DNA of 64,000 nt. It comes from Dehalococcoidia bacterium (lineage in GTDB: Bacteria; Chloroflexota; Dehalococcoidia; UBA2979). Under the pieces are notes generated by a model, which saw nothing but the letters and a program-made list of their open reading frames with translations, had not been told where the DNA came from and searched no databases. Made by a program: the position numbers and the translations under genes. The DNA lies in NCBI GenBank assembly GCA_009379925.1, contig WHSU01000011.1, forward strand, positions 1 to 64,000. The letters are read 5' to 3'. This document shows positions 1 to 64,000 of the stretch, piece after piece. The first letter of the stretch is position 1, and every line of letters starts with the position of its first letter.

Positions 1-1
1 C

Positions 2-691
2 GTGCCGCCGTCGTGGGACGAAGGGCCGGCGCGGCCGTTCGCGCCACCGCCGCCGCGCGAGGGCGACCCGCCGCCGGATGGCGCGGGCGCACCCGAGGTG
101 CCCGAGGCGCCGATGCGCGAGCGACTGGGCGCGCTGCGCGCCATCGGGCAGGTGGAGGGCACGTACGTCGTCGCCGAGGCGGACGACGGGCTCTACCTGG
201 TGGACCAGCACGCCGCGCACGAGCGCGTGCTCTACGAGCAGGTGCTGGCCGCCCGGGCCGGCGGCGAAGCGGCGTCGCAGCCGCTGCTGGAGGCCGCCGT
301 CGTGGAGTTGAGCGCGCCGCTGGCCACGTTGCTCGCGGGCGAGGGGGACGCGCTGGCCGCCGTAGGGTGGGAGGTGGCGCCCGCCGACGGCGCAGCCGTG
401 CTCGTGCGCGCCGTGCCGTCGGCGCTCGCGGGGCGCGACCCGGCACGGGCGTTGGTCGAGTACCTCGACCGGCTGGAGGCGGAGGAGCGGCTGACGGGGC
501 CGGACCGCGCCGCCGCCACGCTGGCGTGCCGAGCGGCGGTGATGGCCGGCGACCGGCTGGAGGGCGAACAGCAGCGCGCGCTGCTGCGGGCGCTCGAGGC
601 GTGCGGGACGCCCCACAGCTGCCCTCACGGGCGTCCCACGATGGTGCACCTGAGCCGCGCGGCCCTCGACCGCTCGTTCGGGCGGCGCTAG
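2..691 (+). CDS. mutL: DNA mismatch repair protein MutL, C-terminal part (5' truncated by window edge)
   Basis: Motifs DQHAAHERVLYE, ACRAAVMAGDRL and CPHGRPT typical of the MutL C-terminal dimerisation domain. Confidence 0.9.
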   Translation: MPPSWDEGPARPFAPPPPREGDPPPDGAGAPEVPEAPMRERLGALRAIGQVEGTYVVAEADDGLYLVDQHAAHERVLYEQVLAARAGGEAASQPLLEAAVVELSAPLATLLAGEGDALAAVGWEVAPADGAAVLVRAVPSALAGRDPARALVEYLDRLEAEERLTGPDRAAATLACRAAVMAGDRLEGEQQRALLRALEACGTPHSCPHGRPTMVHLSRAALDRSFGRR

Positions 692-1605
692 CCGGAAAGC
701 AGCGTCCAGGCGTCGCGCAGCGGCCCGCCGGGGGACGGTGGCGGTGGCGGCGTTTCCCCGCCGGCCGCAGCGTCGGCGACCGTGAGCAGCCACCCGTCGA
801 TGTCGCCGCTCGGGGCGCGTGCTGCGACCGCGAGGGCGACCGTGTCGAGCAGCTCGGCGTCCTCGACCGGCAGGATCAGCGTGGTGGCGCCCGCGCCCAC
901 CGCCGCGACGGCGTAGAGGCGGCGGAGGGCGCGCCGCACATCCCCGGGTGCGCCGTGGCCCACGTTGCCGACCGCCACCAGGCGTTCGGTGTCGGGCACC
1001 GCGCGGTAGGCGCGGAGCAGGTCCAGCGAGCGACGCGCTCGCGGGGCGTCGGACGCCGGAGGGTAGGCGAGGGCGTCCAGGTAGAGCGGCCCCGGCACGC
1101 CGGCCATGCGTGCCCCCTCCGCCGCTTCGCGGGCGGCCTCCGACAGTGCTGCGACGGGCGCCTGCTCGCGCCCCGTGGGGGTGTCCGCGCGGCGTGGCGA
1201 GATCACGAGCCCGGCGCGGGCGCGCGCCGCCGCCCGCAGCAGCGCCTCCTCCGCGCTGTCGGACAGGCTGCCGGGCGGGCCGGGTGGGCCGCCCACCGGC
1301 AGCGCGTTGGCCACCAGCGGCCGGGCGATACCCTCGCGCTCAGCCAGTTCGAGCGCCATCGCGAGCGCCGAGGGCGAGGCGGCGTCCAGGAAGAGCGGCA
1401 CGCGCACCAGCGCGCGGCGCAGGCCCTGCGCGGCCTGTACGAGGTCGAGCGCACCACCCTCGAGGCCCGCGTTGAGGTCGAGCGCGTCCGCGCCGGCCTC
1501 CAGTTGCGCGCGGGCGGCGGCGACCAGCGGCGCGGCATCCCCGGCGGCCAGCGCCTGCGCGTGTGGGGACGCATGCAGCGCGAGCGACTGCCCGACGAGC
1601 AGCAC
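688..1605 (-). CDS. Pterin-binding (DHPS / methyltetrahydrofolate methyltransferase-like) domain protein
   Basis: ARAQLEAGADALDLNAG motif and TIM-barrel-like composition; convergent with mutL. Confidence 0.65.
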   Translation of the reverse strand: MLLVGQSLALHASPHAQALAAGDAAPLVAAARAQLEAGADALDLNAGLEGGALDLVQAAQGLRRALVRVPLFLDAASPSALAMALELAEREGIARPLVANALPVGGPPGPPGSLSDSAEEALLRAAARARAGLVISPRRADTPTGREQAPVAALSEAAREAAEGARMAGVPGPLYLDALAYPPASDAPRARRSLDLLRAYRAVPDTERLVAVGNVGHGAPGDVRRALRRLYAVAAVGAGATTLILPVEDAELLDTVALAVAARAPSGDIDGWLLTVADAAAGGETPPPPPSPGGPLRDAWTLLSG

Positions 1606-1608
1606 GCG

Positions 1609-3096
1609 CTAGAAGAGGGCCGGCAGGCCCTCGCGCCGTGCGCGCCAGACCATCAGCTGCGCCAGCGTGCGCGCCGCCCGGTGCACCGTGGGATAGCACG
1701 CGATGCCGGCGGCAGTCGCAGCCTGCTGGAAGCGGTCGGCGGCGTCTCCCTCGACCTCGCGGCCGCGCAGCAGCGCGACGAACGGTACGCCGGTCTCCGT
1801 CTGCAACTCCGCCAGCTGGCCCGACGCGCGGTCGGCGGCGCGCTGCATGCGCTCGTCGTGCTCCTCCGGCGGCAACTCGTCCGCCGCGGCCGGCGGCGGG
1901 CCGCCGGGCCCGGGCGCACCGGGCTGGCGCGGCAACATCGGGTTCGTGATCACGACGTCGATCGGGGCCGCTTCGGCCACGATGCCCAGGGTGCGCAGCA
2001 TGCCCTCCGGGCCGCCGGCGTTCGTGTCAATCGGGTTGTTGACGCTCGTCCCGGCGAGCGGGATGAACTCCCGGAGGCGCGCCTTGCTCGCCTCCGGCAG
2101 CGGCGGCACCTCGAGTCCGGCCGTGGCGATGGCGTCGGCGGAGAGCACCGCGAAGCCGCCGCCGCCGCCGACGAGCGCGACGCCCCGCCCGCGGATGTGG
2201 CGCGCGCCCGTCGCCACGCCGATCACCAGGTCGTGCAGGTCGTCCATCGTCTCGGCGCGGTAGGCGCCGGCCTGGCGGCACATCGCCTCGAAGATCTGCA
2301 CGGACCCGGCCAGCGAGCCGGTGTGGGAGTTGGCGGCGCGCGCGCCGGCGGCGGTGAGCCCGCCCTTGAGGATGATCGTGGGCTTCACGGCGGCGCAGCG
2401 CTTCACCGCCTCGAACATCTTGCGGCCGTCCTGGGCCCCCTCGATGTAGGCCGTCACGATCTCGGTGTCGGGGTCGCTCGCCGCGTAGTCGAAGAGGTCG
2501 TGCGCGCGCACGTCGGCGCCGTTACCGAAGGAGACGGCCTTGGAGAAGCGCACCCCGCGACGGCCCAGGCCATGGATGATGTCGCCGGCGTTCGCACCCG
2601 ACTGCGAGATGAGCATGACGTTGCCGGGCTCGGTCGGGAAGCCGCCCATAAAGGCGAGCCCGCTCCTGGGCACGTAGAGGCCCATGCAGTTCGGACCGAT
2701 GGCGCGGATGCCCGCGTCACGCAGCCGCTCGATCATGCGGCGTTCGACCTCGATCAGTTCGGGGTCGCCGGTCTCCGCCAGCCCGGCGGTGAAGAAGTGG
2801 ATCGAGCGCACGCCCTTCTGGACGCACTGCTCCACCAGTTCCGGCGCCACCCGCGCGGGCACGAGCGAGATCACGTGGTCGACGGGGTCCGGGGTATCGA
2901 GGAGCGTCGGGTAACAGCGGAGCCCCCGCACCTCCGTCATCTTCGGGTTGACGGGATAGAGTCCGTGCTCCTGTTCGTATCCCTGCTCCAGCAGCGCTGT
3001 CAGGAAGCCCCGAGACATGTCGTTGTCCGAGGAGGGCACACCGACCAGCGCGACGGCGCGCGGGTGGAAGATGGGGTCGAGCGGATGGGTACTCAC
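1609..3096 (-). CDS. CoA-binding / acyl-CoA synthetase (ADP-forming) alpha-subunit-like protein
   Basis: N-terminal FHPRAVALVGVP...GFLTALLEQGY, IGPNCMGLY, ISQSGANAGDI motifs. Confidence 0.8.
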   Translation of the reverse strand: MSTHPLDPIFHPRAVALVGVPSSDNDMSRGFLTALLEQGYEQEHGLYPVNPKMTEVRGLRCYPTLLDTPDPVDHVISLVPARVAPELVEQCVQKGVRSIHFFTAGLAETGDPELIEVERRMIERLRDAGIRAIGPNCMGLYVPRSGLAFMGGFPTEPGNVMLISQSGANAGDIIHGLGRRGVRFSKAVSFGNGADVRAHDLFDYAASDPDTEIVTAYIEGAQDGRKMFEAVKRCAAVKPTIILKGGLTAAGARAANSHTGSLAGSVQIFEAMCRQAGAYRAETMDDLHDLVIGVATGARHIRGRGVALVGGGGGFAVLSADAIATAGLEVPPLPEASKARLREFIPLAGTSVNNPIDTNAGGPEGMLRTLGIVAEAAPIDVVITNPMLPRQPGAPGPGGPPPAAADELPPEEHDERMQRAADRASGQLAELQTETGVPFVALLRGREVEGDAADRFQQAATAAGIACYPTVHRAARTLAQLMVWRARREGLPALF

Positions 3097-3228
3097 GGGC
3101 GGTCCGTCCAGCTACGCGCCGCCGTCGCGGGTGACGGCTGGTCGCGGGCCACGAGGCGTCCCGATTGTAACCAGCGCGCCCCGCAGGCGCGCCTGTACAC
3201 CCTTCGTGCCCCCCTGCATCGGCTGCGG

Positions 3229-4452
3229 CTACTCGGCGCCGCCCGGGACGGGCGCGAGAATGTCGTCCGGGATGCCCTCCGAGAGCGCCTGCTCGATGCC
3301 GGTGGCGGCACGCTCGATGTCCGCCTCCGTGTTGTAGGCGTGCAGCGACAGCCGCACCGCGTTGTACTGGCGCACGGCACGCGCCACCACGCGATGGTCG
3401 CGCTGGAGGTAGGCGGCCACGCGGCCCGGATCCTCCTCGCCCACCGTGACGAGGAACAGGCCGCTGCGCGTCGTGTCGATGCAGGGGCTAGCGGGCGCCA
3501 CGCCGGGGATGTTCGCGAAGCGCGCCTCGGCCGCGCGGTTCAGGTCTCGCACGCGGTCCCATACGGCGACCGGCCCGGACTCCAGGTACTGTTCAACCGC
3601 CGCGAGCGTGCCCGCCACAACCGGGCCGGAGGTCGTCGAGACCTCGAACTTCGTCACCTTCTCCCGCTCCGGCTCGAAGCCGCCCTCGAAGTCGTAGGAG
3701 GCGGCCGCCCGGCCGCTCACCTTGACCGGGTCGAAGCCCGCGATGCGCTCGCGTCGCACGTAGAGCATCCCCAGCCCGTCCGGTCCGCACAGCCACTTGT
3801 GCGAGGGCACCGCGTAGGCGTCGACGCCCAGCGCGTGCACGTCGATCGGCACGTGGCCGGCCGTCTGCGCGCCGTCGACGACCACTGAGGCGCCACGCGC
3901 GTGGGCCAGCCGGGAGATCTCGGCAAGTGGCAGCAGCTGGCCGGTGGAATAGGTGATCTCGGAGAGCAGGACGAGCCGCGTGTTGGCGTCGATCGCCTGG
4001 TCGAAGCGTTCGAGCACCTCGCCGGGGCTGCACTCGGCCTCCAGCGGGACCAGGCGCAGCTCGCAACCGCGTCGCTCGCGCAGGAAGTAAGCGGGGACGA
4101 TGCCGCCGCCATGCTCGGCGGTGGTCGTGACGATGCCGTCGCCAGCGCGCAGGTCCAGGCCGTTGACGGCGATGTTCACACCCTCCGTGGTGTTGCCGGT
4201 GATCGCGATCTCGTCCGCATCGGCGCCGAGCATCCGCGCCGATGCCTCGCGCAGCCGTGCGGTCGTCGCCTGGCGGTCGTCCATGACGGTGCGGGTGGTC
4301 GGCCCGTGCCACAGTTCCAGGTCGAGGCGTCGCCGCATCGCCTCGACGACCGGATAGGAGAGGGGACCGGACCAGCCGCAGTTGAGGTAGACATAATCAC
4401 GCAGCACAGGCGTCTGCTCGCGCAGCCACGCCCAGCGCTCCTGGTCGGACAT
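3229..4452 (-). CDS. Aminotransferase class V (cysteine desulfurase-like, PLP-dependent)
   Basis: VVVDGAQTAGHVPIDV and SHKWLCGPDGLGMLYVR (PLP lysine) motifs; start chosen at MSDQERWAW rather than the longer ORF start. Confidence 0.85.
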   Translation of the reverse strand: MSDQERWAWLREQTPVLRDYVYLNCGWSGPLSYPVVEAMRRRLDLELWHGPTTRTVMDDRQATTARLREASARMLGADADEIAITGNTTEGVNIAVNGLDLRAGDGIVTTTAEHGGGIVPAYFLRERRGCELRLVPLEAECSPGEVLERFDQAIDANTRLVLLSEITYSTGQLLPLAEISRLAHARGASVVVDGAQTAGHVPIDVHALGVDAYAVPSHKWLCGPDGLGMLYVRRERIAGFDPVKVSGRAAASYDFEGGFEPEREKVTKFEVSTTSGPVVAGTLAAVEQYLESGPVAVWDRVRDLNRAAEARFANIPGVAPASPCIDTTRSGLFLVTVGEEDPGRVAAYLQRDHRVVARAVRQYNAVRLSLHAYNTEADIERAATGIEQALSEGIPDDILAPVPGGAE

Positions 4453-4519
4453 CGAAGGCCTCCCTCGCATGGTTCGTCGGAGCAGGTGTAGCACACCGGA
4501 GGGCGCTTCGAGACTGCCT

Positions 4520-4548
4520 GTCACGATGTATACTGCGATGTATACGCG
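4520..4548 (+). promoter_or_regulatory. Candidate autoregulatory operator/promoter of the toxin-antitoxin operon
   Basis: Two direct GATGTATAC copies (4525-4533, 4537-4545), each containing palindrome GTATAC, overlapping a TATACT -10-like hexamer. Confidence 0.5.
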
Positions 4549-4567
4549 CGTCGACCGGAGGACAACA

Positions 4568-4885
4568 ATGGCACGCATGGTGCGGAAGCAGGTCTATATC
4601 GAGCCACGTCACGATGTGCTGCTGAAGCGACGCGCCCGGGAGATGGGCGTGACGGAAGCCGAACTGATCCGCCGCGGCATCGAGTACATCACCGCCGCGG
4701 AGGCGGACGAAGAAGAGGAACGGGAGGACGCGTGGGCCGAGTTGGACGCGGCGATGGAGGAAGCGGCGCAAGTCATCGCGCCGCAGACGGGTCGTCAGTG
4801 GACCCGTGAGGAGCTGTATGAGGAACGCATCGACCGCGTGGTTGGTCGACACGAACGTCCTGCTGTACCCGTTCGACCCGACTGA
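4568..4885 (+). CDS. Ribbon-helix-helix-type antitoxin (VapB-like)
   Basis: ATG after GGAGG; MARMVRKQVYIEPRHDVLLKRRAREMGVTEAELIRRGIEY; overlaps downstream PIN toxin gene. Confidence 0.75.
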   Translation: MARMVRKQVYIEPRHDVLLKRRAREMGVTEAELIRRGIEYITAAEADEEEEREDAWAELDAAMEEAAQVIAPQTGRQWTREELYEERIDRVVGRHERPAVPVRPD

Positions 4886-5288
4886 CCGCCAGAAGCAGCG
4901 GCAGGCACGGCGGGTACTCGCAGCCGCTCGTCGCCAGCGGGAGCAGGTGCTGTTGAGCGTCCAGTGCCTCACCGAGTTCTACCGCGCGGCCACGAACCGA
5001 CTGGCCATGGATCGCAGCCTCGCGGCCCGGAGGGTGGGCAATCTCGCCCGGCTGTACCGAGTGGTCGACCTCACGCCGGCCGTGGTCATCGAGGCCTGCC
5101 GCCTCGCCAGCGAGCGCAACATCGCCATCTGGGACGCGCTGATCTGGGCCGTTGCCCGGCAGCACGACATCCCGTACATCCTGACCGAGGACGACGGACA
5201 CGGCCCGACCATCGAGGGCGTCGAGTACGTGAACCCGTTCCGAGATGACTTCGACGCCGCCCGGTACGGACTGGAGCTGACTGCATGA
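4818..5288 (+). CDS. PIN-domain toxin (VapC-like)
   Basis: LVDTNVLLYPFD, LTEFYRAATN, IWDALIWAVARQHDIPYILTEDDGHG acidic PIN motifs; overlaps the antitoxin by 68 nt. Confidence 0.85.
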   Translation: MRNASTAWLVDTNVLLYPFDPTDRQKQRQARRVLAAARRQREQVLLSVQCLTEFYRAATNRLAMDRSLAARRVGNLARLYRVVDLTPAVVIEACRLASERNIAIWDALIWAVARQHDIPYILTEDDGHGPTIEGVEYVNPFRDDFDAARYGLELTA

Positions 5289-6079
5289 CGACCAGCACGA
5301 CCGGAGCGTGGGACCCGACCCAGTACGCGCGTTTCGAGGCGGAGCGTAGCCGCCCCTTCTTCGACCTCGCCGGGATGGTCGAGCGGCGTCCCGACATGCG
5401 CGTGGTGGACCTCGGCTGCGGCACCGGCACGCTGACCGCCTGGCTGCACGCCGACCTACAGGCCGTCGAGACACTGGGCGTCGACGCCTCGGAGGAGATG
5501 CTGGCGCAGTGCGCGGCGCACGAGGACGGTGCGCTGCGCTTCGTGGCCGCCGACACCGTGGACTTCGCCGCGACCCGTGGCGAGCAGTTCGACCTCGTGT
5601 TCTCGAACGCGGCGCTGCAGTGGGTGGACGGCCACGAGCGGCTGATCCCACTGGTGGCCGGACTCGTCGCACGGGGTGGCCAGCTGGCCGTCCAGATGCC
5701 CACCAACGACGACCACACCTCGCACGAGGTCGCGCGCACGCTGGCCCGCAGCGAGCCCTTCGCAACGGCGCTTCAGGGGTGGGTGCGGCCGGACCCGGTG
5801 CGGCCGCCCGAGTGGTACGCGAAGCAGCTGTACCGGCTGGGCTTCGCCGAACAGCGCGTGGAGATGCGGGTCTACGGCCACGTGCTCCCGGAGCCGCGCT
5901 CGGTGATCGAGTGGGTGAAGGGTTCCCTGCTCAGCGCCTATCGTGCCCGCCTGGATGCCGAGACGTACGCCACGTTCCTCGCGGCCTACGAGGAGCGGCT
6001 GCTGGAAGCACTGGACGACGAGTGGCCGTTCTTCTACCCCTTCAAGCGCATCCTGCTTTGGGCGCGCCGCGAGTCCTGA
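5285..6079 (+). CDS. Class I SAM methyltransferase, trans-aconitate 2-methyltransferase-like
   Basis: VVDLGCGTGTLTAWL SAM motif, FDLVFSNAALQWVDGH; ATGA overlap with upstream PIN gene. Confidence 0.8.
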   Translation: MTTSTTGAWDPTQYARFEAERSRPFFDLAGMVERRPDMRVVDLGCGTGTLTAWLHADLQAVETLGVDASEEMLAQCAAHEDGALRFVAADTVDFAATRGEQFDLVFSNAALQWVDGHERLIPLVAGLVARGGQLAVQMPTNDDHTSHEVARTLARSEPFATALQGWVRPDPVRPPEWYAKQLYRLGFAEQRVEMRVYGHVLPEPRSVIEWVKGSLLSAYRARLDAETYATFLAAYEERLLEALDDEWPFFYPFKRILLWARRES

Positions 6080-6239
6080 CCCTCCGTTAGCCTTCGATGG
6101 CAACCTTCCTCGCGCCCTCGCGTTTTCTCTCTCGCATGCATGCACCGGTATGAGGATGACCTCGTCGCCTGCGAGGCCATCGGTGAGAGGTGCGGTCAAG
6201 GGCGCAAGGCCCGGGCCGTACTGGAAAGGAGCCAGGCAC

Positions 6240-6368
6240 ATGCGTCTGAACGACTTCTACAACCAGATCCTGAGGGACAGCCGTCGCGGCCACCCCACGA
6301 TCCGGGAGGCCGCCGGCGACTACCGCCGCAGCCTCGAGTCGGAACTCGACGTCTACCGGCCGCGCTAA
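6240..6368 (+). CDS. Small hypothetical protein (42 aa)
   Basis: GGAAAGGAG Shine-Dalgarno shortly before ATG; MRLNDFYNQILRDSRRGHPTIREAAGDYRRSLESELDVYRPR. Confidence 0.45.
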   Translation: MRLNDFYNQILRDSRRGHPTIREAAGDYRRSLESELDVYRPR

Positions 6369-6483
6369 CCCGCGGCGGACGGGCGTGCGACTGCAGCGCG
6401 GCGTCCGGGTGGCCACCCGGGCGTCGTGACGGTCGCTCCACCAGCGTCACCCGCACTGGCGCACCAGCGGTAGAGGCCGCACC

Positions 6484-7686
6484 GTGAGTGCCATGCGTTG
6501 GACCACCCCGCAGGATACCGGCCGGCTCGTCGCCTACAGCCTCGTCGCGGCCGTACTGCTCATCTTCGTCGTGTTCCTGCCGGCCACGGGCGCCCTGGAC
6601 GTCCCGCCGATCGCCTCCTCCCTCGGCACGACCCTCGAGGCCACGGTCGTCGACGTCAGCGGCCGCACTACGCAGGTGACCTCGCATGGCACGGTCGTAT
6701 CGGACCGCGTCGTGCTGCGCCTGGACGGCGGCGAGGAGGTCTCGGTCGACCGGCAGTACGTCGAGGGCGACGTGGGGCGCTTCGACGTGACGGCAGGCGA
6801 CCGCGTCCTCGTCAGCCGCCAGGAGGGCGCGACCGAGGGGCGCGGCTATCTGATCGTCGACCGCGTGCGCCGTGCGCCGCTGGCCCTCATGGCGCTCTCC
6901 TTCGGCGCGCTCGTGCTGGCCGTGGGCGGACGCCGAGGCGTCTGGTCGCTGGTCGGCCTGGTCGCGAGCATGCTGGTGATCGTGCGCTTCATCGTCCCGG
7001 CGATCCTCGCCGGCGGGGACCCGGTAACGGTTTCCATCGTCGGATCGTTAGTCGTGATGATGACCACCCTCACCATCGCGCACGGCATCTCCCGCGTCAC
7101 CGCGGTCGCGCTGGCCGGGACGGCGGTCAGTCTGCTCCTGACGGGGGCGCTGGCGGCAGGTGGCATCCGCTTCGCGGCGCTCACCGGAGTCGCCTCCGAC
7201 GAGGCCGCCCAGCTGCAAGTGCTGGCACCCGGCATCGACGTGCACGGCCTGCTCCTCGCCGGCATCATCGTCGGGGCGCTCGGCGTGCTGGACGACGTGA
7301 CGACGACGCAGGCTTCCACCGTGTTCGAGTTGAAGCGCGCCGGTGCGCGGCTGGGCCGCCGGCAACTGTACCTGCGTGGCATGAACGTCGGCCGCGACCA
7401 CATCGCGGCGACGGTGAACACGCTGATGCTCGCGTACGCGGGGGCGGCGCTGCCGCTGCTGATGATCCTGGCCTCGCAGCCGGAACCCGTCGGGATGCTG
7501 ATCAACCGCGACAACCTGGCGACCGAGGTCGTCCGCACGCTCGTCGGCAGCATCGGCATCGTCGCCGCCGTCCCGGTGACCACGGCACTGGCCGCGCTGG
7601 TGGCAGGTGGGGAGACTCCCGATCCTGACTCCGAGGCGGCTGAACCGCTCGGCGAAGGGAGATCGAGCGCGCAGACAGAGTTCTGA
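6484..7686 (+). CDS. YibE/F-like family membrane protein
   Basis: Multiple TM segments, GVLDDVTTTQASTVFEL and MNVGRDHIAATVNTLMLAYAGAALPL motifs typical of YibE/F. Confidence 0.8.
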   Translation: MSAMRWTTPQDTGRLVAYSLVAAVLLIFVVFLPATGALDVPPIASSLGTTLEATVVDVSGRTTQVTSHGTVVSDRVVLRLDGGEEVSVDRQYVEGDVGRFDVTAGDRVLVSRQEGATEGRGYLIVDRVRRAPLALMALSFGALVLAVGGRRGVWSLVGLVASMLVIVRFIVPAILAGGDPVTVSIVGSLVVMMTTLTIAHGISRVTAVALAGTAVSLLLTGALAAGGIRFAALTGVASDEAAQLQVLAPGIDVHGLLLAGIIVGALGVLDDVTTTQASTVFELKRAGARLGRRQLYLRGMNVGRDHIAATVNTLMLAYAGAALPLLMILASQPEPVGMLINRDNLATEVVRTLVGSIGIVAAVPVTTALAALVAGGETPDPDSEAAEPLGEGRSSAQTEF

Positions 7687-7755
7687 TGGGAACGCTACGG
7701 CGGTTGTGGGTCAATGGGACTCGCGCGCCTGTGCGGTCCAGCGAAGGCTTGTTTG

Positions 7756-9633
7756 ATGTGTGGAATCGCCGGCATCTATGACTTGGCGGGCTCGGCCGTT
7801 GGGAATGATGAACTGGAGCGCATGGTCGCAACGATCGTGCATCGCGGTCCGGACGCCACGTCCACGCACTGTTTCCCGGGCGGGGGACTGGGCTCCACGC
7901 GCCTGGCGGTGCTGGACCTGAGGCCGGAGAGCAACCAGCCCTTCGTCAGCACCGATGGCCATTACGCCGTCAGCTACAACGGCGAGATCTTCAACTACCT
8001 GGAGCTACGCGAGCAGTTGCTCGGCCTCGGCCACTCCTTCCGCACCGACTCGGACACCGAGGTGCTGCTGGAAGCCTACCGCGAGTGGGGCGCAGACGCG
8101 GTCGGCCGGCTGAACGGCATGTGGGCCTTCGCCATCTACGACGGCGCCCGTGACGAGCTGTTTTGTTCGCGTGACCGCTTCGGCATCAAGCCGTTCTACT
8201 ACGCGCAGGACGGCGGCCGGTTCCTCTTCGCGTCGGAGGTGAAGGCGCTGCTGGCCGTGGCGCCCGCGCTGGCCGAACCCGACCACGCGCACCTTGCGCG
8301 CTTCGTGGCGGACACCGTCGAGGCCCAGCTGACTGACACGTTCTTCGCGCGCATCAAGCGGCTCGATCCGGCGCACAACATGCTGGTGACCCGCACGGCC
8401 TCGACGACCACCCGCTACTGGGACTATCCCCACGACCTGCTCCACGACATCACCTTCGAAGAGGCCGCCGAGCAGATCGCCACGCTGCTGCAGGACGCGA
8501 TCCGGCTGCGCATGCGCAGCGATGTCCCGGTGGGGACGCTGCTGTCGAGCGGTGTCGACTCGTCGGCGCTCGTGTGCCTCTTGCGCACAGTCTACAGCGG
8601 CCCTCACCAGGTGTTCACCGGGTCCTACCCCGGCGAGCCCTTCGACGAGTCGCCCGCGGCCGCCCGGCTGGCCGCGGAGCTGGACATGGAGCACCACGCG
8701 GTCCCCGGCGACTGCGACGACTTCGCGGCGGCTATGTGCCAGGTCATCCGCTACATGGAGTCGCCCACGTACTCGCCCGAGGTGATCCCACGCTGGAACA
8801 TCTACCGCCAGATGCGGGGCTCGATCACTGTCGCGCTGGAGGGTCAGGGCGCGGACGAGTTGTTCGGCGGGTATGTGCTGGACAACGTCCCGTACGCGCT
8901 GGCGGACGCCGCCGGGCGCGGCGACCTGATGGAGTTCGGCGCGTCGGCGCTGGGTCAGCTCCGCACCTGGGGTGTCCGCAGCAGCCTGCATAACGCGCGC
9001 CCCTACCTGGTGCCACCCGCGGCACGCCGGGCATTCCGCTCCGTGCGTCGCCGCGAACCTGTCTACCACGGTGGGCCGGACGGCACCGACGCGGGCGGCC
9101 AGCCGGCCGCCGCTGTCGCGGCAGTCCGCGGTCCGTTCTCCGACCGCGTCACGGCCGCCCTGCACCGCGAGCACACGGGGCGTCTGCGCTCACAGCTCCA
9201 CTACGGCGACGCGATGTCGATGGCCCATTCGGTCGAGTCGCGGCTCCCGTTCATGGACGTGCGGCTGGTGGAGTTCGGCTTCCGGCTCCCCGGCAAGTTC
9301 AAGGTGCGGCGGGCCACCGGCAAGGCGGTGCTGCGAGAAGCGGTCCGTCGGCACGTCCCGGCGCGCATCCTGGCGCCCCGCACGAAGCTGGGGTTCCTGA
9401 CCCCCGTCGCCTCCTGGCTGCGCGAGCGGCCGGAGGAGGCGCTGTGGCCGCTGCTGCACGACGAGCGGGCCCGCCAGCGCGGGGTCTTCGACATGGCGGC
9501 CGTCGAGCGCGCGGCGAACGAGCACGTCGCCGGCGAGCACGACCGTCACCGTCTGTTGTTCCGCTGGCTGTCGACGGAGTTGTGGTATCGCACCTTCATC
9601 GATGGCGCGGCCCACGGCGACCGGGCCCCGTAG
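7756..9633 (+). CDS. asnB: Asparagine synthase (glutamine-hydrolysing)
   Basis: N-terminal MCGIAGIYD Ntn glutaminase and SSGVDSSALVCLL PP-loop; start set at MCGI. Confidence 0.93.
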   Translation: MCGIAGIYDLAGSAVGNDELERMVATIVHRGPDATSTHCFPGGGLGSTRLAVLDLRPESNQPFVSTDGHYAVSYNGEIFNYLELREQLLGLGHSFRTDSDTEVLLEAYREWGADAVGRLNGMWAFAIYDGARDELFCSRDRFGIKPFYYAQDGGRFLFASEVKALLAVAPALAEPDHAHLARFVADTVEAQLTDTFFARIKRLDPAHNMLVTRTASTTTRYWDYPHDLLHDITFEEAAEQIATLLQDAIRLRMRSDVPVGTLLSSGVDSSALVCLLRTVYSGPHQVFTGSYPGEPFDESPAAARLAAELDMEHHAVPGDCDDFAAAMCQVIRYMESPTYSPEVIPRWNIYRQMRGSITVALEGQGADELFGGYVLDNVPYALADAAGRGDLMEFGASALGQLRTWGVRSSLHNARPYLVPPAARRAFRSVRRREPVYHGGPDGTDAGGQPAAAVAAVRGPFSDRVTAALHREHTGRLRSQLHYGDAMSMAHSVESRLPFMDVRLVEFGFRLPGKFKVRRATGKAVLREAVRRHVPARILAPRTKLGFLTPVASWLRERPEEALWPLLHDERARQRGVFDMAAVERAANEHVAGEHDRHRLLFRWLSTELWYRTFIDGAAHGDRAP

Positions 9634-9775
9634 GGGGCGCCGGCGCCCACCCGCCCCCAACCGGGCGGCCGGTGGTGGTTGTACGCAATTCGCGCGCTGC
9701 CCGGTGAGCGCGACAAGTACCATGAGAAGCGCATCCGCGCTCGCTGCACGCTCGGGGGTCCCGTTGGCCGCGATC

Positions 9776-11596
9776 ATGAAACCTGGACAACGTCGCACGC
9801 TGAGACGCCGCGCCCGCGTGGCGCGACGCTCCTTGCGGCTCTTCCGCGCGTACAAATGGCGCGCGCTGGGGCTGCTCGTCGTAGTCGCCGTCACGACCAC
9901 GCTGGACCTGCTGCCCGCGCTCCTCATCGGCCTGATCGTGGACGAACCGATCCAGGGCGACGCGGACTTCAGGCGCATGGGGCTGCTGTTCGCCGGCATC
10001 ACGGCCATGTACGCCGTCTCTGCCGTATGCAGCGTGTGGTCGGGCTGGATCAACCAGCAGATCGGCCAGGGCATCATGTATGACCTGCGCGCGCAGCTGC
10101 ATGCCCACCTGCAACGGGTTTCCGTGCACTTCTTCACGTCCAGCCGCACCGGCGAGATCCTGTCGCGCGTCTCCAACGACGTGAACCAGTTGCAGATATA
10201 CGTCACGCAGTTGTACGCCGCGATGCTGACCAACGGGATCACGCTGCTGATCGCCATGGGACTGATGGTGGTGCTGAACTGGCAACTGGCCGTCGCCGCC
10301 ATCCTGCTGCTGCTGCTCTGGGTGCTCCCGACGATGAAGGTCGGCCAGCACATGCGGCGGCTCCAGCGCGCGCGACAAGAGGAGACGGCGGACATGTCCG
10401 CCCACCTGGAAGAGACACTCTCCGTCTCCGGTTCCATGCTCGTGCGCGCCTTCGGGCGGCAGGACCACGAGTCGCAGCGGTTCTCGAAGATGAACGACTC
10501 ATTGCGCACCCTGGCCATCCGCCAGGTGATGGCGGGACGCTGGTTCCAGATGAGCACGCGGCTCTTCGGTTCCGTCGCCATCGGCTTCGTGTTCTGGCTC
10601 GGTAGCTACGGGGTGGCCGAGAACCAGGTCTCCGTCGGAAGCGTCGTCGCGTTCGCCCTGCTCACCCAGCGCGTGTTCCAGCCCTTCTCCCTGGTGGCGC
10701 GCGGGACGACGGACATCATCGCCTCGCTGGCGATCTTCCAGCGCATCTACGAGTACCTGGACCTGCCCGTGGACGTGGACGAGAAGGCGGACGCGGTGCA
10801 AGTGGACCACCCGCGCGGCGTCGTTGAGTTCGACCGCGTGGGCTTCGCCTACGACGCGGCGGACGGCCCCGCCCTGCACGACATCAGCTTCCGGCTGGAA
10901 CCGGGCCAGATGGCGGCGCTGGTGGGCCCCTCGGGCGCAGGCAAGACCACGGTCACGTACCTGCTCCAGCGCTTCTACGACCCGGGGGAGGGGGCCATCC
11001 GCCTGGACGGGCATGACCTGCGCGACCTCACCCTGGACACGGTCGCCCGCACCATCGGCACCGTGGCCCAGGACACCTCGCTGTTCAACTCCACCCTGAT
11101 CGAGAACATCCGCTACGGGCGCATCGAAGCCACCGACGAGGAAGTGGAGGAGGCCGCGCAGACGGCCGGCCTGCGCGACCTGGTCGAGCGCCTGCCCGAA
11201 GGCCTACACACCCGGGTCGGTGAGCGCGGGTACCACCTGTCCGGCGGTGAGAAGCAGCGCGTATCGATCGCGCGCGCGATCCTGAAGGACCCGCCGGTGC
11301 TCGTGCTGGACGAGGCCACCGCCTCACTCGACTCGCTGCTCGAACGCGAGATCCGCGAAGCCACCTCCAGGCTGTCGGCCGGCCGCACCACCGTGGTAAT
11401 CGCGCACCGCCTCTCCACCATCGTCTCCGCCGACGTCATCTTCGTAATGCAGGACGGGCGCATCATCGACCGCGGGACGCATGAGGAGTTGCTGGCGCGT
11501 GGCGGCCTCTACGCGCGTCTGTACCACGAGCAGTTCGGCGGCAAGGCGACGGTGTCTCCGGCGGATGGGGCGCCCGAGCCCTCCTGGCAGTCATAG
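9776..11596 (+). CDS. ABC transporter, fused permease/ATPase (MsbA-type exporter)
   Basis: GPSGAGKTTVTYLLQRFYDP Walker A, LSGGEKQRVSIARAIL signature, VLVLDEATASLDS Walker B; start inferred at MKPGQRR. Confidence 0.92.
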   Translation: MKPGQRRTLRRRARVARRSLRLFRAYKWRALGLLVVVAVTTTLDLLPALLIGLIVDEPIQGDADFRRMGLLFAGITAMYAVSAVCSVWSGWINQQIGQGIMYDLRAQLHAHLQRVSVHFFTSSRTGEILSRVSNDVNQLQIYVTQLYAAMLTNGITLLIAMGLMVVLNWQLAVAAILLLLLWVLPTMKVGQHMRRLQRARQEETADMSAHLEETLSVSGSMLVRAFGRQDHESQRFSKMNDSLRTLAIRQVMAGRWFQMSTRLFGSVAIGFVFWLGSYGVAENQVSVGSVVAFALLTQRVFQPFSLVARGTTDIIASLAIFQRIYEYLDLPVDVDEKADAVQVDHPRGVVEFDRVGFAYDAADGPALHDISFRLEPGQMAALVGPSGAGKTTVTYLLQRFYDPGEGAIRLDGHDLRDLTLDTVARTIGTVAQDTSLFNSTLIENIRYGRIEATDEEVEEAAQTAGLRDLVERLPEGLHTRVGERGYHLSGGEKQRVSIARAILKDPPVLVLDEATASLDSLLEREIREATSRLSAGRTTVVIAHRLSTIVSADVIFVMQDGRIIDRGTHEELLARGGLYARLYHEQFGGKATVSPADGAPEPSWQS

Positions 11597-11599
11597 GCG

Positions 11600-12685
11600 A
11601 TGGCGGAGGCACCCGTGACCGGACGAATGCCCACTGTCCTGGCCAGCACCGTGATCCGGATGGCGCAGGCCGGCGACCAGCATGGCAGCCTGTGGCTGGT
11701 GGATCTCGAGAGCGGGCGCAGCGACGAGGTGCTGCAGTGGCGCGACCAGACCATCAGCTGGGAGGGCCGCGGCGCCGAGCGCGGGCTGCGCGGCATCGCC
11801 TTCCGGGACGACCGCGTCTACCTGGCCTCCGACAAGGAGATCCACGTCTACACGCCGTCGTTCGAGCGCATCGGCGGCTACACGAACCCATACCTGGGCG
11901 ACGTGCATGAGATCTGGTTCGACGACGACGGCACCCTGCTGGTCACCTCCACGCGCTACGACTCGCTGCTGCGGCTCGACCTGGAGAGCGGCTGCTTCAC
12001 CGAGGGGTTCTGCGTCCGCCAGACGGCCGGTGCGACGCGCATGCTTGCCAGGTGGCGGCGGAAGCTCGGCGCGGGCGAGGGAAAGGCGGTCACGGGCAGC
12101 ATCGGCGACCGCGCGACTCGCGTGGCCTGGCGCCTGCGCGCCGCCCTGGGACGCCGCGGCCGGGAGCGCGACCTGCGGCCGCGTACCTTCGACCCGAACA
12201 CACCCGGTGGGCCCGAGCTGGGCGACACGGTGCACCTGAACAGCATCTCCGTGGTGGACGGCGAGCCGTACGTGTCGGGCACGGGCCTCGAGCGTCTCCT
12301 CCACCTCGATGCCGGTGCGGTGACGCCATATGCGACCATCCCGGCACGTACACACAACGCGCGTCCACATCAAGGGCAGGTGCTGTGCAACGACACGGCG
12401 GCCAACCGCGTCCTGTTGCAGGACCGCGCCGGCCAGGTGATCCGCGCGTTGCCCGTGCCGCCCGTCGATGAGACGGCGCTCGAGTGTGTGGAACTCGCGC
12501 AGGGGTACGCGCGACCGGGGTTCGCACGAGGACTGTGTGTGACCGGGGACGGTCTGTTCGTGGCCGGCTCCTCCCCCGCGACGGTTTCGATCTACGACCC
12601 TGAGTCCGGCGAGCGCCTTCGCTCCGTCACGCTCTCGATGGACGTCCGCTCGGCGGTGCATGGCCTTGAGGTCTGGCCCTACTAG
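11600..12685 (+). CDS. Conserved hypothetical, probable beta-propeller-like protein
   Basis: Repeated blade-like strands (GSLWLVDLESGRSDEVL, DDRVYLASDKEIHVYTP, DGTLLVTSTRYDSLLRLDLESG); 3-nt gap from upstream ABC gene. Confidence 0.55.
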   Translation: MAEAPVTGRMPTVLASTVIRMAQAGDQHGSLWLVDLESGRSDEVLQWRDQTISWEGRGAERGLRGIAFRDDRVYLASDKEIHVYTPSFERIGGYTNPYLGDVHEIWFDDDGTLLVTSTRYDSLLRLDLESGCFTEGFCVRQTAGATRMLARWRRKLGAGEGKAVTGSIGDRATRVAWRLRAALGRRGRERDLRPRTFDPNTPGGPELGDTVHLNSISVVDGEPYVSGTGLERLLHLDAGAVTPYATIPARTHNARPHQGQVLCNDTAANRVLLQDRAGQVIRALPVPPVDETALECVELAQGYARPGFARGLCVTGDGLFVAGSSPATVSIYDPESGERLRSVTLSMDVRSAVHGLEVWPY

Positions 12686-12764
12686 GAACGCGCGCTGTCC
12701 GTCCGCGGATGGCCAGCGATGACCACGGACGGACCGGGCCCGATGCCCGGGTTGGAGCCCTCGG

Positions 12765-13658
12765 ATGACTCTCCCCACCTTCGTCCTCATCGGCGCCTCA
12801 CGTGCCGGGACCACCTCAACCCACCACTACCTGGAGGAGCACCCGGACGTCTTCGTCAGCCATCCGAAAGAGCCGAATTACTTCCTCGAGGAGGGCAACC
12901 CGAAGCGCAACGTGAAGACGCTGCCGGCGTACGAGGCCTTGTTCGCGGCGGCCCGCCCGGACCAGGCACGTGGCGAATGTTCCGTGTCCTACTTCCGCGA
13001 CCCGGTCAGTGCGGAACGCATCCGTGCGCTCGTTCCGGACGTTCAGCTGCTGCTCTTCCTGCGGCAGCCCGCTGACCGCGCGTACTCCTCCTACCTGCTG
13101 AGGAGGCGCGGCGACAGCAACGTACGCGAACGCCGCGGGCCGGAGGAGGCCCTGGCTGGCCCCCGGGAGGAACTGGTCCAGGAGTCCCTCTATGCAGACG
13201 ACATCCAGCGCTACTTCGACCTGTTCGGCCGCGAGCGTTTCCACATCGAGGTGCTGGAGCACTTCGCACAGGACCCGCTGGCGGCGATGTCCCGTATCTA
13301 CACGCACATTGGCGTGGACCCCACGTTCCGGCCGGACACGTCGCAGCGCTACAACGAAGGCTGGGCGGCCCGCAACGCGCGCGTGAATGCCGTGCTCAAG
13401 CACCCGGCGATGCGCCGCGCGGCGCGGACGGTGTTCCCGCGGGCGGTCCAGCAGGGCATCCGCGACGTGGCGCGCAGGAACAGCAGCCCGCCGCCGCCGC
13501 TCTCGTCCGAGTTGCGCGCGCGCCTGAACGAATTCTACCGGCCCGACATCGAGCGGACGGGCGAATTGATCGGGCGGGACCTCTCGTTCTGGCTCGAGGC
13601 ACCACCCGCTCGTACCTCCGCGGTGCTCAAGCCATCGAGGCTCGAAGGCGCACCCTAG
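12765..13658 (+). CDS. Sulfotransferase
   Basis: 5'-PSB loop-like FVLIGASRAGTTSTHHYLEEHPDV, RQPADRAYSSYL. Confidence 0.85.
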   Translation: MTLPTFVLIGASRAGTTSTHHYLEEHPDVFVSHPKEPNYFLEEGNPKRNVKTLPAYEALFAAARPDQARGECSVSYFRDPVSAERIRALVPDVQLLLFLRQPADRAYSSYLLRRRGDSNVRERRGPEEALAGPREELVQESLYADDIQRYFDLFGRERFHIEVLEHFAQDPLAAMSRIYTHIGVDPTFRPDTSQRYNEGWAARNARVNAVLKHPAMRRAARTVFPRAVQQGIRDVARRNSSPPPPLSSELRARLNEFYRPDIERTGELIGRDLSFWLEAPPARTSAVLKPSRLEGAP

Positions 13659-13675
13659 CGCCTCGTACGGCGAGG

Positions 13676-14842
13676 TTAGCCGCCCAGCAGGTCATCGCGG
13701 AGGGGACGCCCGGTGCCGGCGAGGCTCTCGACGGCGGCGATGACCTGCTGGGCGCGGGTCTCGAAGCTGTTGGACGCGCGCCAGGCCGCGCGCGCTTCGC
13801 GGTCGACCGGCCATTCGCCGCCCAGCATACCCTGCAGGATCCGCACGGCGTCCTCCGGTTCGGTGGCCACACCCATGTGCGCGCGGAACTCCTCGGCTTC
13901 CCGGATGCCCGTGGAGAGGATGGGGCGGTCCGTGACCATGTAGTCATAGAAGCGGAGCGGGCATCGACGGTCGTTGTGGTCGTCGACGCGCAGCGGGCTC
14001 AACAGCACATCGAAGCCTGCCAGGTAGCGGGGCAGCGCCTCGTGCGGGCGTCCGCCCAGCCAGCGGACGTTGGGCGCCGAGAGCGAGCGGTAGAGCCGCC
14101 CGGGGTCGGTCCCGTCCGCGGTCATCATGGGCCCCACGAACACGAAGGTGGCGTCCGGGGTGGCCGCCACCAGCTGGTCGATCCAGTCCCAGTCATAGGT
14201 GCGGTTCAGCACACCGACGGATCCCACCAGAGGGCGGGGCAGGTCCGCCAGGTCCGCGGGCACCTCCGGCGCGGCCTGCACCTGCGCGAGGAATGACGAC
14301 GAGAAGGCCTGCGGCGAGTGCCAGACCGGCCGAGGCGTACGCGGGACGAAGTCTTCCTGCAGTTGCCGCGCGACCGTGAGCGTGAGGTCACACTCGTTGA
14401 GCAACTGGTCCTGCAGCCGTCGGGTCACTTCGCGGTCCCAGTCAAAGTACTCGAAGGCATCGTGGGCGTAGTAGACGCGTGCCCCGGCAGCGCGGAACGC
14501 GGGGAGATGGGGCGCCAGGTAGGGACTGGTGCAGACGAACACGTCGCACGGTCCCATACCGGCCGCGAGGCGCTCCGTGAGGGGCCGGAGCAGACGGTGA
14601 GACAGCGAGGCGTAGCGGCGCAGACCCGGGACCAGCCACGTACGTTCTTCCACGTGGCCCTGCCGGCGGCGGCGGACGATGCGGTCGATGGCCTCGGCGG
14701 GCCGCCCACCGACGTCGCGCCAGTGCTCCAGCGGGTTTTGCACGCGGACCAGCCGGACATCGACGGACGCGGGCATGGCCGCGAAGAGCGACCAGACCCA
14801 GAGGGCGTTCGCCTCCAGCACTGTGACCCGCGCGACCGTCAA
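13676..14842 (-). CDS. Glycosyltransferase (GT4-like)
   Basis: VYYAHDAFEYFDWD, LVGSVGVLNRTYDWDWIDQL, PNVRWLGGRPHEALPRYLAGFDVLLSPL. Confidence 0.8.
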   Translation of the reverse strand: MTVARVTVLEANALWVWSLFAAMPASVDVRLVRVQNPLEHWRDVGGRPAEAIDRIVRRRRQGHVEERTWLVPGLRRYASLSHRLLRPLTERLAAGMGPCDVFVCTSPYLAPHLPAFRAAGARVYYAHDAFEYFDWDREVTRRLQDQLLNECDLTLTVARQLQEDFVPRTPRPVWHSPQAFSSSFLAQVQAAPEVPADLADLPRPLVGSVGVLNRTYDWDWIDQLVAATPDATFVFVGPMMTADGTDPGRLYRSLSAPNVRWLGGRPHEALPRYLAGFDVLLSPLRVDDHNDRRCPLRFYDYMVTDRPILSTGIREAEEFRAHMGVATEPEDAVRILQGMLGGEWPVDREARAAWRASNSFETRAQQVIAAVESLAGTGRPLRDDLLGG

Positions 14843-14978
14843 CGCGTCCGCCGCCCTTCTTGCGTCACAGTGTATGCCGCCCCTTGCGTGCAGGCTCCTG
14901 ATCGCTCAGCGTGATCGCACGGGAACGCCAGCGCCATCGCCAGCGCTCCGTCATGGTGTCTCGTGCGGTGAGGTGTGG

Positions 14979-16202
14979 ATGCCGGAAGCACGTGATGCGG
15001 CCAGCGACGGCTCGCCGACGCCCCCGTCTGATGCCCCTACCGGGGCATCGACGTCCGTGGTCCTGCTGCGGCCCCTGCCACTTCCACCGAATCGGTCGAT
15101 GGAGCGCTATGCGGACGAGATCCAGCAGGGCTTTCAGGACCGCGCCGGCTGGGAAGTCTCCTCCGCCTCCACCGGGCGGGCGTCGGCCCTCGCAAGCCGC
15201 TTCCGCCTCCAGAGGCTCGAGCGCGCGGTAGCCCGTGTCTGGTCCTATCCACGGTTGGTGCGGCGCTTGCCGGCGGATGTCTTCCATATCGTTGACCACT
15301 CCTACGCTGAACTACTCGGGGCGCTGCCCCAGAGCCGCACGGTCGTCACCTGTCACGACCTGATGCTGTTGCGCGCCGAGGTGAGCGACATCGGCTTCCG
15401 TGGCCGGCGGCCGACTGTGCGGCGGTTTCGTCGCCGCGTGGAGCACCTGCGCCGCGCCGCACGCGTGGTGTGCGTGAGCGCCACCACGGCGCGCGACGTG
15501 CGCGAACTGCTGGGCGTCGAGGAGGAGCGGCTACGTGTCATCCCCAACGGCATCAGCGCGGCCTTCTACCCGCTGCCGGCCGAGCGTGTCCAGGCCGCTC
15601 GGACCGAGGCGCTCGGCGGGCACCGGCACTCGTTGCTGCACGTCTCCACCGGCGACCCCTACAAGAACGTCGAGACCACGCTGCACGTGCTCGCTCGGCT
15701 GCGGGCGCAGGGTTTGGACGTGTGCCTGCTCCGCGTCGGCGTCGCCCTGACGGACGCCCAGCGCGCGCTGAGCCGCGAACTGCGCGTGGACCCGGCCGTC
15801 ATCGAGCAGGGCCGCGTCGACGATGCCAGGCTTGTGGAGCTGTACAACCTGGCGGATGTCCTGATCTTCCCTTCTACTTACGAGGGCTTCGGGTGGCCGC
15901 CGTTGGAGGCCATGGCGTGCGGCACGCCCGTGGTGACATCGGACTGCGACGCCCTTGCGGAGGTGGTCGGCGACGCCGGCCTCATGGCGGCGCCGCGGGA
16001 CGTCGAAGGCCTGGCGGCGGCGGTGGAGCGCCTGCTCACGGACGATGCCGTGGCAGCGGAGTATCGCCGGCGTGGTGTGGCGCGCGCGGCCGAGTTCACC
16101 TGGGCGCGGACGATCGAGGGACTGGCGGAGGTCTATCGCGAGGTGGCCGGCGCCGGGCCGCCCCATCTTGGCGTGGCCGGAGGCGCTCCTACGCTTCTCT
16201 GA
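14979..16202 (+). CDS. Glycosyltransferase family 4
   Basis: LLHVSTGDPYKNVETTLHVLARL, LYNLADVLIFPSTYEGFGWPPLEAMACGTPVVTSD; start inferred at MPEARD. Confidence 0.88.
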   Translation: MPEARDAASDGSPTPPSDAPTGASTSVVLLRPLPLPPNRSMERYADEIQQGFQDRAGWEVSSASTGRASALASRFRLQRLERAVARVWSYPRLVRRLPADVFHIVDHSYAELLGALPQSRTVVTCHDLMLLRAEVSDIGFRGRRPTVRRFRRRVEHLRRAARVVCVSATTARDVRELLGVEEERLRVIPNGISAAFYPLPAERVQAARTEALGGHRHSLLHVSTGDPYKNVETTLHVLARLRAQGLDVCLLRVGVALTDAQRALSRELRVDPAVIEQGRVDDARLVELYNLADVLIFPSTYEGFGWPPLEAMACGTPVVTSDCDALAEVVGDAGLMAAPRDVEGLAAAVERLLTDDAVAAEYRRRGVARAAEFTWARTIEGLAEVYREVAGAGPPHLGVAGGAPTLL

Positions 16203-16252
16203 TGGCTGCTCAAGCCCATCGGTGCTTCACTCTGTAGGCGTCCCCGTACTGG

Positions 16253-17221
16253 TTGCGTGAGGAGTCAGAGGTGGCGACCGTTTCGCCAGTCACCCCGGTG
16301 CGACCGCCGGGGCGGTGCCTTGTCAGCCTGCGCGCCACCGGTTCGCGGCACCCCTTGTTCTTCGTCCACGGCCTCTACGGTCAGGTGTTTCAGTTTTATA
16401 CCCTCGCCCCCTACCTCGGCGCCGACCAACCGTGCTACGCCCTGGAGGCGCCCGGGCTGTGGAACGACGCCCCCACAGCCGACACGTTCCAGGAGCTGGC
16501 CCGCCGCTACATCGACGAGATGCGCGAGGTACAGCCGGAAGGGCCCTACGTGATCCTGGGCTTCTCCGCCGGGGGACACGTGGCCTGGGAGATGGCGCAG
16601 CAACTGCGCCAGCAGGGGCAGGAAGCAGCCGTCGGGCTGCTCGACACGATGGCTCCGGGGGGGCACTGGCCGCGGTACGGACGTCTTCAGCGCCTCATGC
16701 GTCCTCTAGCGGGCGCCGTCTTCCCGTTCCGCGTGATGGCGGGCCTGCGGGGAAAGCGCAGGCGCGCCATGCTGCGCAACAGCTTCCGGATGCGCGTCTT
16801 CAAGACAGCGATGCTCGTGCGGCTACCGCTGGACAACCGGATCACACGCGCGTCGTTGCGCGCTGGACGGCGTCCGCCGCCGGGAGGCGTGGAGGTGGTC
16901 CAGCTCTTTCTGCGCGCCTACCAGGACTATCAGCTGCAACCGTACGACGGGTCGGTCGCGCTCTTCCGCGCCGAACTGCAGGAGCCGGGCCGCTCCTATC
17001 ACCCCGACCTCGGATGGGGGACGCACGTCCGCGGCCAACTGGACGTTATCCCGGTACCGGGACACCACGGGTTCATCTTCGTGGAGCCCCACGGCGCGAC
17101 GCTGGCGGACGAGATCATGGCATGGGAAGACCGGTGTCTGGCGGCCAGCGGGCAGCCGGCAATCGAGGCGGAAACGGCCGTCGATCCGGCGGTCCAGGTC
17201 CAGCCGGGGCATCCCGGCTAG
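16253..17221 (+). CDS. Thioesterase-domain / alpha-beta hydrolase protein
   Basis: HPLFFVHGLYGQVFQFYTLAPYLG, ILGFSAGGHVAWEMAQQL nucleophile elbow. Confidence 0.8.
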   Translation: MREESEVATVSPVTPVRPPGRCLVSLRATGSRHPLFFVHGLYGQVFQFYTLAPYLGADQPCYALEAPGLWNDAPTADTFQELARRYIDEMREVQPEGPYVILGFSAGGHVAWEMAQQLRQQGQEAAVGLLDTMAPGGHWPRYGRLQRLMRPLAGAVFPFRVMAGLRGKRRRAMLRNSFRMRVFKTAMLVRLPLDNRITRASLRAGRRPPPGGVEVVQLFLRAYQDYQLQPYDGSVALFRAELQEPGRSYHPDLGWGTHVRGQLDVIPVPGHHGFIFVEPHGATLADEIMAWEDRCLAASGQPAIEAETAVDPAVQVQPGHPG

Positions 17222-17231
17222 CATCTAACAG

Positions 17232-17256
17232 GCCCTGTCGCCGAAGATGACAGGGC
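17232..17256 (+). terminator. Intergenic hairpin (possible terminator/attenuator)
   Basis: Perfect 8-bp stem GCCCTGTC/GACAGGGC, 9-nt loop, no clear U-tract. Confidence 0.4.
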
Positions 17257-17292
17257 GGGCGATCAACACTCAATGATCAGGGTCGAGGTGAG

Positions 17293-18303
17293 ATGAACAT
17301 CGCAATCCTGGGCGCCGGCGGCTTCATCGGCTCCCACCTCGTGGAACATCTGCTCGCCCGCGGCGAGCACTCGATCGTCGGTCTCGACATCGAGGATGAG
17401 AAGCTCCAGGGCATCGAAGGGCCCGCGTTCACGTTCGTGAGGTCGGACGTCCGGGAAGTCCCGGACAGCGTCGTGCGTGACGCGGACGTGGTGGTGGACC
17501 TGATCGCATACGCGAACCCTAGCATCTACGTGGAGTCGCCGCTGGAGGTCTTCCGGCTCAACTTCATGACGAACCTGGAGATCGCGAATCAGTGCATCCG
17601 CTATGGCAAGCGGCTCATCCAGTACTCTACCTCCGAGGTATACGGGAAGAGCCGCCCCCCCGACACGGTCTACTTTGAGGACGAGACCGACATGATCATG
17701 GGACCCACCACGAAGCAGCGGTGGATTTACGCCGTGGCGAAGCAGTTGCTGGAGCGCGTGATCCACGCGCATGGTCTGCTGGGCGAGATCGACTACACGA
17801 TTGTGCGGCCGTTCAATTTCATCGGCCCCCGCATTGATTACCTGGTTCCGGCCGGTTCGATGGGCGGCCCCCGCGTCTTCGCGCATTTCATGTCGGCGCT
17901 GCTCGAGGGCGGCCCCATGTACCTGGTAGACGGCGGGGCGGCGCACCGCACGTTCATGAGCATCTACGACGCAAACACGGCCCTCCAGGCGATCCTGGAT
18001 AGCCCGGCCGCGAGCCAGCAGATCTATAACTTCGGCAACCCGGACAACAACATCATGATCCGGGACCTGGCTCCGCTGATGATGGACCTCTACCAGGAGG
18101 CCACCGGGCAGGCGCCTCGCTGCGAACCGACCGAGGTCAGCGGCGAGACCTTCTACGGCGAAGGCTACGAGGACATGGACCGTATCCCGCCGGACATCAG
18201 CAAACTGCGCGCCCTGGGCTGGGAGCCGACGCGCGACCTGAACGAGACCTTCGGCGACACTATCCGGTACTACCTGAAGGAAGCCGGCCGCATCTCGGTC
18301 TAG
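17293..18303 (+). CDS. NAD-dependent epimerase/dehydratase (UDP-glucuronate decarboxylase/ArnA-like)
   Basis: AILGAGGFIGSHL Rossmann motif, YSTSEVYGK, YAVAKQ catalytic YxxxK, RPFNFIGPRID. Confidence 0.85.
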   Translation: MNIAILGAGGFIGSHLVEHLLARGEHSIVGLDIEDEKLQGIEGPAFTFVRSDVREVPDSVVRDADVVVDLIAYANPSIYVESPLEVFRLNFMTNLEIANQCIRYGKRLIQYSTSEVYGKSRPPDTVYFEDETDMIMGPTTKQRWIYAVAKQLLERVIHAHGLLGEIDYTIVRPFNFIGPRIDYLVPAGSMGGPRVFAHFMSALLEGGPMYLVDGGAAHRTFMSIYDANTALQAILDSPAASQQIYNFGNPDNNIMIRDLAPLMMDLYQEATGQAPRCEPTEVSGETFYGEGYEDMDRIPPDISKLRALGWEPTRDLNETFGDTIRYYLKEAGRISV

Positions 18304-18323
18304 CGTTTCCCTCAGAACAGATG

Positions 18324-18357
18324 AGGAGGGGCGGGTCTGTGGCCCGCCGCCCCTCCT
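18324..18357. terminator. Bidirectional intrinsic-type hairpin between convergent genes
   Basis: AGGAGGGGCGG / CCGCCCCTCCT 11-bp inverted repeat. Confidence 0.6.
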
Positions 18358-18379
18358 GCGTTCCAGACTCGGGTGAGGG

Positions 18380-21205
18380 CTACTGGCCGATGAGCGCGCC
18401 GTTCCGCTCGTGACCCGCCGCCCTGAGCATGTCCCACGATGCGCGTCCGCAGAGTTCCCAGCGCTTGTACGTCTGGTAGTCACTGAGGTGTTGCTGGGGG
18501 ACACGGTAGGTGTTGCGGTCGAACCGATTGTTGTCAGAGGCACCACACGCGCCGGCCAGACCCGAGTTGCCGCCGGACCCGAGATAAATGATCTCGTTGT
18601 CGCGTACCCACGCGTTCTTCGTCACGCGCGGCCCGTAAGCGCCCGGACCCCGGTCCTGGCTTACGAGACCGATGCCATCCGCGCCCTCGGCCGGGACGAT
18701 GATCTTGTTGCCGTAGATCTCTACGTCCGGGCTGTTCTGGATCACGATCTGTGCGCCCCAGAGCCACGTGTCGTAACCGAGGCCGTTGTACTGGGATACA
18801 TTGTTGCGGATCACCGCGGCGTAGCTGATCTCGTGCTTGATGCCCGGCGCCCGGTTGTGCTCCAGCAGGTTGTCCTCGATCAGAGTGTCGATGTTGTCGA
18901 TGTCTGTCCAGAGCCCCGGCCCATAGTTGTGGTGCACATAGTTGTCACGCAGCACCAGGTTGCGTGTCTTGACAAACTTCGATCCGCCAGCTTCCCAGCC
19001 CGACTGGAAGCCGCCCGTGTTGTTGTAGGCGATCTCGTTGCCCTGGACCAGGACGTCGTTGCCGCTGCCCCCCATCCCGATCTGGCCGTTGCGCAGCACT
19101 CGGTTGTCGAGCGCCCGCATGCGCTCGCCTACGCGGATGCCGTAGCCATGGTTGAGCCGGGTCAGGTTGCCCTGCACGAGCCAGCGGCTGCCGTCCTTGC
19201 CCTGGATCGCGCCAGTCTGGGTGGGGTTGGAGTACTTCTCCACGGTCAGACCGATGATCGAGACATCGGACGCGCTGCCCTTGAAGGCGTACATGGTGAC
19301 GCTCGCCTCGACCGTGCGGCCGGAGGGATTGTCCGCGAAGTAGATCTTGTCGGCGCCGTAGTCGAAGTACCATTTGCCGGGACCGACCTGGCTGCGGCTG
19401 GAGACCTGCCACAATGGCTCGTCGTCGATGAACAGTTGCTCCGGCTGCCCGCACATGTCGTAGCGGCTCCCGTTTTCCTGTTCGACGCAGCCGCCCTTGA
19501 CCAGACCCTGCTGCTTCTGCCCCGTGGCCACCCAGTAGCTGCCGTCACGGCTGAAGTCGGTCAGCAGCCGCGAGCCGTTGAGGATGGCCCCAGGCTCGCC
19601 GAGGAACGTGTCGCCGTCGCGCGGGACGATCTCCTGCATGCGGTGCACGCCGGCCCGCAGGTAGAACGTGCTACCGACCGGGTGCTGTTTGATGACCGAC
19701 TGGATGTCCTGGCCGGGCGCGACGATGATGGCGCCGGCGGGTGCTGAGCTGGGCAGGGCCAGCGGGGTTGCTGTCGCCGTCGGGGTGGCCGTTGGTGTGG
19801 GCGTCGATGCACTACCCGAAGCAGGAACGGGCGCGGTCACGCTGCCGCCAGTGGTGAAGACGGCCTGCACGATCTCCCGCCGGCCGCTCGAGGTGGTCAC
19901 CTCGGCGGTCACGACCTGTTCGCCGGCCGCGACGCTGGAGGTGTTCCACGGGTATGCCCGTCCGTCACCCGCGGTCCGCGCGAAGTCGTACGGTTGCTTA
20001 CCTTCCTTGGAGAAGGGCGCCTTCTTCATCTGAGGGTCGTTGAGGAAGAAGCGGACGCGGGAGATGCCGGTGTCCGGTGCCATGAAGATGTAGGCGTTGC
20101 CATCCAGCGTGGCGCCGTGGAGCGCGGTCGCACCGGACCGCGTGCCGGAGCCGCTGACGCGGAGCGTGTAGTACTCGCCGAGCTGCGCCGCGGAGGCCTG
20201 CGTCTTCGCGGCGGGCGTGGCGGTCGGCATGGCCGTGGCCGCGGGCACGCCGGCGGCGCCCCCGACCGTGAACGCGGACTGGGCGACCTCCGTGTTACCG
20301 GACTTGGTGATGACGCGCGCCGTCACCGCGTGCTCGCCGGTACTGAGCTTGCTGGTGTCGAAGGGGAGGGCGCGCATGCTCGTAGCCGTACGGGCGAGGT
20401 CGAACGGCGGCAGGCCCTCGGTGGAGTACGGCTTCCCGCTCATCTGCGGGTTGTCCACGAAGAACTCCACCTTCTTGATGCCGCCGTCCGGCCCCACAAA
20501 GATGTAGACCAGCCCGGACAGCGAGGCGCCGTGCAGGTCCGTCGCCCCGGAGCGGTCGTCGGACGTGCTCACGCGCAGCGAGTACGTGTCGCCCACGCGC
20601 TGGGCCGGAAGGCTCGTGCTGTGCTGTCCCGTATCTGCCGTCGCGCTCGGGCTGGCGCCATCGGAAGCCTCCGGCGCTTGCACCGGCCCGGCCGTAAAGC
20701 TCGCGTGGACCACCTGCACCGTGTTGTCCGGCAGGTGGACGGCAGCGGTCACCGTGTGCGCGCCAGGCGTCACGGACCACGGGTCGAAGGGGTTTCCGCG
20801 GTCATCGTCGCCCCCCATGAAGTCGTGGGGCCCGAGGTTTTCCACCTGCCAGGGCGAACCGTTTCGCCCGGGGTCGTCCAGGTAGAACCGAACGCGACTC
20901 GCGCCAGACCCGGGCGTCAGGAAGATGTAGGACGGGCCGGACAGGTGCTCGCCATCGAGCGCGCGCGCGTTGGCGCGGGTCTCGACGTCGCTCACGACGA
21001 TCTCGAAACCACCGGAGGCGGCCGCCCGACTGCCCAGCGTCAGAAGCAGCATGACCGCGAACGCGGCCACGGAGGCGATGAGTAGCCCCGCGGCGAGCAG
21101 CCTCGGGGCGGCGATGGAAACGAGGGGTGAAGGGCCAGTACGGGGGAGCGGGACGGCGCGGTGCTCGGGAGCGCGCCGGGGCTGCCCTCCGGGTGTGGAG
21201 GTCAC
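18380..21205 (-). CDS. Secreted right-handed parallel beta-helix protein with three N-terminal Ig-like-looking repeats (paralog A)
   Basis: N-terminal hydrophobic segment; repeats at aa 65-173, 205-316, 343-454; PT-rich linker; beta-helix with WTDIDNIDTLIEDNLLEHNRAPGIKHEISY. GTG start after AAGGAAGGAA. Confidence 0.85.
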   Translation of the reverse strand: MTSTPGGQPRRAPEHRAVPLPRTGPSPLVSIAAPRLLAAGLLIASVAAFAVMLLLTLGSRAAASGGFEIVVSDVETRANARALDGEHLSGPSYIFLTPGSGASRVRFYLDDPGRNGSPWQVENLGPHDFMGGDDDRGNPFDPWSVTPGAHTVTAAVHLPDNTVQVVHASFTAGPVQAPEASDGASPSATADTGQHSTSLPAQRVGDTYSLRVSTSDDRSGATDLHGASLSGLVYIFVGPDGGIKKVEFFVDNPQMSGKPYSTEGLPPFDLARTATSMRALPFDTSKLSTGEHAVTARVITKSGNTEVAQSAFTVGGAAGVPAATAMPTATPAAKTQASAAQLGEYYTLRVSGSGTRSGATALHGATLDGNAYIFMAPDTGISRVRFFLNDPQMKKAPFSKEGKQPYDFARTAGDGRAYPWNTSSVAAGEQVVTAEVTTSSGRREIVQAVFTTGGSVTAPVPASGSASTPTPTATPTATATPLALPSSAPAGAIIVAPGQDIQSVIKQHPVGSTFYLRAGVHRMQEIVPRDGDTFLGEPGAILNGSRLLTDFSRDGSYWVATGQKQQGLVKGGCVEQENGSRYDMCGQPEQLFIDDEPLWQVSSRSQVGPGKWYFDYGADKIYFADNPSGRTVEASVTMYAFKGSASDVSIIGLTVEKYSNPTQTGAIQGKDGSRWLVQGNLTRLNHGYGIRVGERMRALDNRVLRNGQIGMGGSGNDVLVQGNEIAYNNTGGFQSGWEAGGSKFVKTRNLVLRDNYVHHNYGPGLWTDIDNIDTLIEDNLLEHNRAPGIKHEISYAAVIRNNVSQYNGLGYDTWLWGAQIVIQNSPDVEIYGNKIIVPAEGADGIGLVSQDRGPGAYGPRVTKNAWVRDNEIIYLGSGGNSGLAGACGASDNNRFDRNTYRVPQQHLSDYQTYKRWELCGRASWDMLRAAGHERNGALIGQ
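19844..20179 (-). repeat. Protein-level tandem repeat 3 of paralog A (~112 aa)
   Basis: YYTLRVSGSGTRSGATALHGATLDGNAYIFMAPDTGISRVRFFLNDPQ...YDFARTAGDGRAYPW...VVTAEV...AVFTTGG. Confidence 0.85.
20258..20593 (-). repeat. Protein-level tandem repeat 2 of paralog A (~112 aa)
   Basis: TYSLRVSTSDDRSGATDLHGASLSGLVYIFVGPDGGIKKVEFFVDNPQ...FDLARTATSMRALPFDTSKLSTGEHAVTARV...AFTVGG. Confidence 0.85.
20687..21013 (-). repeat. Protein-level tandem repeat 1 of paralog A (~109 aa)
   Basis: FEIVVSDVETRANARALDGEHLSGPSYIFLTPGSGASRVRFYLDDPG...HDFMGGDDDRGNPFD...GAHTVTAAV...ASFTAGP. Confidence 0.8.
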
Positions 21206-21217
21206 AGTGTTCCTTCC

Positions 21218-21310
21218 TTCGGCAGGCCGGCGGCCATGTCCGCGCAGTGCGCGGCGGTAGGTCCGTGCCTTTGCGTCGCCGCCTTTCGACGGCTTTGCCC
21301 TTTCGTCGGT
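21218..21310 (-). ncRNA. c-di-GMP-I (GEMM-I) riboswitch aptamer in the 5' leader of beta-helix paralog A
   Basis: Minus-strand RNA: GGGCAAAGCCGUCGAAAGGCGGCGACGCAAAGGCACGGACCUACCGCCGCGCACUGCGCGGACAUGGCCGCCGGCCUGCCG. It has a GCCGUC-GAAA-GGCGGC tetraloop stem, GACGCAAAG core, CCGCGC-ACU-GCGCGG P3 hairpin and GCCGGCCUGCCG 3' end, immediately before the AAGGAAGGAA SD. Confidence 0.9.
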
Positions 21311-21537
21311 GAGGACCTCTGGCGCACCTCCCTGTGCCGCGGCATAGGATCACCGCCCGAATCATCGGCAGGATCGGGCGCGCCCTTGATGCTCCGTGGA
21401 GTTGAGATCGAGGTGTCAGAGCGGCGTCAGGAATCGCCCACCACGCCGCGCAGCATCAACCGGGGGCGCGCCGAGCACCTAGCGGCGCCTGGCAGTCCTG
21501 GGCCACGGTGATAGACAGGGGGCCGCCCAGGGGCGCG

Positions 21538-22788
21538 TCAGACGCGGCCGGACGCGCCCTGGCGGCGCCGGACCGCGGAAGCGTACAGGTCACGCAGGAG
21601 GTGCCCCTTGTGGGCCCAGGGGTACACCGTGCGGACGCGCTCCCGCGCGTGCAGGCCCATGCTGTGACGCCGCTGCGGGTCACGGGCGAGCGCTTCCAGC
21701 GCATCCGCGAAGGCCCGCACCGTCGAGGTGGGATCGGAGGGCGCGATCCTGACGCCGGAGTCGTCGTCCACTATCTCCGCTGCGCCGTGGTGGTCCAGCG
21801 TCACTACGCCAATGCCGCGAGCCATCGCCTCCAGGATCACGTTGCCGGACGTGTCCTGCAGGCTGCTGAAGAGGAAGATCTCGCCCGAGCGGTAAAACTC
21901 CTGCATCTCCCGATGCGGGAGGTTGCCCAGCAGCTCGACTCTGTCCCCGAGCCCCTCGCGGAGCACGCGCTGCTCCAGGCGTCGGCGGAGCGGGCCGTCG
22001 CCCGCCATGCGCAGCCGCGCCGGGACGCCGCGGCGGTGTAGCTCGGCCAGGATGTCGACGGCCAGTTCCGGACCCTTGCGTGGGACATGCTGTCCCGCCC
22101 AGAGGACGGTCAGGCACGCCGACTCGGCGGGCGGCGCTGGCTCGGGGACGCTGTCCAGGTCGATGCCGGTCTCCAGTTCGCGCACCACGCGGCGCGCCCG
22201 CAGGCGGCCCAGGAGCGCCTCTGTATCCGCGTTCGCCGCGAGCACAGTGTCCGCGCGCCGCGCCGCAAACTGGTTCCACGGGTTCAACGGCGTCAGCCGC
22301 TTCCGCAGGCCACGGAACCACTCGATGGCCCAGTAGCGGCCGTAGTACGAGCGCAGCGAGGCCGGGGCGAGCTGCGCCCCGCCCACGGGACCCCAGATGA
22401 AAGGCGGGCCCAGTGCCGCCAGGAAACCCGGCACCTCAACGGTGTTGTAGGTGACGTGATGCACGACATCGAAGTCGACCTGGCGGTGCAGCCGCCGGGC
22501 CACGAAGGGGACCGTGCACTGCCACACCACGTAGTACAGATGTAGATAGCCGGGACGGCCAAGGTAGAACCGCAGCCACCGGGGCAGCGGGTGGTAGACA
22601 AAGTGCAGATTGGGGTTCGGGTGCGCCGCGAGCGCAGCCTCGATCATTGGGCGGCTGTATTCGCGCGTCAGCACCCACACCTCGTGGTCGCGGGCTGCCT
22701 CCAGCGCCCAGTGCCAGCCGACGCCGAGCTCCGACCCTCGTCCGGGCTGGCACGCGTAGGCGGAGAGCAGGATCTTGAGCCGGGGCAT
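21538..22788 (-). CDS. Glycosyltransferase family 4
   Basis: MPRLKILLSAYACQPGRGSELGVGWHWALEAARDHEVWVLTRE; VLWAGQHVPRKGPELAVDIL; EIFLFSSLQDTSGNVILEAMARGIGVV. Confidence 0.88.
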   Translation of the reverse strand: MPRLKILLSAYACQPGRGSELGVGWHWALEAARDHEVWVLTREYSRPMIEAALAAHPNPNLHFVYHPLPRWLRFYLGRPGYLHLYYVVWQCTVPFVARRLHRQVDFDVVHHVTYNTVEVPGFLAALGPPFIWGPVGGAQLAPASLRSYYGRYWAIEWFRGLRKRLTPLNPWNQFAARRADTVLAANADTEALLGRLRARRVVRELETGIDLDSVPEPAPPAESACLTVLWAGQHVPRKGPELAVDILAELHRRGVPARLRMAGDGPLRRRLEQRVLREGLGDRVELLGNLPHREMQEFYRSGEIFLFSSLQDTSGNVILEAMARGIGVVTLDHHGAAEIVDDDSGVRIAPSDPTSTVRAFADALEALARDPQRRHSMGLHARERVRTVYPWAHKGHLLRDLYASAVRRRQGASGRV

Positions 22789-22832
22789 CCGTCCCTGTTC
22801 TGGCTGGTCGGTAACAGGCCCCGCGAGTCTAC

Positions 22833-23693
22833 TCAGTCCGCCGGGTAGCCGATACGACAGTTGAGTTCGCCGGCGACCGCCTCGAACGCGCGCCGGTGCT
22901 CCGGCGTCAGCCGTTCCCGCCATCCGCCGGTACGGCCTTCCCGGAAGGTGTGCGAGGTAGAGGGGTCCAGCGCCTGCACGGAGAAGCGCCGCGGGATGTC
23001 CTCGTCCGGCAGGTCGACGCCGGCGTGGTCCAGGATGCGCCGGACCGTCGCATAGCGGACCTCGTCGCTACCACCGCCTCGAGCGCCCACCAGGTCCTCG
23101 AAGCGGACGGCGCAGGTGTCGGGGTCGTCCAGCCAGCCGGCAAACTTCTCGAAGTCCTGGCCGATGTTCCCGCGCGAGACGTTGGAAGCGAAGGGCCAGC
23201 CCAAGGGGACACCGAGGATGGACGCCATGATGCGTTCGTCGTCATCCTTCATGTGGTCGCGATAGACCGGATGCAGGTACGACCGGCGCTCGCCGAGCAC
23301 CCATCGAGCGTGGGAGATCGCCACGTCACGCAGGTCGCGGTAGATGAAGAAGCGCCGCCACGGCCGCTGCGTTAGTAACTCGCGGATTTCCGGGTAGGAC
23401 GTGAGGTGTGACCGCACGACCGAACCGGGTGGTGGTGTGGCCAGCTTCCACTTGAGGTGTTCTCGCGTATTCGTGGTGCCCGACAGCGACTGCACCGAGA
23501 CGATGTCGTCCCATGTGGTGAACCCCGGGATGGCCAGGAGGATCTGGTCCAGAAGGTGCGTGCCGCTCTTCGGGTAGGAGTTGGCCAGCAGCAGCGTGCC
23601 TTCACCCTCTCGCAAGCGCCGCCGCGCTGCGCGCAGGCGAAACACCTGGTCACGGCCCGTCAACCGAAGTGCATTCGACAGCCCGTACGGCAT
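22833..23693 (-). CDS. Sulfotransferase
   Basis: LLLANSYPKSGTHLLDQILLAIPGF 5'-PSB motif; FFIYRDLRDVAISHARW; FEDLVGARGG. Confidence 0.88.
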   Translation of the reverse strand: MPYGLSNALRLTGRDQVFRLRAARRRLREGEGTLLLANSYPKSGTHLLDQILLAIPGFTTWDDIVSVQSLSGTTNTREHLKWKLATPPPGSVVRSHLTSYPEIRELLTQRPWRRFFIYRDLRDVAISHARWVLGERRSYLHPVYRDHMKDDDERIMASILGVPLGWPFASNVSRGNIGQDFEKFAGWLDDPDTCAVRFEDLVGARGGGSDEVRYATVRRILDHAGVDLPDEDIPRRFSVQALDPSTSHTFREGRTGGWRERLTPEHRRAFEAVAGELNCRIGYPAD

Positions 23694-23782
23694 CTCAATG
23701 TCCTCCTCGAGCCATCGGGCTCAGGTTAAGTGTCGGAAGCGTCCCGGGAGATCGCAGTGTTCCGGGCATCTGGCCGTCAGGC

Positions 23783-24754
23783 TCACGGCAAATAGCCGTA
23801 CCGAAGCAGGAGAGGCCAGGTAAGCGCGGTCACCATCGCACGGTCGCGCCGCGACATCGTGCGTGACTCATCGTCGGGACGGATCTTGAGCGGCCCCTGC
23901 TGGAAGCGGATGGGATTACCTGCGACCGTGTGTTGCGCGGACACCGTAGCCTCATGGCCGTCCAGAAAGCTCAACTGCCGATCAAGGTCCGGGTAGGGCG
24001 CCAGTATGGTCTGCAACGTTGCCCGCGGGTCGCGCACGAAATCCTCGTACAGGACGCGTCGATACGAGTGTGCCCGCAAGCCGAGCAACGGCGCCGTGAG
24101 ATTGTGCACCGCCCAGCGGCCCGCGGCCTCTGGGGGCCGGTAGCGCGGCATGAAGACCTCGCGGTCAGTGATCTCCGGACGTCGGCGCAGGCGCTGCCAC
24201 GAGAACGCCACCGCACGGCTGTCTCTGACCACATGCACCACGTCCAGCTGCACCTCAGGCGACGCGGCCAGAATGAAACCGTGCGATGGGGTCTTCGATG
24301 AGTCGACGATGACCGTCGCCCCGGTCGCCTGCCGGATGCTACCGAACAACTTGAGGAGGGCGTCCTGATATGTCGCCAGGGCTGCGTCGTGGGAGCGGTT
24401 GCGGACGGGAAGACCGGCGAGCATGGTGATCCTCAGACGGTCGACGATCTCACGCCGGCGCTGGATGAGGGCTAGGTCCTCCCTGGAGAGCGTCCCGAAG
24501 CCTTCCTGAACGACTTCCGACCAGACTTCACAAGTGTGGAAGGGGTTTCCGCAACCGCAGAGCTCATTCCCAGCGAAGCCGCGGTCCCATATATAGCGAA
24601 CCTCGCCCGCCGAGAAGACCCCGGGCACTTCGCCCAGCAACTGCTCGATCAGCGTACTGCCGCTGCGACCCATCCCGGCGATGAACAGGACCCGCGTTGG
24701 CCGCGCAGGACTGGACCACCGACGGTCCGATTGAGCCACCGGTGCGCTATCCAT
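23783..24754 (-). CDS. Sulfotransferase
   Basis: VLFIAGMGRSGSTLIEQLLGEVPGVFSAGEVRYIW; VVHVVRDSRAVAFSWQR. Confidence 0.88.
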   Translation of the reverse strand: MDSAPVAQSDRRWSSPARPTRVLFIAGMGRSGSTLIEQLLGEVPGVFSAGEVRYIWDRGFAGNELCGCGNPFHTCEVWSEVVQEGFGTLSREDLALIQRRREIVDRLRITMLAGLPVRNRSHDAALATYQDALLKLFGSIRQATGATVIVDSSKTPSHGFILAASPEVQLDVVHVVRDSRAVAFSWQRLRRRPEITDREVFMPRYRPPEAAGRWAVHNLTAPLLGLRAHSYRRVLYEDFVRDPRATLQTILAPYPDLDRQLSFLDGHEATVSAQHTVAGNPIRFQQGPLKIRPDDESRTMSRRDRAMVTALTWPLLLRYGYLP

Positions 24755-26330
24755 TTGGCGGTAGATCCCCTGCGGGAGCCTCCGGCTCGGTCGCGGCGTC
24801 CGACGCCACTATCTCCAATGTACCGGTCAACTCCTGTCCGCGCTCCTGGAAGCCGACCCAGGCGACCGGACCGCACCATGCCCAGTACTCCGTGGCGTCG
24901 TCGGGGACGTGGTACGTGTTGCCGTCGAACACGTTACCGGACTCGCCCGCGCATGCGGGCGACTGATCGGTGTCGTCACCCATGCCGGACTGGCCGACCG
25001 CGCCGATGTATCGAATCGTGTTGTTGAGCACGCGGACGTCTCTCGAGACCCATGGCCCGCGGACGCCATCTCCGCGGCGCTGGTTGACCACGGCGATGCC
25101 GTCCCCGCCTGCCTCGCCGACTATGACCTGATTGCCCACGACCTCGACGTCCTGGCTGTTCTGCACCAGGATCTGGGCGCCCCAGAACCACACGTCGTAG
25201 CCCTGGCCATTGAAGCCAACTGTGTTGTTTCGGATGGTGGCGGTGTAGCTGATCTCGTGCGTGATGCCACGGTTCAGGTTGTGCTCGACGACGTTCTCCT
25301 CGATCAGCGAGTCGATGTTGTCGATGTCAGTCCACAGCCCAGCGCCGTAGTTGTGGTGCACGTGGTTGCCGCGGACGACGAGGTTGTGAGTGCGACTGAA
25401 CTTCGTCGCGCCCGCCTCCCAACCCGATGCGAAGCCCGCACGGTTGTTATACGAGATCTCGTTGCCCTCAACGAGGACATCGTCGCCCTGCCCACCGATA
25501 CCGATTTGACCGTTGTCGTGGACGTGGTTCCCGCGGATCACAGCGGAGTCGCCAGTGCGGATGCCGTATCCGTGGTTCCAGGACACGTCATTGTCCTGGA
25601 TGGTCCACGCGTAACCATCAGAGGCGTCGATGGCTGCCGCCTGCGCTCGGTTCGCGTACTGGTGGATGGTGAGCCCCGTAATCACGACACCTCGCGCCTC
25701 GCCGGTGAAAGCGAACCCCGTCACGCTCGTCTCCACCAGCCGGTCCCCGGGATCCTCCGAGAGCACGATGGTGTCGTTGTCATAGTCAAAGAACCACATG
25801 TCCGGCCCCAGGTCGTCCGTGGACCCGACCTGTGTGAGGGCCTCTCCATCGATGAAGAGCTGCTCGGGATGCTGACAGATGTCGCTTCCCGCCTCAGCGC
25901 AGCGACCCGTGCCGAACCCTTGCTGGGTCTGGTCGCCGACGACCCAGACGCCGGACTGCTCCTGGAAGCCCTCCAGGACTCGTGCTCCGCTGAGGATCGC
26001 GCCCGGTTCGCCCTCGTAGATGTCTCCGTCTCGGGGTTCGATGGCCTGTTCACGGTACACCCCTGCAGTGAGGACAAAGCGCGTACCAGGCGGGTGTTGG
26101 TCCACGACCTCCTGGATGGTCTCGCCGGCCTCGATCATCACGGTGACGGGCTCCGGCGTGGGCGTGAATGTGGCCGCTGGGCCCGGGGTTGAACTACCCA
26201 TGGTGCTTTCGGTTGGGACGGGCGTCTCCGGGGTAGCGTCGTCACCGTCGCAGGCGGACACCAACAGCGCGGCTAGCGCCACGGCCAGCCAGGCGAGGCT
26301 CAGGCCCCACGATCGCCGCAACACACTCAT
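24747..26330 (-). CDS. Right-handed beta-helix lipoprotein (paralog B, lacks N-terminal repeats)
   Basis: Lipobox LLVSAC after MSVLRRSWGLSLAWLAVALAALLVSACDGDD; beta-helix homologous to paralogs A and C; ATGA overlap with upstream gene. Confidence 0.85.
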   Translation of the reverse strand: MSVLRRSWGLSLAWLAVALAALLVSACDGDDATPETPVPTESTMGSSTPGPAATFTPTPEPVTVMIEAGETIQEVVDQHPPGTRFVLTAGVYREQAIEPRDGDIYEGEPGAILSGARVLEGFQEQSGVWVVGDQTQQGFGTGRCAEAGSDICQHPEQLFIDGEALTQVGSTDDLGPDMWFFDYDNDTIVLSEDPGDRLVETSVTGFAFTGEARGVVITGLTIHQYANRAQAAAIDASDGYAWTIQDNDVSWNHGYGIRTGDSAVIRGNHVHDNGQIGIGGQGDDVLVEGNEISYNNRAGFASGWEAGATKFSRTHNLVVRGNHVHHNYGAGLWTDIDNIDSLIEENVVEHNLNRGITHEISYTATIRNNTVGFNGQGYDVWFWGAQILVQNSQDVEVVGNQVIVGEAGGDGIAVVNQRRGDGVRGPWVSRDVRVLNNTIRYIGAVGQSGMGDDTDQSPACAGESGNVFDGNTYHVPDDATEYWAWCGPVAWVGFQERGQELTGTLEIVASDAATEPEAPAGDLPPNG

Positions 26331-27874
26331 CCGCTCGTCCTCATCGGCCGCCTCGCGGCATGCGGTGGGGAATCGGCTGTGGCGAGACGGGAGTTGGATC
26401 GTGTCTGGACTTCCTCGTTCGTGTGGATCCGGAGGGCGGCGAGACCGATGCCCATCATGACCCACATCCAGATGGCGCCCTGCGGACCCTCCAGGTAGAC
26501 ATCGAACGCGCCGTTGACCATGGCGGCTGCCCAGTACACAAGCACCCAGCCGAAGATGCCCGCCCAGAACTCTTCGCCCGTCCGCCGAGCGCGGAGGTGG
26601 ACGCGCAACATGGCGAACCCAAAGACGAGGTGCATCCCCATCCAGAGCGCGAAGCCCGGGACGCCCGCACGTGCGAGCGCGGTCAGGTGTCCGTTGTGCG
26701 GGGAGCGCAGCCCGTCCACGACGTCGAACCCGTCGTCCTCGGCCAGGTTGATGCCGAAGCCCTTGCCGGTGAGGAAGTACTGCCCGCGGACGGTGTAGTC
26801 GTAGATCTCGCCCCACCACTCGAGGCGCCACTCCTTCGTGGACTCGGCCCGCCGGCTGTCCGTATCGGAGACGATGCTCACGGCGTTGACGACGATCTGG
26901 TCGACCGAGACGCTGCGCGAGCCCCCGAGGTTGATGGTGGGATTGATGAGGAGCGCCACCACGAGCAGGAAGGCGCCCACGCCCGCGACGGGCAGCAGGC
27001 GCCTGGTGGGGCGCAGCGCCGCCGCCAGCACCACCCCGGTGCCCGCGGCCAGCATGCCGCCGCGGCTAAAGGAAGCGACGAGCACGAAGGTCGCGAGCCA
27101 GATCGCCCACAGGAGCGTCTCGGGGAAACCTCGGCGCTCCCGCCCGGTGTAGAGGCCCATGAGCAGGAAGGCCGCGGCGCCGGCCATGTGCACGCCCATG
27201 TCCCCGGCCTTGAAGGTGAAGAAAAAGACGTCTGAGACCGGTACCGATGGGAATGGCAGCCCAATGGCCAGGGCGATGCGGAAAACGGGTACCCAGAGCA
27301 GGAAGACCGGCAGGATCGCCACGTAGACCGAGATCGCCTTGTCGAACTGGGAGCGGCGCACGATGAACATGGAGATCGCGAGCGCGAAGAGCGAATAGCC
27401 CCAGAAGACGCCGTCGCGCAGGGCATCGACGCCGTACCTGGGGAGGTACGGGAAGGTGTTGAGCGCCCCCCACGCGATGAAGGCGATGATCAGCCACTCG
27501 GTCAGGTGGAAGCGGATCCGGAGCGGCGTCACCAGCACGGCCAGCAAGCCGAGGCCAAACAGCATCTCGCCGACGTAAAGCGGCGCCACACCAACGTGTG
27601 CAAAGCCCCGGCCGATGAACGCATAGCCGGTCAGTACGACCACGACGGCGGCGAGGAACAGCTTCGGAAGTTGGCGGCCCAGACCCGCGAACATGGCCAG
27701 AGCGAAGCTGATCCCGATCAGGCCGACCACGACCAGAGGACGGTTGGCGGCGCCCAGGTACCCCGCGGCGACCGCCACGAAGACGACCATACCGACCGGC
27801 AGCAGGCGAGAGTCCCGTATGGTGGCCCAGGCGCTGCCCAGCGGGTGACGTCTCCACGTCAGGGGACGGTTCAT
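26327..27874 (-). CDS. O-antigen ligase / Wzy-like polysaccharide polymerase, multi-TM
   Basis: About ten or more hydrophobic segments; GKGFGINLAEDDGFDVVDGLRSPHNGHLTALARAGVPGFALW ligase-like motif. Confidence 0.82.
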   Translation of the reverse strand: MNRPLTWRRHPLGSAWATIRDSRLLPVGMVVFVAVAAGYLGAANRPLVVVGLIGISFALAMFAGLGRQLPKLFLAAVVVVLTGYAFIGRGFAHVGVAPLYVGEMLFGLGLLAVLVTPLRIRFHLTEWLIIAFIAWGALNTFPYLPRYGVDALRDGVFWGYSLFALAISMFIVRRSQFDKAISVYVAILPVFLLWVPVFRIALAIGLPFPSVPVSDVFFFTFKAGDMGVHMAGAAAFLLMGLYTGRERRGFPETLLWAIWLATFVLVASFSRGGMLAAGTGVVLAAALRPTRRLLPVAGVGAFLLVVALLINPTINLGGSRSVSVDQIVVNAVSIVSDTDSRRAESTKEWRLEWWGEIYDYTVRGQYFLTGKGFGINLAEDDGFDVVDGLRSPHNGHLTALARAGVPGFALWMGMHLVFGFAMLRVHLRARRTGEEFWAGIFGWVLVYWAAAMVNGAFDVYLEGPQGAIWMWVMMGIGLAALRIHTNEEVQTRSNSRLATADSPPHAARRPMRTSG

Positions 27875-27964
27875 CGGCCAGCCTCGCCCGCAGCAAGCGC
27901 GCCGCGGGATGCGTCGTCTCGCGTGCCTGGAATGACTCTGCGACGCCGCAGAGGCACAACTACC

Positions 27965-28657
27965 TTACATCGCCCCTCGACGGCTGAGGACGGCCATGGG
28001 GGTCTTGAGGAGCAGCAGCAGGTCGAACCAGAGCGACCGGCGGGCGACGTAGTCCAGGTCCATCTGCATCCACTGCTCGAAGGTGACCTGACTGCGGCCC
28101 GAGATCTGCCAGATGCAGGTCAGGCCCGGCTTTACGCTCAGCCGCTCGGCCTGCCGCCCGGTGTACTCGTTCTCGACAATCGGGAGCGCTCGAGGCCCGA
28201 CCAGGGACATGTCCCCACGGACGATGTTCCAGAACTGCGGGATCTCATCGATGCTGAATTTTCGCAGGAAGCTGCCTACCGGCGTGAGGCGCGGGTCGTT
28301 CGGCAACTTGAAGGCCGGCCCGCCGGTGGTGTTGAGATGTACGACCTCGTCCCGGCGGCGCTCCGCGTCCGGCACCATGGTGCGGACCTTCCAGCAGATG
28401 AACTCCTGGCCCAGGTAGCCCATCCGGCGCTGCCCGAAGAAGATCGGTCGGCCGGATGTCACCAGGACAGCGGCCATCGCCGTGAGCAGGATCGGGAGCG
28501 AGAGCAGCAGCAGCACGCTGCCACCCAGCACGTCTAGCGCACGCTTCAGCGGCTCGTAGCCCGGGTGGGCAGGCGCCGCGGGACGGACATCGATAGCGCC
28601 CACACGCACAGTGTCGGCGGATGGTCCTCTTGTACGCAGTCCGGTACTAGTCGACAT
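27965..28657 (-). CDS. Undecaprenyl-phosphate sugar-1-phosphate transferase (WbaP/exopolysaccharide initiating type)
   Basis: KRALDVLGGSVLLLLSLPILL, ICWKVRTMVPDAE, LRKFSIDEIPQFWNIVRGDMSLVGPRALP, KPGLTCIWQISGRS. Confidence 0.93.
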   Translation of the reverse strand: MSTSTGLRTRGPSADTVRVGAIDVRPAAPAHPGYEPLKRALDVLGGSVLLLLSLPILLTAMAAVLVTSGRPIFFGQRRMGYLGQEFICWKVRTMVPDAERRRDEVVHLNTTGGPAFKLPNDPRLTPVGSFLRKFSIDEIPQFWNIVRGDMSLVGPRALPIVENEYTGRQAERLSVKPGLTCIWQISGRSQVTFEQWMQMDLDYVARRSLWFDLLLLLKTPMAVLSRRGAM

Positions 28658-29873
28658 GGCAGACCGGCCGGGCCAGGCCATCGAGCACGGTGCAGCCGGG
28701 ATGGAGGCGGACGCCACGGGTCGTACCCGGGTGTACTTCGATGATCACGTCGTGGTCTTCGCCCGCGGTCTCCAGGCTATCGAGGTACTCGACCGTGTCT
28801 CCGAGCACCGCTCGCGCGTTTGCGGTGGCCAGCGGGTCATAGACCGACACCGACAGCCGCTCGCCCATCAGCGCCTGGACGAGGCGAATGGACTGCGACG
28901 AACGGATCGAGTCGGACTCGGGCTTGAAGGCCAGACCGACTACGCAGACCCGCCGCGTCTCTCGACCGTCCAGGAGGCCCAGCGTGCGGCCCACGACGCG
29001 CTCGATGGCCGCGCCGTTGGTGTTCGCTGCGCCGTCGAACAGCGCAGAGGGGACCCCGAAGGCGCGCGAGGTGGCGCGCAGGGCGTTCAGGTCCTTCGGT
29101 AGGCAGCTCCCGCCGAAGCCCAGGCCGGGCGAGAGGTAGTCCATGCCGATGCGCGGGTCGGCGCCCACACCGGCGAGTACGGACTTCACGTCCGCACCGG
29201 CCGAGTCCGCCAGGTAGGCAATCTCGTTCGCCATGGAGACGCGCACCGCCAGCGAGGCGTTGACCGCGAGCTTGATCAGTTCGGCGGTGGCCGCGTCCGT
29301 CCGGATGAGCGGGGCGTCCGAAAAGGCGTACAGGCTGCAGAGCATGTCCAGCGCTTCGGCGTCGCAGCCGCCGACCACGCGGCGGGATGGGAAGTCGAAG
29401 TCGAGCAGCGCGGTGCCTTCGCGCAGGAACTCTGGGTTCACCATCACGGTAGCGGGGCGTTCGTGAGCGCGCAGGCGCTCCTCGATCATGCGGGCCGTGC
29501 CGGGGTTGACCGTGCTGCGGATGACCACGCGCAGGTAGCCCTCGACGCTGCGGGCCAGGTCGTCGACTGCTGCCACGATCCGCGAGGAGTCCAGGTCGCC
29601 CGCTTCCGTCGGCGATGTGTCCACGCAGACGAAGGCCAGGTCGGCGGGTCCGAAGCTGTCCGGGTAACCGCCGTGCACGGTGAGCGCACCGCTGGCGACG
29701 GTGCGCGTCAGTTCCTCCGCCAGGGAGGGCTCGACGAACGGCAATGCGCCTTCACGGAGGCGCTGTGCCCGCTCCGGGTCGATGTCAACCACCTGGACCT
29801 GGTGGCCATGACGTGCAAACCCGACAGCGGTGGCCAGGCCGACGTAGCCACCCCCCGCGACGACCAGATTCAT
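28647..29873 (-). CDS. UDP-glucose/GDP-mannose dehydrogenase family (UDP-glucose 6-dehydrogenase-like)
   Basis: MNLVVAGGGYVGLATAVGFARHGHQVQVVDID; GFGGSCLPKDLNAL catalytic Cys; internal start chosen. Confidence 0.88.
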   Translation of the reverse strand: MNLVVAGGGYVGLATAVGFARHGHQVQVVDIDPERAQRLREGALPFVEPSLAEELTRTVASGALTVHGGYPDSFGPADLAFVCVDTSPTEAGDLDSSRIVAAVDDLARSVEGYLRVVIRSTVNPGTARMIEERLRAHERPATVMVNPEFLREGTALLDFDFPSRRVVGGCDAEALDMLCSLYAFSDAPLIRTDAATAELIKLAVNASLAVRVSMANEIAYLADSAGADVKSVLAGVGADPRIGMDYLSPGLGFGGSCLPKDLNALRATSRAFGVPSALFDGAANTNGAAIERVVGRTLGLLDGRETRRVCVVGLAFKPESDSIRSSQSIRLVQALMGERLSVSVYDPLATANARAVLGDTVEYLDSLETAGEDHDVIIEVHPGTTRGVRLHPGCTVLDGLARPVCHVD

Positions 29874-30307
29874 GCCGTACTCACCCTTACCTGCACTGAC
29901 GCGGTTGGGTCCCCGGAGAACCCGTCCCGGTGTCCGTCTGATGACGCAGCCGCGTTCGCGTCGGGAGGGCAAGCACCAACAGTTCGCCGAACTGTCGGCG
30001 ACCCCGCCAGCGCGAAGTATAAATGGCTCTACGCAGCCGTCCACTCGCTTGATCGATACCGACCGGTTCTGTCCCGGCATTGATAGGTATACGCGGAAGG
30101 CGGTTAACGGAGCGTATAGACGACGTAAGACGGGAACCGTCGCCCGCGAATCCGCTCCAGCCTCCGTGGTCAGCCCTCCCGGCCCGACTCTCCTGCCGCG
30201 ACCTCGGTGAGCGCCTACGGCTCCACGACTCAGGCGGGTAGGAGACCGCATGCTGTCGCCTGAACCAATCGAACCCGCGAGTTCCCAGCACGGGAAGACC
30301 CGGCGCC

Positions 30308-31442
30308 GTGAAGATCCTGGTAGACGCCACGGCCGTTCGCGAGGGCAGCGGCGGTATGACCACATACCTGCGGGGATTGCTGGAGGGCTGGGAGTCGCTC
30401 GATACCGGCGACATGTTCCACATACTGGGCATGGGGGACCTCCCGGCCATCGAGTCCATGACCGGCGTCGTCGAGAGGCTGGCTGGCCGGGGACAAGTCG
30501 CCCGCGTGTGGGCCCAGCAGTCTCGCGTGCCTCGACTGGCGCGCTGACTGCAGGCGGATGCCATCCTGGCTACGGATCGCAGCATGCCGCTGTGGCCGAA
30601 CCGGCCTGCCGTGGTGGCGACGGTCCACGACCTGCGCCACCTGCGCCAGCCGGCCGAGTTCGCGAAGCCGCGCCGCGTATACCGCGGCGTCATGTGGGGC
30701 CAGGGGCTTCGCCGGGCTGACGCGCTAGTAGCCAACAGTCACTCCACGGCTGAACACGTCCTCGGGGTGCGCCCGAGCGCGGACGGGCGACTCCACACGA
30801 TTCACTTCGGGTGTGACCACGTCCTGCGGTGGCCTCAAGCTGATCCAACGGACGCGCACGCAATTGCGTTCGCCGACTGGACGAACAAGCGGCCTGACCT
30901 GGCAGTCGCGGCCTGGGGCGTCCTGCGGAGGGAGTGGAGCGGGTTCGCCTGCGCGCTCGACATCGTGGGGGCACCCCGAGCCGACCGGTCGGCCCTCAGA
31001 CAACCCGCCGCGGAGGCGGGCGTGGGCGACTTGGTCCGCGTGCACGGCTACCTGACCGAGGATGTCCACCAGGCGCTGTTCGGGCCCGCGCGCCTCGTGG
31101 TAAGCCCGTCCACGCTGGAGGGCTTCGGCTTTCCGGTCCTGGAGGGGATGCGGCTGGGTATCCCGGCGGTGTGCGTCCGTGGCGCCGGGCTGGAGGAGGC
31201 CGGCGGTCGCTGGGCGTTCCATGCCGACGGCTGGACTCCGCATGCCTTCGCCGACGCCGGCGGCCGCGCGTTGTTCGACCCGGACCGGCGATCGCGGTCC
31301 ATCGAGGGCGGGCGGAAGCACTCCGCCCGCTTTCACGTGACGCCGCACGGCCGAGCAGCTGCGTGCGGTCGTCGAGGCGGCGGTGAACGCCCGCGGTGCG
31401 ACTGTACGGCGGGCCAGGAGGACGCGGATGCGCGCTGGTTGA
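30308..31442 (+). pseudogene. Degraded glycosyltransferase family 4 gene (in-frame TGA plus 3' frameshift)
   Basis: N-term GTG-start MKILVDATAVREGSGGMTTYLRGLL..., TGA at 30545-30547, same-frame continuation LQADAILATDRSMPLWPNRPAVVATVHDLRHL...FGFPVLEGMRLGIPAVC; dropping one C near 31346 restores FHVTPTAEQLRAVVEAAVNA. Confidence 0.75.
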
Positions 31443-31513
31443 CCGGCCTGACGCCGATGCCGATGATCAAGCAGCGGCGTTCCTGATCGCCGTCGGTCCA
31501 CTACGGGGGCGCC

Positions 31514-32728
31514 GTGCGAGTCCTGTCGGTCCACAACTACTACCGCGAGTCAGGCGGCGAGGATGCCGTGTTTCACGCGGAGGCGGATCTCCTCGAGGCC
31601 CACGGGGTCGAGGTGCGGCGCGTCGAGTTCTCCAACCGCTCGATCGAGGGTTCGTCGCCGCTGCGGATGCTCGGGCTGGCGGCATCGACGGTCTGGTCAC
31701 GCAGCGCCGCGGAGCGGGTAGGCAACGAGATCCGCGCCTTTCAGCCTGATGTCGCTCACTTCCACAACACGCTGCCACTGGTCTCGCCCTCGGCGTACCG
31801 CGCCTGTCGAGCTCGCGGCGTGCCGGTCGTGCAGACCTTGCACAACTACCGACTGATCTGTCCGGCGGGGGTCCTGTACCGCGACGAGAGTCCCTGCCAC
31901 GACTGCGTCGGACACACACCGCTCGCCGCGGTCCGGCACGCCTGCTACCGGGACTCGCGGGCGCAGAGTGCCGTGGTCGCCGGCATGCTTACCGTCCATC
32001 GCGTGCGCCGCAGCTGGGCGCGCGACGTAGACCTCTTCGTCGCACCCTCCGAGGCATTGAAGCGGGAAGTCGTGGCAGGCGGAATCGCCGGACTCGAAGC
32101 CGAGCGCATCGTGGTGAAGCCGCACTTCCTGTCGCCCGACCCCGGTGTGAGCGCGCAGCCTCGAGCCGGCGTGTTCTTCGCCGGACGCCTCGTCCCCAGC
32201 AAGGGTGTCGATACGCTGCTACGCGCCTGGCTGCATGAGGACATACCACTCACGCTTCGCATCGCAGGTGACGGCGAACTCTGCGAATCCGTCGAGGTCG
32301 CGGCGCAGCTCAGCCCCCGCATCGAGTACCTCGGCCGACTCCGTCACGACGAGGTGCTGGCCGAGATGGCGCGATCGATGGCCGTCGTGTTTCCCTCGAC
32401 CTGGGAAGAGCCCTTCGGGCTCGTCATGATCGAAGCGCTCGCGTCCGGCACGCCGGTGATCGCCTCGCGCGCAGGCGCGTTCTCCGAAATCGCGCGAGAC
32501 GGTGTGGACGGCCTGCTGTTCGAGCCGGGAGATGCCGCCGGCCTCGCGGCGCAGGTCCGCCGCCTCTGCACGGAACCGGCATTGGCGCGCACGCTGGGAG
32601 CGCACGCGCGACGGTCGTTCGAGGCGAGGTACACGGCGGAGCAGAACTTCCCGCAGTTGCTCGGCATCTACGAGCGTGTCATGGGACCCGCGAGAGCATC
32701 TCGCACTCAGTACTCGGTTTCGGAATAG
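31514..32728 (+). CDS. Glycosyltransferase family 4
   Basis: MRVLSVHNYYRESGGEDAVFHAEADLL; VFFAGRLVPSKGVDTLLRAW; VVFPSTWEEPFGLVMIEALASGTPVIAS. Confidence 0.9.
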   Translation: MRVLSVHNYYRESGGEDAVFHAEADLLEAHGVEVRRVEFSNRSIEGSSPLRMLGLAASTVWSRSAAERVGNEIRAFQPDVAHFHNTLPLVSPSAYRACRARGVPVVQTLHNYRLICPAGVLYRDESPCHDCVGHTPLAAVRHACYRDSRAQSAVVAGMLTVHRVRRSWARDVDLFVAPSEALKREVVAGGIAGLEAERIVVKPHFLSPDPGVSAQPRAGVFFAGRLVPSKGVDTLLRAWLHEDIPLTLRIAGDGELCESVEVAAQLSPRIEYLGRLRHDEVLAEMARSMAVVFPSTWEEPFGLVMIEALASGTPVIASRAGAFSEIARDGVDGLLFEPGDAAGLAAQVRRLCTEPALARTLGAHARRSFEARYTAEQNFPQLLGIYERVMGPARASRTQYSVSE

Positions 32729-32815
32729 CCACACGGAAAATGGTGACGCCCCCTGGACTCCCTGGATCGGGGTCGGCGCGAACAGCCGTCCCACGAGAAA
32801 TACACGCTGCGCGGC

Positions 32816-33583
32816 GTGGCCGTGAACGCCACGACGTTCGACGGTGCCCTCGAGCGGCTGCTCCGGGCACCGGCCGACGGGAGCCATCTGCGCGCCCACT
32901 TCTGCTCGGTGCACACGCTCATCGAGGCCACGGACAACCCGGAGCTGCGCGCCGCGCTGAACGACGCGGAGTTGATCGCGCCGGACGGCATGCCGCTGGT
33001 CTGGGGCGGCCGGTTGCAGGGCTACCAGGTGGGACGCGTCTGCGGACCGGACCTCATGCTCGCACTGCTCGAACGCTCCGTGGCGACCGGCGGGCGGCAC
33101 TACTTCTACGGCGGCGCGGAGGGCGTCCCGGAGCAGCTGGCCGGACGCCTGCAGCAACGGTTCCCGGGCCTGGTGGTGGCCGGCGGCTACTCGCCGCCAT
33201 TCCGCGCGCTGACGCCAGAGGAAGATGAGGCCGTCGTGCAGCACATCAACGAGGCGCGGCCCGACTACGTGTGGGTCGGCCTGGGGAGCCCGAAGCAGGA
33301 CCTGTGGGTCGCCTCGCACTTCGGCCGGCTGGACGCCAGCGTCCTGCTGGCGGTGGGCGCGGCGTTCGACTTCCACACGGACCGCGTGAAGCGCGCGCCG
33401 CTGTGGATGCAGCGCGTCGGGCTCGAGTGGTTCTTTCGGCTCTCCACCGAACCAAGACGCCTCTGGAAGCGTTACACGATCATCAACGCGCGCTTCGTCG
33501 CCCTGGTGGCGGCCGATGTCGTGCGGGGGGTGGCCGGACGGATCCGGGGTCCACGCGGGGCGGATCAGCGTCCCGGTCGATGA
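32816..33583 (+). CDS. WecG/TagA/CpsF family glycosyltransferase
   Basis: IAPDGMPLVWGGRLQG, YFYGGAEGVPEQLAGRLQQRFPGLVVAGGYSPPF, VWVGLGSPKQDLWV, VGAAFDFHTDRVKRAP. Confidence 0.9.
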   Translation: MAVNATTFDGALERLLRAPADGSHLRAHFCSVHTLIEATDNPELRAALNDAELIAPDGMPLVWGGRLQGYQVGRVCGPDLMLALLERSVATGGRHYFYGGAEGVPEQLAGRLQQRFPGLVVAGGYSPPFRALTPEEDEAVVQHINEARPDYVWVGLGSPKQDLWVASHFGRLDASVLLAVGAAFDFHTDRVKRAPLWMQRVGLEWFFRLSTEPRRLWKRYTIINARFVALVAADVVRGVAGRIRGPRGADQRPGR

Positions 33584-33729
33584 CTCTTACCCGTTCTTGT
33601 CGGAATCGCAAGACGGCCGATGGCCGCGCTGCCGCATAATCGAGTGAGGCCTGTTGCAGGGCTGCGGGACGCCGGACGGGACTCCCCACACGCGTCGGCC
33701 AAGTCGCCCACGGAAGTTTGGAGTGAGAC

Positions 33730-34737
33730 GTGAGCAATGAGCTGGTAGTGGTCGCGGGGGCCGGGGGCTTCATTGGCGGGCACCTGATCGCAGACCTGCG
33801 GCGCGACGGCTATACGAACCTCCGCGCCGTCGACATCAAGCCGCTGGACGACTGGTACCAGACCTTCGATGACGTCGAGAACCTGCAACTCGACCTGTCC
33901 CGGCTGGAGAACGGCCAGCGCGCCAGCGAAGGCGCCGCCGAGGTCTATCAGCTGGCCGCGGACATGGGCGGCATGGGGTTCATCGAGACCAACCGTGCGC
34001 TCTGCATGCTCTCCGTGCTCACCAGCACCCACATGCTCGTGGCCGCGCGCGACCAGGGGGTCGGGCGCTTCTTCTACTCCTCCTCTGCCTGCGTCTACAA
34101 CGAGGAGAAGCAGCGCGACGAAGAAGTCATCCCGCTGCGCGAAGAGGACGCCTACCCGGCCATGCCGGAGGACGGCTACGGCTGGGAAAAGCTGTTCACA
34201 GAGCGCATGGCGCGCCATTTCCGCGAGGACTTCGGGCTCACGACGCGCGTCGCCCGCTACCACAACGTCTACGGCCCTCTGGGCACATGGGAGGGTGGGC
34301 GCGAGAAGGCGCCGGCCGCCATCTGCCGCAAGGTCATCGAGGCCAAGCTGACCGGCAATCGCGAGATCGAGATCTGGGGCGACGGCAAGCAGACCCGTAG
34401 CTTCATGTACATCGACGACTGCCTGCAGGGGACGCGGGCGATCCTGGCCAGCGATCACGTCCTGGAGCCCGTCAACCTGGGCTCCAGCGAGTTGGTGACC
34501 ATCAACCAGCTCGTCGACATCGTGGAAGAGATCGCCGGGATCACGCTGGAGCGCCGCTACAAGCTGGACGCACCGAAGGGCGTGAACGGCCGCAACAGCG
34601 ACAACACGAAAATCGTCGAATACCTCGGCTGGGAGCCCAGCATCCGGCTGCGCGACGGCATGGAGCGCACCTACCGCTGGATCGAGCAGGAGTACGTGAC
34701 GAAGTATGGGGCGCCCGTCGTGGCGTCGTCCACCTAA
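33730..34737 (+). CDS. NAD-dependent epimerase, GDP-mannose 3,5-epimerase-like
   Basis: VVVAGAGGFIGGHLIADL; QLAADMGGMGFIETNRA; RYHNVYGPLGTWEGGREKAPAAICRKV. Confidence 0.82.
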   Translation: MSNELVVVAGAGGFIGGHLIADLRRDGYTNLRAVDIKPLDDWYQTFDDVENLQLDLSRLENGQRASEGAAEVYQLAADMGGMGFIETNRALCMLSVLTSTHMLVAARDQGVGRFFYSSSACVYNEEKQRDEEVIPLREEDAYPAMPEDGYGWEKLFTERMARHFREDFGLTTRVARYHNVYGPLGTWEGGREKAPAAICRKVIEAKLTGNREIEIWGDGKQTRSFMYIDDCLQGTRAILASDHVLEPVNLGSSELVTINQLVDIVEEIAGITLERRYKLDAPKGVNGRNSDNTKIVEYLGWEPSIRLRDGMERTYRWIEQEYVTKYGAPVVASST

Positions 34738-34852
34738 ACAACCGAGCGGTGTCGCGCGTTTGAGATATGCCGCGATTGTGTGGCGATCTGGGCTCTGGCA
34801 CACTGATCAAGGGCATTCGCCGACCCGCGCGGGGTAGTAGGGAACGCTCCCG

Positions 34853-36241
34853 GTGGAATTTCCACAATACGTAGCGATGTTGCGCCGCTGGTGGTGGCTG
34901 GTCGTCGCGAGCATCGTGATAGGTGGCGGCCTCGCCTACTGGCTGAGTTCCCAGGGCCCGGCTACGTACCGGTCGACGACTACGCTGCTGGTCCAGCAGC
35001 AGCAGACACCGGGCGTCTTCCAGCCCGCCGACTTCCAGACCAGCCAGCTGCTCGCCAACACGTTCGCGCGCCTCATCACGTTGCGCCCGGTGCTCGAAGA
35101 AGCGATCGAGGCGGGTCGACTGGACCTCAGCCCGCAGCAGCTCGAGCGGCGTCTCGAGGTGACGCCGGAACTGGACTCGACGTTGCTCGAGATCACCGCA
35201 TCGGCAAGCAACGCGGAGGGCGCCGCGCACATCGCGAACACGGTCGCGCAGACCTTCGTGAACTCCACGCAGCCCGTGCTGCAGATATCGACCGGCACGG
35301 TGTCCGTCGTCGAGCCGGCTCTGGTCCCGGGCGCACCGGAGGCAAGCCCGGTCATGCTCAACACGATCCTGGGGGCCGTCCTGGCGGCCATCGGCGGTGT
35401 CGCGCTCATCCTCATCTTCGAGAGCCTCGACAGCCGGCTGCGGCGCGCGGGCGACGTGGCGACGCTGGTCGGACTTCCGGCACTCGGACGCGTCCACCGC
35501 TTTCGAGGCGACCGCCACAACGGTGGCGGCGTCCTCGCGGATCCGCAGTCAGATGTCACTGAAGACTACCGCGCGCTGCGCACCACACTCTCGACGCGCC
35601 TTGGCCTGAGCCAGGGCTCGAAGGCGCTGCTGATCGCCAGTCCCGCCCCCGGCGACGGGAAGACGGCAACCACAGCCAACCTGGCCACTGTCTTCGGCCT
35701 GGCCGGCCGGCACGTCGTGATCGTGGACGCGGACCTGCGCGCCCCCGAAATGCACGATGTCTTCGGGCTGCGGAACGCCGCGGGCCTGACGACGTACCTC
35801 AACCGTCCGGACGTGGACGTGGAAGCCGTCGTCCAGCGCACCTCCCAGCCGAACGTGTGGGTGATCCCGGCCGGGCCAACGGTCCCCAACCCTTCCGAAC
35901 TCCTCGGCTCCGACCGCATGCACGAGTTGTTGGACGCCCTGCGCGAGCAGTACGACGTGGTGCTCCTGGACAGCACTCCGCTCCTCGCCGTGACCGACGC
36001 CACCGTGGTGGCGGCCATTACGGACGCGTCCGTGATGGTGGTCAGGCCCAGCAAGACGCGCCGCGAGGAACTCACCGCGGCCCTGGACGAACTCGACGAG
36101 GCGGGGCGGCCCGTGCTTGGAGTGGTCCTGAACCAGATCGGGCGCCAGGAAGCCGCGCGCCTGTACAGCCGCCCGAGCGGGACCGTCACGGACCGGCTCC
36201 CGGAGACCCTGCCTCAGCCGCGCGTGGGGCGAGAGATCTAG
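34853..36241 (+). CDS. Wzz/BY-kinase (polysaccharide biosynthesis tyrosine autokinase, CpsD/CapB-like)
   Basis: N-terminal Wzz-type domain with [23 protein letters not shown] Walker [20 protein letters not shown] Walker A', [10 protein letters not shown] Walker B. Confidence 0.9.
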
Positions 36242-36318
36242 TACAACATGGCGCCGGATGCGCCCCAGCCCGACCGTCTCGACAGCACTCGAGGCGGTGG
36301 CGGAGAGGCATCGAGAGA

Positions 36319-36885
36319 GTGCATCAGCCACAGACTGGCTTCGTGATCTGGTTCACCGGGCTCTCCGGCGCCGGGAAGTCCACGCTGTCCCACCGCGTGG
36401 GCGAGGAGCTTCAGCGCCGGCTCGCACACGTGGAGGTCCTGGACGGTGATGAGGTGCGCACCCACCTCTCGAAGGGCCTGGGCTTCACCCGCGAGGACCG
36501 CGACACGAACGTGCTCCGCATCGGTTTCGTCTCCAAGCTCCTCGCGCGTCACGGTGTGGCCGTGCTGGTCGCGGCGATCGCCCCGTACGCGGACACCCGC
36601 CAGCGGGTCCGTCAGGGCATCGAGCGCTTCGTCGAGGTGCATGTCGACTGTCCGCTGGAGGAACTGGAAGCGCGGGACGTCAAAGGGCTGTACGCACGGG
36701 CGCGACGCGGTGAGTTGGAACATTTCACCGGCATCTCCGACCCCTACGAGGCGCCGGCGTCTCCGGAGATTCGCGTCGACACCTCGCGCCATTCGCCGGA
36801 CGAGTCGGTCGCGATGATCCTGCGCTGGCTTGAGCAACACGAATGTATTCCGGCCGTGCGCGATGCCGCGCTGGCCGACCGATGA
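36319..36885 (+). CDS. cysC: Adenylylsulfate (APS) kinase
   Basis: [89 protein letters not shown] start inferred at 36319. Confidence 0.93.
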
Positions 36886-37976
36886 ACGCGGGTGGGAACG
36901 AGACTGCCATGACCGACCTCGATCAGATGGACACGTTTGACCGCCTGGACCCGACCGGCGTCCATCGACGTATCGCTGCCTTCACCGAGGACGCACGGGC
37001 GGCGTGGGCGCTTGGCCGCGCCTTCGAGCCACCCGCTTCCTTCCGCGCGCCCCGGCGTGTCGTCGTGCTGGGGATGGGCGGTTCCGCGATCGGCGCCGAC
37101 ATCGCGGGGACGCTCGCGCTGCGCCGGACCGCCGTCCCGCTGCAGGTCGTGCGCGGCTCCGCGGTGCCGCCCGTGGACGACGAGACGCTAGTGATCGCCT
37201 CGTCGCACTCGGGTGAGACGTGGGAGGTGCTCTCGGCGTTCGAAGCGGTGCTCGCCGGGCCCGGCATGCACATGGCGATCACGCAGGGCGGCCGCCTGGG
37301 CGAACTGTGCGAAGGGCACGGGGCGCCCGTCGCGCGTTACCGCTACGATGGCGAGCCGCGGGCGGCGCTCGCGTATGGGGTATTCCTGTTGCTCGGCGTG
37401 CTCGACCGGCTCGGCGTCGCCGTGGTGACCGAGGACGAGGTGGTCGCCGCGCTGGCTGAGGTCGACGAGCAGGGCGCGGACTGGGGGACGCAGTCTCCCG
37501 TCGCCGGGAACCTGGCGAAGCGCCTCGCGGGCTCGCTGGACGGGCGGCTACCCGTGATCGTGGGGGACGGCCCGCTGCAAGTCGCGGCGCTGCGTTGGCA
37601 GAACCAGTTGAACGAGAATGCCAAGCGCTGGGCGTTCCACGCGGCGCTGCCGGAACTGGCCCACAACCTGGTAGAGGCCTTCGGCCGGCCGTCAGCGGTC
37701 CCGTTCCGCCTGATCGTCCTGGAGAGTCCCTTCGGCGACGCACATTCGCGGCGCCGCAACGACGTGATCCTGGAGCAGCTGGCGCAGAGCCGGGTGGATG
37801 CGGAGCGCGTGCGGCTGGAGGCGCGGAGCGCGCTGGCTGCGCTGCTGGTCGCCTGCCACCTGGGTGACTGGACTTCGCTCTATGCGGCCTTACTGGACGG
37901 CGTGGACCCGTCGCCGGTGCCGGTCCTCACCCGCTTCAAAGAATCGCTGGCGTCTGTCATCGGCGGCGCGCGATGA
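36882..37976 (+). CDS. Bifunctional phosphoglucose/phosphomannose isomerase-like
   Basis: [41 protein letters not shown] overlap with cysC. Confidence 0.85.
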
Positions 37977-38974
37977 GCAACGGCGATCGTGCCGCATCGA
38001 CTGCCGCCGGCGGGCAGGGCGGGAACCGGAAGGTGGGTGAGCCCGTGTCCTACAAGCCAGGATTGGGAATGGCGTACGAACTGAGCCACCTGGGAGCGCT
38101 GGAGGCGGAGGCCATCCACATCATCCGGGAGGTGGCGGCGGAGTTCGAGCGCCCGGGCCTGCTCTTCTCCGGCGGCAAGGACTCGATCGTCATGCTGCGG
38201 CTGGCGGAGAAGGCGTTCTGGCCCCAGAGACTCCCGTTCCCCGTCGTCCACATCGACACCGGCCACAACTTCCCGGAGGTCATGGAGTTCCGTGACCGCC
38301 GCGTCGCGGAAATGAGCATCCGCCTGGTCGTCGGGTCCGTGCAGGACGCCATCGACGCCGGCCGCGTCGTCGAGGAGCGGGGGCCGCGGGCTTCGCGGAA
38401 CCGCCTCCAGACGACCGTGCTGCTGGACACGATCCAGCAGCACGCCTTCGACGCGGTGTTCGGCGGCGCGCGTCGCGACGAGGAGCGTGCCCGCGCCAAG
38501 GAGCGCATCTACTCGTTCCGCGACGAGTTCGGGCAGTGGGACCCGAAGCAGCAGCGCCCCGAGTTGTGGAACCTGTACAACGGACGCCACCGCAAGGGTG
38601 AGCACATCCGCGTCTTCCCGCTGTCCAACTGGACCGAGTTGGACATCTGGCAGTACCTGGCGCAGGAGCAGCTCGAGATCCCATCGGTCTACTACGCGCA
38701 CCGCCGCGAGGTCTTCCAGCGCGACGGCATGCTGATGGCGACCAGCCCGTTCCTGGAGCAACTGGAGGGCGAGGAGCCCTTCGAGGCGACCGTGCGCTTC
38801 CGGACCATCGGCGACATGACCTGCACGGCCGCCGTCGCCTCGGAGGCCGCCGACGTCGAGACGATCGTGGCGGAGATCGCTGCCACCCGGATCACCGAGC
38901 GCGGCGCCTCGCGAGCCGACGACCGGACCTCCGACGCGGCGATGGAAGACCGCAAACGCGAGGGATACTTCTAG
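37973..38974 (+). CDS. cysD: Sulfate adenylyltransferase subunit 2
   Basis: YELSHLGALEAEAIHIIREVAAEFERPGLLFSGGKDSIVMLRLAEKAFWP; ATGA overlap with upstream gene. Confidence 0.95.
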   Translation: MSNGDRAASTAAGGQGGNRKVGEPVSYKPGLGMAYELSHLGALEAEAIHIIREVAAEFERPGLLFSGGKDSIVMLRLAEKAFWPQRLPFPVVHIDTGHNFPEVMEFRDRRVAEMSIRLVVGSVQDAIDAGRVVEERGPRASRNRLQTTVLLDTIQQHAFDAVFGGARRDEERARAKERIYSFRDEFGQWDPKQQRPELWNLYNGRHRKGEHIRVFPLSNWTELDIWQYLAQEQLEIPSVYYAHRREVFQRDGMLMATSPFLEQLEGEEPFEATVRFRTIGDMTCTAAVASEAADVETIVAEIAATRITERGASRADDRTSDAAMEDRKREGYF

Positions 38975-39055
38975 CGCGAGACCGCCTCGTTACACGCACC
39001 CAGCAGCCGCGCAGTCGCATCGAGATCGCGCCGCGGCACCTCGGAAGGGCCCCTC

Positions 39056-40312
39056 ATGGAACTCCTGCGCTTCGCCACCGTCGGCTCTGTGGACGACGGG
39101 AAGAGCACCCTGATCGGCCGCCTGCTCTACGACTCGAAGTCGATCCTGCAGGACGCGTGGGACGCCATGGAGCGCACCTCGAAGTCCCGCGGCGACGAGT
39201 ACGTGAACCTGGCGCTGCTGACGGATGGCCTGCGCGCGGAGCGGGAGCAGGGCATCACCATCGATGTCGCCTACCGCTACTTCGCCACGCCCAAGCGGAA
39301 GTTCATCATCGCGGACACCCCCGGGCACATCCAGTACACGCGCAACATGGTGACGGGCGCCTCCACGGCCGACCTAGCGTTGATCCTGATCGACGCGCGG
39401 GAGGGAATGGTGGAGCAGTCCCGGCGGCATGCCTTCATCTCCAGCCTGCTCGGCATCCCCCACCTGGTCGTCTGCGTCAACAAGATGGACCTGGTGGACT
39501 ATGACCGCGCGGTGTTCGACCGCATCAAGGCGGAGTTCACGGCCTTCGCCAGCCGGCTCCAGGTGACCGATGTCACCTTCGTGCCCATCTCTGCGCTCAA
39601 GGGCGACAACGTCGTCGACCGCTCCGAGCACATGCCCTGGTACCAGGGCCCCACGCTGATGCACCACCTGGAGGAGGTGCACATTGCGTCGGACGACAAC
39701 TACATCGATGTGCGGTTCCCCGTGCAGTACGTGATCCGCCCACAGAGCAGCGACTACCCGGACTATCGGGGCTACGCCGGCACCGTCGCCGGCGGCGTCC
39801 TCCGCCCCGGGGACGACGTGGTGGTGTTGCCCTCCGGCTTCAGCACGCGCGTCGCCGGCATCGACACCTGTGACGGCCCGGTCCGCGAGGCGTTCCCGCC
39901 GATGTCCGTCATCGTGCGGCTGGAGGATGACCTCGACGTCTCACGGGGCGACATGATCTGCCGCCCACAGAACCGGCCCACGGCGTCCCACGACGTGGAG
40001 GCAATGGTTTGCTGGATGTCGGAGGACACGGAACTGGCGCCCGGCCGCCGGTACTCGCTGAAGCACACGACGCGCAGCGTGCGCACCGTCGTCCAGGACA
40101 TCCGCTATCGCATTGACGTGAACACGCTACATCGGGACCTGGGCGTGGAGGGGCTGAAGCTGAACGAGATCGGGCGCATCCACCTGCGCACCACGGCCCC
40201 GCTCTTCTTCGACGAGTACCGGCGCAACCGCCTCACCGGCAGCTTCATCCTCGTGGACGAGGCTACCAACAACACGGTCGGCGCCGGCATGATCTTGCAC
40301 CCGACGGACTGA
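39056..40312 (+). CDS. cysN: Sulfate adenylyltransferase subunit 1 (no fused APS kinase domain)
   Basis: FATVGSVDDGKSTLIGRLLYDSKSI, EQGITIDVAYRYFATPKRKFIIADTPGHIQYTRNMVTGAS. Confidence 0.95.
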   Translation: MELLRFATVGSVDDGKSTLIGRLLYDSKSILQDAWDAMERTSKSRGDEYVNLALLTDGLRAEREQGITIDVAYRYFATPKRKFIIADTPGHIQYTRNMVTGASTADLALILIDAREGMVEQSRRHAFISSLLGIPHLVVCVNKMDLVDYDRAVFDRIKAEFTAFASRLQVTDVTFVPISALKGDNVVDRSEHMPWYQGPTLMHHLEEVHIASDDNYIDVRFPVQYVIRPQSSDYPDYRGYAGTVAGGVLRPGDDVVVLPSGFSTRVAGIDTCDGPVREAFPPMSVIVRLEDDLDVSRGDMICRPQNRPTASHDVEAMVCWMSEDTELAPGRRYSLKHTTRSVRTVVQDIRYRIDVNTLHRDLGVEGLKLNEIGRIHLRTTAPLFFDEYRRNRLTGSFILVDEATNNTVGAGMILHPTD

Positions 40313-40889
40313 GGGGCCCGCTCCGGACCGCTCATCGCCCGGACGTCCGCATTCCGCCGGCTCTCCGGCGGAGCAACGCCTCCGGGCCTCGCCGTGCCCC
40401 TCGACCGTACGCCGCACCCACGCCTGTCGCTCGACGGTGAGGACCGCCGGCGCATTCGCGCGACGCCGCTCTGTCCTGCTCGTTCGGCGGGGAATCTTGA
40501 ACTTCCCTGACGCCGCGTGCCGGACCGCGTCGCGTTTTCTCGCTCATTCAGGTGTGCTCAGGAACTGAATCGCTGACATGCTACCTAAGACGCGTTTATG
40601 CTCTGTCGATAACTTTGCATGACCCCTGGGCATCCACTGCCTAGACTTGCGGCGGTCGCCCCGGCGACAGGTTGAGACTTCGTTCCCAACGCCGCGCACT
40701 CTCCCCGGCCCGGCATCGCGGCAAGCCACCCCACCCTGATCAGGTGCGGGGCTGTGTCGCTGCATACCCAGGCGGTCCCGCATGGAGGCGGGCCCGTACC
40801 GGAGGGGCAGGGCGGACGGACGGACTCTCGGGCAGGCAGCTGGCAGAGCCAACCAAGGATGAAGCAAGGAAGCTGGCAATCCGAGGCAC

Positions 40890-43649
40890 ATGCACCAACC
40901 TGACTTTAGCCCAGAACAGCGATCAAACTTTCTACAGCGCGTTACGGCCCATCCGGTCGGACGCCTCATCCTGCTGGGCGCGGCCCTGGCGCTCACGCTC
41001 TCTGTCCTCACCACGATGGCCGAAGCGGCCGGTCTGGTCGGCGGCACGCCCTTCGGGCGTCTGGTCGGCAACAACAGCTCTCACCCACTCATGGTCAGCA
41101 ACAACGCCGACCGTTCAGGCGCCTCCGGCCTGGACGGCGCGAGCCTCTCGGGCGATGTGTACATCTTCGTGACGCCTACCGAGGGCATTCGTCAGGTGCG
41201 CTTCTACCTGGACGACCAGGAACGGGCCGGGAGCCCGCGCCAGGTCGAGAACGTGGCCCCGTACGACTTCGCGGCCACCGCCGACGACGAAGAGGCGCAC
41301 GCCTTCGATGCGGACGGCCTCGTCGACGGGGAGCACACCGTCACCGCCGAAGTAGAGACGATGGATGGGGAGGTCGCCCTGGCCGCGGCCACGTTCACGG
41401 TCGGCGTAGTGGAGCGCGCGATGGCGCAGGTCACGAGCGGAGGGGAGTTCCCCTTGCTCGTCAGTCGCTCGGAGGACCGTTCTGGTAGCGAGTTGCTCGA
41501 CGGCTCGACGCAGGACGGCCAGATCTTCGTGTTCATCGAGCCGCAAGGCGTGAAGCGGGTCTACTTCTTCCTCGACAACGCGGACCAATCCGGCAGCGCG
41601 TTCCAGACTGAGAACCACAGCCCCTACGACTTCGCGGGCACCGTAGACGGCACTGGCAGCGCGCGCGCTTTCGACGCGTCCGCGCTCTCATCGGGTGAGC
41701 ACACGATCAGTGCGCGGGTGGAAACGAGCGACGGGGCGTCGGTGGTGACCTCCGCAACCTTCAGCGTGGGCGAGGGTGGCGCGCCGAGCCCCAGCGCCAC
41801 GCCCAGCGGTTCCCCAACCGCTACCGCAACCTCGGCGCCCGGCAGCCAGGAGGGGTCCGGCGACGGTTCTGACTGGGGTCTCGCTCTGAGCCAGGCCTCC
41901 AACCGCTCGACCCCCTCGGGCCTCGATGGGGCGACGGTCTCCGGAGAGATCTTCGTGTTCATCGCGCCGGACAGCGGGATCGGTCGCGTGCGATTCTTCG
42001 TGGACGACCCGGACCGGAAGGGGTCACCATACCTGACGGAGTACCAGCCGGCCTACGACCTGGCGGGGACCCTCGGGGGCGGTCGCGCCGCTCCTTTCGA
42101 CGCCGACCAGCTCGGCGCCGGTAGCCACACCGTGACCGCCGAGATCGATCGCAAGTCCGGCGGCATGGAAGTGATCCACACCACCTTCACCGTGGGTGGA
42201 TCGGACGGCGGGTCGGGCGGCGACACGCCCGATGGCACTCCGACGGCCACTCCCATCGGTATACCAACGAGCGGCGGACAGCAGCCATCCGTCTCGGGCT
42301 CGGCCCCCAACGGCGCGGTGGAGGTCCGGCCCGGCGACAACGTCCAGTCGATGGTGAACAGCAAGCCGGGCGGCACGACGTTCTACCTCGCGGCCGGCGT
42401 CCACCGGATGCAGAGCGTGGCACCGAAGGACGGCAACACGTTCATCGGGGCGCCCGGCGCCGCGATGCGAGGCTCGCGTGAGTTGAGTTCCTGGGACCGC
42501 GCTGGCTCCAACTGGGTCATCGGCGGCCAGACGCAGGAAGGGCGGCGCGTGGGTGCGTGCGAATTCCTGCCGAACGGGCAGCGCGACACCATGTGTGTCT
42601 ACCCGGAGCAGCTGTTCATCGACGGCGAGCGTCTGACGCAGGTGGGCAGCCTGAGCCAGCTCGGCTCAGGGAAGTGGTACTTCGACTACGGCAGGGACCG
42701 GATCTACATAGCGGACAATCCCAGCGGACGGCTGGTCGAGACCAGCGTCACGGACATGGCCTTCTATGGCAATGCCCGCAACGTCACGATTCGCGGCCTG
42801 GTCATCGAGCAGTACGCGAGCCCGGCACAGGTGGGGGCGCTCCAGGGCAAGGACGGCTCTGGCTGGGTCGTGGACGGTAACATCGTCCAGTACAACCACG
42901 GCGTGGGCATTCGTACCGGCACGGGGATGCAGGTCCTGAACAACACCGTGCTCCACCAGGGCCAGATTGGGATCACCGGCGCCGGGAGCGACGTCGTCGT
43001 CCAGGGTAACGAGATTGCCTACAACAACGAGTCGTTCTACAAGCCACGCTGGGAAGCCGGCGGGACGAAGTTCGTGAAGACTCGGAACCTGGTGGTGCGC
43101 GACAATTACGTGCACCACAACACCGGCCCCGGCATCTGGACTGACATCGACAACGTTCACACGTTGTTCGAAGGCAATCGCGTGGAGTACAACACCGGCC
43201 AGGGCATCAAGCACGAGATCAGCTACGACGCCATCATTCGTGGAAACACCGCCCGCTTCAACGGCACCAACCACGATGTCTGGCTCTGGGGCGCGCAGAT
43301 CCTGGTGCAGAACAGTCCAAACGTCGAGGTCTACAACAACACGGTGGTCGCCGGGGAGAGTGCGGGCGACGGAATCGCCGGCGTGAACCAGGATCGAGGG
43401 ACGGGCAGCCACGGCAAGTGGGAGCTGCGAAACCTCTGGGTGCATGACAACGACATCACGTACCTGGGCAACGGACAGAACTCGGGCGTCGCCGGGAACT
43501 GCGGGGACAACAACCGGTTCAGCGGAAACACCTACCGCGCCCCCAGGGACTATCAGGACAAGAACTGGTGGGAATGGTGTGGCCGGACGAGCTTCGGCGG
43601 CCTCCAGAAGATCGGTCAGGAGGCCGGGGGGAATCTCCTCACCAACTGA
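40890..43649 (+). CDS. Secreted right-handed parallel beta-helix protein with three N-terminal Ig-like-looking repeats (paralog C)
   Basis: N-terminal hydrophobic segment LILLGAALALTLSVL; repeats at aa 65-173, 184-295, 326-437; beta-helix WEAGGTKFVKTRNLVVRDNYVHHNTGPGIWTDIDN closely matching paralog A. Confidence 0.87.
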   Translation: MHQPDFSPEQRSNFLQRVTAHPVGRLILLGAALALTLSVLTTMAEAAGLVGGTPFGRLVGNNSSHPLMVSNNADRSGASGLDGASLSGDVYIFVTPTEGIRQVRFYLDDQERAGSPRQVENVAPYDFAATADDEEAHAFDADGLVDGEHTVTAEVETMDGEVALAAATFTVGVVERAMAQVTSGGEFPLLVSRSEDRSGSELLDGSTQDGQIFVFIEPQGVKRVYFFLDNADQSGSAFQTENHSPYDFAGTVDGTGSARAFDASALSSGEHTISARVETSDGASVVTSATFSVGEGGAPSPSATPSGSPTATATSAPGSQEGSGDGSDWGLALSQASNRSTPSGLDGATVSGEIFVFIAPDSGIGRVRFFVDDPDRKGSPYLTEYQPAYDLAGTLGGGRAAPFDADQLGAGSHTVTAEIDRKSGGMEVIHTTFTVGGSDGGSGGDTPDGTPTATPIGIPTSGGQQPSVSGSAPNGAVEVRPGDNVQSMVNSKPGGTTFYLAAGVHRMQSVAPKDGNTFIGAPGAAMRGSRELSSWDRAGSNWVIGGQTQEGRRVGACEFLPNGQRDTMCVYPEQLFIDGERLTQVGSLSQLGSGKWYFDYGRDRIYIADNPSGRLVETSVTDMAFYGNARNVTIRGLVIEQYASPAQVGALQGKDGSGWVVDGNIVQYNHGVGIRTGTGMQVLNNTVLHQGQIGITGAGSDVVVQGNEIAYNNESFYKPRWEAGGTKFVKTRNLVVRDNYVHHNTGPGIWTDIDNVHTLFEGNRVEYNTGQGIKHEISYDAIIRGNTARFNGTNHDVWLWGAQILVQNSPNVEVYNNTVVAGESAGDGIAGVNQDRGTGSHGKWELRNLWVHDNDITYLGNGQNSGVAGNCGDNNRFSGNTYRAPRDYQDKNWWEWCGRTSFGGLQKIGQEAGGNLLTN
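41082..41408 (+). repeat. Protein-level tandem repeat 1 of paralog C
   Basis: HPLMVSNNADRSGASGLDGASLSGDVYIFVTPTEGIRQVRFYLDDQE...YDFAATADDEEAHAFDADGLVDGEHTVTAEV...ATFTVG. Confidence 0.85.
41439..41774 (+). repeat. Protein-level tandem repeat 2 of paralog C
   Basis: FPLLVSRSEDRSGSELLDGSTQDGQIFVFIEPQGVKRVYFFLDNAD...YDFAGTVDGTGSARAFDASALSSGEHTISARV...ATFSVG. Confidence 0.85.
41865..42200 (+). repeat. Protein-level tandem repeat 3 of paralog C
   Basis: WGLALSQASNRSTPSGLDGATVSGEIFVFIAPDSGIGRVRFFVDDPD...YDLAGTLGGGRAAPFDADQLGAGSHTVTAEI...TTFTVGG. Confidence 0.85.
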
Positions 43650-43690
43650 GGTCCGCGAACGACGGAATCGACCTCGAGTGACCGCACGGA

Positions 43691-43714
43691 CCGGCCCCTC
43701 CTCGGAGGGGCCGG
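43691..43714. terminator. Intrinsic-type terminator hairpin between convergent genes
   Basis: Perfect CCGGCCCCTCC-TC-GGAGGGGCCGG, followed by cttcgtcgt. Confidence 0.7.
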
Positions 43715-43749
43715 CTTCGTCGTCCGGGTGCCGCCGTATCCGCCTGGCG

Positions 43750-44268
43750 TCAGGCGTCGTCCGAGGCGCGTCCCCCGATCGCCGCGGCGATCGCGTCCGC
43801 CGCTAGCACACCCAGATCGTGGCCCACGTTGCGGGCGTCGGCCCACTCGACCGCCAGGATCTCGAGGCTACAGCGAACGCTCTCCGGGCACTGCCCCGCC
43901 GCCAGCCGGCACTCGTAGGTGATCGCGATCCCTCGTGAGCTGGGGACTCGTTCGGATGGGTGCCGGCGGACCTGGAGGGGCCAGACGACCTCCACGATGA
44001 GCCCCAGTTCCTCCCGGATCTCCCGCACGAGCGCCGCAGCCGGTTCCTCGCGGCCGTCCACCCAGCCACCCGGCAGACCCCACGGCCGGTGCGGGCGAAA
44101 GAGGTGTTCGGCCAGCAGCACCCGCCCGCCGTCGTCGAGGATCACGGCCAGCACACCCACCCTGTGCCGCGACACGAGGAGGTTCGAGGCCAGCACGAGT
44201 CCCCATTGCAGCGGCGGTAGCCGGCGAAGCAGCACGGCGGCCGGGCGACGGAGGTCCAGATGCGGCAT
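43750..44268 (-). CDS. NUDIX hydrolase
   Basis: GLPGGWVDGREEPAAALVREIREELGL Nudix box. Confidence 0.92.
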   Translation of the reverse strand: MPHLDLRRPAAVLLRRLPPLQWGLVLASNLLVSRHRVGVLAVILDDGGRVLLAEHLFRPHRPWGLPGGWVDGREEPAAALVREIREELGLIVEVVWPLQVRRHPSERVPSSRGIAITYECRLAAGQCPESVRCSLEILAVEWADARNVGHDLGVLAADAIAAAIGGRASDDA

Positions 44269-44283
44269 CTCAGCGGCCGTCTC

Positions 44284-45081
44284 TCAGGCGCCGATCGTCC
44301 CCGATGCCGGCAGGCCGCGCGCGACAAAGTGAGGGTTCTCGAATCCCGGCTTGCCGTACGTCAGCGGCGTCCCGTCCAGGCGGGACACGCTGCCCCCAGC
44401 GGCGCCCAGCACCGCGTGTCCCGCCGCGATGTCCCACTCCATGGTGCGGCCGATCCGGGGATAGAGGTCCGCGCTCCCCTCGGCGACCCGGCAAAGCTTC
44501 AGGGAGGACCCCGCGGACACCAGTTCTTTCACCTGGTAGTCCCGCAGGAACTCATCGGTGGCCTCATCCCGGTGGGAGCGGCTCGCGACCACCACCAGCC
44601 CCTCCGTCGAAGGCGTCCGGCAGGCGATGCGCTCCGGGGCGCCCTCGCCGCGACGCCGGTAGGCGGCCCCCGGCCCCGCGGCCCAGTAGGTCTCGTCCAG
44701 GGCGGGAAGGTGCACCACACCCAGCACGGGCTCACCGCCCTCGATGAGCGCGATGTTCACGGTGAACTCGCCGTTTCGGTTCACAAACTCCCGCGTGCCG
44801 TCCAGCGGGTCGACCAGGATGAACGGGCCCTCGCCGACCTCGGGCGCCCCGCCCGCGGCCACCTGCTCTTCGGCGACGACCGCCACGCCCGGCGCGAGCC
44901 GCTGGAGGCCCGCGAGGATGATCCGCTCGGCGCGCTCGTCAGCGTCCGTCACCGGCGACGTGTCGGCCTTGTCACGGACCTCGATGTCCCCCGCGTAGAC
45001 GTCCAGGATCTCCCGTCCCGCATCCTCGGCCAGGGCGCAGAGCGCCGCTGCCAGTGACTCGCGCTCACCCATGGGACCCAC
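44284..45081 (-). CDS. cysQ: 3'(2'),5'-bisphosphate nucleotidase / inositol monophosphatase family (CysQ-like)
   Basis: SPVTDADERAERIILAGL, VAEEQ, FILVDPLDGTREFVNRNGEFTVNIALIEGG, WDIAAGHAVLGAAGG metal-binding motifs. Confidence 0.85.
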   Translation of the reverse strand: MGPMGERESLAAALCALAEDAGREILDVYAGDIEVRDKADTSPVTDADERAERIILAGLQRLAPGVAVVAEEQVAAGGAPEVGEGPFILVDPLDGTREFVNRNGEFTVNIALIEGGEPVLGVVHLPALDETYWAAGPGAAYRRRGEGAPERIACRTPSTEGLVVVASRSHRDEATDEFLRDYQVKELVSAGSSLKLCRVAEGSADLYPRIGRTMEWDIAAGHAVLGAAGGSVSRLDGTPLTYGKPGFENPHFVARGLPASGTIGA

Positions 45082-45123
45082 TCCTCACATCGAAACTGTC
45101 GCGGACGGCCGAACCCACGTCCG

Positions 45124-46932
45124 TCAGTCCACCGGCCAGATGATCGGCACCAGCATCACGACGATCACCACCACAAGGATCGTCAGCGGAAAACCGAGGC
45201 GCATGTAGTCCGTGAAACGGTAGCCGCCCGGGCCGTAGACCATGGTGTTCGTCTGGTAGCCCACGGGCGTGAGAAACGATGCCGATGCGGAAATCGCGAC
45301 CGAGATGGCCACGCCTCGAGGGTCGAGCCCCGCGACACTCGCCGTGGAGAGGGCGATCGGAAGGATCAGGACCGCCGCGGCGTTGTTCGTGATCATCTCC
45401 GTAACGACGATCGTCGTCAGGACGATGCCGAGGAGTACGCCTCGGTCGCCCAACCCGCTGAAGGCATCGACGAGTCCGGTTGCGACCTGTGCGGCCAGCC
45501 CGGAACTTTCCATCGCCGCCGCCAGGCCGAAGGCGGAGGCGATGGTCACGATCACGTCCAGGTCGACCGATGTCCGGGCCTCGTTCGGCGTGAGCACCCC
45601 GCTGGCCACCAGCACGACCGCGCCGACGAGCGATGCCACGAGGATGGACACCAGCCCGACCGCCGAGGCGACGACGATCGCCGCGATCGTGCTCACCACG
45701 ATGACCGACTTCCCGAGGCGTCGGGGCTCCACCTGGTCCAGCCGCGAGATCAGCAGGAACTCGCGGCTGTCATACCAGCGGGCACGAAACCCGGGGTCGG
45801 CAAGCAACAGCAGCGTGTCCCCTACGCGCAGGCGCACCTCGCCCAGCTTGGCGTTGATGCGCTGACCCGAGCGGTGGATCGCGACGACCGCGGCCTGGTA
45901 GCGGCTGCGGAACTCGGCTTCGCGCAGGGTCCGGCCGATCAGCGGGGACGTGACCCCCAACACCGCCTCGAAAAACGCCCCGCGCTCACGCTCGAAGTCC
46001 ACGATGTGTTCTTCGTGCGTCGATGCCAGGCCGCGCATGCTGCGCAGGTCCAGCACGCGCTCCGCCCGGCCGACGAACCGCAGCACGTCGTCGCCCCGGA
46101 GGGGGGTGGTGGGGGTGACGGGGAAGATCTGGTCGTCGCCACGGTCGATCTGCACCAGGAAGACATCCTGCAGGTGCCGCAGCCCGCCGGCCTCCACGGC
46201 CGCGCCGTCCAGGGGGCCTCCCGGTTCCACCACCATGTCGACGACAAACGAGCGGCTGTCCTCCCGGAACTCACGCCGCGCGGATCGGCGGTCGGGCAGC
46301 AAGACCGGGCTCAGGAAGATGAGGAGCAGGACGCCCAGCACCGCGACTGGCGCGCCGACCATCCCGATCTCGAACATCCCAATCGCGTCGAACCCCGATG
46401 CTTCGAGCTGACCGGAGACGACGATGTTCGTGGATGTCCCGATCACCGTGGCCGTCCCGCCGGCGATCGCCGCGAAGGAGAGCGGCATCAGGAACCGCGA
46501 GGGCGGCAGCCCGTTCCGGTCGGCCCAGTTGGACACGGTGGGCGCCAGCATGGCGACGATTGGAGTGTTGTTCAGGACCGCCGAACTGACCGCCGTCGGC
46601 GCCAGCAGCCGGGCTGCTGCCCGACGGTAGTTGCTCCCTGTCCCCAGCATGCTCCCGATCGCCGGGGCGAGTGCTCCCGTGCGCTCGGCGGCACGGGCTA
46701 CCAGGTAGAGCGCGGCGACAGTGAACGGCGCCGGGTTGGAGAACCCCGCGAGCGCCTGTTCGGAGTCGATGACGCCGATGGTGAGCAGGACCACGACGGC
46801 GCCGAACATGGCAGCCGACGGCGGCAAACGGTCGCTCACGAGCAGGGCGACCGTCCCCACGGTAACGGCCAGCGTGATCCAAGCGTCGGTAGTCACTCGC
46901 TCGATGCTAAGCGAAGGCCCCGTCGCGGGCAT
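45124..46932 (-). CDS. SLC13/DASS-family permease with two TrkA-C (RCK_C)-like domains (possible sulfate transporter)
   Basis: SSAVLNNTPIVAMLAPTV, GGTATVIGTSTNIVVSGQL and SASASFLTPVGYQTNTMVYGPGGYRFTDYMRLGFPL motifs; two central LRGDDVLRFVG / LRVGDTLLLLA TrkA-C-like segments. Confidence 0.85.
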   Translation of the reverse strand: MPATGPSLSIERVTTDAWITLAVTVGTVALLVSDRLPPSAAMFGAVVVLLTIGVIDSEQALAGFSNPAPFTVAALYLVARAAERTGALAPAIGSMLGTGSNYRRAAARLLAPTAVSSAVLNNTPIVAMLAPTVSNWADRNGLPPSRFLMPLSFAAIAGGTATVIGTSTNIVVSGQLEASGFDAIGMFEIGMVGAPVAVLGVLLLIFLSPVLLPDRRSARREFREDSRSFVVDMVVEPGGPLDGAAVEAGGLRHLQDVFLVQIDRGDDQIFPVTPTTPLRGDDVLRFVGRAERVLDLRSMRGLASTHEEHIVDFERERGAFFEAVLGVTSPLIGRTLREAEFRSRYQAAVVAIHRSGQRINAKLGEVRLRVGDTLLLLADPGFRARWYDSREFLLISRLDQVEPRRLGKSVIVVSTIAAIVVASAVGLVSILVASLVGAVVLVASGVLTPNEARTSVDLDVIVTIASAFGLAAAMESSGLAAQVATGLVDAFSGLGDRGVLLGIVLTTIVVTEMITNNAAAVLILPIALSTASVAGLDPRGVAISVAISASASFLTPVGYQTNTMVYGPGGYRFTDYMRLGFPLTILVVVIVVMLVPIIWPVD

Positions 46933-47029
46933 CGGCGAAACCCTAAGAATGCCCGCGTCCCTCGCGAAGGCCGTCCGGCTGATAGCCTCGACGTGTCCCG
47001 GACGACCGAAGACGAGGGGTGTCCTGCCG

Positions 47030-50000
47030 ATGGCTGTCGCGTCCACCGCCGACCTCGAAGCCCGGGTGCAGGCCATCGGCCGGCGGCTTCTGGCGGATGC
47101 CGAGGCGTACCGGCCGGGGGCGGCCGAGCGCGTCGAGGACTGGCTGCTGGCGCGTGTGGTGGCCGACGAGCGGTTCCGTGGACGGCTGCTGCGGTACATG
47201 GACGTGCTGGCGTCGCTGGACCACGACCGCGGCGGCGGCGAGGCGAAGCGCCTGGCGGGGGAGTACTTCGATGAGGACTTCCCCGAGTTGCCGCGGGCGT
47301 TGCGATGGCTGATCCGCATCGCGCGGGACGACCTGCTCCCGGCGCCGCTGGTAGGCGAGACCGCGCGCCGCTCAGCGGAGATGTTCGCCCGACGCTTTAT
47401 CACGCCGCCGGGTGAAGACACCGTACGCCGCACCATCGAGTACCTGGCGGGGCACGGCCGGACGCCATCGTTCGACCTGCTGGGTGAGGCGGTGCTGAGC
47501 GAGCGCGAGGCGGACGACTACCTCGAAGGCTACGTCGCCCTGCTGGAGCAGCTCGGACACGACCCGGCGGCACGACTGCGCACGCCCGGCGATGCGGCCG
47601 CGCTCCAGGTCTCCCTCAAGCTCTCGTCGCTCACGCATCATTTCACGCCGGTCGACGTCGAGGGTTCCGTGGCGCGCGTGCGTCCCCGGCTCGAGGCGAT
47701 CCTCGAGGCCGCGGAGCGTGCCGGCGTGGGCATCACCGTCGACATGGAGCAGCACGAGCTGCGCGACCTCACGTGGGAGGTGTTTACGCGCACCCTCGCG
47801 CCCGGTGAGCGCTTCGGAGCGTGGCCGGACGCCGGGATCGTGTTGCAGTCCTACCTGCGGGACGCCGAGGCGCAGGCGAGGTGGACCGTCGACTTCGCCG
47901 AGCGCCGGGGGATACCGTTTCAGGTGCGGCTGGTGAAGGGCGCGTACTGGGACTACGAGACCATCGTCGCGGAGGCCAACCGCTGGGCGTCACCCGTGCT
48001 CACCGAGAAGGCGACGACCGACGCGCAGTTCGAGCGCCTCCTGCATCGCCTGATCGAGGCGCACCCCGCGATCCGCCTCGCCGTGGCCAGCCACAACGCG
48101 CGAGCGCACGCCGCGGCGCAGGCGATCGCAGAGGCGGCCGGGCTGCCCCCCACGGCAATCGAGCACCAGACGCTGTTCCGCACGGCGGAGGGCATCAGTC
48201 GCACGCTCGCGGAACAGGGATGGCCGGCGCGCGACTACGTGCCGGTCGGCGAACTGCTGCCTGGCATGGCGTACCTCGTGCGGCGCGTGCTCGAGAACTC
48301 CTCCCAGGCCGGGTTCCTGCTACAGAGCCGCAGCGGCGCCTCGCCCGAGGAGCTACTGGCGCCACCACTGCCGTCTGGCGTACCGCAACCGGTGACCGGC
48401 GAGCATGTGGCGGCCTTCGAGCGCTCGCCGGCGGCGCCGTGGTTCGACCGCGACTTCCGCGAGGCGTTCGAGGCCGCACTGCGAAACACCCGCGCGGCGT
48501 GGGGCGAGCACCGGCCACTTCGTATCGCCGATGTCGAGGTACCCGGGCGGCGCGTCGAGGTCCACAGCCCCTCGCACCCCTCCGCGCCACCAGTCGGCAC
48601 GGTCGACTTCGCCGGCGTAGCCGAGGCGTCCCGGGCCGTCGACGTCGCCCGCGGCGCCCGCGCGGCGTGGGTCGCCACGACGATCGAGGAGCGTGCCTTG
48701 ATCCTCGAGCGAGCCGCCGACCTGCTGGAGGCACGCGGACACGAGTTCGCCGCGTGGCTGGTGCACGAGGGCGGCCGTGACCGCTCGGCGGCGTGGGGCG
48801 AGGTCGAGGAGGCGGCGGATTTCCTGCGCTGCTACGCGGGCGCCGCGCGCGACCTGCTGCGTAAGTACGAGCGTGACGTGGCGCCTCGAGGCGTGGTTGC
48901 GGTGATCCCACCGTGGAATTTCTCGCTCGCCATCCCGTGCGGCATGGCCGCGGCGGCGCTGGTGTGCGGAAACACCGTGTTGCTGAAGCCGGCGGAGCAG
49001 ACGCCACTAATCGCCGGGCGGCTTGTCGACCTGCTGCACGAGGCAGGCGTGCCGCGGGACGCGCTGACCTACCTGCCCGGCGTGGGTGAAGAGGCCGGCA
49101 GCCGCCTGGTGGAGAGTCCCCACGTCGACATGGTCGCGTTCACGGGCTCCCGCGCCGTCGGCACGTGGATGCATGAGGCGGCGGCGCGCGTCCACCTCGA
49201 AGACGGAGGCTACAAAGCCGTCCTGACTGAGATGGGCGGGAAGAACCCGGTGATCGTGTTCGCCGACGCGGACCTCGACGAGTCCGTGGCCGGGGTCATC
49301 GAGTCGGCCTTCGGCCATGCCAACCAGAAGTGCTCGGCCGCCTCCCGCGTGTTCGTGGCGGCGCCGGGCTTCGACCGCTTCCGGCAGCGCCTGGCCGAGG
49401 CCGCCCGATCGCTGATCGTCGGACCGGCAGACGACCCGGCCACGGAGGTCAACCCGATCATCGACCGTGAGGCCTTCGACCGGCTGCACGGAGCGGCCGA
49501 CCGAGCGCGCGAGGAGTGCGAGGTCGTCTTCGACGCGTTCTCGGCGCCGACAATGGCGTTGCAGGTGGGGCCCCTGATCGTCCAGTTGCCGCTCGACCAA
49601 GCGCTGTCAGCGGCCACCGCCACCGAGGAACTGTTCGGCCCGATCCTGGTGCTGGTGCCGTTCGACGACGTCGCCGACGTGTACGCCGCGGCGAACGGCA
49701 CCGGCTACGGACTCACCTCGGGCGTCTTCTCGCGCAGCCCGGAGACGATCGAGGAGGCGGCCGCCGCCCTCGAGGCCGGGCATGTCTACGTCAACCGCCC
49801 GACCACCGCGGCGCGGCCGGGGATTGAGCCCTTCGGCGGAATGCATCTCTCCGGCACCGGACCGAAGGTTGGCCAGGCGGCGTACCTGTGGGCGTTCGTC
49901 CGGCGTACCGACGGCCCCCAGGACACACCCGACGACCTGGAGGTGCTGCGGCGGAGCGGTCGGGCGGAACTGTGGGCAAAGGACCAATCGCTGGCGGCGC

Positions 50001-50632
50001 TGGCGCCCCGCTGGCACGTGCCGCTGCGCGAGCGCGCTGAAGTCGTCGCCCGGGGTGCGGAACGCCTGCATTCGATGGGTCACGACGAAGCGGCGGTCCA
50101 GCTCAGGGCGGCCGCGGCTGCCGCGCTCGACGAGCTGGCGGCGCACGCGACCATGCAGATCGCCGGGCAGGACACGGAGATGCGCCACGACGTGCCGCGG
50201 GGCCGGGGCGTGCTGCGCATGCGCGGCTCGGCAGCGCCGACCTGGCTGGCGGCGACCCTTCTCGCTGGCAACGCCGCATCGGTCGTGGACTCGCCGGGAC
50301 TGGAGCACACCGTGCTCGCTCTGCACGAGGCGGGTGTGCCGGGGAACGTGCTGCGCGGCGAACCGGGCGTCCTCGACACCTTCCTCGGCCTTGCCGGCGC
50401 GCCAGAGGTGACGTTCGCGGTCACCGACGGCGGCCCCGAGGTCGCCGCTGCGCTCTACGAACGCCTGGGACCGACTGCGGAGGGGCAGCGGTCCCTGAAG
50501 GCCATGGTGTCCGCCTTCGAGGGCCCGCAGCCGGGCGAACCGGGCTTCCTCCGCCGCTTCGCGTGGGAGAAGGTGGTGGCGATCCGCACGCTGCGGCATG
50601 GTGCGGACCTCGCCCTTGGCACGGATGACTAG
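47030..50632 (+). CDS. putA: Bifunctional proline dehydrogenase / L-glutamate gamma-semialdehyde dehydrogenase
   Basis: RLVKGAYWDYE (PRODH), VIPPWNFSLAIPCGMAAAALVCGNTVLLKPAEQTP and FGHANQKCSAASRVF (ALDH Cys); start set at MAVASTADLE. Confidence 0.92.
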   Translation: MAVASTADLEARVQAIGRRLLADAEAYRPGAAERVEDWLLARVVADERFRGRLLRYMDVLASLDHDRGGGEAKRLAGEYFDEDFPELPRALRWLIRIARDDLLPAPLVGETARRSAEMFARRFITPPGEDTVRRTIEYLAGHGRTPSFDLLGEAVLSEREADDYLEGYVALLEQLGHDPAARLRTPGDAAALQVSLKLSSLTHHFTPVDVEGSVARVRPRLEAILEAAERAGVGITVDMEQHELRDLTWEVFTRTLAPGERFGAWPDAGIVLQSYLRDAEAQARWTVDFAERRGIPFQVRLVKGAYWDYETIVAEANRWASPVLTEKATTDAQFERLLHRLIEAHPAIRLAVASHNARAHAAAQAIAEAAGLPPTAIEHQTLFRTAEGISRTLAEQGWPARDYVPVGELLPGMAYLVRRVLENSSQAGFLLQSRSGASPEELLAPPLPSGVPQPVTGEHVAAFERSPAAPWFDRDFREAFEAALRNTRAAWGEHRPLRIADVEVPGRRVEVHSPSHPSAPPVGTVDFAGVAEASRAVDVARGARAAWVATTIEERALILERAADLLEARGHEFAAWLVHEGGRDRSAAWGEVEEAADFLRCYAGAARDLLRKYERDVAPRGVVAVIPPWNFSLAIPCGMAAAALVCGNTVLLKPAEQTPLIAGRLVDLLHEAGVPRDALTYLPGVGEEAGSRLVESPHVDMVAFTGSRAVGTWMHEAAARVHLEDGGYKAVLTEMGGKNPVIVFADADLDESVAGVIESAFGHANQKCSAASRVFVAAPGFDRFRQRLAEAARSLIVGPADDPATEVNPIIDREAFDRLHGAADRAREECEVVFDAFSAPTMALQVGPLIVQLPLDQALSAATATEELFGPILVLVPFDDVADVYAAANGTGYGLTSGVFSRSPETIEEAAAALEAGHVYVNRPTTAARPGIEPFGGMHLSGTGPKVGQAAYLWAFVRRTDGPQDTPDDLEVLRRSGRAELWAKDQSLAALAPRWHVPLRERAEVVARGAERLHSMGHDEAAVQLRAAAAAALDELAAHATMQIAGQDTEMRHDVPRGRGVLRMRGSAAPTWLAATLLAGNAASVVDSPGLEHTVLALHEAGVPGNVLRGEPGVLDTFLGLAGAPEVTFAVTDGGPEVAAALYERLGPTAEGQRSLKAMVSAFEGPQPGEPGFLRRFAWEKVVAIRTLRHGADLALGTDD

Positions 50633-50761
50633 GCCAGGCGTGGTGGCGCCTGAGACCGCATGTGATGGGCTAATCGAAGCGACCCATGACGCGCGCGTTT
50701 TCTGCTACGGTGTGGACGGCCGGGGGTCCTCAGCACCCCGGGGGAGTGGGAGTCTGCCAAT

Positions 50762-50932
50762 ATGACCAGTATCAGTTCGCCTCAGACCACGGACTGCGCG
50801 CACCACTGGATGCTCCCCGCGCCGGCTGGCGGGGCCAGCGTCGGCGTCTGCAAGATCTGCGGCGCCGAGCGGACGTTCTCGAACGCCGACCCCAAGGGTT
50901 GGGTCGCCCGGCCAGGACTGAAGCGTAAGTAA
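50762..50932 (+). CDS. Small putative zinc-ribbon protein (56 aa), absent from the ORF track
   Basis: Translated directly: MTSISSPQTTDCAHHWMLPAPAGGASVGVCKICGAERTFSNADPKGWVARPGLKRK; C-x2-H...C-x2-C pattern. Confidence 0.7.
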   Translation: MTSISSPQTTDCAHHWMLPAPAGGASVGVCKICGAERTFSNADPKGWVARPGLKRK

Positions 50933-51117
50933 GGCTGCGCGGCTCGCGGCAGATTCCTACACTCGTCTTCACGTACTCAACATAACTGCGACCCGCCCAG
51001 CGGCTGGACACGGACTGCGACTGGCGTCTCCGAGGACTCGCGTGACCGGGAGGCGACGCCGGGCGGTGGGGCGGCATTAGCAGCTCAGCACTCGCGTCTC
51101 CCGCGTGAGGTGGGCAG

Positions 51118-51258
51118 CTAGCGGCTGCCCTCGCGGGCCGAGCGATGGGAACGGATCCAACGGATTCCAACCCAGCCGCTCCATACAGGAAGCGCCACGA
51201 TTGAACCCACAACGGCGCCGGCGAACACGAGGTTGACGAGCAAGTCGACGAGTGGCAT
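51118..51258 (-). CDS. Small putative single-pass membrane protein (46 aa), absent from the ORF track
   Basis: Translated directly: MPLVDLLVNLVFAGAVVGSIVALPVWSGWVGIRWIRSHRSAREGSR; GGGAAG SD-like before ATG. Confidence 0.4.
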   Translation of the reverse strand: MPLVDLLVNLVFAGAVVGSIVALPVWSGWVGIRWIRSHRSAREGSR

Positions 51259-51406
51259 GTCCGCTTCCCGTGAAACACGCGGATACAGACTTCAATCGCA
51301 ACGCTACCGCCGCACTACTCTCCGTAGCATCAATCGTGCCAGATAGCGGCTTTCAGTCCTGTGGCAATGGGCTACGCCAAGCCATGGGCAACGCCGGGAG
51401 GCGCCC

Positions 51407-52900
51407 GTGGACGTCCAGGAGGCCCTTCAGGCACTCGCGGGGCTCGCCCGTGCCGACAAGGCCTTCGCGGTGGTCGCCGCCGTCGGTGGCGCCGTCCGCG
51501 ACGTGCTGCTGGGCCGTCCCGTGCGCGACATCGACCTGGCGGTGCCAGGCGATCTGGACGCCTTCGCCGTCCGCGCCGCTCGGGCAACCCGCAGCCGCCC
51601 GGTCGAGATCGCGCAGACCGGCCTGGTCCGGCTGCCGCTCGACGACGGCTACCTGGACCTCGTCTCGTTCCGTGACACGACGCTAGCCCGCGACCTCGAG
51701 GCCCGCGACTTCACGATCAACGCCATGGCCGTCCGGCTGCGCGACCTGCCCGGGGGCGGGCTGCATGCGGTCGCCGCAGCCGACATCGTGGACCCCTTCG
51801 ACGGCCGCGCGGACCTGCGCGCCGGGCTACTGCGATTCGCCTCGCCTCGGGCGCTCGAGGATGACCCGTTGCGCGCGCTACGGGCTGTGCGTCTGGCGTG
51901 CGAGCTGGCGATGCAACTGGAGCCGGCGACCGCCGCGCGCCTCGGCCAGGCGCGGGACGGTCTCGCCGGCGTAGCCCCCGAGCGCGTCGGGGCCGAGTTG
52001 GAGCGGCTATTTCGGACACCGCGCGCGGCACACGGCGCTCGCCTGCTCGCAGCCAGCGGGCTCCTCACGTTCTGCTTCCCCGCCCTCGCGGAAGGTGCTG
52101 GGGTGGAGCAGCGGCCGGTGCACCGGCACGACGTGCTGGAGCACCAGCTGGTCGCTGCCGAGTGGATGGACGTGCTCCTCAGCAGCGAGGAACCCGCCGT
52201 CGAGCCTGCCCGCGCAATCTGGCGCGGTGCCTGGCTCGACGCCGAATGGCCGGAGAGCCGCTGGGGCGACATCCACACGCACCTGGCGCACCACGCACCG
52301 ACGCTGCGGCTGGCCACGCTGCTGCACGATGCCGGCAAGCCACGCACGGTCACGCTCGAGGCGGACGGACGGACGCGGTTCTTCGGACACTCTGAGGTCG
52401 GCGCGGAGCTATCGGGGGCGATGCTGCGGCGCTGGCGGTTCCCCTCCGGCGTGGTCAGGCGGGTCGAGTTACTGGTCCGGCAGCACCTGAGGGCCGGCCA
52501 GGCGACATCGCCCGGCGCGCCGCCCACGCCTCGAGCGATCCATCGCTTTCACCGCGCACTGGGCGACGCGACGCCCGATGTGTGCTTCCTGTTCCTCGCG
52601 GACTCGCTGGGGACGGCTGGGCCCGAGGTGCTGCTGCCTCGGTGGCCGGCGTATGTCGCACACGTACGGCGCATCATCACGTGGCGCCCACCGGCAACGC
52701 CCGACGGCGCGACGCGGCTGCTCGATGGCCACGGCGTGATGGCGGCGACTGGACTCGCGCCGGGCGCCGAGGTGGGCCGCATCCTGGAGGCCGTGGACGA
52801 GGCGGCCGCCGCCGGCGAGGTGCGCGGACGGGCGGAGGCCGAGGCGCTGGCCCGCCGCCTCGCCTCGATGCCCGACAACGAGCCGGGTGCTGGTGAGTAG
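51407..52900 (+). CDS. cca: CCA tRNA nucleotidyltransferase / poly(A) polymerase family with HD domain
   Basis: VGGAVRDVLLGRPVRDIDLAVPGD, ARDFTINAMAVRL, LATLLHDAGKPRT. Confidence 0.9.
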   Translation: MDVQEALQALAGLARADKAFAVVAAVGGAVRDVLLGRPVRDIDLAVPGDLDAFAVRAARATRSRPVEIAQTGLVRLPLDDGYLDLVSFRDTTLARDLEARDFTINAMAVRLRDLPGGGLHAVAAADIVDPFDGRADLRAGLLRFASPRALEDDPLRALRAVRLACELAMQLEPATAARLGQARDGLAGVAPERVGAELERLFRTPRAAHGARLLAASGLLTFCFPALAEGAGVEQRPVHRHDVLEHQLVAAEWMDVLLSSEEPAVEPARAIWRGAWLDAEWPESRWGDIHTHLAHHAPTLRLATLLHDAGKPRTVTLEADGRTRFFGHSEVGAELSGAMLRRWRFPSGVVRRVELLVRQHLRAGQATSPGAPPTPRAIHRFHRALGDATPDVCFLFLADSLGTAGPEVLLPRWPAYVAHVRRIITWRPPATPDGATRLLDGHGVMAATGLAPGAEVGRILEAVDEAAAAGEVRGRAEAEALARRLASMPDNEPGAGE

Positions 52901-52926
52901 CGGGGCGAACCCTGGCGAAGAAAGCG

Positions 52927-52961
52927 GACCGGCCGGCGCTGTGCGCCGGCCGGTCTTCTTT
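52927..52961. terminator. Strong intrinsic terminator
   Basis: GACCGGCCGGCGC-TGT-GCGCCGGCCGGTC perfect 13-bp stem followed by TTCTTT. Confidence 0.9.
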
Positions 52962-52982
52962 GGCCTGCGGACGCTCGTCTGC

Positions 52983-53927
52983 TTAGCGGCTACCCCGAAG
53001 CCTCGGGTCGAGGGCGTCGCGGATGGCGTCTCCGAACATGTTGGTGGCGAAGACGATGACGCTGATGGCGATCCCTGGCAGCAGCGCCAGCCGCGGGTTC
53101 GTCGTGAAGTACGCGGCACCGTTACCGGAAAGCATCGAACCCCACGAGGGCGTGGGAGGCGGAACGCCGAGGTTGAGGAACGACAGCGACGCCTCGATGA
53201 GGATCGCGACACCGATCAGGTAGGAGACCAGCACGATCATCGGTGCTGTCACGTTCGGCAAGATGTGTCGGAACATGATCCGCCGGTCGGTACACCCGAT
53301 ACAGCGGGCCGCCTCGACCCACATGTTCTCCTTCGCGGAGAACACGGAGCCGCGGATCACGCGCGCCGGTCTCGGGATCGAGAGAATCGCGACCACCCAG
53401 AAGCCCTGCCAGACCCCCGGCCCAAGGATCGACACGATCGCGATGGCCAGTACCAGGAAGGGGATCGTCTGCACCGCATCGACAACGCGCTGCACGACCA
53501 GGTCGACCGTGCCCCCGGCGTAGGCGGACAGCAGGCCCATCACGCCGCCCACCATGACGGCGATCAGCGCGACGCCAATGCCGAAGAAGATCGAGAGCTG
53601 CGCGCCCTTGAGTAGCCGGCTGAGCATGTCACGGCCCACATTGTCCGTGCCCAGGACGTAGAAGCGCTCGCCGTCCGGCGAGGTGCTCATGAAGCCCAGC
53701 AGGCGGTCGCTGCCGTAGAACTTCTCCGGGTTGTGCGGAAGGATCGTGTTCTGCCAGGAAAGGATCGCTACGAGGAGGAGGGCGAAGCAGAGGACCCCGG
53801 AAACCGCGCCCAGAGGGTACTGACGCGAGAACTTCCAGATCGTGTGCCAGAACCCGGCGAGGCCGGTGGCGCCTCCGGAACGAGGCCTGAGGATTGGCTC
53901 GCTAATTGGTCGCTCGGAGACTGCCAT
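52983..53927 (-). CDS. ABC transporter permease (DppC/OppC-like)
   Basis: GTDNVGRDMLSRLLKGAQLSIFFGIGVALIAVMVGGVMGLLSAYAGGTVDLVVQRVVDAVQTIPFLVLAIAI. Confidence 0.93.
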   Translation of the reverse strand: MAVSERPISEPILRPRSGGATGLAGFWHTIWKFSRQYPLGAVSGVLCFALLLVAILSWQNTILPHNPEKFYGSDRLLGFMSTSPDGERFYVLGTDNVGRDMLSRLLKGAQLSIFFGIGVALIAVMVGGVMGLLSAYAGGTVDLVVQRVVDAVQTIPFLVLAIAIVSILGPGVWQGFWVVAILSIPRPARVIRGSVFSAKENMWVEAARCIGCTDRRIMFRHILPNVTAPMIVLVSYLIGVAILIEASLSFLNLGVPPPTPSWGSMLSGNGAAYFTTNPRLALLPGIAISVIVFATNMFGDAIRDALDPRLRGSR

Positions 53928-53998
53928 CTCATACCTCCACGCCCGGACGGGCGGTCACTTCGGTTGAGTTCACGCGGGCCGCTGTGTGCGAGCAGCGC

Positions 53999-54949
53999 TC
54001 AGGCGTATCGAATACGCGGGTCGAGCCACGAATACGTGATATCCACGACCAGGTTCCCCACCAGCGTCGCGGTGACCAGCACCAGCAGGATCCCCTGCAC
54101 CAGCGGGTAGTCACGCTGGAGGACGGCATCGACGTACGTCCGGCCGACGCCGTTCATCCCGAACACCGTCTCGACGATCACGGAGCCACCGATGGTGCTT
54201 GCGATCTGGAAGCCGAGCAGCGTGACCACCGGGATCAGCGCGTTGCGGAACGCATGCTTGAAGATCACATTCATCTCGTTGAGGCCCTTCGCGCGCGCGG
54301 TGCGCACGTAGTCCTCACGCTGCGTCTCCAGCATCGTCGTCCGAATCATGCGCATGTTCTGGGCGGACAGCGTGGCCCCCAGCACGATGGCGCCCGGAAG
54401 GAACTGCTGGATGTTCCCCCACGGATTACTGAAGAACGACTGATAGGTCTGAGGTGGAAACCAGCCGAACCACTGTGCGCCATAGATGATCACCAGCGTC
54501 GCCAGGAAGAAGTTCGGGATCGACAGGCCGCTGATCGAGATCGACCTCCCGACGTAGTCGAGCCAGGTGTTCTGGAACACCGCGGACGACACGCCAACGG
54601 GTATGGCGATCAGAATGGCGATGAACACAGACATCAACCCGAGTTGCAGACTGATCGGCGCGGCACGGCCGATCACGTCCAGCACCGGCTGGTTGAGCCA
54701 GAAGGACGTGCCCCAGTCGCCGGTGACGATGCCCCCCAGCCACTTGAAGTACTGGACGGGCGCCGGCTCATCCAGGCCAAGCTCGGCACGCCAGATCTCG
54801 ACTTGCTCCTCGTCCACGCCGCGGGCTTCCGACATCTGGGCGACGATGAAGTCACCCGGCATGATTCGGAGCAGCCCAAAGGTCACGACGGTGATCACGA
54901 GGATGCTCGGGATCATCAGAACCAAGCGCCGGATGATGTATCGCTGCAC
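53999..54949 (-). CDS. ABC transporter permease (DppB/OppB-like)
   Basis: MQRYIIRRLVLMIPSILVITVVTFGLLRIMPGDF; ARAKGLNEMNVIFKHAFRNALIPVVTLLG EAA loop. Confidence 0.93.
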   Translation of the reverse strand: MQRYIIRRLVLMIPSILVITVVTFGLLRIMPGDFIVAQMSEARGVDEEQVEIWRAELGLDEPAPVQYFKWLGGIVTGDWGTSFWLNQPVLDVIGRAAPISLQLGLMSVFIAILIAIPVGVSSAVFQNTWLDYVGRSISISGLSIPNFFLATLVIIYGAQWFGWFPPQTYQSFFSNPWGNIQQFLPGAIVLGATLSAQNMRMIRTTMLETQREDYVRTARAKGLNEMNVIFKHAFRNALIPVVTLLGFQIASTIGGSVIVETVFGMNGVGRTYVDAVLQRDYPLVQGILLVLVTATLVGNLVVDITYSWLDPRIRYA

Positions 54950-55071
54950 GCAGTGCTCCCTCCGGTGACTGCCATCAGCCAGCCCACACGCGCGTAATGT
55001 GCATCACGGTATAGCGGGACGGAACACGTCTGTAAAGATTGTGCTTTGGATAACAAACGGCCGTCCGGTCG

Positions 55072-55941
55072 TCAGGCCTCCGACGAGCCGCGCTCGTTGC
55101 CCGCACTGGAGGGGGCCTGAGTGGCGGGGGGCGCGCCTGCGGCGCCGTGGGCCGTCTCCTCACGCCACACCTTCTGCAGATCGCGGTAGTGGTAGGTGTA
55201 GAGCGCACCGAAGTTCGTCGTGTGGTGCTTGGTCGCCCGCTCCTCCCAGTACGCGCGCTGGGCGTCCCGGAACCGCTCGATGTCGGCCGCCGCGGCATCG
55301 CCCACCTCCACGGCCTCACGAGGCACGAAGAGCACCTGGCCGATGGGGCCGGAGCCGCCGGCGCTGATCACATCGCCAGGCTGGAGGATGTAGCGGAACT
55401 CGGTGTTCTGCGGGTACCAGTCGGTCTCGACGCGGACCGTCAGCGAGGGCAGGTGTGGCCGCTGCTGCTCATTGAGCACGCCGGTGAAGATGGTGTCCCA
55501 CCCCTCCGGGGTGAGGAAATCGAAGGCGCCTCGGAGCCCGACGCCACCCGGTGGGCTGTTCACGTTGGTCGTGAGCGCATCCACCATCGCCAGGGCGCCA
55601 GCCTGGTCCAGAGGCGCCTGCTCATCCAGGAAGACGACCTCCTGCTCATCGAACCCGCCCGTGCCAGACGAGGGGTGCAGGTCCACGATGAACGCGCGGT
55701 GCGCCTGCCCGGTGGCGTCCTCGACGAAGAAGGTGAAGCGGAACACGTTCTGCGGCAGGTAGCGGACCTGGAATCCCTCGTGGTCGTGGAGTGGCGGGTA
55801 GACCAGGTAACCGGTCTTACTGCCATCCTCCAGCACCGGACAGAACCGGGCTTGCTGAGGGAGCCACGCACGTCGATTCTCGGTGGCCGGTGGCTTGCCG
55901 ACGCCCGCTCGACGCTGGTTGGGGACGAGTAGCACCTTCAT
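55072..55941 (-). CDS. Conserved hypothetical protein (possibly DUF6065-like)
   Basis: Long ORF, start set at MKVLLVPNQRRAG; segments such as YWEERATKHHTTNFGALYTYHYRDL. Family assignment is a weak recollection. Confidence 0.5.
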   Translation of the reverse strand: MKVLLVPNQRRAGVGKPPATENRRAWLPQQARFCPVLEDGSKTGYLVYPPLHDHEGFQVRYLPQNVFRFTFFVEDATGQAHRAFIVDLHPSSGTGGFDEQEVVFLDEQAPLDQAGALAMVDALTTNVNSPPGGVGLRGAFDFLTPEGWDTIFTGVLNEQQRPHLPSLTVRVETDWYPQNTEFRYILQPGDVISAGGSGPIGQVLFVPREAVEVGDAAAADIERFRDAQRAYWEERATKHHTTNFGALYTYHYRDLQKVWREETAHGAAGAPPATQAPSSAGNERGSSEA

Positions 55942-56122
55942 GGGAGCCGCCTCCTCCTGCGCTAGCGCCGTCATGGTACCGGACAGAACACGATGGTGAA
56001 GCACAAGCGACGTACGTGCTCGGAGCCCCCGAGGACGGCGCCGGCGACGGTCGAGCGGTGGCAGTGGTGTCGCCGCTCCCGATACAATCCGACGCACAGA
56101 CGATCCCGGGAGGAGGCACTCG

Positions 56123-56440
56123 ATGACTGACCCCGGCGCTTCGAGCCCGCGGATGTGCGGACAACGCGTCTTCGCCGACGACGACTGCTGCACCGAGGGT
56201 CCGTGCACAGACGTTGCGGAGTGGATCCACCCGGAGACGGGCCTCGCGCTCTGCGCGCTGCACGAGTCGAACGCCCGCCGCTACGGCGACGGTGTCGAGT
56301 GGCTGGTCGGCCCGACGAAGGTCAGCTTCCCGGCCGGTTGGGAGCGCCTCGACGTCCCCGAGCCGGTCCCTGACACCACGCTGGAGGTTGTCCGCGAGGG
56401 TGCTGGGCTCGTCACGTGGGACGGTCGCTCTCCGGGCTAG
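56123..56440 (+). CDS. Hypothetical cysteine-containing small protein
   Basis: ATG after GGGAGGAGG; MCGQRVFADDDCCTEGPCTDVAEWIHPETGLALCALHESNARRY. Confidence 0.6.
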   Translation: MTDPGASSPRMCGQRVFADDDCCTEGPCTDVAEWIHPETGLALCALHESNARRYGDGVEWLVGPTKVSFPAGWERLDVPEPVPDTTLEVVREGAGLVTWDGRSPG

Positions 56441-56457
56441 CCCGCACCTCGCCGGCG

Positions 56458-57906
56458 CTACCGCAGCGCCAGCAGGCGGCCATCCGATGTCGCCAGGTAG
56501 GTCCCGTGGTCGGTGACCGCCACCCCGCGCAGCGTCACACCTTCGATCGGGCGTTCGAGGAGCACCTGCCCGTTGGCGGGGTCGAGCAGCGAGAGCGACC
56601 CCGGGTGGGCAAGTAGCAGGCCGTCCGCGGTCAGGATCGGCGGCGCCACGACCTCCGGGCCGTCCACCGTCCACGCCCGCTCGCCGGTCGCCCGCTCGAA
56701 GGCATCGACGTGTCCACCCGCGCCGGTCACAAGGAGGCGTGTGTCGCTGAGCGCGCCGGGATAGCCATCGACGGGCGGATCGGGGGCGGTCCAGCGAGAG
56801 GGCGGTGGAGGCACCTCCGGCGCCATACCCCAGATCCAGAACTGGTTCCAGACGGCGCGCATGCCCTCCCACGACGGGCGCCGAGAGTCGACCTCGAGCG
56901 ACGCAGCGAACCGCTCGGAGACCGTGAAGACCTCGCCGTCCGCCAGCACGATCGAGTATGGGTGGGCGCGTTCGAACTCATAGAAGTACGTCTGTTGGCC
57001 GGCGAGCCGGTCGAACACCAGGGTGCGGTTCCCGGTGGCCACCGCCAGGTAGTCGCCCTCCGCGACCGGGGTCACGAAGGCCCAGCGGCTGTCCACGGCG
57101 TGCGACCACAACTCCTCGCCGGTCTCGGCGTCCAGTCCGTACAGCTCGCCGACTCCAAAGGCGTAGACCATGCCGCCCACGACCAGCGGTGACGAGCCGA
57201 ACGTGCTGCCGACGGGACCCGTCCGCCAGACCTCGTCGCCGGTGCGCACATCGAAGGCGATGAGCACGCCCCCGGGTAATGCCAGGTAGAGCCGGTCGCC
57301 GGCCACCGTCGGCGCCGCGAGCGGGCGCGCATCGAGCGGCACGCTCCATCGCTCGCTGCCGTCCGCCGGGTCGATCGCGACCAGGCGCGCGTCCGTGAGT
57401 GTGGCGAAGACGGTGTCGGCGCTGGAAACGATGGGCGCGGTGAAGGTCGAACCGAGGTCGGCCGTCCAGGCGACCTGGCCGGGGAGGTGTGCACCGGCCG
57501 CAGTCGCGCGCGTCCCGCCCAGCGTCCCCCCGGCCACGGGCCAGCTATCGGGGCCCGCCTCCACGTGCCGGACGGTGGACACGGGCGCGGGGGGTGGCGA
57601 CGGGGTATAGAAGAACGTGCCGTAGACCCACCAACCTCCGAGGATGAGCACCGCCACCAGCAGGGCAGACTGGACATAACGGGCGCGCCGGCGGTTCCGA
57701 GCGGCGATCGCATCGCGGTCCGCGCCGTCACCCTGCTCGAGCGCGCGGTGCCGCTCCGCTTCGGCCGGTGCGAGCACTGGCGCGGACTTCAGGTCGTTCC
57801 AGCAGTGCGCGCAGCGGTTGCGCGCCGCGTCGGTGGTGCGGCCGCAGCGGGGGCACAACTTGAGCGGGGAGGCCTCCGAGGGGGGCGACGAGGGGGTGGT
57901 GGCCAT
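56458..57906 (-). CDS. PQQ-like beta-propeller protein with N-terminal zinc ribbon and one TM segment
   Basis: LCPRCGRTTDAARNRCAHCWNDL zinc ribbon, VQSALLVAVLILGGWWVYGTFFY TM, repeated LVAIDPADGSERWSVPLDARPLAAPTVAGDRLYL blades. Confidence 0.85.
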   Translation of the reverse strand: MATTPSSPPSEASPLKLCPRCGRTTDAARNRCAHCWNDLKSAPVLAPAEAERHRALEQGDGADRDAIAARNRRRARYVQSALLVAVLILGGWWVYGTFFYTPSPPPAPVSTVRHVEAGPDSWPVAGGTLGGTRATAAGAHLPGQVAWTADLGSTFTAPIVSSADTVFATLTDARLVAIDPADGSERWSVPLDARPLAAPTVAGDRLYLALPGGVLIAFDVRTGDEVWRTGPVGSTFGSSPLVVGGMVYAFGVGELYGLDAETGEELWSHAVDSRWAFVTPVAEGDYLAVATGNRTLVFDRLAGQQTYFYEFERAHPYSIVLADGEVFTVSERFAASLEVDSRRPSWEGMRAVWNQFWIWGMAPEVPPPPSRWTAPDPPVDGYPGALSDTRLLVTGAGGHVDAFERATGERAWTVDGPEVVAPPILTADGLLLAHPGSLSLLDPANGQVLLERPIEGVTLRGVAVTDHGTYLATSDGRLLALR

Positions 57907-57956
57907 TACGTGGATGCTATCACCCGGCCGGGGACCGGCCCCGCGGGCCGCCGCCG

Positions 57957-59054
57957 CTACGCCGCCTCGATGGCCGGGGGGCGCAGCGTGCGATGCGCGG
58001 CCAGCGCCCCGCCCAGCGCGACCGCCGGCAGCGTGTTGACCGCATGCGACGTGATGGCGAAGGCCACGGCCACTTCACCGGAGACGCCGTAGGCCAGCAG
58101 CGGCGCGGCCGCGGCGGCGTGGTAGACACCCAGATGCCCCGGCGTCGCCGGGAAGAGCATCGCGAGGTTGGTGGCGGCGGTGACGATCACCGCGAGCGGC
58201 CACGATTGCGGGGCGCCCACGGCCGTCAGCAAGACGAAGTGCAGCGCGAACGACCCCGCCCACGCGCCCAGGGTGGCGACCGCGAGGCCCCCGGCGCGGC
58301 GGTAGCCTCCGCGCACACCCTGCCAGAGCGCCACCAGCCGCCCCGTGGGGACGGCGGCGGCCACGCCACCGCGGCCGAGCCCGCCCATGCGGAACACCAC
58401 GATCACGGCGATGGAGAGCGCCAGCACCAGGCCGACGAGGGCCGGTCGCTCCCGGAGGACGCCGGCCAGCGGGAGGCGGCCCGGCGCCCGCGTGCCCTCC
58501 ATGAAGGCCGGGAGCATGAGCGCCGTCACCGCGAATAGGCACAGCGCATCGAGCAGCCGCTCCGCCACGAGCGAGGCGAGGGCCGCCCGGACGCCCATCG
58601 CGCGGTGGGTCGCGGTCGAACGCAGGCGAAATAAGTCGCCCGCGCGGAGCGGCAAGACATTGTTCAGAAACTGCGACACGTGGAAGATGCGATAGGCCTC
58701 TGTGCGCGACGGTCGCTCTGCCTCAGGTAGCAGCAGCCGCCATCGCGCCGCTTTCGCCCACATGGAGGCGAGGAGCAGTACAACAGCGGCTATGATCGGA
58801 GTGAGGTGCGCGGAGCCCAGCACGGCAGCCACCTGACCGGGGTTGGCGGCGTCCAGGAGCCACCAGACGCTCGCCGCGGCAAGGACGACGATGATCACCA
58901 CTCGGACCGCGAGCCGGTGAGGCGAGAAGGCTCGGCCGTACTGACGAATGAGCGCCAGCCACTGGGTGCCGTGCCCGGGATGCTGGCCCTGCTGCAGGCG
59001 CTCTCCCTGGCCGTGATGATCACGGTCCTGGCTACTGGATCCTGGAAGCCTCAA
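57957..59054 (-). CDS. Lysylphosphatidylglycerol synthase TM / flippase-like family membrane protein (start uncertain)
   Basis: LNNVLPLRAGDLFRLRSTATH, LFPATPGHLGVYHAAAAAPLLAYGV motifs of the UPF0104/AglD-like family. Confidence 0.8.
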   Translation of the reverse strand: MRLPGSSSQDRDHHGQGERLQQGQHPGHGTQWLALIRQYGRAFSPHRLAVRVVIIVVLAAASVWWLLDAANPGQVAAVLGSAHLTPIIAAVVLLLASMWAKAARWRLLLPEAERPSRTEAYRIFHVSQFLNNVLPLRAGDLFRLRSTATHRAMGVRAALASLVAERLLDALCLFAVTALMLPAFMEGTRAPGRLPLAGVLRERPALVGLVLALSIAVIVVFRMGGLGRGGVAAAVPTGRLVALWQGVRGGYRRAGGLAVATLGAWAGSFALHFVLLTAVGAPQSWPLAVIVTAATNLAMLFPATPGHLGVYHAAAAAPLLAYGVSGEVAVAFAITSHAVNTLPAVALGGALAAHRTLRPPAIEAA

Positions 59055-59903
59055 CCGTTGCTCTTCCTGGCGCTGCCGCTAGCCTCCGGGCTGGCGTGGT
59101 GGCCCGCCTTGCGCGACCGGCAGCAGCGTAGCTGGTGGTTCGCCTACGTCGGTGGGCTCTACGTTTACACGATGCTCCGGGCGTTTGCTGACGAGCATGG
59201 TTTCCCCGTGCAGGTGGGCTACGTCATCGCCATCGAAGAACTGATCTTCAACGGCGCGGTCCCTACGGTCACCCTCCAGCGTACGTTGTTCTCGCCAGCC
59301 AGCATCGGCTGGCTGGACGTCGGCGCCACCATGGTGCACTCGTCGTTCTTCATCGTGCCGCACGCGGCGGCCGCCATGATCTGGATGCGCAGCAGCGCCG
59401 CGTTCGCGCGCTACGTGCTGACGGTGCTCGGCACCATCTATGCCGGGCTGGTGATCTTCTTCCTGGTGCCGACCGTCCCGCCATGGCTGGCCTCGGCCGG
59501 CGGGGACATCCCTAGTGCCCACCGCATCATCAACTTCGTCGGCCGAGGCGTGGACGCCGAGACGTACCGGCAACTTCACGCGGCGCTGGCGGAGCCCAAC
59601 TCGGTGGCGGCCGTGCCCTCGATCCACATGGCGCTGACCTTCGTGCTGGTGCTCTGGGCGCGCCGGCAGGGCAACCGCGCGCTGCTGGCGGTGACCGCCA
59701 TCTACAGCGCGGTGATGGCCGTATCGCTGGTCTACCTGGGCGAGCACTACGCCTTCGACGTCGTCGCGGGCGTGCTGGTGGTCGTCGCCGTCGACATCGT
59801 GGTGCACCGTCTCTGGCCGCTGGACGCCAACATCCTCGGAGGCGCGCGCGACGGCGCGGAGGCTCTCGAGGCAGACCTGGTCCCAGCCGCGCCCCCGCGC
59901 TGA
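58980..59903 (+). CDS. PAP2 superfamily / inositolphosphotransferase-like membrane protein
   Basis: VAAVPSIHMALTFVLVLW and YLGEHYAFDVVAGVLVVVAVDIVVHRLW PAP2 motifs. Confidence 0.82.
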   Translation: MLALLQALSLAVMITVLATGSWKPQPLLFLALPLASGLAWWPALRDRQQRSWWFAYVGGLYVYTMLRAFADEHGFPVQVGYVIAIEELIFNGAVPTVTLQRTLFSPASIGWLDVGATMVHSSFFIVPHAAAAMIWMRSSAAFARYVLTVLGTIYAGLVIFFLVPTVPPWLASAGGDIPSAHRIINFVGRGVDAETYRQLHAALAEPNSVAAVPSIHMALTFVLVLWARRQGNRALLAVTAIYSAVMAVSLVYLGEHYAFDVVAGVLVVVAVDIVVHRLWPLDANILGGARDGAEALEADLVPAAPPR

Positions 59904-60799
59904 GCGGTGGTGCACGCCAGTAGCGTCACGCCCTCGCCGAGGCCCATCGCCAGCACCTCGACGCGTGGGAGGATGCGCGCAAGCTCCTCGTGGACCGGCG
60001 CGAGGTCCGTGACGTCCGGGACATCGGGCGCGCCGCCGAAGTTGTCGTGGTGGCTGAGCACGACCTGTCGAGGCCGGAGCAACTCACACTCGCGCACTAC
60101 GAACTGCTCCACGGAGCCCTGGAACGGCTCGCCGTCCACGCTGCCTCGTCCTGCCGCCGCCAGGACGGCCACGTCCGCCCGGATCCCGCCGTAGATGCCG
60201 GACCAGTAGCCCATGCTGTCCTGGAACAGGACCGTCCCCTCTGGCGTGTCGATGAGGTAGTCGAGGGCGCCTCCGGTGCTGTTGCTGCTCGCGGCTCGCT
60301 GGCGCGCCTCGCGTCCGCTGTCATCGGCATCGGCGTTGCGCCGCGCGCGCCGCCCGGCGAGGCGCGACTCGCGCTCCTGCTCGAAGACGCCGTAGTCGCC
60401 GGTGACGACCGTGCCGGGCCGCGCCGCGCGGCTCCAGATGCACGAGTGGAGGCTAGGGTAGACGCGGACCGAGACGTGCTCGGAGAGTTGGAAGTGCTCG
60501 CCACCCTGCGCGGTCCAGATCTGCTCGTCCGGTACCCCACGCTCCCGCAGCACACGGGCCGACTCGTGCGATCCGATCACCGTCGCGCCCGTGCGGAGCG
60601 CCACCACGTCCGCACCCGCGAGGTGGTCCCAGTGGCTGTGCCCGATCAGCGCAAAATCGGCCTCCGTGATCTCCTCGGACGTCAGTCCCACACTGGGGGC
60701 GCTCTCCGGCCGGTCCACGAAGGTGTCGAGCCAGATCACAAGCCCGTCCACCGAGAGCCGGAACGTGGCGCACCCCAGCCAGTCGAGCGTGATCGTCAT
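59747..60799 (-). CDS. MBL-fold metal-dependent hydrolase (UlaG-like)
   Basis: MTITLDWLGCATFRLSVDGLVIWLDTFVD; FALIGHSHWDHLAGADV HxHxDH-type motif; VVLSHHDNFG. The ORF track gives a longer spurious N-terminus. Confidence 0.8.
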   Translation of the reverse strand: MTITLDWLGCATFRLSVDGLVIWLDTFVDRPESAPSVGLTSEEITEADFALIGHSHWDHLAGADVVALRTGATVIGSHESARVLRERGVPDEQIWTAQGGEHFQLSEHVSVRVYPSLHSCIWSRAARPGTVVTGDYGVFEQERESRLAGRRARRNADADDSGREARQRAASSNSTGGALDYLIDTPEGTVLFQDSMGYWSGIYGGIRADVAVLAAAGRGSVDGEPFQGSVEQFVVRECELLRPRQVVLSHHDNFGGAPDVPDVTDLAPVHEELARILPRVEVLAMGLGEGVTLLACTTAQRGGAAGTRSASRASAPSRAPPRMLASSGQRRCTTMSTATTTSTPATTSKA

Positions 60800-60916
60800 C
60801 GCATGCCCCTCATTGCGTCGTGCGCTTCGCTTCCGGCGCGGCATGCTAGCACGAGCACACGCCGGACCTCGTGACGCTACAATCCGGCGCGCAAGCACGC
60901 ACACGAGGGGGGCACC

Positions 60917-63208
60917 ATGTCGGGAGCGCTCGAGGGCATCCGTGTCATCGATTTCGGGCAATACATCGCCGGACCGCTTACCGGACAGCTGCTCGCGGAC
61001 CAGGGCGCCGACGTAGTGCGGGTCGACCCGCCGACCGGCCCGCGCTGGGACCACCCCGCGACGGCGATCTTCAACCGCGGCAAGCGGTCGATCGCGCTCG
61101 ACCTGCGTACGGAGGCGGACCGCGACACCGCGAGCCGGCTGATCACCGGGGCCGACGTGGTCATCGAGAACTTCCGGCCCGGCGTGATGGACCGTCACGG
61201 CCTGGGCGCGCAGGCGATGGCTGAGGCCAACCCGCGGCTCATTTATTGCTCCCTGCCGGGCTTCGCGTCGGACGACCCACGGGCGCAGACGCGCGCGTGG
61301 GAAGGCGTGGTGGGGGCCGCCTCGGGCATGTACCGCCGCGACCGGACGGGCAGCGTGGCGGGCCGCCCGATCTACACCGCGCTGCCGATTCCGTCCTCCT
61401 ACGCCGCGATCCAGGCCGCTGTGGCCATCGCGATCGCCCTCGGCGCCCGCGAGCGTGACGGCGCCGGGCAGCGCATCGAGGTCCCGCTCTTCGACGCGAT
61501 GTTCGGGGCGATCGGCTACAACGGCCTGCGCGTGCACGCCTCGGAGCTGCCGCCGATGGGCGCCGGGGTGACCCTGACGACCCAGTTCGAGTGCGCCGAC
61601 GGGCGTTGGGTGATGTTCCACACCGGAAACTCGCGCACCGCGGAGGTCCTGGAGGCTGCCGGCGTCGGCGCCTGGATGACCGAGGGCCTGCTCGACCGGG
61701 AGCGACTGGCCCGCGAGCCGGAGCTGGCGCAGGAAGCCATGCGGCGAGAACGCGACCTCTTCAAGACCCGCACGGCCGAGGAGTGGGAGGCGCTGGTCAA
61801 CGAAGCCGGCGGAGAATGCGGCGTCTGCCGCCCCAGTGCGGAGTGGGTGGACCACCCTCACGCGCGCGGCTCGGAAACCATCGTCGAGGTCCATGACCCC
61901 ACATACGGGCCCATGCGTCAGCCGGGCATCCCCGCGCGCATGTCGCTCACGCCGGGCGCCGTCAGCGGGCCGGCCCCACGCCTGGACGCCGACCGGCAGG
62001 GGGTCCTCGACAGCCTCGCCACCGGCGACAACAGCGCCGCGTCCGGCGCGGCGCCGGGCCTCGAGGAGATGCGTGCCGCCCTGGACGGCGTGCGCGTGCT
62101 TGACCTCTGCATCGTGCTCGCGGGGCCGACCTGTGGCCGCACGCTGGCGGAGTACGGCGCGGACGTCATCAAGATCGAGGCACCGGGCCGCCCTCCAGCC
62201 GCCGCGTTCCACGGCGACGTGAACCGCGCTAAGCGCAGCATCGTCCTGGACCTGAAGTCCCCCGAGGGCCTGGATGTCTTCTGGAAACTGGTCGACTCCG
62301 CGGACGTGGTCGCGCAGAACTTTCGGAAGGGTGTCGCGGAGCGGCTGGGCATTGGCTACGAGCAGGTACGCGCCCGCAAGCCGGACATCGTCTACGCCTC
62401 GCTCAACACGTATGGCCACGTGGGGCCCTTCGCGGGCCGCGCGGGCCACGAGCAGATCGCGCAGGCCGCCACGGGCATGCAGGCGCGCTTCGGAGGAGAC
62501 GCGCAGCCGCAGCTACAGCGCTACGCCGTGAACGACTACGGCACGGGCTACCTCGGCGCCTACGGCGTCGCGCTGGCGCTGCTGCACAAGCAGCGGACGG
62601 GCCAGGGGCAGCACGTCGATGCGGCGCTGGCGTACACGGCGACGACCCTGCAGTCGGTCTTCATGAACGACTTCGAGGGCAAGCGCTGGGACGAGCCGCG
62701 CGGCCAGGACGCTATCGGCAGCGGCCCGCTGCACCGGGCCTACGAGGCCGCGGACGGCTGGTTATTCCTCGGCGCGCGGGAGTCCGACCTCGCCGCGCTC
62801 GCCGGCGTCGAGGGGCTCACGAGCGTCGAGACGCTCGTCGGTGAGGCGCTCGAGGCGGCACTCGAACAGCGCTTTGCGCGGGCCGACATCGCGACGTGGG
62901 TGAGCAGGCTGAACGCGGCCGGGATCGGGGCGCACCGCGTCGTCAACGGGGTGCGCGAACTGATGGACGACCCGTGGGTGATCGACCACGGCCTCAGCAT
63001 CACCCGAGAGCACCATGGCCTCGGCATCGTCACCACCACTGGCCCGGCGCCCCGGCTCTCGCGCACCCCCGTCCGCAAGGGTGTGCCGGCGCCCCCGCTC
63101 GGCAGTGACGCGCGGGCGATCCTCGCGGAGGTCGGGCTGAACGGGGAGGTCGAGGCGCTGGTCGCCTCGGGGGTCGTCGTGGAGCAGGCAGCCACCCGCA
63201 CGGCGTAG
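60917..63208 (+). CDS. Tandem-domain CaiB/BaiF (family III) CoA-transferase
   Basis: Two family-III halves, ALEGIRVIDFGQYIAGPLTGQLLADQGADVVRVDPP and ALDGVRVLDLCIVLAGPTCGRTLAEYGADVIKIEAPG. Confidence 0.92.
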   Translation: MSGALEGIRVIDFGQYIAGPLTGQLLADQGADVVRVDPPTGPRWDHPATAIFNRGKRSIALDLRTEADRDTASRLITGADVVIENFRPGVMDRHGLGAQAMAEANPRLIYCSLPGFASDDPRAQTRAWEGVVGAASGMYRRDRTGSVAGRPIYTALPIPSSYAAIQAAVAIAIALGARERDGAGQRIEVPLFDAMFGAIGYNGLRVHASELPPMGAGVTLTTQFECADGRWVMFHTGNSRTAEVLEAAGVGAWMTEGLLDRERLAREPELAQEAMRRERDLFKTRTAEEWEALVNEAGGECGVCRPSAEWVDHPHARGSETIVEVHDPTYGPMRQPGIPARMSLTPGAVSGPAPRLDADRQGVLDSLATGDNSAASGAAPGLEEMRAALDGVRVLDLCIVLAGPTCGRTLAEYGADVIKIEAPGRPPAAAFHGDVNRAKRSIVLDLKSPEGLDVFWKLVDSADVVAQNFRKGVAERLGIGYEQVRARKPDIVYASLNTYGHVGPFAGRAGHEQIAQAATGMQARFGGDAQPQLQRYAVNDYGTGYLGAYGVALALLHKQRTGQGQHVDAALAYTATTLQSVFMNDFEGKRWDEPRGQDAIGSGPLHRAYEAADGWLFLGARESDLAALAGVEGLTSVETLVGEALEAALEQRFARADIATWVSRLNAAGIGAHRVVNGVRELMDDPWVIDHGLSITREHHGLGIVTTTGPAPRLSRTPVRKGVPAPPLGSDARAILAEVGLNGEVEALVASGVVVEQAATRTA

Positions 63209-63220
63209 GAAGGGACCACG

Positions 63221-64000
63221 ATGCGCGATGTCGAGGGACTGAGCTTCACCCGCGAGGGCGCGGTCGCGACGGCCACGCTGAACCGGCCGGAGCGGCTAAA
63301 CGCGATCACCTGGGACATGATCGAGGGGATCAAGGACTTCGCCATCGAGTGCGGGCGCGACGACGACATCCGGGTCGTGGTCATCACCGGCGCGGGGCCG
63401 CGCGTTTTCGTCGGGTGACGACATCGTCAATGGGATGGGGGAGCGGCCGGCAGCGTACGGGCAGCCGGCGGCGATCAGCGTCAGCCCGGGGCCACACCAT
63501 GCGATGGTGAAGGCGCTCATGACCCTCCCGAAACCGGTGGTCGCGGCGATCAACGGCCGCTGTCATGGCGCCGGCTGGGTCACCGCTTTGGCGTGCGACT
63601 TCCGAGTCGCCCGCGCCGACGTACTGATCGGTGACATCCGCTCCGGCAAGGCGATCTTCGCCGGACAGACCGTGCCGCTCGTGCTACCTCGGCTGATCGG
63701 TCAGGCGAGGGCCATGGACCTGCTGGTCACGGGCCGCGTGCTCGATGCCGCAGAGGCGGAGCGCTACGGCATCCTCGCCCGCGTGTGGCCGGAAGACACA
63801 TACGAGCAGGACCTGGCCGCCTTCATCGACGAACTGGCGAACGGCCCGACCAAGACGTACGCGGCGTGGAAGCTGACGGTGAACCGCTCCGTCTTGCAGG
63901 AACTGGACGGCTACACCGACTACGAGCAGCGCATCGCTGCCCTTGTACGGCAGACCGATGATGCGAAGGAGGGCGTCGCGTCGTTCCGCGAGAAGCGGGA
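63221..64000 (+). pseudogene. Enoyl-CoA hydratase/isomerase family gene with apparent +1 frameshift (extends past window)
   Basis: Frame 1 GLSFTREGAVATATLNRPERLNAITWDMIEG...VVVITGAGP then stop at 63416-63418; removing one C at 63398-63399 gives GAGRAFSSGDDIVNGMGERP...LPKPVVAAINGRCHGAGWVTALACDFRVA open to window end. Confidence 0.75.

Follow-up and report, generated by a model that had tools for sequence, protein, structure and literature searches.

A c-di-GMP-I riboswitch with the Shine-Dalgarno sequence of a beta-helix protein gene in its predicted P1 helix in a Dehalococcoidia bacterium

A genuine, standard c-di-GMP riboswitch, one more example of a well-known regulator, stands directly before the gene of a 941-aa beta-helix protein in the 64-kb window, the whole stretch of DNA analysed here. 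In a cmscan search of the window against all Rfam families, RF01051 (c-di-GMP-I, GEMM-I) matched at 21309..21218 on the minus strand over the full length of its model (positions 1-87) with 63.2 bits, compared to a gathering score of 35 (E-value 5.2e-10), and this element was the only above-cut-off Rfam match in the window. The earlier note had claimed a GEMM-I aptamer here and named the RF01051 covariance model as the means to check it; the score bears the claim out. The span given there, 21205-21310, reaches from the aptamer through the Shine-Dalgarno (SD) sequence into the start codon, of which it takes in one base, the first; it leaves out the 5′ strand of P1 at 21315-21312. The identical RF01051 search of 14 well-known control genomes returned zero matches above the cut-off, which places the window match far from chance. 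The element is also the only RF01051 copy in the 3.54-Mb assembly (71 contigs, 87% complete). In a laxer scan, RF03167 (c-di-GMP-I-GGC) was the top entry of the clan by E-value, but its 55.5 bits did not reach its own gathering score of 59. Therefore, RF01051 is the family to which the element was assigned.

All parts of the aptamer named by the earlier note are present in the cmscan alignment. The P2 hairpin GCCGUC-GAAA-GGCGGC (21278..21293) is followed by the core GACGCAAAG (21277-21269), by a GC-rich P3 stem with an internal hairpin (21224..21270, from the alignment and pair counts) and by the 3′ strand GCCGGCCUGCC, which runs to 21221. The P2 hairpin is conserved in seven relatives of the family, with both sides changed in two of its six pairs. 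Its GAAA tetraloop is exact, while the receptor in P3 reads CUAC...AUG compared to the consensus CUAA...AUG, a change common to two relatives (L039 and L041). Ligand-contacting residues were located using the Vc2 positions named in PMC4744006 and PMC11218506, which we transferred to model positions by our own reading of the cmscan alignment. On this numbering, G21299 corresponds to G20, described as a selectivity position (PMC9262584), A21272 to A47 and C21222 to C92, and the equivalents of the interhelical C44 and G83 are C21275 and a G of the P3 3′ strand. Since all of these residues are present, the ligand is likely c-di-GMP, as judged from the sequence. The genome itself contains two GGDEF and four EAL matches.

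Directly past the aptamer core lies the SD sequence AAGGAAGGA (21219-21211), followed by the GTG start codon (21205-21203), which begins 12 nt past the end of the aptamer model; the aptamer thus directly adjoins the SD of the beta-helix gene, as had been proposed. Comparison with the aptamers of the class places this SD in the 3′ strand of P1. The P1 pairs of the window copy are U21315-A21211, C21314-G21212, C21313-G21213, U21312-A21214 and C21309-G21217, with C21311-A21215 mismatched; this copy of P1 thus has only five pairs, interrupted by mismatches. The second AGGA of the SD (21214-21211), which is well spaced from the GTG, falls entirely within P1, where it can pair with the UCCU of the 5′ strand (21312..21315), according to pair counts in eight family sequences and also to RNAfold models.

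Evidence for the helix itself came from 130 distinct aptamers of the class, in which a mean of 1.71 of 3 canonical P1 pairs were filled, compared with 1.31 (sd 0.07) when the 5′ and 3′ flanks were swapped between loci. By this measure, P1 is a genuine helix of the class. Among the eight closest family sequences, 92% of the pairs across the structure are standard, and three P1 pairs are changed on both sides. The P1 strands are GUCCUC and GGAAGGA here versus GCGCUC and GCGAG in most relatives, with the pairing retained. This concerted change is suggestive of a maintained helix in the one lineage on which it rests. The P1 pairing energy of the window copy, -10.9 kcal/mol, is not distinctive; 10% of the 5′ flanks of other aptamers pair equally well with the window 3′ flank. 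In addition, P1 is not strictly required in this class of riboswitches, as Cd1 is described as lacking it (PMC9262584).

Control is most likely exerted on translation, because no terminator-like site was found on the minus strand in an intrinsic terminator search and almost no space is left between the aptamer and the start codon. An intrinsic terminator was accordingly dropped as a candidate, in line with the translational gating suggested by the earlier note. We consider it rather probable that the riboswitch controls the translation of one gene, that of the 941-aa protein, as an OFF switch, a sign that is favoured over ON by analogy with Vc2. Binding of c-di-GMP would close P1 at the three-way junction, whereupon UCCU would sequester the second AGGA of the SD by base pairing and shut out the ribosome, so that the protein would be made at low c-di-GMP. 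With less confidence, we propose the full picture of a compact switch without a separate expression platform, in which the 3′ strand of P1 is itself the SD, the ligand masks it and the target is a secreted, carbohydrate-active beta-helix protein whose gene ends a run of sulfated-polysaccharide genes.

Secondary structure prediction was carried out with RNAfold for seven 5′ ends combined with two 3′ ends, each free and with the aptamer enforced. The SD was mostly paired in both ensembles, the energies lay within a few kcal/mol of each other and SD accessibility showed no consistent change between the two states. Therefore, the computed folds do not decide between ON and OFF. In several cases the enforced fold came out lower in energy than the free fold, by 0.4 kcal/mol, which demonstrates a distortion of these energies by the enforced non-standard pairs. 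The leader as a whole folded no better than shuffled sequences (z -0.63), and a search for a consensus promoter found none.

Some of these same folds point to the opposite sign, to which we give a smaller but real chance. Here, a longer alternative fold with the upstream leader would hold the SD in the absence of ligand and the c-di-GMP-stabilised aptamer would free it, so that the protein is made under biofilm conditions. With the 5′ end placed between 21360 and 21420, some of the unconstrained minimum-energy structures disrupt the aptamer and engage the SD with upstream leader, at an advantage of 1-3 kcal/mol over the structure with the aptamer enforced; moreover, Vc1, ahead of gbpA, loses expression as c-di-GMP falls (PMC4744006). 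However, in most of these cases enforcing the aptamer still leaves the SD largely paired, and the SD strand is used here by P1, a helix that matters for the binding of the ligand by Vc2 (PMC9262584).

Control of transcription or mRNA stability instead of translation initiation, through Rho-dependent termination or RNase access, appears improbable to us: the minus strand lacks a terminator-like site and the aptamer nearly touches the start codon, even though SD occlusion can uncouple transcription from translation and the title of a reference in PMC11218506 links Vc2 to RNA stability. We regard a relic aptamer, or one whose ligand is a different cyclic dinucleotide (3′,3′-cGAMP, for example), as very improbable. 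The single genomic copy, the 37 of 44 family genomes without RF01051 and the below-cut-off match of the RF03167 variant model would fit such a scenario, but the contact residues including G20 (PMC9262584) are all intact and the RF01051 score is well above the gathering score.

The favoured translational OFF switch was compared with three characterized systems. Vc2 of Vibrio cholerae, which shares the aptamer class and the contact residues with the window element, has been described as an OFF switch of translation, with P1 as the decisive element (PMC9262584). In contrast to the SD located inside the P1 3′ strand here, the ribosome-binding site masked in Vc2 is distant from the aptamer, going by the title of Inuzuka 2018 (cited in PMC9262584). 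Vc1 of V. cholerae likewise has its GEMM-I aptamer in a leader, that of gbpA, which encodes a secreted protein that aids surface colonisation, but this leader is longer than 200 nt and has no apparent anti-SD (PMC4744006), while the window aptamer abuts the SD. Bc1 of Bacillus thuringiensis also carries a c-di-GMP-I aptamer and traps the ribosome-binding site and start codon in a ligand-dependent manner, but its platform is long, spanning about 220 nt and including two terminators (PMC11218506), whereas none was found here. Secreted proteins under GEMM-I control are already known, as is translational OFF switching via P1.

The riboswitch lies beside a probable sulfated-exopolysaccharide locus (21538-30365 on the minus strand and 34853-40312 on the plus strand), assigned from gene content. 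Upstream of the 941-aa gene, the same strand encodes a glycosyltransferase, two sulfotransferases, a second beta-helix protein, an O-antigen ligase-like Wzy and a sugar transferase, while a Wzz/AAA protein and sulfate-activation genes (PAPS-reductase-domain protein, GTPase) follow further along on the plus strand. These neighbours probably serve the synthesis of a sulfated polysaccharide. The aptamer occupies a 332-nt gap, 3′ of the biosynthetic genes and ahead of the last gene of the strand, and the next downstream gene, an epimerase at 17293-18303, is convergent. A translational switch at this position would therefore act on the 941-aa gene alone, which is the only gene clearly under the aptamer. 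The wider suggestion of the earlier note, which extended c-di-GMP control to the polysaccharide locus, does not hold for this arrangement.

Two paralogs of the 941-aa protein are encoded nearby. The product of 40890-43649 (plus strand) is 49% identical over nearly the full length and 58% identical in the beta-helix domain, and that of 24747-26831 (minus strand) is 52% identical in the beta-helix domain; strict and laxer Rfam scans found a GEMM-I aptamer at neither. The former gene follows the sulfate-activation genes after a 577-nt gap without any Rfam match, and its leader (40640-40889) folded no better than shuffles.

The controlled gene (18380..21205, minus strand) was delimited by its open reading frame and characterized by domain matches, AlphaFold and Foldseek. 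Its product carries an N-terminal hydrophobic segment, Ig-like repeats (PF17957, Big_7) and a Beta_helix domain (PF13229, 2.8e-14), in agreement with the beta-helix/Ig-like architecture described before. The AlphaFold model of the beta-helix domain, which is of the right-handed type, has a mean pLDDT of 68 and a pTM of 0.68. Foldseek matched it to right-handed beta-helices with carbohydrates as their substrates, namely phage tailspikes, PL6 alginate lyase, fucoidan lyase, GH28 and mannuronan C5-epimerase AlgE4. Among the listed matches, AlgE4 had the highest TM-scores (0.44 and 0.52). A profile search of the domain against PDB sequences gave no match. Given this empty search and the mean pLDDT of the model, we assign the protein only as probably belonging to a carbohydrate-active type of beta-helix. 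More speculatively, a protein of this type may act as an enzyme on the probably sulfated polysaccharide of the neighbouring genes, trimming or modifying it, and would be repressed at high c-di-GMP. Relatives of the protein were found in 5 of the 393 sampled genomes, and a Chloroflexi MAG also holds a related protein.

RF01051 itself is more widespread, being present in 85 of the 393 sampled genomes of the class and in 7 of the 44 genomes of the family. The genes downstream of the class aptamers, identified by eye from their translations, include prepilin/TadE-like proteins, S8-type proteases, sensor kinases and a diguanylate cyclase. No riboswitch was found at seven fetched homologs of the 941-aa protein (L056, L057, L059-L062 and L064), so that among the homologs fetched the pairing of riboswitch and 941-aa-type gene occurs so far only in the window.

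A scan of the 130 aptamers for start codons close behind revealed few cases. The clearest match to the window layout comes from two loci (L045 and L046), in which the SD GGGAG lies in P1 and an ATG follows at +14, ahead of a serine-protease-like gene. Their aptamers are degenerate, scoring 37.1 and 31.5 bits, the latter under the gathering score. In these two species (positions 1501-1586 of both loci), GGUCGAUCC and CCGAAAAGC or CCGAAGAGC replace the usual core, and the gene directly downstream encodes a secreted serine-protease-like lipoprotein; the ligand specificity is possibly altered. Three further candidates with the SD (GGAGG) in P1 (L029, L091 and L115) were discarded because the start codon in question does not open a consistent gene. 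At four other loci (L096, L105, L117 and L135), a separate hairpin seems to hide a GGAGG 3′ of the aptamer, and the distance from the aptamer to the start codon is 27-37 nt. Tandem GEMM-I pairs on one strand, 16 to 128 nt apart (L044/L055, L050/L054, L042/L047 and L049/L051), were observed in two relatives of one genus (G173 and G224), where they precede S8-protease-like or other secreted-looking proteins.

The window element leaves the understanding of this riboswitch class unchanged. It adds one well-anchored c-di-GMP riboswitch target, a secreted beta-helix protein encoded next to what is probably a sulfated-polysaccharide locus, to a lineage rich in c-di-GMP-I switches, and its compact layout would give an easy model of direct SD masking by the P1 helix of an aptamer.
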